Source of the DNA: Buxus sempervirens
Taxonomy: Eukaryota; Streptophyta; Magnoliopsida; Buxales; Buxaceae
Assembly: GCA_947561395.2 (NCBI GenBank)
Contig: OX387185.1
Location: 36,498,213 to 36,562,212, forward strand
Direction of reading: 5' to 3'
Length of the DNA stretch: 64,000 nucleotides
Shown here: piece after piece, positions 1 to 64,000 of the stretch
Position numbering within the stretch: position 1 is the first letter of the stretch
Layout of the letters: every line of letters starts with the position of its first letter
Notes under the pieces: generated by a model
What the model saw: the letters and a program-made list of their open reading frames with translations, nothing else
Database searches by the model: none
What the model was told of the DNA's origin: nothing
Position numbers and translations under genes: made by a program

Positions 1-437
1 AAGGTCAATAGTGCATCAGAATTTCCTAAGTCCTTCTTCCCTATACCCAAGAAAGTGGAAGCCTCTTTTTTATAACTAAGCTTTAGGGGTGGGTTCACAA
101 CTTTTTCAGAAAATCTAAGGCCAAGGATGGTTTCAATTTCTTCTATGGTGGGAGTCATCTCTTTATCATCAAAACGGAAGAGATTCAGCTCAGGTACCCA
201 GTGGCCAATCAAAGCTTCAATGATTTCCCACTTAAAGGGAATTTTAGGGAGGTGTAGGATGTGCCCTAAGTGAATGGAATCCCAACGAATCTCCTCATCA
301 AGGGTCATGGAGTTAACCCATCTATCATAAAAGGAATCCACAATATTGTACCTAGTAAGATTAGGAGGTTTTGATCTAACAGGTTGTCTTGCAGGAGGAG
401 ATTCAAAGGCAGGAGAAAGCGGCGTAGGGGAAGCCAT
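1..437 (-). CDS. DUF7745-like protein, antisense gene in E1 (partial, runs off the window)
   Basis: An open frame starts at the ATG at 437-435 and runs without a stop to base 1, giving 145 codons of a longer protein. It contains the pattern W-x-P-x4-FRFDD followed by MTPTIEEIETILGL, which I recognise as typical of DUF7745 proteins, a plant family of unknown function found largely in transposable elements. The E14 homologue (60573-62272) shows what follows: the rest of the domain, one intron and a coiled coil. The two changes that break the E14 copy in this stretch are absent here: E1 has TGG where E14 has TAG, and has no one-base deletion. A TATA box lies about 95 bases upstream of the ATG, at 528-536. 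The gene is on the strand opposite to the retrotransposon and downstream of the PMD gene in the same direction. Function is unknown. Confidence 0.72.
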   Translation of the reverse strand, partial: MASPTPLSPAFESPPARQPVRSKPPNLTRYNIVDSFYDRWVNSMTLDEEIRWDSIHLGHILHLPKIPFKWEIIEALIGHWVPELNLFRFDDKEMTPTIEEIETILGLRFSEKVVNPPLKLSYKKEASTFLGIGKKDLGNSDALLT

Positions 438-527
438 GGAAGCGCCAAAGAAACCAAGGAAAGCGAGAAAAGACGTGCTCAGGGAGTTTTTCGATTAATA
501 AAAGTGTCACAATGATGCTCCCTAGGA

Positions 528-690
528 GTTTATATAGAAAAAATCGTAAGACAGTAAATTCCGTAATTATATTACGGGCAAGGCTCGCCCGTATAGGAAT
601 TACGGACACGCCTGACCGTGAAAATTTCACGGGCAACGCACGCCCGTAATAACTTTACGGGCGCAGCCTGCTCGTAATATAAGTACGGTT
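528..690 (-). promoter_or_regulatory. Promoter of the DUF7745-like gene: TATA box plus palindrome array
   Basis: On the minus strand TCTATATAAAC (528-540) lies about 95 bases before the start codon of the DUF7745-like gene. Immediately upstream (about 565-690) is a cluster of TTACGGGC, GCCCGTA, TACGGAC and CACGGGC words in alternating orientation, spaced roughly 15-25 bases apart. The same layout is found at the homologous place in E14 (60325-60480) and in the LTR promoters of both elements. The promoter role is inferred from position. Confidence 0.6.
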
Positions 691-893
691 CCTTCGAAAA
701 AATGCAAAAAAATGGGAATTTTTAATTTCTTTGGTTTCTCTAAGCTTCACCTGTCCCTGTTTTAACATTCATCAGATAATAAATACTGTAAATAAAGAAG
801 AAAGAACACAAATGGAAATAAAACAAACTTCTTTTATATATATGAATGTTTACATCACTTTTGCCAAAAAATACAAAGGTACATGGGAGAATC

Positions 894-3821
894 CTAATCT
901 AATGGCCATGCAGGTCCGCTCCTACGGCCACGGCCTCGTCCTCTGCCTCGACCACGGCCTGTAGATCGCCTGCGCTCAAAGACATGCCGCACAATATTGC
1001 GGGCTGTGCTATGCGTCATCCTGCTTAAAACAGACTGAATATCATGCCACATATATAAAGGCACAAGGCCAGCAGTGGGATGATCAGGAGGGACGTACCC
1101 TGAAGTATCTACATATCCCGTAGAATCGGGATCAGACTCTGTACGGGAAGAATCCGCAGAAGGATCAACAGCAGCATGTGTCACCTCCGCATCCTCCATA
1201 TCAGGACTAACAGGACCAGCAGGAGCCGATGTCCCAGGTACATCAACCTCCGGCTCCACAGGCTCAGTAGCAGCCATCTCCACCTCGGGCTCTACAGGAT
1301 CAGCTGTAGCCTCCTCCATCACTGTAGTCTCCACGGTAGGCTCTACCACAGCGGCATCCACAGCCGAATCCATATCAACATCAGCAGATGTAGCAGGAGC
1401 CGTCTCAGCTACTGGGGCAGACTCTGGCACGTCCTCAGTAGCAGGTACAATATCAGCCTCGACCTCGGGCTCTGCTGCAGGAACCTCCACTGGACTAGGA
1501 GACGTCACGAACTCCACCCGTGCCACAGAAAACACCTCATCCCGGAAATGTATAGGCACGGGTGAAGCAGGTGAAGAGGGACCAGCTGTGTACTCCTGAA
1601 ACTAAGAGAAAAATTCAGTCAGAACAAGACAAACAAATACAAAAGCAGGAATGGAAATAAAAGAAGAAATTAACCTGAGTATCAGACGGACCCGCCTGGT
1701 CCTGTGCATCAGATGGACCCTCCTGGCCCTGGGCTCTGGCTAGCTGCCCCCGGAGATCGGAAATAGTGATATAGAGGGCGTCCTGCTCAGCGATCGCTGC
1801 ATCACGCTGGCGCTCTAAATCAGCATAGCGAGACCTGATCTCTGCCAACTGAGCCTCCTGAAATAGCAAAGAAAGAAGTCAGAAAAAAATGCTAATAAAA
1901 TGGAAATAGAAGATCAGAGAAGGAAGAAGGCATACCGTGGTGTCGTAGGCCCTAATCACTACCCCTCCTATCTCCGTGACTCCGCCACGGACAGGCATGG
2001 GTGACATCAGGCACCCAACAGAAGCTCGCCTGAACCAGGCATCATAGTCACCCTCCTCTAATAGTGTCTCTGCCTCAGTCCAATCTAAGAACTGGGCAGG
2101 ATCAACAGGCATAGGAGGATAGAAAGGAGTAGTATCTGGCGGGATGGCAGGAATCCGTGGCTCTCCCACATGCTGAAGGAAGAAGCGCTCGCCGCAATAC
2201 CAGATGCTGCCCAGCTGACCAATAAAGAACTGGTATCTCTGTCGTCTCTGGTCAGGGACAAATGCATCATCTCTGGCTGCCTGCAGGGCTAGCACCTCAT
2301 GAATGTCCTCCATCCTAGGGACAAATAGCTGAAAAACAGAACAAGACATCAGATATGCGAGTCCAGGAAGAAAAGAAAAGAAGAAAGTAGAGAAATTAAA
2401 GAAGATTACCTCAGACCGATACAACCTGTCTAAGTGGGCCCGGGCGGACCTGGGACGACTCTTTTCAGAGTCGTGCTCTACATGACACCATCTAAGTGCC
2501 ATGGGATACGTCTCCTCAGGCATCGTAGAGGTAGGGCGGAAATAGGGTATATAAACCCTAGCAAAAAACTACAAAAATAAGAAAAGAGTTAGAGGAATAG
2601 AAAATGAGAGATAAGGAAAAGAGAAAGAGAGAAAAAAGAAAAGAAATAAACATTTCACCTGCAGAAAAGGCCAGAAGAACCGGCATCCAACTCCAGCCCC
2701 TCTGGATGTAGAGAGGCCACTCACTGATCGGCGCAGGCCAGCCAGAATAGTACCAAATATGAGCGGGCCCCATGCATACCTCCTCGCCCGCTGCAGATCC
2801 CCCAGAAGACTCAAGAAGTGAGGACTAACTGAAGTCGTGTCCTCTGGGAAGAAGCAGGATCCCATCATATACAGAAAAAGAAATCGGAAGGCGAAGGGGA
2901 ATACATGATCACCGGCAGCAAGCTGGCCAAACTGCCTCCTCCCGAAAGTCTCTCTCAGCCATGTCAGAGACAATCTAGCTCTCCCCCGATCCCATGCCTC
3001 AGGAGGCAGCACAATATATCCAAGATAAGCTGCAATCTCATCAGCCTCTGGCATAGTCATCTCAGTAATAACATCACCGATCATCCTAATCCCGGTGATG
3101 AGTGTGAAATCAGAAGGCCGGATCCCAATCTCAATATCTGGGAAGTGGAAGCTCAAGGTCTCTGGGAAAAACCTCTCCAATAATGCTGCAATGAGGGCTC
3201 GATCCAAGCGAACGTCCGGGATGGTGATAAACATGCCGAAACCGTATAAGCCTAGCTCCCGACGATAGGCCGAACTGCAAGCTCTCAAAAATCTAGTGAA
3301 GCTGGCCCAGCTCCCTCTATAGTGGGACATCGGATACTCCAAAGGGATATCCGCCCTAACGCACGCTGAGGGATGAGTCCTCAAACCATGCAGAAGATCG
3401 GTGTCCCTAATCTGGGCAGCCACCTCCTCAGGGATCTCAACCCTGGTCCTGGCCTCATCTCTGCCACGGCCCCCTCTGCGGCCTCCTCTATGGCCCTCAT
3501 CATGGCCTCCATCTCTGCCTCCAGCTCTGCGCCTGCTACGGCTCCTATCTCTGCCCGAAGCCTCAACTGCCGGCTAAAGGAACAATTGAAAAGAAGAAAG
3601 GATCAAGGAGATGATTTTATAAAAAGAATGTTAAAATCCGAAGGGATAAAGAATACCTCTGGGGTCATCTCACGCGAATCCCCAGAAGGGAAATCTGGGA
3701 TATCAGAATCAGAATCCCTCTCGGTCCTCGAAGACGAGGCCACATCAGCAGGATCTCGCCTAACCCTCGAGGAGGAAGGCTCATCTGCAGGATCTCGGGA
3801 AGCTGATCGAAGGCGGGCCAT
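894..3821 (-). CDS. Plant mobile domain (PMD) protein, six-exon antisense gene in E1, apparently intact
   Basis: Exons on the minus strand are 3821-3657, 3573-2659, 2568-2410, 2328-1936, 1857-1675 and 1595-894. Every intron has GT-AG ends and every junction keeps phase 0. The sum is 838 codons plus TAG, with no internal stop. The protein has a Ser/Asp-rich start (1-55), an Arg/Asp/Gly-rich stretch (56-105), a PMD-like domain (about 130-350) with the family pattern D-x2-LI-x-A-L-x-ERF-x-PET-x-SFHF at 179-199, a conserved middle, a Glu/Gln-rich segment in exon 5, an acidic Glu-Pro-Val-Ala-rich region, and an Arg-Gly tail (GRGRGRGRGR) that could bind nucleic acid. PMDs occur in many plant transposons and in the MAIL1/MAIN proteins that act in transposon silencing and gene expression; the role of this copy is unknown. 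The ATG is supported by the matching start and splice pattern in E14. Confidence 0.8.
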
Positions 3822-4886
3822 CTACGGTTCAAATCAGGGAGTTGGTTAATTATTCTTGTTAAAATTTTTTTTAATTGCTTAATTGATTAACAGGAAAGAA
3901 GGCACTTTAGAAACTCCCAATCAAATCAGAAGTCAACTGAAGGAGTTTAATTTTCTGTTTGGAAATTTTAGTATGATATTTACTTATCTTTATCTCAATC
4001 AGGAAAATATATAAAAATTATATATAGGAAGTTTTAGGCTTCCTGTATATTCTCTTTATATGAAAAAGAAAAAAATATGTGTTAAGAATTGATCTTAATT
4101 TCCTCTTTTGGATTTTCTAAAGAAACCTAACCATCTAAATTTAATTGGTTGCAGGAAAGAAGTTCAAGCACATGTGTGTTGAGACTGGGATAACAGAAAA
4201 AAAAATGCCAAATCAGAAGTTATATACTAGAACCACTGAACGAAATGCGTGGAAAGAAAGGCATTGATCAGTATTACTAAAGACAATTCAAGGGTCACTT
4301 CAATGAGTATCCGTTTTTGCAGAGAAATACTTCAGACAATGGGTTCATCTTAACCAATTACAGAGCAAAGAAGAATTAGGATTTGTTAAAACCATGCAAG
4401 CAAGTATAACTTATGCCTGGGTTGTCAATAAGAAGAATCAGCTGGGTACCCCATGAATAAAATCCAAACTTGGGAAGATGTTCATTCAAACAACTAGAAA
4501 AAATACATGGGGATGCAGAAAACATAAATTTTCGGATAGAACAATGGTATAAAAATCAAAACAGTGTTGAATCATAAGGTAAATTAGCATGTGGAGGATT
4601 CCGAATCAAAAGCATTCAATCAGGAATGGAGGAATTGTACAAACAAAGGTTAATACATGCAAGAACAGAAAAATGGCATAACAGAAAAATCAGGCATTAT
4701 GGCCGATTGCACAGCAACTCCAGGAGAAGTATATGGCATTCACAGCATAACAGTTGCAGCAAAAAAGTAATCATCTAATGCCCATTCAAGAACAGAAATT
4801 TCAAAGCATATAGTTTGAAGAAATTGCTCAAGATGCATTGCAAAGTAGTCAATCAAAAAAAAAGAGGAATTGATTTTTCGGCATAC
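3822..4886 (-). other. Probable 5' UTR intron of the E1 PMD gene
   Basis: On the minus strand a donor AGAG|GTATGC (GT at 4886-4885) and an acceptor ACCGTAG (AG at 3823-3822), ending directly before the ATG, bound an AT-rich stretch of about 1.07 kb with no coding signal. E14 has the same arrangement at 56139-57253. The intron is inferred from paired conserved splice sites, not from transcripts. Confidence 0.5.
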
Positions 4887-5264
4887 CTCTGTGCAAGGTA
4901 AAAATTTGTATGAGCTTGCCTCAAAAGCAAGAGTTCTACTCACGTGAGAGAAAAATCGGTTGGCAAAATGGCACAACAGCAAGGTGCAACTGAAATGAAG
5001 TGGTTCGCCGGAGGAGGTGAATCGTTGACTGAAGAAAAGGCGCTGAAATTAATGGAGAGCAGTGGTCGCACGAGAGAGTTGACCGGAGAACAGTGAGAAT
5101 CGCCGGAAAAATGAGAAGCTCGCCGGAGAACAGTGTTCGTCGGACGCTTGGAGAAGAAGAAGCAAGGACCGGAGAAGAAAGCACGGTCGCAGAGGAAATA
5201 GGGCACAGTGCGAGCAGAGGAGAAATGGTCGCGTTCGCAAGCTTAAGAAGGAGTTCAAAATCCG

Positions 5265-5375
5265 TAACATCAATACGGGCATCAGACGCCCGTGAAAGTA
5301 CTACGGTCCCGGTCGCCCGTGCAACCTCTACGGGCAGGGTCTGTCCGTAAGCCAAATACGGGCGAAGCCATAAAT
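5265..5375 (-). promoter_or_regulatory. Palindrome array in the presumed promoter/5' UTR region of the E1 PMD gene
   Basis: Alternating words AATACGGGC, GCCCGTG, CTACGGTCC, GCCCGTGC, CTACGGGC, GTCCGTA and ATACGGGC occur within about 110 bases. The cluster lies upstream of the putative first exon of the antisense PMD gene. Sequence between it and 4886 is rich in CTCCGG-type words, resembling a plant 5' UTR. I see no clear TATA box. The E14 counterpart is at 55605-55710. Confidence 0.45.
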
Positions 5376-5714
5376 TGCACATTTTTATCATTTTCTCACA
5401 ATTTTTAGGAGATCAATGTAGATATTAGTTGTAAGTTGCAAGGATCGCCATATTACCCACTTTTGTTTAAAAATTTTGTCTCAAATCTCACTTCATAGCC
5501 CACAAGTGCTCAGTGAGAAGAGAGAGGAAGATTTGGCCCTTAAGCTGAGGGATTTCTTAGCAAATCTTCCATAATCAATTCTTTTTTCAAAAATCATCCA
5601 TCTAATCCTTGCAAAGTGCAATTGATTATACAAAAATCTCAGAAGGTGCAATTGGTGGGTCTTTTTGCTCTCTGCTTGTAATTGGTTCCAATTACCAGCA
5701 AAGAGGGGGCAGCT
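5376..5714 (+). other. Conserved noncoding end of E1 internal region with polypurine tract
   Basis: This stretch has no ORF but is conserved in inverted orientation in E14 (55259-55600), including the segment around GGTTCCAATTACCAGCA. It ends in AAAGAGGGGGCAGC (5701-5714) directly before the LTR, the expected plus-strand primer site of reverse transcription. Confidence 0.75.
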
Positions 5715-5814
5715 GTAGACACCCCAAATTGCACTACAAAATGAGAAAATAATAAAAACATGTAATTAGAGCTTAAAACAGGTCAAAAAGGCCTAAAAAT
5801 AGAATGAACAGGCT

Positions 5815-6130
5815 TTGCCCGTATTGGCTTCACGGGCCGATCTCGCCCGCAAAATATCTACGGGCAGGCGCGTCCGTAGTATCTATACGGTCCCCGTTGG
5901 ACCGTAGTGTATTTACGGGCATTAAAGACACGTGCAAGTTTTGTCATCCTCTCGATTTCCGAGCTTTATTTGAAGTCCAATATATCTTTAAACGAGCGGA
6001 TTATGTCTTTTATTCGCTGAGGCCACCTTGGTTGGCTATGGATGGGCATTATCTCCAACTTTTTCTCTATCCTGAGGATCAGGCTATATCTTTTTGGACC
6101 AACCATACCCCTGTGTGTGTCTATAAATAG
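5815..6130 (+). promoter_or_regulatory. E1 LTR promoter: palindrome array and TATA box
   Basis: Words GCCCGTA, CACGGGC, CGCCCGC, CTACGGGC, GTCCGTAG, ATACGGTCC, GACCGTAG and TTACGGGC are clustered at 5815-5930, about 190 bases upstream of CTATAAATAG (6121-6130). Transcription would start shortly after 6150. Array and TATA order matches the E14, E8 and E12 LTRs. Confidence 0.6.
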
Positions 6131-6309
6131 AGGCTCATTCCTCTAGCTAAGGGCCACGAAATTTTGAAGAATCAAAAGCTCCAAGAGAAGAATCCTTGCT
6201 GCCTGCCTGCTCAATCCAGGTAAGTCCCCTATCCCTTTTTATTTTCTGTCTTCAATTCTAGAAGTAATAGGATCATCTCTATTGCTGTAGAATAAGGCCA
6301 TATCTATTT

Positions 6310-6560
6310 TGTATCCCTAAACTTGTCTCCAAGTACCTCAAGGGTCTCTCTAGCCGTAAAACGTGAAGAGAGAACTAGGGGAAAGGGGAACAGGTGGATC
6401 CCTAGAATAGAACCCCATATCTGTTTTTTCCTTTTTTTTTTAGAATAAGGCCTTTGATTGTGTTCGTGTAACCAAACCTATCTACAAGTACCTCAAGAGT
6501 CTCTCTAGCCGTAAAACGTGAAGAGAGAACTAGGGAAAAGAGAACAGGTGGATCCGTAGG
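6310..6560 (+). repeat. Tandemly duplicated 155-bp module within the E1 LTR
   Basis: CTAGCCGTAAAACGTGAAG and its flanks, including the segment around CAAGTACCTCAAG, occur at 6350-6368 and again at 6505-6523. E14 has two copies (54456-54474 and 54614-54632, minus), E8 two diverged copies (about 38844 and 38980, minus) and E12 one (48384-48402). The module lies downstream of the LTR splice donor. Confidence 0.7.
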
Positions 6561-7506
6561 GTAGACCCCCATGTGCTCTAATTTGTGAGATGTGGCTGTT
6601 TTGAATATCCTGATCATGTTTTAATGCTTTTTATGATATATCTGAATGAATAACATAAATCTATGATGTTTATAGCATGAGATCCCCACTTTTTGATAAA
6701 ATTTGGATTTTTCACATATTTGCACCTACAGCACTGTTTTCGTGATTTTTGTGGTTTTAGGCTAGGATCTTGGATCTATCATGATCAATATGGTAGATCT
6801 GGATCCAGAAGCCTGAAAGTAAACTCTAGGGTTTCATGATGTGGTTTTTAAATTGTTTTTCATTATTGAGAGAAGACCCTACGGTCTCGGTTCTCCCCTT
6901 TCGGTGTTTTTTACTAATAAAGGTATTTTTGGTTTTTATTTTCTGATTTAATGTGAAATTTGGGCTTTATCTATGTCCTGGACTATTCAAGTTCAATTTT
7001 GAAATATTTTATAAAAATCATATTTTTCTAGATTTCTAGAATTTTGACTTGAAGCCAGATTTTTGGATTTTTCACTTTAAATTGATTTTATCTCAATTTT
7101 ATTTTGATCATGGAACCCTAGGAATGGTATGATCATGTTTGATAGTTCTGGATCAATCAGACTATTCATATGAAAAAACCATATATTTTTGCCTTTTTTT
7201 TGTGATTTTGTGTGATTTTTATAGCAAGCTTTTTCCTTTATTTTTAACATGAACAATACCTGGCAACCACCTTGCGTGGATGAATAGGGGTGCCTAACAC
7301 CTTCCCCTATTCATAACCTAATCCCCTTACCCATCTCTGGTTGTTTTTTTAGGAGGGATATTTTGCCCTAAAATTTGCCTTTTGTGCTTATTTAATATTT
7401 TGGTGTCCATTCACACCTAAATTGAATGGTGGCGACTCTTTGTTTTATTTAATCCCGCATGATGATAGAGGAAATCATTAGATTTGATTTTTTCCCATGT
7501 CTCACA

Positions 7507-7857
7507 GTAGTAACATCAACCATCGAAGAAACGATAAATAGGCGCACCTCGAGCCTGAGTTATTTCTTTTTCCTCTCCCTCCTCTCCTCTTCTCTCTTTT
7601 CTCTCTCCATCCCTATTTCTAATGCCTTCTTGAATGCTTGGTGTGGGTGTGCCTTTTGTAAGATGCCCATCAATCCCGATTTGCTCAATTCGACCTTCTT
7701 AAGCTCTTATGCTGACTTGAGTGAACGATTTTTTTAGCGGGTTTGATTTCTAGATCTTGTGTTTCATTGAATCAGACGCAGAAGCTCAGACTTCAGGGAG
7801 CTCTTGAACGGCTTCAGGAGTTGGCACGAAGATGGTGTTCTCAAGTAAAAAAACCTT
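7507..7857. other. Unassigned spacer between E1 and E2
   Basis: A pyrimidine-rich stretch (7555-7615) is followed by mixed sequence. Frames of up to about 90 codons exist but none is recognisable. It could be host sequence or the interior of the Helitron that ends at 12332. Confidence 0.4.
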
Positions 7858-10198
7858 TGTAACGCCCCGAACCCGGGTCAGTCCAAACCGGCACCCAACC
7901 CGAACCCGGTTCGCTACTGTAACAACCCGAATTTAGCTTAACAACCAAATCCAAGGTGTTACTGGCCCATATCAAATACATCATCAATAATATACCAGAC
8001 CAAAGAAATAAAATCCATTCACTTTATTATACTAACAGAGTTCTGGAAACAAGTATATGCGGAAGTGTAGTCTAAAATCCTCAATAAACATTTAAGTTGA
8101 TCATCAATCGTTAATATCAAAGTCTGGTAAAATAAACTGGTTACTATCTCTCTCATCTCTCTAGTACATCGAATCCAAATGAATAATAATCCAATCAAAA
8201 GTACTAAGTCTATATCAACCATCCACCTCAAACAAGATCCGGATAATAGTAATCCTCCAGTGTATACTTAGCTACCTCTCCCTGGAAATCACTAAGATCC
8301 CCCTCTCGCGTATCAGCTGAAAAATGAAATAAAAGTAGGGTGAGATACGAATATCCCAGTAGGTAACACATGCATGATTAAACAGTTAATATAAGTAAAG
8401 TAACAGTTCATGCACGATTAAGCAATATCGACTAATCAGGCTCGTATAATCATTCATATCATTCATAAATACAAAACAGTTTGATAAACAGTTCTAGAGA
8501 TGAATTTTAGCATGTTTTAATATAAGAATCCAATATCAAGATCGATAACATAATTCATACTTTGCTAGGATGCACTAAGCAGTCGCATCCAGCCAATATC
8601 TCAATCACATGCCTCCAGCATGTATACAATAATAATATCAAGTGTTGTGATTTCAGTGTCATTGTAGGACTCACAAAGATAGATAAACCTTTTGAGATGA
8701 TTCTCAACCAATTGCTATACCACCGTGCAACTTAGGAGCAATGCTACTAATGATACTCAAGTCCCATGCAGCGGAACTTAGACAAGAGCCGTAGTCACTG
8801 ACTTATTGCACACGTACCCATCAGAGTTGGCATGTACCACCAGCATGCAGCACCAGAATCAATACATGGAGATGGTCGCTTATCCATATGTACAGGGAAT
8901 CACCAGTGGCTCACCGGGGTGTCCCTCCAGACATAGGACTTTCCCAGACAAACTAACTTGCAAAGGAAGCGCGTCGCATATAGGAGTAACTCAACCCAAA
9001 TGACATATCCCTCAGCTATCTAGCTACAACTATGGATCCATAACCAGCTATGCCCACTAGACTCCAAAATTCCCTAAAATATAATATTTCTATAAGGGTT
9101 GGTGCCTAGCGGCATATAAAGGTTAAATCTGTCAATTACTTCAATATTCAGTCATCTGAATTCTGAATTCTCTTTATAAAGTTTTTCAGGTTTATAATGT
9201 CATTAAGAAGATGTTCTAGTAATTAAATACTAGTTAGGTTTTCCAAAAACTAGGTTTCTCCATTTCTTTCAAAGTTTGGCGACTAATGTCCTAAATGCCT
9301 TCCTAATTTATTTTTCTGTAAAACAGGGAATTAGATAATTTATTTTAGTCTTGAAACATCTTATTTAATCATTAAAATTGTCTAAAAATAGTTTGGAATT
9401 GAATCAAGATGTGAAATTATGAAAATCTGCAAAATCTGAACAGAGCGCCTAAGATCGCTCAGTATTGCCCCGGCGGTCTGTGGTTGGCAGTAGTTCAAAA
9501 TCGAACGCCGACGGTACATCTTCAAATGGTCTACAGTTTATAACGAGCGCCTACGATCGCCGAGCACAGTCGAGGTCGGCGGTCGTTCGAAAACGAACAG
9601 AATCAGTCCCAAAACATGAATTTTCTCGTCTAAACTCATTCTAAAATATTTATAACATGATTATCTAACTATATACATCATTACATATCATAAAAACATT
9701 CTTTTGCGATTAAACAGACATAAATACAAATCAATCGAATAAAACAGTGTCACCTACCTCTTTTACGCTGGTTTCTCTCCTTCTTCTCCAAACAAGAGTT
9801 CTCATAGGCGCGAGGTAATCCCTGGACGATGAAGAACTCAACCCAGCACCCTTCCTTCTTCCTCTTCTTCTTCTTCTCCTTTGGTCGCTCGTTCGTTCAA
9901 GGTTGTCGCTTGCGGCTAGTCAATACGAGCGAATTACAAAGAATACGTTTAGGTTATTTTAATAGGTATTTATACTCTTTGATCACATGCATCTCACCTA
10001 TAACTTCCCTATACACCCTGCCCAATCAGAATACATACCTCGATATCTCATGATCGGACGGTCAGATCTGCGTCTAATTCTGGATCTCCACTAATTAGAT
10101 CATCCCCTATAATAATAAAATATTTCCATCAATTATAACTCTCAATAATATTATTTATTAATTTAATTTATTATTTAAGGAAAATTCGAGGTTTTACA
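7858..10198 (-). mobile_element. E2: solo gypsy LTR of the TGTAAAACC / GGGGCGTTACA class
   Basis: On the minus strand it starts TGTAAAACCTCGAATTTTCC (at 10198) and ends GGTTCGGGGCGTTACA (at 7858), 2341 bp. Flanking five-mers are ACCTT (7853-7857) and AACTT (10199-10203), a TSD with one mismatch. The block around GATACGAATATCCCAGTAGG resembles the corresponding part of the E5 LTR. No internal region is present, so it is a solo LTR. Confidence 0.78.
9435..9600 (-). promoter_or_regulatory. Inverted-word array in E2
   Basis: GC-rich words GAGCGCCTA, CGATCG, GGCGGTC, GAACGCCGAC, GAGCGCCTACGATCG and GGTCGGCGGTCG are grouped here in both orientations, against an AT-rich background. The position inside the LTR resembles the arrays of other families in this window, with a different word. 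Confidence 0.45.
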
Positions 10199-10619
10199 AA
10201 CTTATTAAACCCTAGCTCTCCGCATCCGTTTTAGTTGGTTAATTTAATCTCAAAATCTTTTGGTTTTTCACTGATAATTACTGGGTTTTCTTGATTTCTT
10301 TTCAATTACCTGTTTAGTTTGGTGAAGAGGGCATGGAACTATAGAGCTTGATGGCGAAGTAGTTGCGATTCAATGCGTTAACCGGTTGGTGTATGTTCGT
10401 GCTTTAAGAGCCAGGTACTTGTAGTTCTTTGTTGCTTTCTAGAATTCCTTTTCTTCTTCTCTTTTTCCCTCAAGAAACCATGTAGAAGTTTTTGTTTTTG
10501 TTGAGTCGGTCTGGAGTTGAGACATATAAGTTTTCTCACTTCTTTATTATAATTTTTTTTTTCGTTTCACCTCTCTTCTCTCCTCTCAGATTTTCCTCTC
10601 TCCAGTCCCCACCACCACA

Positions 10620-10730
10620 ATGGCAATGACATTTCAGTTTCCTCCTTCAAGCAGCTCGCCTTTACCGAAGTTTTCTGGAAGACCAAAGCTCAGCTGCAAT
10701 GCTGAAGGTGACACCGAAGCAATGGACTAA
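10620..10730 (+). pseudogene. Short exon-like fragment, transit-peptide-like
   Basis: An ATG in a good context (CACAATGGC) opens a 36-codon frame, Ser/Pro-rich with few acidic residues at its start, like an organelle transit peptide. It closes at TAA (10728-10730). A possible splice donor CG|GTGAGTATG follows at about 10754. A gene-rich composition and a pyrimidine-rich leader precede it. I do not recognise the parent gene. In a Helitron context it reads as a captured 5' fragment; it could also be a remnant host exon. Confidence 0.35.
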
Positions 10731-10972
10731 CTCCGGCGACTTTTACGTCTTCGGTGAGTATGATTTCATAGTTGGGTTTGGTACATAGGATGAGTGACTT
10801 GGTTGGGTTAATCTCTGTAAATGAATGAAAGAAAGGAAAAAAAAAAACAAAGAAAAGAAAGAAGGGAATCTGGCTTTTTCCCGAATCATGAGATTTGTGA
10901 GACCTTGACTTTAATAGAGGTTTTCACAGCATTACAGGGAAGAAATAAAATTTTTTTTGGGGGGTTTTCTTA

Positions 10973-11432
10973 ATGTCTCGCTTCTCCAACATCTGTTCTT
11001 TGGTTTCACTCTTCTTGTATAAAGGAAGAATAGAGACTGAGCTTCAACCAGAACAGCAGCAGGTGGCACCAGAGGTTGAAGACCAATCCAGTTGTTTGGT
11101 GGAGAATTTTTGCGATTATTTTCCAATGGACACAACTTTATTGGAAGATTTCTTTGGGTTTGAAAATCTGGCAACAGAGTTGTTCAATGATATGAGCTTT
11201 CCGGAGAGCAATTTGCCAAAATTTGGGCGGCAGTTTTATTGATTCTGGTGAAGATTTCGGGTCTTTGTCTTGGACCATGGAAGAGAACTTTCAAGACATC
11301 AGCGATTTGTTTTCCTTAGATGTAGACTTTGTCCAGTTTCACCTTTCTCATGTCTTCATTGTTCATTCTTCTTCCGTTTTCAATGGAAATACAAATTTTG
11401 TCTGTGTTTCTGAAATTATATTATTTTCTTAG
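10973..11432 (+). pseudogene. Frameshifted acidic, transcription-factor-like gene fragment
   Basis: Two overlapping frames (10973-11242 and 11223-11432) join into one acidic, Phe- and Leu-rich sequence if one G in the run at about 11224-11227 is ignored. The joined product would have clusters such as LLEDFFGFENLATELF and SWTMEENFQDISDLF, like the acidic activation regions of plant transcription factors. I do not recognise the family and no DNA-binding domain is present. It is probably a captured or decayed 3' gene fragment. Confidence 0.4.
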
Positions 11433-12303
11433 AGAGTAGTTTGTCCTTTCTAAGCATAATGTATGCCCATCTTTTCTACAAAAAAGAACAAGAAGAATCC
11501 ACATTATTTGTATGTGGGTCAGCATTATCAAGTTCGAATCAAGTTGTAAAGTCGATGGAAGTTTCATAATCAATGGACATTTCATGGCATAGATTGAGTC
11601 TTAAAGCAAAAACATTTAGCTAATGCGACGGCATCATGTGTACCGGGTTTAGGGCGTTGCATCTGCATACGCCCAAAAGATTTAAGAACTTTAAAGAATA
11701 AGACAAGATGCCACCAAGAAACAATCAAGAGTGATGGAGAGTTTGAAAATGTTGGGCGACATAGCTAATAGAAGTAGCACAGAAAATCCAAATAAAGATT
11801 GAAATCTTTATTATTAAGCAGATTTTGGGGTTGTTAAAGCTTTAAACCTACGAAATCAAGGGTACGCAGGTTTTGGGGTTGTTAAAGTAGAATTTTTTTT
11901 TCATTAATGAATCATGCTTGGATTGTTGTGCTGTCCTGTGAAGTGTTGATTGCTGTGCTCTATTGTCGACTATTGCCATTGCCAATTCTTTATTTTAGAT
12001 TAAGCATCCCTTTTCACAAAATTGGATGCTTCTTCTGTAGGTATTGACTGCGACTCACTGAGTATTTGATGAGAAGTATGATACAGTCCTCCTTTCACAA
12101 AAAGTAGTAATGAGATCTGAATCAAATGTTTATCACATGTGCACGTATAGAAATACAAAGATATTTCTTCCTCACTTTCTTCTTTAGCAAGCTAAAGGCA
12201 TTTCCTCCTTGCTTGGGTTGTGCGCATCTTACAAAGAAGCAAGCCATTTGTGCTTCTCATTTAAATCTTAGGCTCAGCAAAACATATTTTGTTATGTCAC
12301 AAT
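11433..12303. other. Noncoding part of E3
   Basis: AT-rich sequence with no recognisable gene. A phrase containing TTTTGGGGTTGTTAAAG occurs twice (about 11824 and 11871). Confidence 0.4.
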
Positions 12304-12388
12304 GCCCGTGCATCGCACGGGCTGCCTACTAGTATCCATGTATGTCAAAAAGAAAACAATCAATACATCAATGAGCTCATCAACATGT

Positions 12389-14611
12389 TCACATCATGAG
12401 TAAAGACATAAGACCCATATTTTCAACATGTTCTTTAAAATGCTTTGTTGCTAACCCCTTCGTTAATGGATCAGCAATCATAAGAGAAGTCTTGATATGT
12501 TCTACAGACACTGTTTGTTTCTATGCTTCCTCCTTCACATTTAGGTATTTAAGCTCTATATGCTTTGCACCATTAGAATACCTGTCATTCTTGGAGAAAA
12601 AGAATGCAGAGGAATTATCACAGTGAATTCTAAGTGGCTTGGCTATAGAATCAACAACTCCAAGCCCTGAAATAAAGTTCCTCAACCATAAAGCATGTAC
12701 TGTGGCTTCAAAGCATGCCACAAATTCAGCCTCCATTGTAGATGAAGCAATGATGGTTTGCTTCATGTTTCTCCATGAAATGGCTCTGCTAGCTAGCAAA
12801 ATAACATATCCAAAATTGGATTTCCTGTTATCTGTGCAACAAGAAAAATCGGAGCCGGAATATCCAATCACCTCAAGATTGGTAGTTCTTCTAAAGATGA
12901 GTAAATGATCCTTAGTTCCTTGCAAATAACGCAGCACCCTCTTTGCAGCTTTCCAATGAGACATTCCTGGGTTACTTTGGTAATGACCAAGCATGCCAAC
13001 TGCAAAGCTAACATCATGTCTTGTACAGATTTGTGCATACATTAAACTTCCCACAGCTGATGCATACGAAATCTTTTCCATCTCTTTACGCTCCCACTCA
13101 TTTTTAGGACACTAAGATATGCTGAACTTATCACCTTTCATTATTGGGGTATCTATAGATGCACAATTCTTCATGCCAAATCTCTCAAGAATTATTTCAA
13201 TATAACTTTTTTGAGACAATCCTAACAGTCCTCTCTTTCGGTCTCGAAAGATTTCAATTCAGATTACGAAGGATGCCTTACCCATATCTTTCATTTCAAA
13301 ATTCTTTGAGAGGAAACTCTTAGTCTCATACAGTAGACCTAGATCACTAATAGCCAACAATATATCGTCTACATATAGGATTAGGAAAATAAACTTGCTT
13401 CCACTGACCTTTAGGTATATACATCGATCAATGATGTTTTCCTTAAATCCAAAGGCAACAATGGTAATATTGAACTTGAGATACCATTGACGGGAAGCTT
13501 GTTTAAGTCCATAGATAGACTTTTTTAGCTTACAGACTAGATGATCTTTTCCCTTTTCAAAGTAGCCTTTCGGCTGCTCCATGTAAACCTCTTCATCCAA
13601 ACTTCCATTCAGATTCACATCCATTTGGTGTAACTCTAAATCATAATGAGCCACCAATGCCATAATGATTCTAAAAGAGTCCTTTTTATAAATAGGAGTA
13701 AAGGTCTCTTTATAATCAATGCCCTCCTTTTGAGTAAAACCTTTGGCCACAAGTCTGGCTTTATATCTTTCGATATTGCCTTTAGAGTCGCGTTGTGTCT
13801 TAGAGACCCACTTACACCCGATTGTTTTTCATCCTTTAGGCAATTCAACTAGATCCCAGACATTGTTTTGATCCATGGATTTCAACTCTTCTTTTATGGC
13901 ATTAATCCATTTATCAGAATCACTTCTTTCCATAATTTGTGAAAACGTTATTGGATCAATACTTGTTCCAATGTCAAATTCATGTTCCTGGAGATACACT
14001 ACAGAGTCAGATGAAATTGCAGGTCTCCGTTCCTGTTGAGATTTGCGTAAGACTACCTATTTTTGTGTCTCCACAGCTTGTTCATTAGTGTTCTCATTAT
14101 GAGATGGATCCTCATTTATTTGTTCCACAATATCATTAGAATGATCAATAAGTGGAACTGTGATCCTTTCTGAAGTTACAGGAATAGGAACATCCACCCG
14201 TACTTCTTCAATGATCACATCTCTCAGTTCTTTACTGCCACTAACTTCACCAAGCTCAAGAAATTTGGCATTTCCAGTTTCTACAATTCTTGGACTATGG
14301 TTGGGACAATAAAACCTATATCCTTTGGATCTTTCTGGGTAACCAATAAAGTACCCACTTGTTGTTCTAGGATCCAATTTCTTTTCCTGTGGATTGTAAA
14401 GCCTTGCTTCAGCTGCGCAACCCCAGACATGCATATGTCTTAAACTAGGTACCCTTTCAGTCCATAACTCAAAAGGAGTTTTTGGAACTGACTTACTAGG
14501 CACACTGTTCAAGATATACAGTGCAATCTTAAGAGCTTCACTCCACAATGATTTGGGTAAAGTAGAGTTACTTACCATGCTTCTAACCATGTCTAATAAG
14601 GTCCTATTGTG
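12389..14611 (-). pseudogene. E4 pol, second half: integrase C-part, reverse transcriptase, RNase H
   Basis: The minus strand reads from [11 protein letters not shown] (end of the integrase core) through an integrase C-terminal region with [12 protein letters not shown], a linker, and the reverse transcriptase with QMDVNLNGSLDEEVYM, SIYGLKQASRQW and the catalytic LYVDDILL. RNase H follows with ASSTMEAEF and ADPLTKGL, and the frame ends at TGA 12391-12389. In-frame stops interrupt it near 14057, 13830, 13257, 13110 and 12521, so no functional polyprotein can be made. The start at 14611 is created by the E5 insertion; the frame continues from 32091. Confidence 0.9.
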
Positions 14612-16784
14612 TGTAAAACCCCGATTTTTCTACATGATTTTTATTGGAAACATAAAACTTAATATGTTGTGTGTATGTAGGGAAACTCGGTGGGAGAGCA
14701 TGCACCGAATCGTGGGTTTTCAAAACTCGTCGAGCGGCAAAGTATGTATAGTAAGTATAAATACTTAAGGAAGTAGAGTCGTAGGTTTCGTTTCACATCC
14801 ATTGAGACTGAAGGAGATTACGGCTGTTGTTCTAGGGTATTGGAGAGAAGCTGACTGGTGGGGTTCTTTGCGAAGAGAGTTAAGAGGAATCAACTGTTGG
14901 ACTTGCGAACAGAGGATTGATTGTGGGCTTTGCTATTCGAGTAGTTGCTGTTGCAAGGATTTGAGCGTGCAAGAGGTAAGTAGCATCGTTTTAATCTCAG
15001 GTTTTTGGGTTTTGTCTATATGATTTAGCCGTATGCATGATCTCGGAGAAAATAACTTTTTGCGTATGTTCTTGGTATAATTTTAGAGGCGAAAATTTTA
15101 GGTTGTTAGATTAAATTCGAATCGTGTCTAATAGTCTTCGGAGAATGGTAGAAGTGTAGAAGAGTCGTTACAGAGGTGAGAAAATGGGTCAGTCATGGAG
15201 ATCTAGAGTTAACAGAGAGTCGAAACTCGTAGGTGGTGTCCGTCGGGTTGGTGCCTACCTAGCGCCAACGAGTTGAGTCAGTGCGAGAATTAGATTTGGT
15301 TCTCGCCAAGCTCGCGCTCATCTCGCGCCGAGTGTTTTAGTTAAGCGCAAGATTGATTCCGTTACTGCCGAGTTCATGCCCATCTCTCGCTAAGCCTATT
15401 TTCGGTTAGCGCGAAGTGTATTTGTGTAACCGAGTTCACGCCGACCTCGCGCCAAGCGCCAGAGGTCAGCGCAAACCCTAAGAATTAGCCGAAATGTGAA
15501 TTTGACCAAATAAAGCTAGATTCTGATATTTTGGGTTTCCAATCTCTTAGCAAATGACCTGATTAGGATCTTAGAACTACTTTTATCTATTCAAACCACC
15601 CTGAGATTATTAAGTTGAATTAGTGATAAATTTTAGGAGTTTCTGAAGTAAATTTTGAAGGGCTATCGGTAGGTTATGTTACTATTCCTGACACTAGGGG
15701 TTCATGTTTCAGTTCTCTCTTTTGATATACATTGTTCTTGATTGAGAAATTATTTAACCTGGTTTTACTTGATTTAAAGTCCTGAACTGTATTTGTAAAA
15801 TTTATCTTGGTGTGAGTAAATGGGTTTTATTACCAATGGTCTTGTGTTCTAGAATTGGAGTAATTACTGAAAGTACATGAGGTAATATTCTGGTCCGGAG
15901 TGAGCTGTGTTGTGTTATGCATGATGATGAGTATTGTTGATTTAATATGATGTCAGAGTTGAGTTTATACGATGGTTTTCTGTTTTGGTTTAGCTTGTCC
16001 TGGATTCATGCTTAAGCTTAGTAATGTGATGGTATTGTTGGTTGGTGTAATTGCATGGCTTTGTGTGTTGCCACGACCGGTGTAGAGCAGCCAGAAACCT
16101 GGGGAGTAGGCCGGCATTGGATGACGAAACCTTGAGTAGGTCGTCATTTCAGAGTTCCGAAACCCTGAGTAGGCCGGAACTGTGTACATGGAGGTGTGGA
16201 GTGTCTACTTGGCATGTTAATTAATCAACTTACCAATAGTCATGACATTGACCATTCGATGTGTTGTCAGTATTGTATTGAAATATGATTGGATAATAAT
16301 GTGGGTTTTGGATTTAAATTTGGAAATTGTCTTGGTTGCTTTAAGCGCACTGGTTATTTATCGATGCATAATTTGAACTGTTGTTAACTATTTTCTGCAT
16401 GCATATGCTACTCGCTGAGATATTCGTATCTCACTCTGTTGTTTTTGTTTTGTTTTCAGATACTCGAGGTGAGGCGACTACTGGGGTAGATCCGACTGAG
16501 ACATATAGGGAGGAAGATTACTACTATATTCCATAGACTTGTAGGTTATTTTGAATTGGACTTTGGTTTATTTAAATGTTGGAAGTGTAATAAAATAGTT
16601 CGAGGTTGAATCATTTGATTTTAATAAAGTTGAATATTGAATTCTTAGATGAAAAATGTTTGTGCACTCTGATATGGTTTAGTTTAGGTGATTATCCAGC
16701 GATCACAATTATTTAAGATCCTTACTTAACACTCTGTGAGACGTGTTATACCTTTATTGAACAACACAGATCCGGGGCATTACA
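14612..16784 (+). repeat. 5' LTR of E5
   Basis: It starts TGTAAAACCCCGATTTTTC and ends AGATCCGGGGCATTACA, 2173 bp. A TATA-like TATAAATAC is at 14756-14764. GC-rich words CTCGCGC, CGCGCC, AGCGCAA and GCGCCAA cluster at 15240-15475, downstream of the TATA. A three-unit tandem repeat of 32-33 bp (GAAACC...GAGTAGG) spans 16092-16190. Confidence 0.88.
16092..16190 (+). repeat. Three 32-33 bp tandem units in the E5 LTR
   Basis: Units begin with GAAACC at 16094, 16126 and 16159, each followed by GAGTAGG(C/T)CG. The related LTR E7 has a 23-bp tandem repeat at a comparable place (36514-36628) with unrelated sequence. Confidence 0.7.
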
Positions 16785-16788
16785 GAGA

Positions 16789-16799
16789 TGGTATTAGAG
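16789..16799 (+). other. Primer-binding site of E5
   Basis: TGGTATTAGAG starts four bases after the LTR. The standard tRNA-iMet site in plant LTR elements is TGGTATCAGAGC, so this matches with one change. Confidence 0.75.
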
Positions 16800-16937
16800 A
16801 CTAAATCTGGAATTAGAAGTTCCTAGGTAGTATGACCTTAAGAAACCCTGGGGAAACATTGTGTGTACGCTAGATAGAACCATGAGGATTAGAAGAGAGT
16901 TCCTAACTAATGTGGTGTTTTATGTTTACAGGTATAC

Positions 16938-17819
16938 ATGGCTGGTAGAGGCAGACGAACGAGGGTCGTAGAATATCCAGAGGAGGATATCCCGCAGGAA
17001 CAGCCATTTGCACCACCACGAGGTGCTTCACTGCCAGTGGAGGATATTTGAACTGATGTTGGCTCACTTACATACCTCCTTGCGATTGAAAGGGAGGAGA
17101 GGATGAGTCAAACTGGGAATGGAAATGGCCATTGGAATGGTCATGGAGCTGTAGTGGATTAGTAGCGGATGGGAGAAGAGTTGTCCTTGAGGGACATCGA
17201 CCAATTCAGGAAGTTGACTACCCCGCCTTTTCATGGAGTTCCAGATCCGTTGGAGGCGGAGAGCTGGGTGGCCAGGGTTGAGCGCATGTTTGACACTATG
17301 GACTGTCCGGAGGACCGGAAGGTGAGGTTGGCTACCTTTACCTTAGAGGGCGAGGCTCAGCACTGATGGCAGTCATTGCGGAGGCGGGCTGTAGAGGGGA
17401 TGCAGATGATTTGGGACCGATTCAGGCAAGTCTTCTACGAGCAGTACTTCTCTGCAGAGGTGAGGTTGCAGAAGGAGAGAGAGTTCATGGACATATTTCA
17501 GGGCTCACTGACCGTGGCGCAGTACGAGGCTCGGTTCACAGTTCTTTCTCGATTTGCTCACCATATCGTACATGATGAGTAGAGACGCACTCAGCATTTC
17601 GAGAGAGGGTTGAGGGCAGATATTAGGCACATGGTCTCAGTGTTGATGTGCACTGAGTATTCTGATTTGGTGGGAGAGCATTGCGTGTTGAGAGAGAGAT
17701 TCGAGACTCAGGGGCTGAGCAGAGCAGGGTGAGAGTGTAGCCGAGTGTTGTAGAGCCACGGAGGGTCCCGGATAGGGACAAGAGGCCGATGATTGATTAT
17801 GGACAGAGGGACAGGAGAG
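16938..17819 (+). pseudogene. E5 gag, broken by stops and by insertion of E6
   Basis: From the ATG at 16938 the frame opens with MAGRGRRTRVVEY and is stopped within about 40 codons, with more stops downstream. Pieces at 17169-17366 and 17376-17582 match the retrotransposon gag domain (TPPFHGVPDPLEAESW, then LEGEAQH followed by a stop where Trp is expected, then F-x-G-x-LTVAQYEARF). The reading resumes on the far side of E6 at 31522, where GGCFSCGR is the start of a CCHC zinc knuckle. E6 therefore landed just before the knuckle. Capsid function is lost. Confidence 0.85.
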
Positions 17820-19108
17820 TGTGCGCACCTCGCGCGCGGAAAAGTGGGTTATATGTCTTTTATGGAGTCGCCACTACCTGAAATGGTGCAGGTAGACACC
17901 TTGTTGACTTTTGGTCTGAACCAGTGATTCCGGATAAGTGACCCGATTACAACCCAGGGAAGTCCTTGAACACCCTAGGTTGCCCCATCGAAATGGGTTC
18001 CCTTAAATCAGTTGGATTGTATTTGGGTTTATTTATTATTATTTAATTTTTTTTATCTTTTATCTTTTATATATATTCTTTATTTTTTTATTTTATGATC
18101 ACATGTGTACAAATATTGAAGGAATGAAGGTTGCTATTCTACATCCTATACAAAATATAATACATATAAAAAATATCTAACATAAAGGAATTCAAATCAT
18201 GGAGCAATGTACTTGGTAACTTAAAAAATATATATATTTATTATTTATTTATCTTTTTATTATTTTTTTATTTTATTATTATTTTTTTTTATTTTATCTT
18301 TCTCATATATACAAGGGATTAGAGGAATTAGCATTTTACATTATATATGAAGAAAAAAAAAGGTTTATTAAGATATTCTAATGAAAAAAAATTTCCAATC
18401 ATATTTTATGATAATTTATTTAAATAAAGCATGTGTTGAAAACAAAACTCAATCATTTTTTTTTATTGCTTTCCTTGTGCCTTTTTCTTATTCTTTTTTT
18501 TTTTTATGATAATTTCTTATGCCTTCATATATATATATAGATATATTTTGTTCTTATCTCTAAGGATTTGGATAAGAGAAGAAGTGTTATAAGAAATTAA
18601 TAAAAGTTACAAGAAAAAAATCTGTTTAAAAGAATTAATAAATTTAAAAAATTAAAAATTTTAAATATGTTAGTTAAGCCTATTATCTAAAGAATTAAGA
18701 AAAGAAAAAAAATTCTGGTTAGTAAAGTATATTAATTAAGCATATTATCTAAAGAATTAAGAATAAAAATCTGGTTAGTATTTGTTTAGTATGTGTTTTA
18801 ATCATACAAGAAGAAAAAAAAAAAACAAAACAAATAAAGGCCTAGGGGTTGTTTTAAAAAAAAAAACATTTTAAAGAAAGGGTAAAAAAAAAATAGAATA
18901 ATTTCTGTTTAAACCCCTAACTTTTCAGCTTAACAAATTAACCACAAAAGTTCATCAAATTTTCAAAATTCCACCCCCAAAACCAATCGCTCAACAGAAT
19001 TTTTTTTTTCTTCTTGACTTTCCCATCTTCCAATCTTTCTTCCTTATTGCACTCTAATTCTTATGAATTTACTTTCCAACTCTCAAACAAAAGACAAAAC
19101 AAATTTAA

Positions 19109-19510
19109 GAACAGCCGTTGGTGGCTGTTGGACAGCCACCTGCGGCTGTTCAACTTCCTCTAACCAAGCACTTGTATCTTCTCTAACCAAGCACTTGCAT
19201 CTTCTCTTTCAATTCCCCATCAATCCTACACTCTTTCATTCAATACTTCTCCTTTCATCTTCTCCAATACCTCTCTAATTCCTCCCAACTTTTAAACAAA
19301 AGAAAAAAAATTTAAGAACAACCGTAGGTGGCTGTTGGACAGCCACCTGCGGCTGTTCAACTTCCTAACCAGCTGCTCCTTCACTTTCTCATCCCACCTG
19401 CTCCTTCTTCTTTTTATTTCCTCCAATTCCCAACTTTCAAACCAAAAAAAAAAAAAAAACCATTTAGGAACAGCCGCTGGTGGCTGTCCAACAGCCACCT
19501 GCGGCTGTTC
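19109..19510. repeat. Three near-palindromic 43-bp units in the E6 3' LTR
   Basis: Units at 19109-19151, 19316-19358 and 19468-19510 start GAACAGCCG (or GAACAACCG) and end CGGCTGTTC, with an inner GGTGGCTGT / ACAGCCACC pair, so each folds on itself almost completely. The spacers between them are unrelated pyrimidine-rich sequence. The 5' LTR carries the same three. Confidence 0.85.
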
Positions 19511-20799
19511 CTTTTTTTCTTTTTAACCAGGTGCAGCCTTTCAACAGCATCCAATGATGCTATTGAAACAATTCCCTTCAATTCTACAGCATAAAGAACA
19601 GCCGAAATGAATGATCTTAAAGCTGTTTTTTTTTAACTGTTTTTCTTCACTTAATGAGCTTTAAGAATAACCTGTTTTTTTTTTACATGTTCGGCCTTCC
19701 AACAGCAAGACCATTTCTCCTTTCAATTCTATATTTTAGCTATTGTTTCTTTTATTTAAAAAAAAAACCTTAACTTGAGCAACATGAGAATGAGTAAATA
19801 CCAAATGAAATCAACCACCTCCTCTATTAAAAAACTGAATAGGTTCGGCCATGCATCAAATAATCATGTTTTAGAAAGAAAAAAAAATCCAATTGGCATG
19901 GTTATAATTCCATTCATTAACAATTCAACACAAAGAAATTCAGAGATTCTAACCAAGAATCACTGTTATGTCTTGGCCATAACAGTGATTCAAATTTAAA
20001 ACTTTGGGCATAAGCATGCTTCGGCCATAAAAAAAATTATCATATCATTTTTTATCTATTGGATAATTAAACAACACTAAAAAAATCTGGCCATAACATA
20101 ACAGTGACATGTCTTATACTATTTGACAATCCAACAACATACAAATACTTGATTAAAAATAAACATACAAAAATAGAGGAAAAAAACCTGGTATAGGATT
20201 GATTTCCCGGAAGCTAATGAGCTCAACTCTAGATGTTCTCTCTTTCCTCTTGCACAACCTTCTTCCTCCTTTTTCTCACTTCCCTCTTTGCTTCTTTTTT
20301 AGAACTCTCTTCTTTTGATTTTTGTCTCCTTTTTTGCTCCCAACTTCAAGCCCTTTTATAGAGGTTTCCTACCCCTTCAAATTCTTAACCCCAAACCTTT
20401 CCTCTTCCTCTCTTAAACAAATTAACTCTTCCTCTTCCTCTTCTTAAGCAACTAAACTCTTCCTCTTCCTCTTCTTAAGCAACTAAACTCTTCCTCTTCT
20501 TAAGCAACTAAACTCTTCCCCTTCCTCTCTTAAACACCCTCATTCAATTAGGTTTGGTCAAAGTCCATTTTGTCCCAAATTTTTATTAGGCTTATGTATT
20601 TTTTAAGCTTTGTTTCAATATCTCAAGAGAATATGAGTTGGACCAATTCGTCCAACTCATTTCTCTTTGTTTATTTTTATTATTATTTTTTTAATCTTAA
20701 ACTTTTATTAACTTTGTTATTTATTTGCATAAGAAACCCCATTAGGAAACTTACTTATTTACTAAAACAACCCCACAAAATTTTAATTTGTCATTGGTT

Positions 20800-20837
20800 A
20801 CATGGCAGCTACCATGGCGTACACGTGGCTGCCATGT
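20800..20837. promoter_or_regulatory. Inverted repeat upstream of the TATA box in the E6 3' LTR
   Basis: ACATGGCAGC (20800-20809) and GCTGCCATGT (20828-20837) pair. In the 5' LTR the stem is 13 bp and perfect; here T20810 shortens it. It lies about 440 bases upstream of the TATA on the minus strand. Confidence 0.55.
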
Positions 20838-21087
20838 GGCATCCAATTTCGGTTTTGTAAAAATCCCCAAACTACCCTTTATTTATTTTATTCATAACTT
20901 AGCCGTTTGACATCCGATTTGAGCACGGTTTGGTGCATCAGAATCAGCTCAGAATTCTCTTTATTATGGGCTTGTTATTTCAAAAAGATGGGCCCACTAT
21001 AAAAACCTCGATTTACGTGCCCACATATATGCCGGTTTAAGATATGCTTCTTGGGCAATTTTATAGTGCAAAAATGGGGTGCTGACA

Positions 21088-21103
21088 GCTGCCCCTCTTT
21101 GTC
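21088..21103 (-). other. Polypurine tract of E6
   Basis: On the minus strand GACAAAGAGGGGCAGC directly precedes the 3' LTR start. It matches the tract of E1 and E14 in form. Confidence 0.85.
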
Positions 21104-23969
21104 AGAGTCACCAAGGTGATGAATGACAAAGAATAAAAAGAACCCTATTTTTGCATTTTGCATTTCTGTCGACATAACCGATGAGTCATGTCCTTTAATG
21201 TTTTCAAAGATACGGAAGCGCCGGTGCAAGCTCTGCGTTGCTTTAGCTCACTTCCAAGTTCTAGGAAATTTCCTTGCCATTGGGCGTTTGGAATTGTTCC
21301 CCTTTTTTAGTTTAAGTTGAAAATGATGGATTGGACTTAGATTCACCGACTTGTTTCGGCGTTGATGCAAAAGTGCTTCAACAATGCTCTTTTCTTCTTG
21401 TTTGTTCCATTGACTTTTGAGTTCTTCTTTTATCTTTTCAAATTTATTCACTTTTTTTATCATTTTTTTTATTTTTATTTTTATTATTATTTTTATTTTC
21501 AGATTTATTCACTTTTTAAGTTTGAAATTCTTTATCCCCCATGTAGGTGCACTACCCCCTAACTCTATTTGGCTAAGAGTCACTGCTGCCCAGCTCACCG
21601 AGGAAATCCGAATCCTGGTTCAAATCCTATGATACAAAAGTGGAAAAATGAAAATTACATGAGGGCCTTCTCTGTCCTTTAAATCTTCAAAACATGTCTT
21701 TTCCTCTTGTTCTTGAGCTTGCCTGAGCTTTATTGTCCTTGATGATTCTCCACTGGGATTTGTAAGACTCCCTTTTAAAGGAAAATTCTTCTGGGAATTT
21801 TATGAGAGCCTTCTCATCTGTTATTCTGTTTCACCCAGTGTGTCTCTATGTAGAATGGCGCCGTTCTTTCGCCTATCTGAGGTTCTCATGTTCTGACAAT
21901 GTCTCTCTCTTCAATTGGTATTCTTCTTCTGTTGGGTAATCACTTCTTCTTGACAAGGAAAATTCCACTGGGCATTTGTAGAGGAAGGTGTCACCTCTCT
22001 TGCTTTCTTTTCAGCATTCTCTGGTGGGGTCTTGGATGAGAAGCTTGTGTGTCCTTTTGAGTGTACTCATCTTCTTTGTGGCGAATTCCCCTTGTTTGCT
22101 TCTCTTTCCCTTTGCCTGTTTGCTCTCTTTTTTTTTTTAGCTCCAGTATCAAAACCATTTGATTTACCACCTCACATGGCCCTGAAAATTTCTCAAGATA
22201 ATAGTGAGGTATCTGAAATTCAAAATGTAAGCACTTGTGGCTTACTTGGTTATTTTTGTGTGTGAATGCATAGGAATGAAATGAGAACAAAAAAAAACTT
22301 TTTCTTAGAAACTTTGTGCAAGTGCTTAAAAGGGAAAGGCAAGACCAATGACCATGGCAAATTGCCTTATTAGCTTGAGGTGTTTTGAGACACTGACAAC
22401 CTTTCTCATGAATTTCTTGACTTGTGCCGTCATTGACTCTCGGAGGTTCTACAAAGGCTTAAAATGAGGATCATCTCAAGGAGTGCTTTCCCAGCCCCAA
22501 TTCTAATTTTTCTCACTTTGATCCTTTCAAGATTTTGCAATTGAAGGCTTTCCCTTTCTTTTTCTCCCCGAGGTTAGTGCCTGCCCCAGTTTAAGGGTTT
22601 AAACTGACTTTCATGCATCATGCCCTTTAGATCTAAGAGGTCTTTAAAATAGGACGAAACATTGGCTGAGTTTTAAGTCTAAGAAATGATGGGATATAAA
22701 TCTCAAGTTCTTGTGTTTCTTAGGTTAACGGTTTGTGTCTTGCTAAAGCTGATTCTTCTTTTGAATTCCTTCATCGCCGATCTACATAGATCCAAATGTC
22801 ACATTTTCTGCAATCAAAAAGGGCTTTCTCATAGGATGAAACGAAGTCTGAGGTCTTGGTTTTTGAAAGAAAGGGAAGATGGCTCAAAGTTTTACAAATG
22901 GGTTGAGTCATGTTTTGAACCTTTTCTTGACTGCTTGGGCCTTGTCAATGCCTTTTCATTTTCTTTCATTTTCTTTTTGGGTCTTTTGCAACCTTCGCCT
23001 TTTCTTTGCCCTTTTCTTTCATTTGCTTTGGGTGTCCGCCTTGATTCGTATGCCCTAGTGTGCTTTCTGTTTTCTTTTTGCTTCATTTTTGCACATCCAT
23101 GTTTTTTTTTCTTTTTCTTCTTTCATACCAAGCACTATGTTTAGGGCTCATGACTCAATGGGTTAAAAAAAAAATTAGGCTCAACTGATTTGACTAGGGA
23201 TTTTGTTTTGAAGACTTGATAGATAAGCAAGGATGGCCTTTCATCATTTTGCAGAAGTTGTGACAACTTGGTTTAGGTATTTGATGCAAATTTAGTTCAG
23301 GAATAGTTTGCTTCCTTTTGTTCTTATTCTTTTTGGCTCTGCCCCAGTGTGGGGTGGCTAGACACAATACAGGTATTTGAATAACACTAACAAGCCCAAA
23401 GTGTTTGACTAGCGACTATTGATTCAGGATGCAGAAGGATGGCCTCTCATCCTTTCTCAAAGACATGATGCAAAAGTCAGCCTTGACCCTTAGCTGGTTT
23501 AGGCACTTTTTCTTTTTTTTTCTTTTCCTCTCTTTGCTCTCAGGGCTCGCTCTAGCCCAATGTAAAGATAGGTGTGGAAGGAAAATCAGGGTCTGGATCA
23601 GGAAAGGATGGCCACTGGCTCAGTAAAGGTTCTCATGGGAGCACTATCTTGCACCCAGCTGAAGACACCTTTGAGCAACTTGGCATCTTTCCATGATCAT
23701 GGTCATGCCAAAAAGGTAGTGGTCTCAGAGCGATGTCATCATCGACCAAACACTTGCCAATTTTTTTCTTTTCTTATTTATTTATTTTTTTAAAAAGTTT
23801 TTAAAGTTTGCATGAAAGTAAAGGTATGCAAAAACACTTACAAAATGACTGATCTCGCTCGAGATGGTCGGTGCAAAAAAAATAAAATTTAACTTAGCCT
23901 TGAAATGGTGGACTTGGAGGAGAACCGTGTCTGAGAGTTGGTTGTGCCTTGCAACCTTGCTTGATTTCT
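21104..23969 (-). other. E6 region between gag and polypurine tract, pol absent
   Basis: No protease, reverse transcriptase or integrase motif is seen in any frame. T-rich stretches alternate with phrases such as GGACGAAACA(T/A)(T/A)GGCT and GCCCCAGT, which also occur in the E14 spacer after pol (62780-63200). This suggests pol was deleted while the 3' spacer stayed. Confidence 0.7.
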
Positions 23970-25544
23970 TCAACTTGTCCTGCTTGAAGATGCCCCCTTG
24001 TGATCTGGAAGAGGGTTTTGAGTCACAGCAGTGGCTGGTGTGTTGGTTGGAGTAGGAGGGTCCACGGTGAGGCGTTTCTGATCAATCAAGTCTTGGATAT
24101 CATGCCTCAGATCCCAACATCTGTTGGTGTCATGTCCTGATGCCCTTGAGTGGTACTCACATCTCTCATTAGGATTGTAATTCTTGCCGATGAATGTTCT
24201 AGGATTTGGCGGCTTGATTTGCAAATACCCTCCTTTTAGTAATGTGGGTAGTAACTCAGCTGGTGTGTAGGGAAGTGGAGTGAATACTCTTTTTAGCCTT
24301 GCCTCCATTTCTTCTCTTGTCCTTCTTGGTGGACCCTGATATGGTACGGCCATTTGTCCCTGATTCTGTGGAGCTGTTGTCAGGGACCTCTGGGAGATGT
24401 GATAAGGTTGAGTAGGTTGAACATAGTTCACTTCCTGCCCTTCAGTTCTCCACGGTTGCTCTTGTCCTTGGCTTCTATTGCCCTGATTCGCCGTTGGCCT
24501 CCTCTGAGTGGCATTTTGCCCACTGCTATCTATCTTTCCTGACCTTACTGCATCTTCAATTCTATCAGCTGTCAAAATCAAGTCATTGAAACTTGCAGAA
24601 CTTTGCCCCAGTAATAAAGTGAAGAAAGGTTGACCAAGTGATGCTATAAACAAAGATGCCATCTCTTGTTCTAGTAGTGGTGGTTGGACCAGTGTTGCCA
24701 ACTCTTTCCATCTCTTAGCATAGTCTCGAATTGATTCATGACTCTTCTTTGCTAACCTTTGCAGCTCTGCCCTTGTTTGAACCATCTGGCTGTTCAAACG
24801 ATATTGCTGAATGAACACTGCAGCGAGATCATTCCAAGTCTTTATCTTGGCTTTGTCTAAGCTCAAAAACCAATAATAAGCAGCCCCAGTTAAAGACCGC
24901 TGAAAGAACTGTACCATGATTTTCTCATTTTTTGCGTATTGGCACATGTCACCAGAATACGACCTTAAGTGGTTTAGTGGACAACCAGTTCCATTAAACT
25001 GGTGCAACTCAGGACATTTGAACTTGGCAGGGAGTTGTATATCTGAGAAAAAACAGAGGTTTTCCAGAGTAGCCTCATTCTGAACCGTGTTTGGCTGTAG
25101 CTGCTTCAAAAGATCTTCCTTCATGGCCGCCAGATGGGCCTCGAATTGAGCTTCTTGCGTTCTATACCAATCTTCTTCATCCTGCCCCAGTTGGACAGGC
25201 GTGAATTGTTCTTGCTGCTGTATCGGGTGGACAAGATCTACCACAGGAGGTGGGAATGGAACAGCTTGCGGTGGCGGATGTGGCGGTGCCATAGGTAGAG
25301 GTTGTGCTTGTTGTGGCGGAAGCGGTACTGCTGGCACTTCTGCTCGTGGTGGAAGTAGTGGTTGGTGCTGTTGAGTGATCGGAACTATTGGTTGAACTTG
25401 TTTCAGATCCCTGATCTCTGCCATGAGGGACTGAATAACCATAGTCATGTTTTCGACCTTTTGGGTTAGGTCACTAACCACTTGGGTTTCACTAGATTCC
25501 GCTTGGTACTGAGCTGGCGGAGTCTGATTTCCTTGTGCATCCAT
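23970..25544 (-). CDS. gag: Gag protein of E6, intact
   Basis: A 524-residue open frame, beginning at an ATG (MDAQGNQTPPAQYQ). It has a coiled coil-like stretch (about 25-50), a Pro/Gln-rich linker (about 55-115), then the capsid-like core of Ogre/Tat gag proteins: LPAKFKCPELHQFNGTG, FFQRSLTGAAYYWFLSLD, FIQQYRLNSQM and the ELQRL...ESIRDYAKRW segment. A C-terminal block with TPLPYTPAELLPTLLKGG and CEYHSRASGHDTNRCWDL follows; the latter has C-x2-H-x4-H-x4-C spacing like the zinc-binding region before protease in this lineage. It would form virus-like particles in the cytoplasm and package the element RNA. No protease follows. Intactness fits the near-identical LTRs. Confidence 0.9.
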   Translation of the reverse strand: MDAQGNQTPPAQYQAESSETQVVSDLTQKVENMTMVIQSLMAEIRDLKQVQPIVPITQQHQPLLPPRAEVPAVPLPPQQAQPLPMAPPHPPPQAVPFPPPVVDLVHPIQQQEQFTPVQLGQDEEDWYRTQEAQFEAHLAAMKEDLLKQLQPNTVQNEATLENLCFFSDIQLPAKFKCPELHQFNGTGCPLNHLRSYSGDMCQYAKNEKIMVQFFQRSLTGAAYYWFLSLDKAKIKTWNDLAAVFIQQYRLNSQMVQTRAELQRLAKKSHESIRDYAKRWKELATLVQPPLLEQEMASLFIASLGQPFFTLLLGQSSASFNDLILTADRIEDAVRSGKIDSSGQNATQRRPTANQGNRSQGQEQPWRTEGQEVNYVQPTQPYHISQRSLTTAPQNQGQMAVPYQGPPRRTREEMEARLKRVFTPLPYTPAELLPTLLKGGYLQIKPPNPRTFIGKNYNPNERCEYHSRASGHDTNRCWDLRHDIQDLIDQKRLTVDPPTPTNTPATAVTQNPLPDHKGASSSRTS

Positions 25545-25789
25545 ATCTAGTCTTTTGTGAGATCGAAGATTGTATGGGCTTCTTGGAGCAATTTTGGATA
25601 CCTGTTGATCATTTTACAAGTTAATGCATTTATTTGGCAATTAATCATTTTTACATATTTTTTTATGTTTGTTTGTTTGTTTTTTTTTTTTTTTTGCTTT
25701 TGGAATCTATTTGCATATTCTTAATTTTTTTCTTTGCCATGGTCAATCTAGATCAAATTTGTGATTTGATTTAGTTGTGTGGAAGCAAC

Positions 25790-26160
25790 TTAGGGGGAAT
25801 CTTTGAAAATGTATCTTTTTTGTTACACAAAAGCAACTGGGAGAGAAAACTTGAAAGAATGATCTCCTTTAGCTGTACAAAGACAACTGGGAGAAAGAAC
25901 CCTATGTCTATTGGTCTGTTTTAGTAGTCTATGGACAACTGGGAGAGAGAACCCAAGGTAGTGATCTATTTTAGTTGCACAAAGGCAACTGGGAGAGAGA
26001 ACCCAATGTCTAGAGGTCTTTTTTAGTCATTTTGTGAACGACTGGGAAAGAGAACCCAATGGATTGATCTGTTTTAGCTACGTCAAGTCAGCAAGGAAAG
26101 AGAACCTACAGAATTTGATCTATTTTAGTCGCTTGCGACAAGGAAAGAGAACCTCTTGGT
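25790..26160 (-). repeat. Degenerate tandem repeat, about 55-65 bp unit
   Basis: Around seven units share CAACTGGGAGAGAGAACCC and GATC(T/-)(A/G)TTTTAG(T/C)TG. Units at the right edge are shorter and more diverged (AAGGAAAGAGAACCT). Confidence 0.75.
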
Positions 26161-26218
26161 TCATGCCCTAATGAACCGGAGCTTGTTTATAATGAATTGA
26201 ACTCAATATCACGGGATT

Positions 26219-26560
26219 GGACTTATGTCTCCGCAGGGGGTGAGCTAAAAAACAACACCCGGGCTCACCCAGCTGGTCTCCGATTTAAGAATCGGTCGCC
26301 AGGCGCCACAATTTTTGGACTCAAGTCGAGTCCCCGTAGGGGAAGGGCTAAAAATAGCTACCTCCGGGTTCACCGAGTTGGTCTCTGATTTAAGAATCGG
26401 TCACCAGGCACCACAATTTTTGGACTTATGTCTCCACAGGGGGTAAGCTAGAAAGCAAATACCCGGGTTCACCCAGTTGGTCTCCGATTTAAGAATCGGT
26501 CACCAGGCACCACAATTTTTGGACTTATGTCTCCATAGGGGAAGGGCTAAAAAATAGCCG
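26219..26560 (-). repeat. Tandem repeat, about 98-105 bp unit, 3.4 copies
   Basis: GGACT(T/C)A starts units at 26219, 26317, 26422 and 26521. Each holds the inner palindrome CCGATTTAAGAATCGG followed by TC(A/G)CCAGGC(A/G)CCACAATTT. Confidence 0.85.
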
Positions 26561-27473
26561 CCTCCGGGCTCATCTGAAGGGTTGGTCTTGACGGGGCCAT
26601 CTTCAAACGCCATCAATCTAGATCGTTGGATCCAGGGCAAAAACCGAGTGATCTTGTAAATAAGATCCATTCGGGTGTGATCTGAGTTCAATCCATGAGC
26701 GCTTTAAGAAACGCCTATAAGTATTAATATTAGAATAATTAAGGAGTAGGATTTGAAGGAAGGGATCTAATATGACTAGAAATCATGATTTTGTATAACT
26801 GGAAAGAGAGAGAGTCACTTAGGACCAAAAGGCAATATTAACTTTACAACAAGCATCTGCAAATTGATTTACTGCTTTTTTTTTTTATGCTTTTGTTCTG
26901 TCCATTCAAAATTAGAATTAAAGCATTAAACTGAAATAAAAAGTGTGTGATCCTAAGGGTTGGTGCCTGTCAAGGCACGACTTCTAGACATACTTGTGTA
27001 AGGAAGCACACCCAAGTCCTGACCAGCCTTATTCTTTTATCTGCTCTTTCATCTGTTGATGTAAAACTTACAACTTGCCAGCTAGGGCGAAAATTACATG
27101 ATGTTCAAAAAACTGAAAGAGAATGCAGTCTTAGGGTTTTTGAGAACTCTAAGAAAGGATACATTTGATTCAAAAAGGGTAGGTTAAAAAGGCCTAAATC
27201 TAGGGTTCAAATTTCTCTGTTCTGATCTGGCCTGCTTTCATTTGCTTAAAGACTGATCCGGACTCAAGATACTTCCTACGGACTCAATGGGTCGAGGCCC
27301 ACGGCTCTCAGGACTCAATGCATGGATATGGGGTGGTTCCCCTGATCAAAGTTTAGGTAAGCTCCCTAATTTAGGGCTGAGGTAGCCCAGAATCTAGGGT
27401 CTACTCAATTTGATACAAAAGAAGGCAAGGGTTGTTGCCCCTGATGGACTCATGGGTTTTAGACTTCATTCAT

Positions 27474-27505
27474 CATTCACATTCACATTCACATTCACAT
27501 TCACA
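27474..27505. repeat. (ATTCAC)n microsatellite
   Basis: Five consecutive hexamers ATTCAC lie in the E6 leader. Confidence 0.9.
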
Positions 27506-28201
27506 TAATAGGGTGTATCAGAGCATTAGGTGGGAAAAGGGTACCCAGCCCGAGACAAATGCCTACAAGGGTCTGAGCCAAGTATTAGACCCTCGCATAC
27601 CACGGCAAGAAACCAGTGGCGCTATAGGAATCCAGATACCTGGGGGGATGTTTTACCTCGCTTTCCCTGGCAAGCCAAGGGCGCGTGAGGCTAATACCAT
27701 CCCAAAATTTGTTTATACGATAAAGAAGGATGGCTGCTAGAGAGATCTAGGTTTTGGTAATCATTCAATCGGATCACCCACGCGGGCTCCCTCGCGCGTG
27801 TCACCCCACACAATTTATATCAAAGCATCGAAAGAAACCACAGTGTGTGTGAGTGCACATGTGTGCATGGGAAGTAATTTTCACTGTCTCATATAGTAAA
27901 GTGATGAATTGGTATACAAAACAATGTTCCGGGAGAGTTCCCAGGTAATTGGAGGGGTCACAGTGGTCCCACTTAAAAACCAATTTCCTTAGGCAATTAT
28001 CTCGTCCTTTATGACAGAACTCCCCAGAATATGTTCTTGTGTATATTCAACACTTACTAAATAAGACGGCAAATCTTCCTTGACCCATTTGTGCAAGTGT
28101 GTGCATATGTACAAAAAGAGTGTGCGTGCATGTGCAAGTGTGTGCACATGTGCAAAGAATAAACCCATTATAATCCAACTAATCAAACCGGGTGAGGTCG
28201 G

Positions 28202-28219
28202 TCCCCAGTGGAGTCGCCA
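28202..28219 (-). other. Primer-binding site of E6
   Basis: On the minus strand TGGCGACTCCACTGGGGA begins three bases after the 5' LTR. This form is seen in Ogre/Tat elements; I believe the primer is tRNA-Arg but did not verify the match. Confidence 0.7.
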
Positions 28220-28222
28220 AGC

Positions 28223-31200
28223 TGTGCGCACCTCGCGCGCGGAAAAGTGGGTTATATGTCTTTTATGGAGTCGCCACTACCTGAAATGGTGCAGGTAGAC
28301 ACCTTGTTGACTTTTGGTCTGAACCAGTGATTCCGGATAAGTGACCCGATTACAACCCAGGGAAGTCCTTGAACACCCTAGGTTGCCCCATCGAAATGGG
28401 TTCCCTTAAATCAGTTGGATTGTATTTGGGTTTATTTATTATTATTTAATTTTTTTTATCTTTTATCTTTTATATATATTCTTTATTTTTTTATTTTATG
28501 ATCACATGTGTACAAATATTGAAGGAATGAAGGTTGCTATTCTACATCCTATACAAAATATAATACATATAAAAAATATCTAACATAAAGGAATTCAAAT
28601 CATGGAGCAATGTACTTGGTAACTTAAAAAATATATATATTTATTATTTATTTATCTTTTTATTATTTTTTTATTTTATTATTATTTTTTTTTATTTTAT
28701 CTTTCTCATATATACAAGGGATTAGAGGAATTAGCATTTTACATTATATATGAAGAAAAAAAAAGGTTTATTAAGATATTCTAATGAAAAAAAATTTCCA
28801 ATCATATTTTATGATAATTTATTTAAATAAAGCATGTGTTGAAAACAAAACTCAATCATTTTTTTTTATTGCTTTCCTTGTGCCTTTTTCTTATTCTTTT
28901 TTTTTTTTATGATAATTTCTTATGCCTTCATATATATATATAGATATATTTTGTTCTTATCTCTAAGGATTTGGATAAGAGAAGAAGTGTTATAAGAAAT
29001 TAATAAAAGTTACAAGAAAAAAATCTGTTTAAAAGAATTAATAAATTTAAAAAATTAAAAATTTTAAATATGTTAGTTAAGCCTATTATCTAAAGAATTA
29101 AGAAAAGAAAAAAAATTCTGGTTAGTAAAGTATATTAATTAAGCATATTATCTAAAGAATTAAGAATAAAAATCTGGTTAGTATTTGTTTAGTATGTGTT
29201 TTAATCATACAAGAAGAAAAAAAAAAAACAAAACAAATAAAGGCCTAGGGGTTGTTTTAAAAAAAAAAACATTTTAAAGAAAGGGTAAAAAAAAAATAGA
29301 ATAATTTCTGTTTAAACCCCTAACTTTTCAGCTTAACAAATTAACCACAAAAGTTCATCAAATTTTCAAAATTCCACCCCCAAAACCAATCGCTCAACAG
29401 AATTTTTTTTTTCTTCTTGACTTTCCCATCTTCCAATCTTTCTTCCTTATTGCACTCTAATTCTTATGAATTTACTTTCCAACTCTCAAACAAAAGACAA
29501 AACAAATTTAAGAACAGCCGTTGGTGGCTGTTGGACAGCCACCTGCGGCTGTTCAACTTCCTCTAACCAAGCACTTGTATCTTCTCTAACCAAGCACTTG
29601 CATCTTCTCTTTCAATTCCCCATCAATCCTACACTCTTTCATTCAATACTTCTCCTTTCATCTTCTCCAATACCTCTCTAATTCCTCCCAACTTTTAAAC
29701 AAAAGAAAAAAAATTTAAGAACAACCGTAGGTGGCTGTTGGACAGCCACCTGCGGCTGTTCAACTTCCTAACCAGCTGCTCCTTCACTTTCTCATCCCAC
29801 CTGCTCCTTCTTCTTTTTATTTCCTCCAATTCCCAACTTTCAAACCAAAAAAAAAAAAAAAAACCATTTAGGAACAGCCGCTGGTGGCTGTCCAACAGCC
29901 ACCTGCGGCTGTTCCTTTTTTTCTTTTTAACCAGGTGCAGCCTTTCAACAGCATCCAATGATGCTATTGAAACAATTCCCTTCAATTCTACAGCATAAAG
30001 AACAGCCGAAATGAATGATCTTAAAGCTGTTTTTTTTTAACTGTTTTTCTTCACTTAATGAGCTTTAAGAATAACCTGTTTTTTTTTTACATGTTCGGCC
30101 TTCCAACAGCAAGACCATTTCTCCTTTCAATTCTATATTTTAGCTATTGTTTCTTTTATTTAAAAAAAAAACCTTAACTTGAGCAACATGAGAATGAGTA
30201 AATACCAAATGAAATCAACCACCTCCTCTATTAAAAAACTGAATAGGTTCGGCCATGCATCAAATAATCATGTTTTAGAAAGAAAAAAAAATCCAATTGG
30301 CATGGTTATAATTCCATTCATTAACAATTCAACACAAAGAAATTCAGAGATTCTAACCAAGAATCACTGTTATGTCTTGGCCATAACAGTGATTCAAATT
30401 TAAAACTTTGGGCATAAGCATGCTTCGGCCATAAAAAAAATTATCATATCATTTTTTATCTATTGGATAATTAAACAACACTAAAAAAATCTGGCCATAA
30501 CATAACAGTGACATGTCTTATACTATTTGACAATCCAACAACATACAAATACTTGATTAAAAATAAACATACAAAAATAGAGGAAAAAAACCTGGTATAG
30601 GATTGATTTCCCGGAAGCTAATGAGCTCAACTCTAGATGTTCCCTCTTTCCTCTTGCACAACCTTCTTCCTCCTTTTTCTCACTTCCCTCTTTGCTTCTT
30701 TTTTAGAACTCTCTTCTTTTGATTTTTGTCTCCTTTTTTGCTCCCAACTTCAAGCCCTTTTATAGAGGTTTCCTACCCCTTCAAATTCTTAACCCCAAAC
30801 CTTTCCTCTTCCTCTCTTAAACAAATTAACTCTTCCTCTTCCTCTTCTTAAGCAACTAAACTCTTCCTCTTCCTCTTCTTAAGCAACTAAACTCTTCCCC
30901 TTCCTCACTTAAACAAATTAGCTCTTCCTCTTCTTAAGCAACTAAACTCTTCCCCTTCCTCTCTTAAACACCCTCATTCAATTAGGTTTGGTCAAAGTCC
31001 ATTTTGTCCCAAATTTTTATTAGGCTTATGTATTTTTTAAGCTTTGTTTCAATATCTCAAGAGAATATGAGTTGGACCAATTCGTCCAACTCATTTCTCT
31101 TTGTTTATTTTTATTATTATTTTTTTAATCTTAAACTTTTATTAACTTTGTTATTTATTTGCATAAGAAACCCCATTAGGAAACTTACTTATTTACTAAA

Positions 31201-31521
31201 ACAACCCCACAAAATTTTAATTTGTCATTGGTTACATGGCAGCCACCATGGCGTACACGTGGCTGCCATGTGGCATCCAATTTCGGTTTTGTAAAAATCC
31301 CCAAACTACCCTTTATTTATTTTATTCATAACTTAGCCGTTTGACATCCGATTTGAGCACGGTTTGGTGCATCAGAATCAGCTCAGAATTCTCTTTATTA
31401 TGGGCTTGTTATTTCAAAAAGATGGGCCCACTATAAAAACCTCGATTTACGTGCCCACATATATGCCGGTTTAAGATATGCTTCTTGGGCAATTTTATAG
31501 TGCAAAAATGGGGTGCTGACA
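28223..31521 (-). repeat. 5' LTR of E6
   Basis: It is 3299 bp with the same ends as the 3' LTR. Differences found by eye are C30643 versus T20239, C31244 versus T20810, an additional 31 bp in the pyrimidine-rich tandem block near 30900, and one A in the run near 29850. The TATA-like CTATAAAAG is at 30758-30766 (minus). Palindromic units lie at 29512-29554, 29719-29761 and 29872-29914, and an upstream 13-bp stem at 31234-31246 / 31259-31271. Confidence 0.92.
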
Positions 31522-31557
31522 GAGAGGTTCTGGAGGTTGCTTTAGTTGCGGCCGATT
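31522..31557 (+). pseudogene. E5 gag remnant right of E6 (zinc knuckle start)
   Basis: Starting with the second TSD copy, the frame continues G-S-GGCFSCGR, the first half of a CCHC knuckle. It is cut off by a deletion that joins it to the 3' LTR. Confidence 0.75.
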
Positions 31558-32090
31558 CCATTTGATGTGTTGTTAGTATTGTATTGAAATATGATTGGAT
31601 AATAATGTGGGTTTTGGATTTAAATTTGGAAATTGTCTTGGTTGCTTTAAGCGCACTAGTTATTTATCGATGCATAATTTGAACTGTTGTTAACTATTTT
31701 CTGCATGCATATGCTACTCGCTGAGATATTCGTATCTCACTCTGTTGTTTTTGTTTTGTTTTCAGATACTCGAGGTGAGGCGACTACTGGGGTAGATCCG
31801 ACTGAGACATATAGGGAGGAAGATTACTACTATATTCCATAGACTTGTAGGTTATTTTGAATTGGACTTTGGTTTATTTAAATGTTGGAAGTGTAATAAA
31901 ATAGTTCGAGGTTGAATCATTTGATTTTAATAAAGTTGAATATTGAGTTCTTAAATGAAAAATGTTTGTGCACTCTGATATGGTTTAGTTTAGGTGATTA
32001 TCTAGCGATCACAATTATTTAAGATCCTTACCTAACACTCCGTGAGACGTGTTATACCTTTATTGAACAACACGGATCCGGAGCGTTACA
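31558..32090 (+). repeat. Truncated 3' LTR of E5
   Basis: This matches 16252-16784 of the 5' LTR with few changes and ends GATCCGGAGCGTTACA before TSD TTGTG. The left junction falls in CCATT, present in both parents, so the deletion of pol and half of the LTR used microhomology. Confidence 0.85.
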
Positions 32091-33805
32091 TTGTGTCTCT
32101 CAGCAACACCATTCTATTGAGGCGTTCCAGGCATTGTATATTGTGCAACAATACCACGTTGTTCAAGAAGTTTGGCAAATGGGCCAGGATTACGGCCCAA
32201 TTCATTGTATTTACCATAGTACTCACCACTTCTATCTGACCTAATGATTTTCACCTTTCTATCTAATTGCCTTCCAACTTCATTGAGAAATATTTAAAGG
32301 ACTGTAACAACCTGAGACTTCTCATGTTGCAGATAAATGTATCCATACCGTGAAAAATCATCAATGAAGGTGATAAAATACTTTTCTCCACCAAAACATT
32401 CTGTGGAGAAAGGTCCACATATATCTGTATGAATTATTTCAAGAAGCTCATTACTTCTTGTGGCACCCTTCTTGGTATATTTGGTTTGCTTTTCTTTAAT
32501 GCAATCCACACACATATCGAGATCAATAAAATCTAAAGTTGGAAGTATTCCTTCTTTTACTAATCTCTGTAACTTTTCTTTGGAGATATGCCCCAATCTT
32601 TTGTGCCACAAGTCATAAGACTTTTCATTAATCATGTTCCTTTTAGTTCCAATGCACATTTCATGGTGTTGGATATAGACATTATGAATGAAGGTGTTAT
32701 CAAGAGAAAGATGATAAAGGCCATCAGAACGAAAACCAGAACCAATAGATATGGCATTCTTAAATAAATTGAAACAACCATTCTCAAATGAAAAGAGTAG
32801 CCATTCATATCAAGTTTGGACAAAGATATCAAATTTCATCTCACAGAAGGAACAAAAATAGTGTTATGAAGGTCTAAGCAATGACCAGAACTTAAAATCA
32901 AGCGAAATGTTCCAATGGCTAAAATGTCAGCCTTATTCTCATTTCCTATAAAGATGAAACGCTCACTGGGATTTGGTGTGCTTGAAAGGAATCCCTGCAT
33001 TGTTATGGAAACATAAACATTAGCACCAGAGTCCAACCACCAAGTATTTATAGGAACATTTATAAAATTTGATTCGAAACATACATAAGCATAAAGCTTA
33101 CCCTTCTTTTCAAACTAAGCCTTTCATTTTGGACACTCAGCTTTCATGTGTCCATCTTTCCTACAGAAAAAGCAAGTCACTCTAACCTAATTACCCTTAG
33201 CAGGTTCTTTTCCTTTTGGTGTTGCTCGTTTCTTTCCCTTGGTATAATGGTGCCTTAATTTCTTACCAGATTCTTGAGTCATAAAGTTAACAAAGAAGTA
33301 CCCTTGCTGTTTCAGTCTAGCATCCTCCTGAACTACCATACTTGCCAACTCATTCACATTCCATTTATCTTTAATAGCATTATAATGCATTTGGAATAGA
33401 CCATACAATAAAGGACTCCTCTACTTTCATTCCTAGAGTTCCAAGTTTGGTAGCTATGTTTGTCATTTCAAGAATGTGTTCCTGAATTCCTTGAGCCCCA
33501 TCATAATTCATAGTGGTAAGTTTAGGCAATAGGGTCCTTGCTAATGACTTATCTGCAGAACGAAATCTTTCCTAAACATTCTCTAAAAGGGTCTTGGCAT
33601 CTTCTATGCTAGGAAGTGAGATCTTGATGTTTGAAGCTATAGTCAATTTGATGAACATTAGGCTTAACCTATTTGATCTCTCCCAAGCCTTAACATGGTC
33701 TTTTGCTTCTTTACTACTAGTCTCAGTAACAGGAGCTGGTTTTGGGGTTAAAAGAGATAAATCTAGGTCAAGGACTCCTAGAGCGGATTTAACCCTTCTA
33801 CCCAT
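32091..33805 (-). pseudogene. E4 gag, protease and first half of integrase
   Basis: Minus-strand order: gag with a UBN2-like segment (SADKSLARTLLPKL, LEMTNIATKLGTLG), a zinc knuckle CFFCRKDGHMKAEC (C-x2-C-x4-H-x4-C), protease WWLDSGAN, the integrase zinc-binding region (H-x3-LGH and CVDC), and the integrase core with IHTDICGPF and TFIDDFSRYGY. It ends at the V-A-E-R motif where E5 inserted. In-frame stops lie near 33570, 33185, 33115, 32834 and 32293, so it is dead. Confidence 0.88.
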
Positions 33806-35631
33806 TCAGAAAATTGGTCTCATTCAACATAGGAACAAAACGAAGCTTGAGAATGCAATGAAGTAGGTACAACTACTGCAAGGAATTTCAATTTAATAAC
33901 ATTAACGCTTTGAACTATAAACATATAAAACAATAATCATAATTTAATCATCATGGATAAACTATTGTATCATTAAGATCCAACCTTTGGGAGGATTATA
34001 ACATACAAGTGTTCTTTCCAATATTAAATTCTGTGGATAAACACAGTGTCATAAAAAAAATATTCCTTTGGGAATAAAATTTTGACACCCAAATTATTCT
34101 TTCAACCTCTAATATTTCTAGATGAACTAGTAGTGTCATTAAAAATTATTTCTTTGGAAATAAAATTTGAATACACAAATTGTTCCCTTCAAAATAATAC
34201 AATTATGCAGTTAATTATTTGCCATCTAAAATCAAAGCAAGATTTTGTACCTTTGGGCAAACAATTTCTCACTTGATTTTAATACAAATAATTCACTTCA
34301 TATAATATATACTCATGTTATAAACAATTATATCAACAGTAAATAATTTCATGTATGATAAATACAAATGAAATTAATTAATATAATGTTTACTTATTCC
34401 AAATATGAACATTTCGACTTAATAAATGTTAAGAGACAAACCGATCATAAAGATGCAGGTCTTATAACAGAATCCATATTATTTAAAAGGAATAAGCAGT
34501 GCATAATTTTTTTCAAATAAAAAGAAACTGTCATGTTCTATTCTTCTGTTACTTGTAAAAATAAAATAAAATAAAAAATTCTTTATGTGATTCTTTTGAA
34601 TCATAAGAAATCAAATAAGATAAAAGGCAATTAATACTGATACAAATATATAGGACGAAAAACAATAATGGTTAACAAGTCAAATTACTTTGAATAAAAA
34701 TATTTATTTTATTCAATAAACATTAAACTGTATGCTCCTTGGCTTGTTACTTTGTCTTTTATGCGAGACAAAACTTTAATAGCTTGATGGGGTTTCTTTC
34801 ATTAAACCCAACACGTTACTAGAATCCCCAAAAAACAACTCAAAACTTTTCAAGACAACCCAGCACTTTATCATTAATGCTTCAATTCTTCAACACCTTT
34901 TTCTCTTATTTATTATTATTATAAACAACCCAAAACCCAACACTTCATAAGCAATCTCTCCAAAATTTGCTCAAAGACAAAATTAATAAATAGGTTTCTC
35001 TTCAAACCCTTACAAGGACAATTCTCATTGAATTCCCCAAAATTTCTTTTTTATTATTTAAATCAAATAAAAGAAACACATGCAATACTTATACGAAAGC
35101 AACAAAAAAGGGAATTTCTACAAACGTCATCTTTAACAGAGAAACCTAATCATACGGTTCATCGATCCAACAATAATAGTGGCACGTTAATAGGAAAATA
35201 CGTGATGATTTAGAACCTATCTTTGAGACCACATGTAAAAAATTATTATATAAACATTACATTATACAGGATCTTGAATCACACGATTCTCACATACTTT
35301 AACATGGAATAAGTATTAAAGAACATACTTGAATCCATTGCAGAAAATAGTCTTGCCTTGAGAGAGAAGGATCATACTAGCAACTTTCCTGAAAGTGTCT
35401 CACGATGGCTTGAGGCACACACTATTGTTGTTGTAGGTGAGAACCCTAAAGTCTCTCCACTTTTATATAATAGAGTTTCTTAACGATCAAGGAAATTAAT
35501 TGAATTTTTAACCCCTCACTTTAACTCATAATAACAACTCCTTGTAACTGAACCATTAAACCCATACTTTATTAATTGAATGTCATGGGGTGTGTGGGAC
35601 ACTTTAATGAATATTAATTAATATTCTAACA
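33806..35631 (-). repeat. E4 leader and 5' LTR (internal boundary unresolved)
   Basis: The LTR begins TGTTAGAATATTAATTAATA at 35631 on the minus strand. A TATA-like CTATTATATAAAAG lies near 35460. I found no clear primer-binding site, so the LTR/leader boundary is not placed. The rest is AT-rich and noncoding. Confidence 0.65.
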
Positions 35632-36513
35632 TCAATCACTTGAAAACTGGAGGAATTGCATGTTTATCGTGATTTCGGATGATTTTTGATTGTTTTGATT
35701 TAGAGTAAATCATGTTTCATGGATTGAATTGTTTTCCCCGGCAAGTTTTCGTGTTCTTGAAAGAAAAATAGAAAAGTATTGATTTGAGTAGGTTTGATCT
35801 TTGTAAATACTCATAAATCTGCAATCAATTGGTAAAAATAAGTTTGGAATGTTTTAGAGATAATTTAGAATAAATAAAAGAAAATTTAGAACAATTAATT
35901 TTGGCAGAATTTGTATTTTGGGGATTTTAGGGTCCAAATTAATTTTAATAATCTTTCTATCAATTTAATCATTGTAGCACCTGTATAAGGGTTAATTTGA
36001 AGTGTAGGAATTGAAGAAATTAAATTTGGAATTAAGACTAATAATTTGGAATGATGAATGTAAGAAGTGCTTAAAAGAACAATGCGGTGATATTGGTGGA
36101 TTAAATCTAATTAAATATAAATTTGGAGAGTAGAACCTACTTCTAAACTTTAATATGGACTTGTGTGAACCACTAGAAGTGATAAATAACAGAGATTGCA
36201 AATTTTGATACCTTAGGTTTTTAAATGAGGAAATTTAGACATTATTGAGAAGTTTAATCAGGGAAGTTTTAGTCAAGACTTAGGAACTTAATTATTGCTT
36301 ATGAATATGAACTACCAACTTGTCTAACACTTAAATAGGTATGATTTAAGTATAACAACATTTATGAAATTTGATTTGAAGATTTAATCGTGGTTTTGGG
36401 TGTGTTTTCTTTAAAAAGCTTAACTTTGGGTTAATAAATGAATTTCTTTCTCTTTCTCTTACAATTGAGTGATACTGCTTCCTATGGTTGATGTGATACT
36501 AATTTTTACAGCA

Positions 36514-36628
36514 GAGATGTGTAATCCTTTGTGGTAGAGATGTGTAATCCTCTATAGTAGAGATGAGTAATCCTTTACAGTAAAGGTGTGTATCCTCTTG
36601 CAGTATGGGTGTGTATTCTCTTGTGCTA
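36514..36628 (+). repeat. Five 23-bp tandem units in E7
   Basis: Units start at 36514, 36537, 36560, 36583 and 36606, consensus GAGATGTGTAATCCTTT then six variable bases. Divergence increases to the right. Confidence 0.9.
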
Positions 36629-37166
36629 GAGATGAAAATACCATGTGTTTGTAATATTGTGATTGAAATATGTTCACCACCCGAGGTTGCGATATAATTA
36701 TTTATTTTAAATTATTACATATGAAATCATGGATTATGGAACTATGCATATGAATCGGCAATTTAATTGTAAACAGGATAAAGTTATGATATGTGTGAGT
36801 TATGTTTAGCCGGCATAGCCTGTATATGGATGCATAGGCTAAGCTAGATAGTGAAGAGGTATTTAATTTGGGTTGATTACTCCTAATTTGTGTTTGCGTT
36901 TCTTTTTTGAGTTGGTTCGCATTGGGAGATCTTCATGTACAATAGGGTCTCATTTCAAATACCAGTTGCTAGTGAGGTGCCATGTATGTATTGATTAGCG
37001 ACCATCCCCATGTTAAGATACCCCTGGTTGTATGCTTGGGTGGTACATGCCAATTCTGTACTTCAGATTCTAGTTGTTGGTGTGTGAGTTTGTGCGCAAT
37101 AAGTTGATGTCTAGGCCCATATTTCAAATCTCAGTTGCTTGTATGAGGGTTGTGATTATTAGATTC

Positions 37167-39609
37167 TGTGAGAGATGGAAAAAATCAATCTCGTGACTTT
37201 CCAGTCATCACACGGGATTCGAAAAAAGGGAAGAGTCACCATGATTCTTTTTAGGTGTGAATGGACACCAAAATCATCAAAACAAGCAAAAAAGGCAAAT
37301 CTAGATTAAAAAGAATTCCACTTTAAAATAAAAAATCCAGATATGGGTAAGGGGATTAGATTCTGAATAGGGGAAGGTGTTATGCACCTCCATTCACCCA
37401 CACAAGGTGGTTGCCAAGTGTTGTTCATGCTCAAAATAAAGAAAGCTTGCTAATTACAATAATAAAAAAGGCTTGAAAAGGATTAAACACATGTATGATC
37501 CCTCCACATGAGAAGTCCAATGGATTCCTGATCCTCTTTTATGGAAGTATCACTTCTAGGACATCACCATTAATGGCAAATCAAAATAAAACTTGAATAC
37601 AAGCAAGTTGAGGCCAATCCGGAAAAACTTGGTAAAAGATGGAGCCATTTGACCATAAATCATTTAAATCAAATTCAAATTGAATCAAACCAAATCCATT
37701 TGAAAGATTATGATAAATAAAAGATTCAGGAAAATTTTCAAGTAGATCCGATTAAAATCCTAAGAGTTATGCTTGTTTGAAATTCACTGTTATAAGTTGA
37801 TAAAAGTGGCAAGTGGGCAATTTTGAAAACCTATTTGTAAAAATTGGCTCCATATAAATCTTTGAAAATTTGCAAGAATGAAGTATGTGGTGCCATATTT
37901 CGAATGAAATAGGCCTTACACAAATATTCATTCGGATGTGACTTGTGTGACCTCACGAATATGCCCAGAGGATCACAGATCAGCACAGAATTGTGCTATA
38001 GGGCAGTTAAGAGTAAATCAAACACACAAGACACAAATGAAATCCAAAAATTTTGAAACCAATTGAATTTGAAAGTATACTCACAAAAGAAAATACAAAA
38101 ATCAAAATCACCCAAGACAGACTTAAAACGAGCAATTGGTGCTCAGTCAAAGTGACAGGTTCAGCAATCTGGCCTGAACTGACCTGTCGACTTTGATCGA
38201 ATGGTGTCAAAAATCCTCTCCATAAAAATTAATGAATTTTTACAGACACAAACTAGACAATCCAACCTTTCACATGTCTTTGGAATCACTCCAAAATTCA
38301 TCCGGATGATGAAGTTATGGGTGTTCTAAGATAGGGTACAGGTGCTGTCCAGATTTGAGACTTTTAAGCAAAATCAAGTCAAAACAGTGGGCAAGTGTGT
38401 GTGATCTGTGTGATATCAACTAAAATCATTTGGAAAAATGTTGAAAAGCCTCCAGAAGGATATAGGGCATGAATTTGGCTCACCATTCTCTTTGATTGGA
38501 GAGAATATACTAAAATCCCCAAAATGGAGCAAAAATACCCAAAACGGAGAGATGAGACCAAGAGGTCTTCTATATCCAAAAAACTTGCTTGTATTCATTC
38601 AAAAACCATTCAAAAATGTCCAAGAAATGTTTGGGGCCATTCATTTCAGATCTATCATAATGAATACGATATATCCAAAATACAAGCCTATTTCGACAAA
38701 ACAAGTGTGATGTGTGCATGTGTAAAAATCATCTCTTTAAATTAATCAACACATCACAACATATAGCATTAAAAAATACATCAATCAAATGGGGGTTCTA
38801 TGCCTAGGGTTTCATTCCCATTCTCGTTTCCCCTAGTTCTCTCTCCACGTTTTACGGCTTAGAAATAGTCTTGAGGTACTTTGAGTAAAGCATGGGTTCC
38901 ACACAACAATAGGCCATTAAGAGGGTTTTAGAACTTAGGTTCCATTCCCATTCTCGTTTCCCCTAGCTTTCTCTTCATGTTTTACTGCTAGAGATAGTCT
39001 TGAGGTACTTTGAGTAGGGAATGAGGTTTCAAACACATTCAGGCCATTATTCTACAGAAAGGAAGAAGGAAGAACTAACCCTAGAATTTAAGAACATAAA
39101 AGTAAAAGGGTTTTAGGCTTACCTGGGTTTTTGGAAGCAATGGGGCAGAGGTTCCCTTCTTCACTTGGAGCTCTTCAATCTCTAACTCTTGGCCATTTGC
39201 TTGAGGAGAGGCCTCCTATTTATAGGCAAAGGCTAGGGCAAGGGGTGCCCTAATGGTAGACACAAGATTATGTCTACAATCCCCTAACTTAAACCCTAAG
39301 GCCATTTTAGAGAATTCTCACCAATAGAGATGTGTAAAACAGTAAAAAAGTGAAAACTCTCGGAATTTTCAAAGTTTGCAGCAAAACCCTAGTATCCGGC
39401 AACTCAGGTCGGATACTAGCACAACCTTTTGTTTCCGACATTATCAGTCGGATACAAATAAAACCCTTTGTTTCCGACAATTATTATCGGATAACCAGTA
39501 AAAAGCTTTTATCCAAATTTTTTACTTCAGCTATAGAAGAAACATTGCTCTTTTAATGATTTTGGCCAATTATTCATCTTTTTATGCAGTGCAATTTGGG
39601 GTGTCTATA
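37167..39609 (-). mobile_element. E8: solo LTR of the E1/E14 family
   Basis: Minus-strand ends are TATAGACACCCCAAATTGCA (39609) and CTCTCACA (37167), with perfect TSD GATTC (37162-37166 and 39610-39614). It has the TATA CTATAAATAG (39216-39225), a splice donor CCCAG|GTAAGC (GT at 39122), two CTAG...GTAAAACGTG modules, and the conserved block near 37370. Length is 2443 bp; no internal sequence. Confidence 0.92.
39395..39490 (-). promoter_or_regulatory. Palindrome array of E8 (word GTCGGATA / TATCCGAC)
   Basis: TATCCGGCA, GTCGGATAC, TTTCCGACA, GTCGGATAC, TTTCCGACA and TATCGGATAA alternate within 95 bases, about 170 bases upstream of the TATA box. Same place as in the E1 LTR, different word. 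Confidence 0.6.
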
Positions 39610-40135
39610 GATTCGATAATAAGTTGGATGGTGATATAGTGAATGAAGAGTGTCTTTTCAAAGACTTATCTTTCTTCATAAGTCCTGTGATGTCACATGC
39701 GTTGTTTTGTGTATTTTTTATCATTTGTTTTGGAATTGTTAACGTAGAATTGAATTTATTTATTATTGATTTGATTTATCGTTATATCTCATGACTATTT
39801 CATAAAGTTGATTGTTTTCTTGCATGCACCTTGCTACTTGTTGAGATTTACATCTCACTTCGGCTTTACCCAATTTTTTAGGTATGCTTGGAGAAATTGT
39901 CAAGAATGGGGTGGTGTGCACTTGGATAGAAATATGATCTTGAATCTAGAATTAATTCAGATTAGAGAATCTTTTATTGTAAATTAATTTGTTTAAATTG
40001 AAATAATTATGCTATGCTTCCAGTTGTACTCTGATATAAATAAAAAATTTAAATTCCTCACAAATTTTAGTTTGTTTTGGCCCATTTTTACTAACACTTT
40101 GGGTTTGGTTATTTGAATCGAATCGGGGCGTTATA

Positions 40136-41041
40136 GTACGAGACCTCTCCAATAAACCACGCAAATATACTGGTCTGAAGCCGAACCGTAGGCAGTATCA
40201 CTCTTTTAATCGCAGAGGAGAGGAGAAGAGATAGAGATCAGAAGAGAAGAACAATGAAGAAAGGTATCTATTTGCACCATTATCTTTTTTTCTAGAAACC
40301 CCTTTCATCCCTTTTAAAAAATGAAAGCCAAACCTACCTGTTCCAAAACATGCGTGACTATTTATTCACATGGTTTCAGAACTAGTTTCAATAACTGATT
40401 AAAACAAATCCGATAAAAATGTTAATAAAACAATTAATAATAAAGATATTAAAACAGTAAAAAATAAAGGGTAAATAAAAAATCAGTTAAAACCAATAAC
40501 CCATGAGTTGATCCATTAAACCAAGACTTAACCAATTTAAAAATAAAATAAAAGATTGAAATGGGAAATTTTGAGCCCTTTATAAAACTATATATATATA
40601 AACAATAGGCGGAACAAAATTGCCCTTGTAAGAGTGAGTTCGGTAAAAACAATGATGGAAATGAAATTTCCTTTGAAGATACGATTTTGATGGAGAATGA
40701 GGAGATTGTAGATATTGTAGAAGAGATGAATTGGGGATTGGGGAAGAGGACAATGAAACTGGGATTACTAAAGGAGCGAGAATTATGCTTCCATGGGAGC
40801 TTTTACAACCATTGTTGTTGCTTGTTGGCTCCTCTTAATTCAGAGGAGCCAACAAGCAATACTGGCCACATGAAGTCTGATTCAACTTGACAACAAGGTG
40901 CGCTTGGCTACAAAGGAAGTTGTAGTTGCTGATGATGCTTCAAATGCTAATACATCGAGCAAAGCTAAGAAACCAAAGATTATTTTAGTTTCAAAATGAT
41001 TATTTGGTAGAGATTTATCATTGGCAATAATCAGTCGTCAT
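40136..41041 (+). other. Unassigned stretch with gene-like fragments
   Basis: This stretch is not recognisable as LTR. An ATG with possible donor (ATGAAGAAAG|GTATC) is at about 40254. At its end a frame reads KVRLATKEVVVADDASN and on to a Lys-rich tail and TGA (about 40997), like a protein C-terminus. A 67-codon frame at 40687-40890 overlaps the hairpin described separately. It may be a decayed host gene; I cannot name it. Confidence 0.3.
40818..40859. repeat. Perfect 18-bp inverted repeat with 6-base loop
   Basis: TTGCTTGTTGGCTCCTCT (40818-40835) pairs perfectly with AGAGGAGCCAACAAGCAA (40842-40859), loop TAATTC. Confidence 0.9.
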
Positions 41042-43298
41042 TGTACGAACGTCATGGTGATTCGCGGACTACACATTTGACTCGAGGCGCATGCGGGTGC
41101 GGGCCTCTCTTTTTCGGGGAAATGTCGGGATTTGGAGTCACCACTGCCTGATGGGGTGCAGGCAGACACTTGGGTGCCTAGGGTTTGTCTATTAGGCGGT
41201 CTACTGCTTGAGATTCAGGATAGGGTCTCGGTTACGGTCTGGGGAAGTCCGTAGACACCCCTGTCCGCCCTGTTGGGTGACGGGGTCCCTCGGTCTTCCT
41301 GGTTAAAGTCAATTTGCCTATCTCACCCAATCTTAATCCGATGTGTACTCTTTACTTTAAGTCTGTGCGGGGACCGCCTGAGTGGTGCGGGCCCCCTTTA
41401 TTTATTTTATCTTGTTTATTTTAGTGATCTGGGTCTGATTGGGTGGGCCCCATTGGAAGGCTTGCAGAATCCCAGATGGACTAAGGGTAGCCCATATATC
41501 CCTTTGGTGGGCTTTAATCTAAGCCTGAAAAAAGGCCCTTTAGGGATTTGGTATAGTTGGTTAATTTTATTAAAGTTAAGGTGTAAGAGAATTTAAGATT
41601 AAGTTTTCAAGTTATTTAGTGGGCTTGGATGATTTGTGGGTCCATTGGGTGGGCCTCTTCTCCAGTGTGTCTTGAACTCTCTGTGGTCACTGTGTTGACC
41701 CACAGTGGCCATCCAAACTTGATTTTTTAACATGACAAACCTAACCTTCTAGGTGTTTAATCATGAGGAAGGAAGGGAGGAAGCTTGGGACTTCTCCCTC
41801 TCCACTTGAACTCCCTCTCAAGGAAGCAAAGCATGGACCATGAGTGTCCCTATCTTGGGTGTTTAAAAGCATCCCCCTTTCTTATGAAGAGAAGGGGGTG
41901 ACCCGGTAGGTCAATGCATTAGTCTAGCCGGCCAAACCATCCCACATGCATTCCTAATCAAGCAAACCAAATCATGCTCACAAACAATATGCAAGGAAGA
42001 CATCAAGACATATTTAAACTTGTGGAAGGGTGCATGTGATACACTTAGTGTTCATGTTGATGAAAAGGGGACTTTAAGGAAAAGAAAACCTAGGCCTGCA
42101 TGCTAAGTACAACCTACATGGACATAACAATTTGTACCTTCAAAGGAAGGCATGCTCGTGAGTGATACATTCAAAAGGAGACATGCTTGTGAGTGATAGA
42201 AGGAGGTGATGAGTTTAAACATAGTAAAAGTGCTGGTGGATGGCATTATTTGCATGTGCACAAACGAATCAAAACAGCAAGTAGACTATGGGGGAGTGAT
42301 ATGTTTTAACGTGCTTCTCACGTGCACACACCCATACAAATGACCCACACCATGCAATGATGACACCATACTCCAAAAAAATTAAGAAGCAAACAAGAGA
42401 AAGGGATTGGGGGATCCTTATGGAGAGGTACATTAGACTTGGGAAAGGAGAACATGCTCTCCCTCATAAGATAAGAAAAAGAGGTCGTAACGAAAAGGGG
42501 AATATGGGGATGAGACCTTAGTGACACTTTGCATGACCCCACCTCCTCTCTTTTGAACCACCATACCTCTCCCTACCATGAGAGCCCCTCTTTATGAAGG
42601 GAGGGAGACCATAGAATTTAAAGATGAATGAGGGAGAGGAAAGGGGGTAACAAAGTAACCAACATGCTTATTATTTCATGAAACTCACATATGTTAAATA
42701 CAAGTTGTAGAGAAGGCTTACCTTGGGGGGTTAAGGCCTCCTTGAGATGTTTGAAGTCCCCTTTGTGATATGGACAGCACTTGACCACTCCTCTCTGGGC
42801 TCCAACACCCTTCTTCAAGTTCTCTTCTTGTTTGGGGTTGAAGGAAGAGGGGTTAGGAAGAGGTTTGGGGGGGATTAGAGGAGGCTTGAGGGCTTGGAGG
42901 AGGAAGAAGAGGGGTTAGGGGGTATTTTGTATGGGGGAGAGGGGTTAGAGAAGGGGGTTCGTATAGCGGTTGGGGAGGAGCAAAGCCAAAAAATGAGACA
43001 CCCCCCTCCCCCTCAAAATGAGTGTTGATGCCTTTTTATAGGCCAAAAAAAATGCTTTTTTCCAAATTTGCCCTTTGATTTGATTGATTTGATGGGATTC
43101 TCTCTCTTAATGAGAGAATCCGAATTTTGGGAATTTTTATTTATTTTAATTAGTAAAATCAAGATATTTTTAAGGAAATTAATATTATATTCTAAATATT
43201 TGGTTCTCTTGTCCTTTCCTTTGCCATGTGGCGGATGTGACTTGCACCTTCGCCACGTGGACAGTTTTCTGCATTTTGCCCTAGGGCTTGATTTTTTC

Positions 43299-43732
43299 AT
43301 AACTTTTTCATCTAGACCCCGATTCTGGCAAACTCAGTTGTGCTGGAACAGCATCGGAATTTCCTATCTGCTGGGATAGGGTACGACAGCCAATTCAGGT
43401 TTTGAGCAGAAAGCCGAAACTGCTCTCTAGGTTCTCATGCATATAACTTTTTCGTTTGGACCCCAATTCTGACAAACTCGATTGCATTGGAATCGTGCTG
43501 GAAATTTTTATCCATTGAGGTAGGGTATGGCAGTTAATTTGGTTTAAGCAGAAAGTCAATTTCTACTCCCCCGGGGTTTGATCTGCCCATAACTTCCTCA
43601 TCTGGACATCGATTTTGGCAAACTTAGTTGCGCTGGAATCGTGTCGAGATTCCCTATCCATTGAGATAGGGTATGACAGTCAACTTGAATTTGATCAAAA
43701 AGTCAATTTCTGCTCCTTAGGGTTTTTAGCTA
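43299..43732 (-). repeat. Three tandem 143-146 bp modules in E9
   Basis: Modules begin with (C/T)ATAAC at 43299, 43442 and 43588. Each runs through CAAACT(C/T)(A/G)(G/A)TTG, a GGAA(T/C) phrase, ATAGGGTA(C/T)G(A/G)CAG and AAAGTCAATTTCT. E10 and E11 have two to three related modules each. Confidence 0.85.
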
Positions 43733-44476
43733 TCTTTTAAGGTTTTCACTTCCAGCACTGTGTGCGCACCTAAACCTGGCCTTAAATCGCACACCGGGCG
43801 CACGTTGGGTTCGTGCGTACCTCGGGACTTTTCGGAGTCTCCACTGCCTGAGAGGTGCAGGCAGACACGGAGTTTGCCCTATCCGGGTTTAAGTCTGGTC
43901 TGCGGCTTTTCAGAGTTCTAGCTACGTCCTCGGTTACGTCCGGGGAAGCCCTAAGACACCCCGGCCCGCCCCGTCGGTTCGACGGGTTCCTCGGGTCTCC
44001 CTGGTTTTTGAGTCAGTTTCACCCTTCCTAGACCAGCATGCTGTTTATTGGGTCTGGCGGAGCCCTCTGAAGGTGTGGGCCCTTTTTTATTTATCTAAGT
44101 GAAATGGGTCGGACCCGGGTCCCGTTGGAAGACCCGTGGGTTGCCATGGTTGGGCCTTGGGCCCAATTGGGTTATTGGGTAACCCTTTTTGGTTATTTAA
44201 ATTTTATTTATTTACATTTTTTATTTGGCTCGATGGGCTTGGATTTGGCCCATTAGCCAAGGGTCAAAGGGCCTGGGCCTATTTATTGAAAACATGCCAG
44301 GTATAGGCCAGTCAAAGGTGGGCCCTTTAAGTGGGCTCAGGGTGCCTTGGTGGGCCCATTTAGGCCCACGGTCCAAAGATGGGCTTAAGATAGCCCAAAT
44401 TGCTTAAAGGACTGGTTCAGGTCGGATCAGGTTCAACCGGGCCGGAAAATTATGTTTTTTACATTATTTTTACATC

Positions 44477-44585
44477 TGCCCGTATTTGCTATACGGTCCA
44501 CCCTTGCCCGTGAACGAAATCCGGTTTGGCTTGCCCGTGAAGCAAACACGATCCTGACCGGACTGCTCTGAGTTTACGAGCGCAA
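44477..44585 (-). promoter_or_regulatory. Second palindrome array in E10, downstream of the TATA box
   Basis: Words GCCCGTATT, ATACGGTCC, GCCCGTGAA (twice) and TTACGAGC recur within about 110 bases. The same words form the upstream array at 45395-45610. Confidence 0.45.
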
Positions 44586-45341
44586 CCTATTCTGCACTTT
44601 TGCTGCCAATTCTGCTTGGGATCGGTTCCATGGCCTTCTCAAGTGTTCTGGTAACTTCAGTTGGTTTTTTTAGCTCCTCCAAATGCTATATTTCCTTCAT
44701 TTGGCCTGAAAGGCCATTTTTCTTCTTCCTTTTGTTCTTCTTGAAGCAACAAGACCCCTTCTCGATTGTTGGTAGCCAAATTCCAGAATGGGAAAAGGGG
44801 AGTTTACAGGGAATTAGGGAGCCTCAAAGGTGTCAAATTCTACCTTTCCAAAGGACCAAAAAAAGATTACTAAATTAGTTACTTAAGATGTCCTTAAGGC
44901 ATTTTATTTCCCCTTTTTTTTTATGATGACCATCTCCTAGAGATTATCCTTTCATGACTTTCAAAAAACAGCAGTTGGATTAGTGGTAACAAGAACAAAA
45001 TATAGAAAAGAAATCAGAAGAGATATTGAAATTGATAATGTTATGTTATAAAGCTTAACATACTTACAATATGATTATTTGCTGGTTATGGTTCCTCCGA
45101 GTAAATTGGGCAGCGCTTCCGCGTCCTCCGTGATTTCTTAGAAGGGTTTTGGCAGAGGTTGGGTAGGTTCTTGATGCTCAAAGGATGAAAAAAGAAGAGT
45201 TTAGATGAAATTTGGGCAGTTTAAGGGTACTTTGGTCATTAGGGATTTTGGGTATTGGGAGAGACAGAGTCTGGACAAATCTTGGACGTGGAAATGCTGG
45301 GGAGAAGGAGGAGAGGGCCAAAGGAGAAGGCTTGTTGAAAT

Positions 45342-45360
45342 GGGGGGGGGGGGGGGGGGG
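45342..45360. repeat. Run of 19 G
   Basis: Uninterrupted G run beside the E10 TATA box. Length may be an assembly estimate. Confidence 0.95.
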
Positions 45361-45394
45361 CCTCTCTATTTATAGGCAAAAAGGGGCATGCCCA

Positions 45395-45610
45395 TATTTG
45401 AAGTACGGGCGTGCCTTGCCTGTACTTCAAGTACGGGCGTGCTTTGTCCGTAATTCAAATACGGGCGAAAAACGCACATTTGTAAATCTCGCGAATCAGC
45501 CGTACGGGACGCGTATCCCGTCGTACGGTGACGTGTGTCTTCTTCCATAAGCTTGCCCGTATTTCAAATACGGGCATGCCTTGCCCGTAATTGAAATACG
45601 GTCCAGCACG
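45395..45610 (-). promoter_or_regulatory. Palindrome array upstream of the E10 TATA box
   Basis: At least eight TACGGGC / GCCCGTA-type words alternate, including AAGTACGGGCGTGC, GTCCGTAATT, AATACGGGCG, GTACGGGACGCGTATCCCGT and GCCCGTATTTCAAATACGGGC, the last two themselves palindromic. The array ends 20 bases from the TATA box. Confidence 0.65.
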
Positions 45611-46844
45611 TTTTTAAAATGTTTGGATTTCAAACCTTTATTCAATTTGGTTTTTTGCAAGATTTCATTCGATTTTTCTGATTATTTTATTAAAAAGCGA
45701 GATTCCTTTTATTAAAATATTAATAAACACATTTATTTTATTGGTTTATATCATTTTTTGCTGCCTTTTTGCCACATGGGCAGATTTTCTGAAACTTCAA
45801 CTGCTCATAACTTCTTCGTCCGGTGTCCGATTTCAGCAAACTTAGTGTCGTTGGAACCGGCTCGGAACCACCTATCCATTGGGATCAAGTTTGGCAGCTG
45901 AATTGGGGTCGAGCAAAAAGTCAACTTTTCGCTCCCCAAAAGTTTGACCAACTCATAATTTTCTCATTTGGACTCCAATTCCAGCAAATTCAGTTGCGTT
46001 GGAACCGTGTCGAAATGCTCTTTTCAATGAGATGAAGTTTGATGGCCAAATTTACTTGAATCAAAAATTCAATTTTTTGACCCCCTCAGGGTTTGACTTT
46101 TTAATTGAAATTTTCATTTTCTTCATTTTTTGGGGTGCAAAAATGAGGTGCTAACACACTGTCAACACCTCATTTTTGTACCTCAAAAAATGAAAAAAAA
46201 TAAAAAGGTCAAACCCTAAGGGGGCAGGCAAAAGTTGACCTTTTGATTTGGTGCAAATAAACCACCATAATTCTTCTCATTGAATAGGAAATTCCAACAT
46301 GATTCTAACGCAACTGAGTTTGCTCAAGGAGTTCGAATGAAGAAGTTATGAGCTGGTCAAACCTAGGGGAGCAAAAATTGACTTTCTGCTCAGACCCGAA
46401 CCAGTTGCTCAATTTGATCCTGGCAGATAGAGGATCCTGACACGATTCCGACGCAATTGAGTTTGCCGGAATTAGAGTCCCAAAGAAGAAAATATAAGCA
46501 AAACTGGATTGCGGGACGCAGTTTCGCGCTTCTACTAAAAAACTTAATTTGCTACCATACTCGAGCTCAGTGGATCAAGAATCTTGACCTGATTCCGACG
46601 CCACTAAGTTTACTAAAATCGGACATTAGGTGAGAAAGTTATGACCAGTCAAAGTTTAGAAAAGCTGCTCACATGGCAAGAAAGCAAAAAAGGACAAAGC
46701 AAATAAAAATCTTGAATAAAATAATAATTTTTCTTAGAAATATCTCTTTTTTACATTTAAAATAAATAAAAAATAAAAGGGAAATTCGGATAAGATTTCA
46801 AAAATTCGTCAAAATGGGATGGGATTTGAAATCCTCCCATTTAA

Positions 46845-47034
46845 AACGTGCGTGTCCGCACTGTATGTGCGGACGTGTCGCGTCCGCACATATAGTGTGG
46901 ATCAATCCTTATCCAAAAGGGGCAGCTAGCAGATATTTTTGATTGCGCACGAGCTAATTTCGTCCGCACTTTAAGTGCGGATTAGGCCAATCCGCAATGT
47001 ATGTGCGGATCCGGCCTGTTTTGTCTATATAAAG
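46845..47034 (+). promoter_or_regulatory. E11 LTR promoter: GTGCGGA array plus TATA box
   Basis: GTCCGCACTG, ATGTGCGGAC, CGTCCGCAC, CGTCCGCACTTT, AAGTGCGGAT, ATCCGCAAT and ATGTGCGGAT precede TCTATATAAAG. The pairs TCCGCACTGTATGTGCGGA and TCCGCACTTTAAGTGCGGA are self-complementary apart from a base or two at the centre. Confidence 0.65.
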
Positions 47035-47576
47035 GGCCTTGGCCCCCTTGTTTAAGGAATTTTCTCCCATCCTTCTTCAATATCCTCCTTCCACACAACC
47101 CCTTTGTAACCTGTGTTCCCCTAGACCATTCCCCACTTACCTAAGCCTTCTCAAATACCCAAAATACCCTTCCAACCTCACCTTTCTTCACTTTCTCCTA
47201 TTCCCACTCACAAAAGAACAAGAGGAGGTGATTTTTGGAACCAAAGGGGAGCTTCAAGTGTCGTCTACTTGCCTTGGGGGACCACCACTTCTCCAAAAGG
47301 AAAGGTAATATCAAGGTGAGCCTTCTCCTTACCTTTTGTTTCACATATGTTAAAATGAACATATTATGAGTATGAGTACATTCAAGGCTATTTTAAGCCT
47401 TTCTTTTATTGTTATTACTTCTTTTTTTCTTATCTTTTTGTGCTATTGGAATCCCCATGGTAAGGGGATGATTCCATATGAAAGTTGGAGGAGAGCTCCA
47501 CTTTTAGAGTAAGAAGATATCACTCGAGCATGTTCACTTTTGTTTATCTTTTTGATGATATTTTCATAAGGGGATA

Positions 47577-49973
47577 TGTAGACACCCCAAATTGCACTAC
47601 AATAATGAAAATGAATTTCAAATGTTTTGTTTGAGCTTTAACAAGTGTCAAAAACTCAAAAATATTCAGAAAATGTGCTGACCACACATATAATGCGGTT
47701 TTTGGTCATTTGGTTTTGACCACACTGTATGTGCGGTTGCGATCGCACTGGATGTGCAGTCGGCCTCATGCTTCTTGTGTGCACGCAAGTGGGCTGCCAC
47801 GTGGCTTCTAGAAGCCTAACATCGGCAACAATCATTGGCGCGTAACTGAATTTGGACCGCATTCAACATGCGGTTTGTGAAGGGTTTTGCTGCGACCGCA
47901 GATAGAGTGCGGTTTGGTCTAAACCTCACTGTGTATGCGGTTGCAGTCATTTTGCACATTTGCGAAAAGGCTCGAGATCTGAGCCTTATTTACGCATCTT
48001 ACCTCTCTCTGGGAGACCTGATCTCCCTATTTTGCCCTCCGAAACTTGTAGTAGTACTCCAATTCATGTCTTTGGCTTAAATTGGAATAATCTAGAAGAG
48101 TTCTCTGGCCTACCCTTGGGTCTTTTATACCTTTGGCTGTGCCTATAAATAAAGGAGCTCTCCTCTTACAAATTGCTACTACTTTGAAGTTTGAAGGCTC
48201 TAGAAGAAGAAGCTAACCTCTGCCGAATTGCTGTCTCAAGATTTCCTAAGCTACCAAGGTAATCTCCCTTCTCTCTTCTTTTTATTTATATTTTAGCACT
48301 CCCTCCTTCTACCTTTTTGTAATGTAAGGCCATTGTGTGTGCTTGTAAACCCAAACTACTTCTAAAGTACCTAAGAATCCTCTCTAGCCGTAAAACGTGA
48401 AGAGAGAGCTTGGGGAAAAGGAAGGTGGAATGGAACCTTAAGTCTAGAACCATCTTGTGATTGCATTCTGGATTTGAGTGTGATTGTTACTTAAATTTGG
48501 AGAGGATACAAGGATCCATGCTCTCTATAGCATTGGATCCCAATCTTCTCATAGAAATTTGGTTTCCTACACAATCACACACGTTTCACTTCTTTTTGTC
48601 AAGAATAGGCTTAGATCTTGGATTCACCATGCTCAATATGGTAAATCTGAGATCCATAGCCTTAGAGTGAACTCTCAGGACTTCATGAGCTCATTCAAGT
48701 GATTTTAAGTCAGTTTAGCCGAATCCATTGCACACACTCACTGGTTCCGCTCTTTTTTTTTATCAAAACTTCACAAATCTGGACAGAACCTGCACCTTGT
48801 CTTAGAACACTCATAACTCCATCATCCGGATGAATTTTTGAGTGATTCTAAAAACATGTGATAAGTGGATATGTTTAGTATGTGTCTGTAAAATTTTAGC
48901 AATTTATATGGAATGGATTTTAAATACCATTTGATCAAAGTCGACAGATCAGTTCAGATCAGATTGTTGAACTTGTCACTTTGATTGAGCACCATTTGTT
49001 CATTTTAACTCCGATTCAAGTGATTTTAATCTCTGTGTTTTTCTTTGTGAGTCTATTTTCAAATCCAATTGGTTTTGAGAGTTTTTACTTTGATTTGTGT
49101 CTTGTGCATTTGATTGACTCAGAGCTACTCAGTAGCAGAATTCAGAGTCAATCTGTGATCCTGTAGGCATGTTCGAGAGGTCACACAAGTCACAAATGGA
49201 TGGAGTTTTGTGTGAGGCCTATTTCATTTGAAAGATGGCATCACATACTTCATTCATGCAAGTTTTCAAGGATTTACATGGAGCCAATCTTCACAAATAG
49301 GGTTTAAAATTTGGTTACTCGCCGCTTTTGCAGATTTAAAGCAGTAGACTTGAATGAGTGTTTCTCCTTTGTTTTTAATCGGATTGATTTGAATTGTTTA
49401 CTGATTCTTCTTCTTCATATTAGCTTTCAAATGGCTTTGGTTTTGTTTGATTTGAGTTTCAATTGAAGGATTTATGATTGATCAAAGTTTTCAAGCTAAA
49501 GTAGCTTCATCTCTTAATTGTTTTTTTTTTTTTCAGATTTGTTTTAGTTTGATTTTCTTCAATCTTTACTTTGATTTTTACTTAACCATGAAATCCCAGA
49601 GGTGATATATCGATAGAGAGAGTCCAGATTTTATTGGACTACTCCTATAGAGCAATCACACATGTGTTTGTCGCTTTTCAAGCACTTTTGATGGATTTAT
49701 TTTAACAAGTAATTTTTAAGCATAAACAACATATGGCAACCATCTTGTATGGATGATTAGTTGTGCCTAACACCTTCCCCTACTCATAACCTAATCCCTT
49801 TACCCAATCTCTGAACAATACCATAAATTAGAGCTACTTTGGCTCTATTTTTACATCTTTATGATCCCTTTGGTGTCCATTCACACCTTAACTTGAATGG
49901 TGGCGACTCTGACCTTTTTGTAAACTCCGTGTGATGATGAGGAAGTCATCTAGGTGATTTTCCATGTCTCACA
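47577..49973 (+). mobile_element. E12: solo LTR of the E1/E14 family inside E11
   Basis: It starts TGTAGACACCCCAAATTGCA and ends CATGTCTCACA, 2397 bp. Flanks are GGATA (47572-47576) and TGATA (49974-49978), a TSD with one mismatch. It has TATA CTATAAATAAAG (48143-48154), donor CCAAG|GTAAT (GT at 48259), one CTAGCCGTAAAACGTGAAG (48384) and TGGCGACTC (49901-49909). Confidence 0.9.
47690..47945 (+). promoter_or_regulatory. Palindrome array of E12 (word TGCGGT / ACCGCA)
   Basis: ATAATGCGGTT, GTGCGGTTGCGATCGCAC, GACCGCATT, CATGCGGTT, CGACCGCAGA, AGTGCGGTT and TATGCGGTTG are grouped in 255 bases, about 200 bases before the TATA box. E1 and E12 are the same LTR family but use different words. Confidence 0.55.
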
Positions 49974-50637
49974 TGATATGTCCCCCTTCTAACATCCGTT
50001 GTACCCCTGATATCTCTCCCTCTTTCCCTTCCTTTAATTTGTGCTATTCACTACTCTCTTGCATGCATGTTTATTTTATGAAGTTCTTGTCCTTTTGGTT
50101 ATTTCATATGAAGAGCATGGGATGTATTATCACATATGGTTCCCTTGCTTTGCATCCATTGGTCTTGAGTATGTTTTAGAATGCACATAAGAGCATCATT
50201 TTCACAAATATATATATCTTCATGTAGGCATGAACAGCATGATAGGGAAGCATATATGAATATGTTTCATCACTCTTTTTGTCACTATGAGTACAAGTAA
50301 GTGGATTCATCAATTGGTGAGATTTAGGCCTTTCGGGCCTTCTCTTTCTTTCCCTCATGAGGAAAGGAGGGAGACCTTTTTGGCACCAAGAGTAGGGACA
50401 TTTAGAGTCCCTATTCCAGACCTTCAGTGTTGACCCTAGGAGGTTGGGGAAGCCCCAAGCTTCTCCCCTCCTTCCCTGTTTGGAACTTGGTAAAAATGGC
50501 ATTTTTAGCAAAAATCGAGCATCTGAACCACTGTAGGTCTGCTCGAAGACCCACAGCAATTCGCAAAACCCCCTAGAAGATAGGCGACCTGAACCCCTCT
50601 GCCGTTTTGGCGTTTTTGGGTTTCCAGGTCGAGTTCG

Positions 50638-50710
50638 CATACACAGTGCGGACCAGACCCGACCGCACTGTATGTACAGACAGGTTTAGTCCACACAGTA
50701 TATACGGATA
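50638..50710 (+). promoter_or_regulatory. Second array in E11, downstream of the TATA box
   Basis: CACAGTGCGGACC, GACCGCACTGTATGTAC and CCACACAGTATATACGG repeat the word used in the upstream array of E11. E10 shows the same two-array arrangement. Confidence 0.4.
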
Positions 50711-51657
50711 GACCCAGTGAACCCCCAATTTCTGTTTCTTTGGGCATGGGCCCATCGGGATCGACCCATACCCATTTAATAAGAACCCCTAGGATCTCTG
50801 GGTCAACCCAAACCCTCATTTTGAGCCTTGGGCCCAATAAGGATTCGTGGGCCTTCCAACGGGGCCCACATCCCGACTTGCTCACACCAAGGCCCATTTC
50901 AATAGTGGGCCCTAAATGGCAATATGGATAATGCCCTAGGACAATTCCAAGCCCAATGGGCCTTAAAATTTTTAAACCACTAAATATGTATATTTAATTA
51001 ATATTTAAACCAAATAACAAAAACCAATAAATAAGGTTATCCAACGTAACCTTAGATGGAGCTTGAGCTTAACTAAAGCCCAACTTGGTAGCCAATGGGC
51101 CTTCCAACGGGGCCTATACCAGACGCACTCCACCAAGGGATAAAAAGGTAAAATTCAATAAAAATAAAGGGGACCCACACCACTTTGGTGATCCCTACTC
51201 AGACCTTAAAATGTGTGCATGTTTTGGCTTAGGAAATTAGGGTGAAGTTGACTCAAACCAGGGAGACCCAAGGGACCCATCAACCGACGAGGCAGACCGG
51301 GGTGTCTTCAGACTTCCCCGGACCGTAACCGAGAACTTAGCCAGAATCTCTAAAAAGCCGCAGACCATTCAAAATAGATCCGTATAGGCACCTTGGTGTC
51401 TACCTGCACCCCATCAGGCAGTGGCGACTCTAAATTCCCTTTTTACCCTTTAGGAGGCACGTACCCATCCGTGCGCCCTGGTGCCCTGTCGTTTCCGACG
51501 TGCGCACAAGCACTTCCGGGAGGTGCAAAAATCAGGTGTTTACAGTCATCTTTTTTAAATAAAAAAAAAAGGAACTGTCATGTTCATAGGAAGTACAAAG
51601 TAGGAGGAATTTATATCTTTAGGAGAATCATGATTACAGGAAGTACAAAGTATGAGG

Positions 51658-51871
51658 AATTTTTAGTGACACTTTACTGTTGCAAATAAATACTTCCAAA
51701 GCTGCCCTTATACAACTCACTCCCAGGACTTATACAAGTAATAAATTTATTTGTACAAGCAATAAAATGACTTGTACCTTGAGTGAGTGACTTATACAAG
51801 CCAGTTGGATGAGTGATGTAAGGGCATTCTTGGAATAATTGTTTTGTAATAGTAAAATGTCACTAAAAATT
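51658..51871. mobile_element. E13: MITE with long terminal inverted repeats
   Basis: The left end AATTTTTAGTGACACTTTAC and the reverse complement of the right end, AATTTTTAGTGACATTTTAC, match over about 60 bp with scattered differences (both continue to a CCTTA phrase and CACTCA). The core is a further palindrome (ACTTATACAAGTAATAAA / GACTTGTACC). No ORF. The TSD was not resolved, so the superfamily is open. A lone TCACTAAAAATTAATTTT at 51953 may be a third end. Confidence 0.7.
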
Positions 51872-52734
51872 TATTATGTTGATAAAAGTTTACTAAAAGT
51901 TAAAACTCAAAACTTTATTGACTGAATCTGAATTATTTTTAAAAAAAAGTATCACTAAAAATTAATTTTCCCTTCTTTCTTTAGGAGAATTAATGGTCTT
52001 ACGGAAAAGCCTGAAATCTCCATCCTCCATGACAGGAACTTAACCAAATGGCTGAAAAAGATTACAAATCTTGTGTTAAAAAACGAAATGGAGAAGAGTA
52101 CTCATTAGCTTTTACATTTATATATGTGTGTGCTGATACATACACGCACGAGTAATAGCAACACGAGCAACGTTTTAAAACAGGGACCCAAGGTACGTAT
52201 TAACTGGTATTAATGAATCAAGGACCCCATGGTACGTATAAATTGGCAAAAACAGGATTAATTGAATCAGTTTTTCCTTTTTTTTTTTCTTAATAAATAA
52301 TTTTTGTGGTGTATCTTCATTCTCTCAATTTAAAGTTTGAACCACCAGTTGAACCAAGTTGAACCAGACTAGCCTCCTCACTGGTTCAATGCATGTCCCA
52401 GTTCCTAAAATATTAAAGTCTGGAAGACCTACTTAGTAGCATCTGCTGTTAAGAAGTAACAGAAACAATATGTGGTTGCTAGCAACTCTCTGTAATTAGA
52501 AGAACCGGAATACTTCATAGTTACCAGCTTTGTGCATATTAAAAGTGGTGATAAATTATGGGAAAATTATGAAAAGGTTACTTTTTGGCCTATATTTATA
52601 AACAGTCCATCAAAAATCTTATTTTGCAAAAAATGGTTACTTTTATATGTAATTGATATGTAGGGTCACTTTTAAAAAAAAAATAAAAAAAATGTGGTTA
52701 AAAAACGCTTGTATCCATGTATGATGTGCTTCTA

Positions 52735-53460
52735 TCCCACGTATAGTGCACACCCCGGGACACTACTCGGGCAGGTGGCCCGCCAGTAGTGCGCTATGCA
52801 CACTTAAGTGGGCATGGTAGGCGAGTGGGCTATCGCTAGGCCACAAGGGCTTAGTGTTGGCTTCCGTGGTAGCCTGTCTTGGATTCGGATGGGCGCCACA
52901 AGTGTGGCGTAGCATGGAGGCAAGGTAAAGGGGCAACACCTTGCCAGGTATACTTGTGCTGCTTATACTAGGCGTGGAGCTCCATGTTGGGCTACTTGCG
53001 ATGCTACGAGACACGAGTTGCCTTAATACGCTCGAGGGGGACTCGAGGATGGTGTTGTGGATTGGCAACCCTCAATACAAGAACATGGGAGCGCCTGGGA
53101 GCTCCTTGGCTATTCAGTGTGCACGGTTATGAGCCGATATACTTGTGAAGCTCCTTGAGTGGGGCAAGTTGGATGATCGACTTGGTTGGGCATCTCAAGA
53201 CACGGTGGTGTGCTTGAGGGCCGCAATGACAAGGGAAACCTCATAAGCCGAGCAAGAGTCGGGATGGATGCTGGGAAGCAGCTTGTGAGTTGACCAAGGT
53301 GGGCTTGGTGTGCAGGACTCTAGAGTGAGTCGTATCCTATCGATGCATCATGTGGGCATTCGGAAATGGGTTGGAAGCACCTGAATGAGAAGGCTGGCTA
53401 TGGCACGGGAGGGCCATGGCGCCGCACGGTCGTTCTGCTGTGTGTGAAAAAAGTTGACTG
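52735..53460. other. GC-rich block of unknown origin
   Basis: Composition differs sharply from the AT-rich sequence to the left. The only long frame (52763-53068, minus, 101 codons) has no recognisable motif. No LTR ends were found. It resembles decayed LTR or transcribed noncoding sequence, not a proven gene. Confidence 0.35.
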
Positions 53461-53472
53461 TGATTGTGTCTC

Positions 53473-55258
53473 TGTGAGACATGGAAAATCAATTTAATGA
53501 CTTTCTAATCATCACAAGGGATTGGTTAAAAACAAAGAGTCGCCACCATTCTGTTTAGGAGTGAATGGACACCAAAATCTCAAATAAGCACAAAAAGGCA
53601 AATTTAGGGTAAAAATAACCCTCTAAAAAAACAAAACAACCAAAGATGGGTAAGGGGATTAGGTTATGAACAGGGAAAGGTGTTAGGCACCCCTATTCAT
53701 CCACACAAGGTGGTTGCCAAGTATTGTTCATGTTAAAAATAAAGAAGGCTTGCTACAAAAATCATAAAAAATCACAAAAAGACAAAAGTGCATGGTTTTT
53801 TCATACGAATAGCCTGATTGATCCAGAACTTTCAAATATGATCATACCATTCCTACGGTTTCATGAAATAAAATTGAGATAAAATCAAATAAAACCAATC
53901 TAAAGTGAAAACTTCAAAATTTTGGCTTCAAGTTAAATTTGGAAATCTAGAAAAATATGATTTTTATAAAATACTACAGAATTGAACTTAAACAGTCCAG
54001 GACATAGATATAGCCCAAATTTCATATTAAATCAAGAAATCAAAACCAAAAATACCCACGTTGATGAAGAATATCAAAAGGAGAGAACTTAGACCGTAGG
54101 GTCTTCTTTCAAAAGTGAAAAATGACTCAAAAACCACATCATGAAACCCTAGAAGTTACTTTCAAGCTTCTGAATCCAGATCTATCATATAGATCATGAT
54201 AGATCCAGGATTTTAGCCTATTATCACAAAAATCATGAAAACAGTATTGTAGGTGCAAAAGTGGTGAAAATCTCAATTTTTGGAGAAAAAAAGGATTTCA
54301 TGCTATAAACATCATGGATTCATATGATTCATTCAGATTCAATCACAAGATCATTAAAATATGAATAGGATATTCAAAGCAACCACATCTCACTAATTAG
54401 AGCACATGGGGGTCTACCCTACGGATCCACTTGTTCTCTTTTTCCCTAGCTCTCTCTTCACGTTTTACGGCTAGAGAGGATTCTTGAGGTACTTGGAGAT
54501 AGGTTTGGTGGTACAAACACAATCAAAGGCCTTATTCTATAAAAAAAAGAGAAAAAACAGATTATGGGGTTCTATTCTAGGGATCCACCTGTTCCCCTTT
54601 CCCCTAGTTCTCTCTTCACGTTTTACGGCTAGAGAGTATTCTTGAGGTACTTGGAGGAAGGTTTAGGAACACAAGTACAAGATGGCCTTATTCTACAACA
54701 ATGGAGAAGATCCTATTACTTCTAGAATTGAATACAGAAAATAAAAGGGAAAAGGGACTTACCTGGATTGAGCAAGCAGAGTAGCAGGGATTCCCTTCTT
54801 CACTTGGAGCTCCTTAGACTTCAAAATTTCTTGGCCCTTTGCTTAAGGATCTCACCTCTATTTATAGGCAAACCCAGGGATAAGGCTGGTCCAGAGGGAT
54901 ATACCATGATCCACCAGATTGGATTAAAAAATTAGGGATAATGCCCATCCATGGCCAAATAAGATAATTCGAATGAATAAAAGAGATATTGGAATGAAGA
55001 TAAGGCTTAGAAATTGAGCAAGGATAAAATTCGCAAAATCTCCTGCGCCCGTAAATATATTGCGGGGAAGTTGTGTCCGCATTTTTTTTACGGGCGCTGC
55101 GTGCCCATATACAAAATTCGGGCGTGACTAGACCACAGGTACAATACGGGCACTGCTTAAATGATTAAATTTTGTGCATTTTTGACCTTTTTCAAATCCC
55201 AATTAATATTTTCAATTAATTATTTTCTCATTTTGTAGTGCAATTTGGGGTGTCTACA
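53473..55258 (-). repeat. 3' LTR of E14
   Basis: Minus-strand start TGTAGACACCCCAAATTGCA (55258) and end CATGTCTCACA (53473), 1786 bp, clearly homologous to 5715-7506. TATA CTATAAATAG at 54858-54867, donor CCAG|GTAAGT (GT at 54762), two CTAGCCGTAAAACGTGAAG modules, GAGTCGCCA at 53537-53545. Confidence 0.9.
54858..55160 (-). promoter_or_regulatory. E14 LTR promoter: palindrome array and TATA box
   Basis: CGCCCGTAAA, TGCGGGG, GTCCGCAT, TTACGGGC, GCCCATAT, TTCGGGC and ATACGGGC lie at 55040-55160; the TATA CTATAAATAG is about 180 bases downstream on the minus strand. Some words have decayed compared with E1. Confidence 0.55.
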
Positions 55259-55275
55259 ACTGCCCCCTCTTTGCT
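55259..55275 (-). other. Polypurine tract of E14
   Basis: On the minus strand AGCAAAGAGGGGGCAGT runs into the LTR start. It differs from the E1 tract by one base. Confidence 0.85.
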
Positions 55276-55604
55276 GGTAATTGGAACCAATTACGAGCAG
55301 AGAGCAAAAAGACCCACCAATTGCACTTTTTGAGATTTTGTCTAACTAGTTGCACTTTGCAAGGATTAAAAGGATGATATTGGAAAAAGAATTTGTGTGG
55401 AAGATTTGCTGAAAAGTCCCTAACCTAAAGAGGCAAATCCTCCTCTCTAGTCTCACTGAGCACTTGTGGCTATGAAGTGAGATTTAAGACAAAATTTTTA
55501 AACAAAAGTGGGTAAGGTAGAAATCCTTGCAGCTTACAATTAATATAAACATTAATCTCCTAAAAAATGCAAAGAAAATAATGAAAAAAAAACAATCTTC
55601 TTCT

Positions 55605-55710
55605 TTGCCTGTATTTGTATTGCAGGCAGGTCATGCCTGTAATTTGAATACGGCCGCAATTGACCGCATTACCTTTGCGGGCTTCTGCTGCTCGTGTTGC
55701 TTTTACGGAT
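55605..55710 (+). promoter_or_regulatory. Palindrome array upstream of the E14 PMD gene
   Basis: GCCTGTATT, TGCAGGC, GCCTGTAATT, ATACGGCC, GACCGCATT, TGCGGGC and TTACGGA form a decayed version of the E1 cluster at 5265-5375. A CTCCGG-rich, 5' UTR-like stretch follows (55795-55905). Confidence 0.45.
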
Positions 55711-57253
55711 TTTAGGGTCCTTCTTAACCGCGACCGCGACTTTTCTTTCATTCTTGCTCTCGTTTCGCCCTAAATTGCTTGCGTCCGCACCTTATTCTCC
55801 GGTCTTTGATCCTCTCCCTCTGTCCGCACTTATCTTCCGGTGGCGACTTCGTCTTCTCCGAAGATTCTCACATTCTCCGGTGATTCTCACATTCTCTGGC
55901 GACGACTTGCTCATTCAGCCTTGTCTTCTCTTGTCGGAACAGTGGTGTCTTCAACGACTGTCGGCTTCTCTTTACGACAGTGGCCTTGCCGAGACTGTTG
56001 CCTTGATCATTTCTGGGTGAAGCTTCGACCAGTGTATCTCTTCACTTCCTTTCTCTCCAAGCATCCCTCAGACATCCTTTGTGAGTGAGCTCGAAGCTTC
56101 CATTTTCACTTTGCAAATTTCTCATTCGACCCACACAGGTATGCTGAACAGTTGCTTCATTTTTCTAGCATTTTTCATGATTGAATGCTTCACCTAAGTG
56201 CATGATAATTGGTCTGTTCATGGTTAATTCTTGAATGGTCGAAATCCCCAAATGTTGGCTTGTTCATTGAGCTGTTGATTCTGATTTTTAAGAACTAAAT
56301 TGCTCTATGCATAGGATATTCCATGCTTACTATTCTGCTTGCTCTTGATTGATATGAATCCCCCATTTTGAAGCTTGCTTAGACTGATTTTAATGCTTTG
56401 TCTCTACAAGAATGAATTACCAATTCATGTTCAATCCATGCCCAATTTCCTACATTTTTCAGTTATTGGACTACTATGCTGACTTGTTGTGAAATGTTGA
56501 TTTGGAGCAATCATGTTCTGATTGATGCTCTGCTTTTCTTGCCAATGCATTTTTCGTGATTTTGATTTTTCCTACCAATGCATGCTTTCACAATTATAGC
56601 AGACTTTTGTATGTTCAATTCCTGCTTCCGAACTGTTGCTTTAGGTCTTCTTGAAACTTTGCTTTGATCATGGGATGCTAGATGATTGCCCACCTATGCA
56701 ACTTAGAAAATTGATTTTGACTTGCTTGGTTCTGCACTGGAGGGGCTGCTAGGCAAACGATTTTGACTCCAAACCAAGCCGATCCTCAATCCAATTGACA
56801 ACCATGATAGATTTCTGAATCTGTAATTGAATAAGCCTAAACTTGATGAGTATTTCTGTTACCACAATCCCAACACAAATAGGCTTGAATTTCCGTCCTG
56901 AAACCAAGTAAACTCAAATGATTAAGTATCTTTAGAAAATACAAAGGAGAAAATTAAAACCAATCTTTAACACACATTTTTTTGTCATAAAAAGAGAATA
57001 TACAAGAAGCATGCACTTCTTATATAATTTCTCTATATACTTTCTTGGTTAAAGCAAAGACAAATAAAATATCTCAAGACAGAAAATAAACTCCTTCAGT
57101 TGACTCCTGATTTGGTCGGGAGTTTCTGACGCATTTTCTTCCATTCTCCATTTTTTATTTTTCTTGCAAATCAATTAAACTTGGTTAAAATGAAAATCAA
57201 GCAATAAAAATTTTAACAAGAATAATTAAACATCTCCCTGATTTGAACCGCAG
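55711..57253 (+). other. Leader and probable 5' UTR intron of the E14 PMD gene
   Basis: Donor CACAG|GTATGC (GT at 56139) and acceptor ACCGCAG ending at 57253, just before the ATG, bound a 1.1-kb AT-rich intron like the one in E1. Frames in the leader (55694-56088) are low-complexity and not conserved as protein. Confidence 0.45.
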
Positions 57254-60101
57254 ATGGCCCGCATTCGATCAGCTTCTAAGGATCCTGCTGATGAGCCCTC
57301 TTCCTCCAGGGTTTGGAGGGATCCCACTGATGTGGCGTCTTCTTTGGGAGCAGCGAGGGATTCTGATTCTGATATCCCTGATCTTCCTTCTGGGGATTCG
57401 CGTGAGGCGACCCCAGAGGTATACTCTAACCCTTCTGAATTCAAATTTCTTTCGAAATTCAACACTCTGATCCTTTTCTTCTTTCCAATTATTTCCTTAG
57501 CCGGCAGTTGAGGCTTCGGGCAGAGATAGAGGCCGTAGTGAGCGCCGAGGTGGCGGCAGAGACAGAGGCCGTGATGAGGGCCGTAGAGGAGGCCATGGCA
57601 GGGATGAGGCTAGGACTAGGGTTGAGGTCCCTGAGGTGATTGCTACCCAGATTAGGGATACTTACCTTTTTCATGGCTTGAGGACTCATCCGTCAGCTTG
57701 TATTAGGGTAGACATCCCTTTGGAGTATCCCTTGTCTCATTATCGAGGGAGCTGGGCCAGCTTTATTAGATTTCTTGGAGACTGCAGTTCAGCCTTTCGC
57801 CGGGAGCTAGGTTTGTATGGTTTTGGCCTCTTCATCACCATTCCGGATGTGCGCCTGGATCAAGCCCTTATTGCAGCGATGCTCGAGAGGTTCTTCCCAG
57901 AGACTTTGAGCTTCCATTTTCTAGATGTTGAGAGTGGGATCCGGCCGTCCGACTTCACGCTTATCACCGGGATTAGGATGACTGGAGATATTATTCCCGA
58001 GATGGTGATGCCAGATGTTGCGGAGATCGCTGCCTATCTTGGATATATAGTGTTGCCTCCGGAGGCCTGGGATAGAGGGAGGCCTAGATTGTCTCTGACT
58101 TGGTTAAGAGAGACCTTCCGGAGGAGGCAGCTTGGCCAGCTTGCTGCCAGTCATACAGTTTTCCCGTTTGCCTTCCGTTTCATTTTTCTGTACATGATGG
58201 GCTCCTACTTCTTCCCAGAGGACACGACTTCTGTTAGTCCCCATTTTTTGGGTTTATTAGGAGATTTGCAGCGAGCGATGAGGTATGCCTGGGGCCCGCT
58301 TATTTTTGGCACTATTCTGGCTGGTCTGCGCCGATCAGTTAGCGGCATCTCTACCTCTCGAGGAGCTGGAGTTGGGTGCAGATTCTTCTGGCCTTTCTTG
58401 CAGGTGAAACACCTATTACCTTTTTCTTTCTTTCTCTTCTTCTCCTTTTTTATTCTTCTGACACTTTTTCCTCTTTCTGCAGTTCTTTGCTAGGGTTTAT
58501 ATTCCCTATTTCCGCCCTACCTCTACGATGCCGGAGGATACGTATCCTGTGGCTCGTAGATTGTGCCATGTGGAGCACGACTCTGAAAATAATCGTCCTA
58601 GGTCTGCCCGGGCTCATCTGGACAGGTTGTATCGGTTTGAGGTAAGCTTCTTTAATTCTTCCTTTTTTCCCTTTCCTGAATCACATGTCTAATATTCTTC
58701 TTTCTGTTTTTCAGCTATTCGTCCCCCGGATGGAGGACATTCATGAGGTGCTGGCCCTGCATGCGGCTAGAGATGATGCCTTTGCCCCTGACCAGAGACG
58801 TCAACGCTACCAGTTCTTCATTGGTCAGATGGGCAGCATCTGGTACTGCGGTGAGTGCTTCTTTTATCAGCACATTGGAGTGCCTCGGATTCCTGCCATC
58901 CCACCAGATACTACTCCTTCTTTTCCTCCTATGCCTATTGATCCTACTCAGTTCCTAGATTGTATTGAGGCAGAGACATTGTTGGAGGAGGGTGACTATG
59001 ATGCCTGGTTCAGGCAGGCTTCAGTTGGGTGCCTCATGCCACCTATGCCTGTTCGTGGCGGAGTCACGAAGATAGGAGGGGTAGTGATCAGGGCCTATGA
59101 TACCACGGTATGCCTTTCCTTTTTGATCTTCTTTTCTCATATTCTATTTTGACTTGGTATTTTCTGACACCCTTTTTTCTATTTCAGGAGGCTCACTTGG
59201 CAGAAATTTGATCTCGGTACGCTAATATAGAGCGCTAGCGGGATGCTGCTTTTGCCGAGCGGGACGCCCTCTTTATTACCATTGCAGACCTCCGGGGACA
59301 GCTTGCCAGGGCACAGAGCCAGGCAGGTCCTTCTGGTGCTCAGGACCAGGCGGGTCCTTCTCATACCCAGGTTAATTCTTTACCTCTTTCCATTCCTATT
59401 CTTATATCTGTTTATCCTATTCTGACTAAAATTTCTTTTCTTATTTTCAAGATGACACAGTCGGCCCTTCTTCACCTGCTTCATCACTGCCTATGCACCT
59501 TCGTGGCAAGGTTTTTTCTGTGGCATGAGTAGAGTTTGTGACTTCTCCTGGATCGGTAGAGGTGTCTGTAGCAGAGCCCGAGATTGAGGCTGAGATTGCA
59601 CCTACTGCTATCCCTACTACTGAGGACGTGCCAGAAACCGCTCCTGATGCGCCTGCTGAGATAGATATGGAGTTGGCCGGGGATGCCGCTGTGGTGGAGC
59701 CTACTGATGAGGCTATGGTGATAGAGGAGGCTGCTACTGAGCCTGTAGAGCCTGGACCTGATACTGATGCTCCTGGGGTATCTGTTCCTGCTGATCCTGC
59801 CACGGAGCCTGTTGTGAATGAGGAGGTGCCTGCTGCTGCCGATCCTGTGACTGAGCTTGTCCCTATGGATTCTGATACCGAGTCGGGGGGATATGTAGAT
59901 ACCTCGGGGTACATTCCTCCTGATCATCCCACTGCTGGTCTTGTGCCTTTATATATGTGGTATGATATTCAGTCTATTTTGATCAGGATGACCCGTAGTA
60001 CAGCTCGTTGCCTTGTGGAGCATGTTTTCAAGCGCCGGAGGCGTTCAAGCAATGGTCGAGGAAGAGGACGTGGTCGTGGCCGTAGTGGTGCACCTAGATA
60101 G
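57254..60101 (+). pseudogene. PMD gene of E14, six exons, broken
   Basis: Exons by homology with E1 are 57254-57418, 57501-58403, 58483-58641, 58715-59107, 59188-59370 and 59451-60101. Exons 1-4 are open and include the PMD pattern D-x-ALIAAMLERFFPET and GIRMTGDI. Exon 5 has stops TGA (59209) and TAG (59236). The last intron ends AA at 59449-59450 where E1 has AG, and exon 6 has TGA (59526) where E1 has CGG. The rest of exon 6 is open and keeps the acidic region and the Arg-Gly tail. A product from exons 1-4 alone would still hold the complete PMD. The gene is on the strand opposite to the retrotransposon. Confidence 0.85.
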
Positions 60102-60324
60102 ATAGATTAGATTAGGATATCTCATGTACTTGTATTTTGACAAAATGATGTACACCTTCATATATATAAAAGAAGTTTGATTTATTTTTTCTTCATATAT
60201 GCTCTTTTCTTTTTCATTTCTAGCTTTTTCTTACATGATATATGTTAAAGCAAGGACGAGTGAAACTTGGGAAAGCATAAAAATTAAAATTCCCCATTTT
60301 TTGCATTTTTTTCAAAGAAACCGT
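60102..60324 (+). other. Intergenic end of the E14 PMD gene
   Basis: A probable 3' UTR follows, with AT-rich sequence and TATATATAAAAG (60160-60171). E1 has a matching stretch at 691-893 (minus). Confidence 0.45.
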
Positions 60325-60480
60325 ATTTATATTACGAGCAAGCTGTGCCCGTAATCTTAATGTGGGCGCACTCTGCCCGTAAATTGTTTACGGTCATAGT
60401 GTGTCCGCACTCTCTATACGGGCACACCATGCTCGTATTATTAATGCGTATTTTATTGCCTTTTCGAATTGTCTATATAA
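60325..60480 (+). promoter_or_regulatory. Promoter of the E14 DUF7745-like gene: array and TATA box
   Basis: TTACGAGC, GCCCGTAAT, GTGGGCGC, GCCCGTAAA, TTACGGTC, GTCCGCAC, ATACGGGC and GCTCGTATT precede TCTATATAAACTC (60471-60483), with the ATG at 60573. This matches the E1 arrangement at 528-690. Confidence 0.6.
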
Positions 60481-60572
60481 ACTCATGGGGAACGTCATTG
60501 TGACGTTTTTATTAGTTTGAAAACTCCCTGAGCTCTCCGTTTTTTGCTTTCCTTGGCTTCTTTGGTGCTTCC

Positions 60573-62272
60573 ATGGCTTTCCTCGCCTTGTTCTCTTCGG
60601 CCGATGAATCTCCTCCTACAAGACAACCTGTTAGATCAAAACCTCCTAATCTCACCAGGTACAATGTTGTGGATTCCTTCTATGATAGGTGGGTTAACTC
60701 TATGACCCTCGATGAGGAAATTCGCTGGGATTCTATCCACTTAGGCCACATCCTACACATACCTAAAATTCCCTTTAAGTAGGAAATATTGAAGCTTCGA
60801 TTGGGCATTGGGTTCCTGAATTGAATCTCTTCCGTTTTGATGACAAAGGGATGACTCCTACTATTGAAGAAATTGAAACCATCCTTGGCCTAAGGTTTTC
60901 TGACAAAGTTGTGAACCCGCCCCTAAAGCCTAGCTACAAAAAGGAGGCATCCACCTTCTTGGGTATAAGAAAGAAAGACTTAGGAAATTCTGATACACTG
61001 TTGACTTTATCCAAGACCTTTCTGACTGAAAAACTTCTAAGGGGTGAGGACAAGGATGCCCGGTTTAATGCTTTGACTCTGATAGTGGTCAACCAGTTGC
61101 TCTTTCCACAGGGTGATGACCAGGTTGACTTGGCTCTCATATCAGTTGTCTGCTAGGTTAGGGAACGTGAGAGATTAGCCCCTATGATCTTGGCAGAGAT
61201 ATACCAAGCCCTGATTGACTGCTATTTCAGAAAGAAGAAATGCTTCCGTGCATGCGCCCCTATCCTACAGGTAAAAAGATAAATATATATATATATTTTC
61301 TCTCTTTTTTTTTTCTTTCTTCTTTCTTTTTCTCTTTTTTTTTTTTGAAATAAAATAAAATACTCCCTTTTTCTGCAGCTTAGGTTACTTGACCACCTGA
61401 GTCAGGTTGAAGAGATAACTCGCCGCTTCTTTCTAAGATTGAAAGTTCCTGTTTTGATGAGTAACAGGGGGTGTCCTAATATCCAAGGTGGCAAGCAGGG
61501 ATGGTTCACTTTCTTGGGTACTCTCCAGGATGATCAGGTGAGATGGCCTGGCACTTATCAGCCCAATCCAGAGACAGTGATCAGCTTCACAGATAGGAAC
61601 TTTCTGGTTCTAGCAGGCTTGAAATCTGCTTTCCTTTATCTTCCTCTAAGGGTTCTTCGGCAGTTTGGACCGACCTAAGGGATCACGATCCCTACTGGAT
61701 ATGAGAACCTCCTTGGGCCACTTACACTAGCCACCATGGGGCTAAATGCTCGTTTAATGAATGAGTGGTCCTATGTTCATTTTCTGCGGGGTCTAGTCTT
61801 TTCTGAGTCCCATGTGAAGGACTATCATTTCTGGATCAAAGAGCAGGTGCAGAGTCATGCCCTAGTACCAGAGGATCCTCCTGCAGTTCTTCCCCCTACT
61901 TATGAAGACATCCTGGAATCTGAAAAGGCCACCCACAAGCAGCTTCAACAAATATGGGTACGAGAAGCCCAAGAACTCAGGATAAAAGGTATTGATCTGG
62001 AGAGGCAACTTGAAGAGCAGAGGTCTTGCTGCATTGTCATGGAGAAGAAACTTGAGGAACAAATACAGGCTTGTCGCTTTGAAGTCCAAGCGATGCAGAA
62101 GAAATATCAGGATTCCCTGGCTGACATTAGGGCATTGAAGATTAAGCAATCTCTTTCAGATGAGGTTATCTCCTTTTTGAGCGATCCAGATGCAGAGGGA
62201 GCTTCTGGAATCATTGCAACTCTGGCGGCTCGGATTAGGGAGCTTGAGGAGCAGTTAGGGAATAGGGATTAG
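60573..62272 (+). pseudogene. DUF7745-like gene of E14, two exons, broken
   Basis: Exon 1 is 60573-61270 (donor CAG|GTAAAA), exon 2 is 61379-62272 (acceptor CTGCAG). DUF7745-like features are FRFDDKGMTPTIEEIETILG, LFPQGDDQVDLALISVV, MILAEIYQALIDCYF and CFRACAPILQ. After exon 2 begins, a stretch with FLYLPLRVLRQFGPT is followed by a coiled coil (about 61910-62130; ERQLEEQRSC, EKKLEEQIQACR) and a short tail IRELEEQLGNRD. Defects: TAG at 60780 (E1 has TGG), a one-base deletion at about 60786, TAG at 61154 and TAA at 61676. No full product is possible. Start, promoter and first half agree with E1. Confidence 0.8.
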
Positions 62273-63278
62273 ATTCTTTTTTTTTTCTCTTTTTCTTTTT
62301 TTTTTCTTTCTTTCTTTTTTTTTCATACCTTTATACAAAAGCAAACTCCAATAGTGGAAAGGCAATAGATTTAATTCAAAAATAGTTTTTATATTATTGG
62401 CCTCAGAATTCTTAGATGCTTGTAAAAACAGAAGTTTTATGAAAAGTATTTGATTTCTCATCACTGGCCAAAGTATAGTTTTTTTTTTTTTTTGAAATCT
62501 GATCCAAACACTTAATCACATATAATTAAAGGAATTAAAATCAGGTTGAATAACTAAAAAGGGTAATCCAAGCAATAGGGAGGGACCAAATCATTCTATC
62601 CTGTGACCTTTAGAATCATCCCCAAATGGCTTTTCCTCCATGACTGACCCTGCTAATCTGCTCAGTTTCTAGTGCTCATGTTGATTTCAAACTTGGACCA
62701 CATGATCAACTCAACCCTTGATTCTTCTTTCTTTTTTTCTTTTTTTCTATTTTTTCTATTTTTTCTATTTTTTTTCCTTTTTACCAATATTGCCCCTAGC
62801 GCCAGTTACGGTTTTCACTAAGGCCGGCTTCTGCATTCCGTCATCACCAATCTTACTCTGAAAGTTGAATGAATATACTAAAATCACCGAGGGCTTAAGA
62901 ATAGGACGAAACAAAGGCTAAGCTCGGTTTATGAAAGAAAATGTATTAAAGGCTCAAAATGTTCTAAGTGTGAAAATAGGTCAACCAGACTTACAGTCAT
63001 GATGAAGTTGACCCCATTCCCCAAAGTGTATTCTTTTCTTTCCTTTTTGTACTTGGCTTTCATTTGCTCCTATTCTTTTCTTTTTTCTTTTTATTTTTCT
63101 TTCCTTTTTTTTTTGTGCCCCAATTGGCTTTGCCCCTATTGGCTTTGCCCCAGTATAATATTGTAAGTCCAGTTTAGGTTGATCAAGAAGATGAACAGGC
63201 TCGAATTGATTAGACAAGGGATTAAAATTTTGGGAAATAAAGAAAAATGGCATCGGATCATTTCCTAGTAATATTCAA
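62273..63278 (-). other. E14 spacer between pol and the antisense genes
   Basis: T-rich, with repeated CTTTTTTTC runs (62280-62330, 62730-62780 and 63060-63115) and phrases GGACGAAACAAAGGCTAAG and TTGCCCC shared with the E6 region after gag. No ORF of substance. Confidence 0.6.
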
Positions 63279-64000
63279 TCAAGGAAAGTATCTCTTTACT
63301 GCATCAGAGTTAATTGGCTCAGGAAAATCTTTCCCATCCATTTCTGTTAAGATGAGAGCACCCCCTGATAGGACCTTCTTGACAACATAAGGCCCTTCCC
63401 AATTTGGTTTGAATTTTCCACGAGGATCTTCAAAAAAGGGTAAGATTTTCTTTAATAATAAATTTCCTTATTGGAAAGTTCTGGACTTCACCTTTTTATT
63501 GTAAGCCCGGGCCATTCTTTTCTGATACAATTGGCCATGACAGAGCGCTTTTAACCGTTTTTCTTCTATCAAATTGAGTTGATCATGTCTTGACTGTATC
63601 CATTCAGCTTCTTCTAATTCAGCTTCTATTAGCACTCTTAGTGAAGGTATTTCCACTTCCACTGGTAAAACTGCTTCCATCCCATAGACCAAGGAGTACG
63701 GGGTTGTCCCAGTAGAAGTCCGGATCGAGGTTCTGTAAGCATGTAGAGCAAGTGGCAGCATTTCATGCCAATCTTTGAAACTCACTACCATCTTCTGAAT
63801 GATCTTCTTTATATTCTTATTCGCTGCTTTCACTACCCCATTCATCTTTGGTCTGTACGGAGCTGACTTGTGGTGGGTGATCTGAAACTGCTCATACATC
63901 TTTCTCATATCTTTGTTCTTAATATTCCAAGCATTGTCTGATACTATGGCACTTGGCAAACCATAGCGACAAATGATGTTATGCTTTAATAACTTAAGAA
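63279..64000 (-). pseudogene. E14 pol, integrase C-terminal part (partial and mutated)
   Basis: The minus strand is open from the window edge to a TAA at 63468-63470, and after that stop the homologous frame continues to TGA at 63279-63281. The core has GLPSAIVSDNAWNIKNK (second catalytic Asp), then RPKMNGVVKAANKN, where Tat/Ogre integrases have V-E-A-A-N-K-N; the catalytic Glu is therefore Lys (AAA). The C-terminal part has the lineage-typical WEGPYVVKKVLSGGALIL and DAVKRYF. This motif set places E1 and E14 in the Tat/Ogre group. The premature TAA and the Glu-to-Lys change make this integrase inactive. Confidence 0.88.

Follow-up and report, generated by a model that had tools for sequence, protein, structure and literature searches.

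The window analyzed here, a 64,000-nucleotide stretch of Buxus sempervirens contig OX387185.1, contains two copies (E1 and E14) of a high-copy Ty3/gypsy family, probably of the Tat type. In E14, a PMD gene and a DUF7745 gene occupy positions 57254–62272 on the plus strand, facing the end of the integrase/pol region at 63279–64000 on the minus strand, which is the sense strand of the element; only this integrase end of the E14 pol falls inside the window by Pfam, and its rve match scores 23.1 bits, below the cut-off of 32.6. The 3' LTR of E14, taken as the stretch common to E1 (blastn) and the LTR edge, lies at 53472–55258 (minus strand) and carries a TATA sequence at 54858–54866 in the sense of the element. 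E1, at the start of the window, has the same layout in inverted orientation, with a polypurine tract immediately before the LTR start at 5714. Both genes lie antisense to pol, inside the interval between pol and the 3' LTR, confirming what an earlier note on this DNA had claimed for two intron-containing genes. Its further claim that both copies hold both genes agrees with the shared layout, but a full check within the window is impossible because the E1 DUF7745 gene (1–437, minus strand) ends at the window edge and is visible for its first 145 codons only.

The Tat lineage of Ty3/gypsy elements is characterized by an RNase H and a second (archaeal-type) RNase H ahead of integrase. In the sister family L035, whose integrase is 88% identical to that of the window family, the pol domains run in the order RT_RNaseH, RVT_3, rve, as they do in the pol adjoining a further locus, L033; we take RVT_3 in both to be the second, archaeal-type RNase H (aRH) domain. 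Among the window proteins scanned with Pfam, none matched TRP28 (PF04195), the marker of Retand antisense ORFs.

The PMD gene has six exons and five phase-0 introns, which in E1 measure 78–90 bases each and have GT–AG ends. In E1 (894–3821, minus strand; exons 3821–3657, 3573–2659, 2568–2410, 2328–1936, 1857–1675 and 1595–894), the frame is open over 838 codons and scores 85.3 bits against PF10536 in its first 605 residues (Pfam cut-off 34.9). In E14 (plus strand), exon 1 (57254–57418) was placed from the E1 alignment, the common GT–AG ends and phase 0, and is followed by exons 2 (57501–58403), 3 (58483–58641), 4 (58715–59107), 5 (59188–59370) and 6 (59453–60101). Exon 2 holds the bulk of the PMD domain, with a score of 55.1 bits against the same cut-off, taken on the open frame 57501–58493; exon 5 contains two in-frame stops; and exon 6, which encodes an acidic stretch and then a basic RG-rich end, is decayed by indels, stops and an altered acceptor. 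For PMD, the exon phase and splice sites said to be common to both copies are shared as phase 0 and GT–AG ends, except at the E14 exon-6 acceptor. An AG stands 5' of the PMD ATG in all eight of eight copies, and therefore a 5'-UTR intron is possible. Searches with PMD exon 2 returned no relatives in viral contigs and no matching solved structures.

The DUF7745 gene is preceded, ~95 bases 5' of its ATG, by a TATA block of 13 bases (60472–60484, plus strand) that is identical in 8/8 aligned copies. The earlier suggestion that each gene has its own promoter is borne out to this extent for DUF7745, whereas no promoter was located for PMD. Exon 1 of the E14 gene (60573–61270, plus strand) is interrupted by a stop and frameshift near 60780–60788 and by a TAG at 61154, and exon 2 (61379–62272) by an in-frame TAA at 61676, leaving both genes of E14 broken; the end encoded by exon 2 appears, by eye, to be coiled-coil-like. 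The single, polypyrimidine-rich intron between them (61271–61378) has GT..AG ends in all seven copies aligned there, and its length varies widely among copies. With X placed at the breaks, the E14 protein scores 88.1 bits against DUF7745 (PF24924, cut-off 26); short pieces alone score 31.1 and 38.4 bits, the latter in exon 1 of E14, and exon 1 of the copy L023 scores 71.3 bits.

The same E14 protein also matches PMD (PF10536) at 45.4 bits, above the cut-off of 34.9. Short DUF7745 pieces alone fall below that cut-off (23.3 and 17.6 bits), and five DUF7745 proteins comprising the whole of exon 1 or more exceed it. Moreover, an intron after a homologous Leu-Gln is common to DUF7745, PMD and a PMD adjoining a MULE transposase. 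Judged by profile match and intron position, DUF7745 is a divergent PMD, a subfamily of that domain, and the two genes are related. An origin of the pair by recent tandem duplication was considered and rejected, as PMD and DUF7745 fall into different tree groups and share ~23% identity over 169 residues. In the protein collection, seven proteins were found (P0001–P0007; six from Colocasia and one from Solanum); structure predictions for P0001 and P0003 gave no usable fold (mean pLDDT 40.3 and 34.6), and a comparison of P0003 with solved structures gave just two chance-level matches.

Among the sequences compared, the window PMD is closest to the PMD adjoining the MULE transposase (34% identity over 182 residues). 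Transposon silencing in the host involves MAIN and MAIL1, which interact with one another and with PP7L (PMC7156037, PMC5418596), and the PMD-type proteins of the element could act as decoys of such PP7L-partnering PMD silencing proteins, with no binding to element DNA. We consider this quite unlikely: the placement of the window PMD is weak (branch supports 0.88–0.90) because a MULE-side PMD exon was the sole stand-in for the host PMD-C group (MAIN/MAIL) in the comparison, and decoys would leave unexplained the DNA arrays described below.

PMD sequence lies upstream in 16 of 20 sampled DUF7745 copies, and among the PMD matches listed, 64/120 have a DUF7745 match 3.0–3.2 kb downstream, where ~1 would be expected by chance. 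The pairing is a family trait, so that the two genes are indeed kept together, as the earlier note had it, and it is not the case in the window family that most relatives carry one gene or neither. Some copies (L015, L023) are without PMD. Beyond the window family the pair is not obligatory, because other loci carry other gene sets: L035 has kept DUF7745 and just the tail of PMD, L034 has DUF7745 in sense, ahead of gag, L036 has one antisense PMD and L033 has two PMDs.

Across copies, the median omega in the frame of the PMD and DUF7745 genes is 0.139–0.218, with 0.48 for the PMD tail and 0.103 for the integrase frame; between E1 and E14 it is 0.11 for PMD exon 2 and 0.51 for exon 6. Four of the five other frames, used as a control, give 0.83–1.76. 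The remaining one, opposite-strand frame 1, is also low (0.275–0.428) and blurs the control; we take this to be a mirror of the coding frame, since their third positions coincide. The PMD and DUF7745 genes are under purifying selection, with dN/dS well below 1 rather than near it. Taken as a whole, the earlier interpretation is partly supported: it holds for pairing, selection and the DUF7745 TATA box, is corrected by the kinship of the two genes and is weakened by the loci where the pair is incomplete.

These values bear on two further explanations. That the genes are functionless captured passengers would fit the many broken copies and the PMD missing from L015 and L023, but is contradicted by the omega of both genes and sits badly with the conserved TATA block and arrays; we reject this reading as scarcely credible. 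It is also very improbable that the antisense RNA is the useful product, controlling the sense RNA through double-stranded RNA, with the proteins incidental. Earlier authors have suggested that ORFs of this kind have antisense promoters and act as RNA (PMC7264820), and phased siRNAs arise from PMD genes in tea (PMC10673657), but an RNA product does not account for a coding-frame omega of 0.14–0.22 or for the splice sites that have been kept.

In addition to the genes, both copies carry dyad arrays with a 14-base phase, none assigned to a strand, at three places: in the LTR U3 (55047–55151 in E14, 5817–5934 in E1), upstream of PMD (5260–5363 in E1; a degenerate array at 55607–55696 in the LTR–PMD gene interval of E14) and just 5' of the DUF7745 TATA box (559–690 in E1; 60319–60437 in E14, with palindromes at 60333, 60361, 60389 and 60417). 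The window contains 38 motif matches (both strands counted) against 0.22 expected. Nine elements together contain 144, every one in the LTR, upstream of PMD or in the stretch separating the two genes, with none in the ~61 kb of their genes and 3' flank. Among periods of 8–23 bases only 14 is prominent (54 versus at most 3), and exact triplets number 8502 genome-wide (control, 0). In the array upstream of DUF7745, half-sites are more conserved than spacers (0.872 versus 0.722, permutation p 0.0005), at about the level of the flanking intergenic stretch (0.82–0.85). Within the half-site the CG core varies least, with departures in 12 and 13 of 224 arms versus 22–41 for the rest. Protection of array CpGs is not supported, as their retention (0.787 and 0.887) is not clearly higher than in other non-coding sequence (0.794). 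Changes affecting both arms are compensated in 6 cases and uncompensated in 12, alongside 143 one-arm departures, and RNA hairpins appear disfavored as the reason for the dyads, though less firmly because a G-U pair would persist in 72 of those 143.

The 14-base phasing recurs in L035 with a different half-site, and exact triplets of two half-site variants occur 926 and 170 times genome-wide (controls, 0). Arrays are thus present in two DUF7745 families besides that of the window, the one with the altered half-site being that of L035; at L034 the array lies ~3 kb from the DUF7745 gene. No CG-bearing array was found within ~1.5 kb of flank per side at the DUF7745 loci L031 and L032, and none in the sequence examined at the PMD-only loci L033 and L036, whose LTRs may lie outside it. 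With arrays in three DUF7745 families, and two DUF7745 and two PMD-only loci without them, the arrays point to DUF7745 rather than PMD as the partner in a putative anti-silencing function. A host transcription factor might instead read the arrays for the LTR and antisense promoters, with the PMD-type proteins working elsewhere, for example in chromatin or in nuclear entry of the integration complex. The arrays stand upstream of TATA boxes, where host factors could use them, and the distance at L034 accords with this; however, related families within the genome have different half-sites, which suits a co-evolving element protein better than a single host factor common to all, and the two PMD-only loci, subject to the same limit on their LTRs, add to the case against it. 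We regard a host reader as somewhat unlikely.

The reading we favor, with a probability of roughly 0.45, is that the antisense PMD and DUF7745 genes and the arrays form a small regulatory unit in which DUF7745 binds the arrays and counters silencing. The antisense genes would be transcribed from their own promoters and then spliced; at least DUF7745, which may dimerize by way of its coiled-coil-like end, would bind the arrays; and the array-bound protein would regulate PMD as well as the gene that encodes it. DUF7745 would, moreover, counteract host silencing at the LTR promoter of related copies and so keep it active, as VANC does on VANDAL, and PMD may act with DUF7745 or on host PMD silencing proteins. 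What we infer is that the genes are transcribed and spliced, that a protein binds the DNA and which one does so, that silencing is countered, and that the two proteins may act jointly. The combination of two selected PMD-type genes, arrays and a sister-family half-site variant makes the anti-silencing idea testable, and a very abundant element may carry its own regulators together with their DNA targets.

Parts of this picture have precedents. PMD is reported in 57% of Ogre elements (Neumann 2019, PMC6317226), the PMD-A clades of Ikeda 2017 (PMC5418596) comprise PMDs in Ty3/gypsy elements, and an anti-silencing use of captured PMDs has already been speculated on in print (PMC6317226, PMC5418596). 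Those Ogre/Tat extra ORFs resemble the present case in that a Ty3/gypsy element encodes a PMD protein; unlike them, the window family has PMD and DUF7745 together, antisense and intron-bearing, with arrays at three places. The Retand TRP28 ORFs (Vicient 2025, PMC11963269) and aORFs (Vicient and Casacuberta 2020, PMC7264820) are likewise antisense, coding, conserved, putatively regulatory and located between pol and the 3' LTR, but the window proteins scanned lack TRP28 and belong to another protein family; the main text of PMC11963269 does not mention PMD, 'mobile domain', DUF or intron. The role of antisense ORFs in Tat-lineage elements is treated as open in print (PMC7264820, PMC11963269). 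Our literature search found no published description of the PMD–DUF7745 pair or of the dyad arrays; the phased arrays are what is new; the PMDs of Ogre elements and the existence of extra ORFs in antisense were known before. The host proteins MAIN and MAIL1 share the PMD domain and a tie to transposon silencing, but are single host genes, unlike the element-borne window PMD (PMC7156037, PMC5418596).

VANC of the VANDAL MULEs (PMC5735166, PMC10398659) also combines an element-borne protein gene with tandem short motifs in non-coding parts, differing between related families, as the arrays do here. VANDAL is a DNA transposon, its protein has a DUF1985 domain, and its binding and demethylation were demonstrated experimentally, whereas the present system is a retrotransposon with PMD-type proteins and 14-base-phased dyads, described here from its sequence. 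Even with E values as high as 10 allowed, DUF1985 matched neither the window PMD exon 2 nor the first exon of the L023 DUF7745 gene, and it matched two PMD-type exons from the same genome only below cut-off. We suggest, tentatively and with more doubt than for the regulatory unit itself, that this may be VANC-like sequence-specific anti-silencing and self-regulation in a plant LTR retrotransposon, with antisense proteins of the PMD superfamily and cognate arrays, protein and half-site co-diverging between families. If so, a single framework would link the PMDs carried by elements, the PMD proteins with which the host silences transposons, and anti-silencing by VANC.

Sequence comparison within the window identifies E1, at its start, and E14, at its end, as inverse copies of one element family. 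In E14, where pol ends in an integrase (minus strand, to 63279) and the 3′ LTR edge lies at 55258, the plus strand carries two genes between integrase and LTR: a PMD gene of six exons (57254–60101) and a DUF7745 gene with exons at 60573–61270 and 61379–62272. The PMD gene of E1 is open over 838 codons and has five introns, all of phase 0 with GT–AG ends, while 145 codons of its DUF7745 gene are visible before the window edge. Both genes are broken in E14, the PMD copy by stops in exons 5 and 6 and an altered exon-6 acceptor, the DUF7745 copy by a frameshift and stops.

The earlier note had proposed, from E1 and E14, that the two genes, kept together, may work as a pair. In the genome (676.5 Mb), the DUF7745 exon is present in at least 150 copies; 40 of the 149 other matches were drawn at random, and 20 loci from these formed the pairing sample. 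An integrase match lies on the opposite strand at all 20 loci, in the expected position at 19 and displaced at L024. Sixteen are preceded on their own strand by PMD sequence, with all six exons in 8, five exons in 1, and parts or displaced pieces, which could stem from another copy where insertions nest, in 7. No PMD was found within 10 kb at L015, L022, L023 and L028; the first DUF7745 exon is likewise missing from that range at L022 and L028, and at L023 an LTR stands ~0.7 kb before DUF7745, a layout resembling the outcome of a deletion. In the reverse test, at least 64 of the 120 listed matches to E1 PMD exon 2 have a same-strand partner among the 150 listed DUF7745 matches, +3017 to +3175 bases away; chance would give roughly one neighbour within 20 kb.

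Comparison of E1 with E14 gave ω values of 0.10–0.20 for PMD exons 1–5, 0.51 for exon 6 and 0.10 for the visible DUF7745 part. Across the sampled loci where each exon is present, together with E1, E14 and (for DUF7745) the related-family locus L035, the medians are 0.149 for PMD exons 1–5 (103 pairs, all <0.5), 0.477 for PMD exon 6 (102 pairs), and 0.187 and 0.213 for the DUF7745 exons (190 and 231 pairs, ~97% <0.5, pairs of undefined dS dropped); the pairs are not independent and the figures are medians without a test. A six-frame test of four exons returned ω = 0.139–0.218 in the gene frame, 0.83–1.76 in four other frames, and 0.275–0.428 in the opposite-strand frame that shares the gene's third positions; the integrase gave 0.103 in frame and 1.1–1.4 in two shifted frames. 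Separately, all 150 listed matches to the 5′ part of the E1-type DUF7745 are 99–100% identical at the protein level, which points to a recent origin or strong conservation of the subfamily.

A 13-base TATA block ~95 bases before the DUF7745 ATG is identical in all eight aligned copies, and E1 and E14 each carry a sense TATA in the LTR. The interval between the DUF7745 exons varies widely in length among copies with GT and AG kept in 7 of 7, and so behaves as an intron does, unlike coding sequence; since the reading frame stays open through this site, over 575 to 672 codons, in many of the 150 E1-like copies listed, it may also be retained. For PMD introns 1–4, GT–AG is kept in 31 of 32 cells of the comparison, and the intron 5 acceptor is CAG in six of eight copies (changed in L017 and E14). 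For PMD no promoter could be placed. The stretch at 55801–57100 is variable (identity 0.35–0.58), and AG stands ahead of the PMD ATG in 8/8 copies, which would fit a 5′-UTR intron.

The PMD gene product scores 85.3 bits against Pfam PMD (cut-off 34.9), with no DUF7745 match in the Pfam scan. The E14 DUF7745 protein, scanned with X placed at the breaks, reaches 88.1 bits against DUF7745 (cut-off 26) and 45.4 against PMD over overlapping residues, and the PMD cut-off is also passed by the DUF7745 proteins of L034 (73.3 bits), L035 exon 1 (43.1), L023 exon 1 (44.7) and the protein-collection entry P0003 (42.6). Short exon-1 fragments of DUF7745 fall below it (E1, 23.3; E14, 17.6 bits), and the second DUF7745 exon piece of L035 gives 20.2 bits against DUF7745 and no PMD match. 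A phase-0 intron straight after the same aligned Leu-Gln is common to the PMD and DUF7745 genes, and a PMD gene adjoining a MULE transposase has an intron at the same place. From the PMD-domain scores and the shared intron together, DUF7745 is concluded to be a divergent subfamily of PMD. In a tree of 15 sequences, the DUF7745 proteins cluster with a support of 0.99, a further two PMD types from retrotransposons cluster at 0.95, and the window PMD is separate, with weak supports around it (0.88–0.90). The idea that the pair is a recent duplicate was rejected because the two genes occupy different tree positions.

The window family also carries phased dyad arrays. The motif TACGGGC-N7-GCCCGTA, with the last spacer base fixed as T, has 38 matches in the window at up to three mismatches, both strands counted (0.22 expected). 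In nine elements (E1, E14, L011, L012, L013, L016, L017, L026 and L029), 144 matches of two dyad forms fall into three places: 25 in the LTR, 54 on the 5′ side of PMD and 65 in the interval separating the genes; in elements whose LTR edge was not found, such as L011, L012 and L013, LTR dyads are counted as 5′ of PMD. None of the matches falls within the PMD genes (24.6 kb, introns included), within DUF7745 (14.4 kb) or in the sequence past it (22.3 kb). Half-sites alternate in these elements every 14 bases, with one-base slips, and of the periods 8–23 tested in the 20 sampled loci only 14 stands out (54 versus at most 3). Genome-wide there are 8502 exact triplets and none of the reversed control. 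Half-sites of the intergenic array are more conserved than spacers (0.872 versus 0.722, p 0.0005), although not clearly more than flanking sequence (0.82–0.85); CpG retention there is unremarkable.

Other families of this genome were examined in one copy each. L034 has DUF7745 in sense, ahead of gag, as a single open frame, and an array with the window family's half-site whose end lies right ahead of a TATA box. L035 has an antisense DUF7745 with the same intron as the window family, and its arrays keep the 14-base phasing with the half-site TGCGGTT, one of them between a PMD remnant (the end of exon 5 plus exon 6, beside the LTR) and DUF7745. At L035 2854–3651, the LTR edge is directly followed by these remains within a 265-codon open frame; the PMD domain is gone. 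Exact triplets number 926 genome-wide for TGCGGTT and 170 for a third variant, TGCGGAC (controls 0). Two further DUF7745 loci, L031 and L032, have no CG-bearing array in ~4 kb each. L036 has a single antisense PMD gene of 970 codons adjoining the integrase, and L033, with L038, two tandem PMD genes antisense to a 1201-codon pol frame (RT, two RNase H-type domains, integrase); no array was found in the stretches of L036 and L033 scanned, outside which their LTRs perhaps lie. The tandem genes are mutual nearest relatives among the sequences compared (29%), and with them two-gene PMD-type antisense cassettes are present in at least two families.

Several further observations were made. L033 3173–9439 with L038 271–3876 makes up a second Tat-type family with tandem antisense PMD genes, and at least 12 same-strand PMD pairs at ~3.4 kb spacing occur among the matches listed. 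At L037 an intron-split PMD and a MULE transposase are neighbours on opposite strands, and L001–L005 have PMD frames of the same length. Within the window, 45352–46157 and 43761–44737 are LTR-like (87% and 80% identical to L034), the former holding a phased array of the same type at 45404–45589; phased arrays at 46854–47016, 47894–47928 and 50633–50667 have other half-sites, of the TGCGGAC and TGCGGTT types, the second in a stretch related to the LTR side of L035. Direct repeats at 16252–21088 and 28223–32090 (98–99% identical, 10.4 and 15.3 kb apart) are probably parts of another recent element.

The dyads themselves, lying near promoters and not in coding sequence, and with a half-site that differs from one related family to the next, suggest that a DNA-binding protein evolving with the element would read them. 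Of five DUF7745 families or loci, three have arrays, against none of the two PMD-only loci; this small sample points to DUF7745 as the candidate reader. PMD is reported in 57% of Ogre elements (PMC6317226) and, for ten species, in consensus sequences of Gypsy elements (PMC9289625); PMD-A clades exclusive to Gypsy are described, with a remark on an anti-silencing use of captured PMDs (PMC5418596), and the region from pol to the 3′ LTR is known to hold antisense ORFs, with TRP28 in Retand (PMC11963269, PMC7264820). A literature search covering few subscription journals found no paper using the word DUF7745 and nothing on the PMD–DUF7745 pair or the phased arrays.

The host PMD proteins MAIN and MAIL1 are described as silencing factors (PMC5418596, PMC7156037), and the element PMD may act as a decoy. 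DUF1985, present in VANC according to the legend of Fig. 5 in the VANC literature, has no match in the window PMD and DUF7745 proteins tested; the MULE-side PMD exon and L039 show DUF1985 and PMD matches over overlapping residues, with DUF1985 below cut-off in both and, in the L039 exon at 1348–1932, PMD also below. This overlap is a lead towards VANC, short of demonstrated kinship. The VANC proteins of VANDAL MULE transposons set a precedent for an array-reading element protein: they are described as element-borne, binding short motifs in non-coding tandem repeats and removing silencing marks (PMC5735166, PMC10398659).
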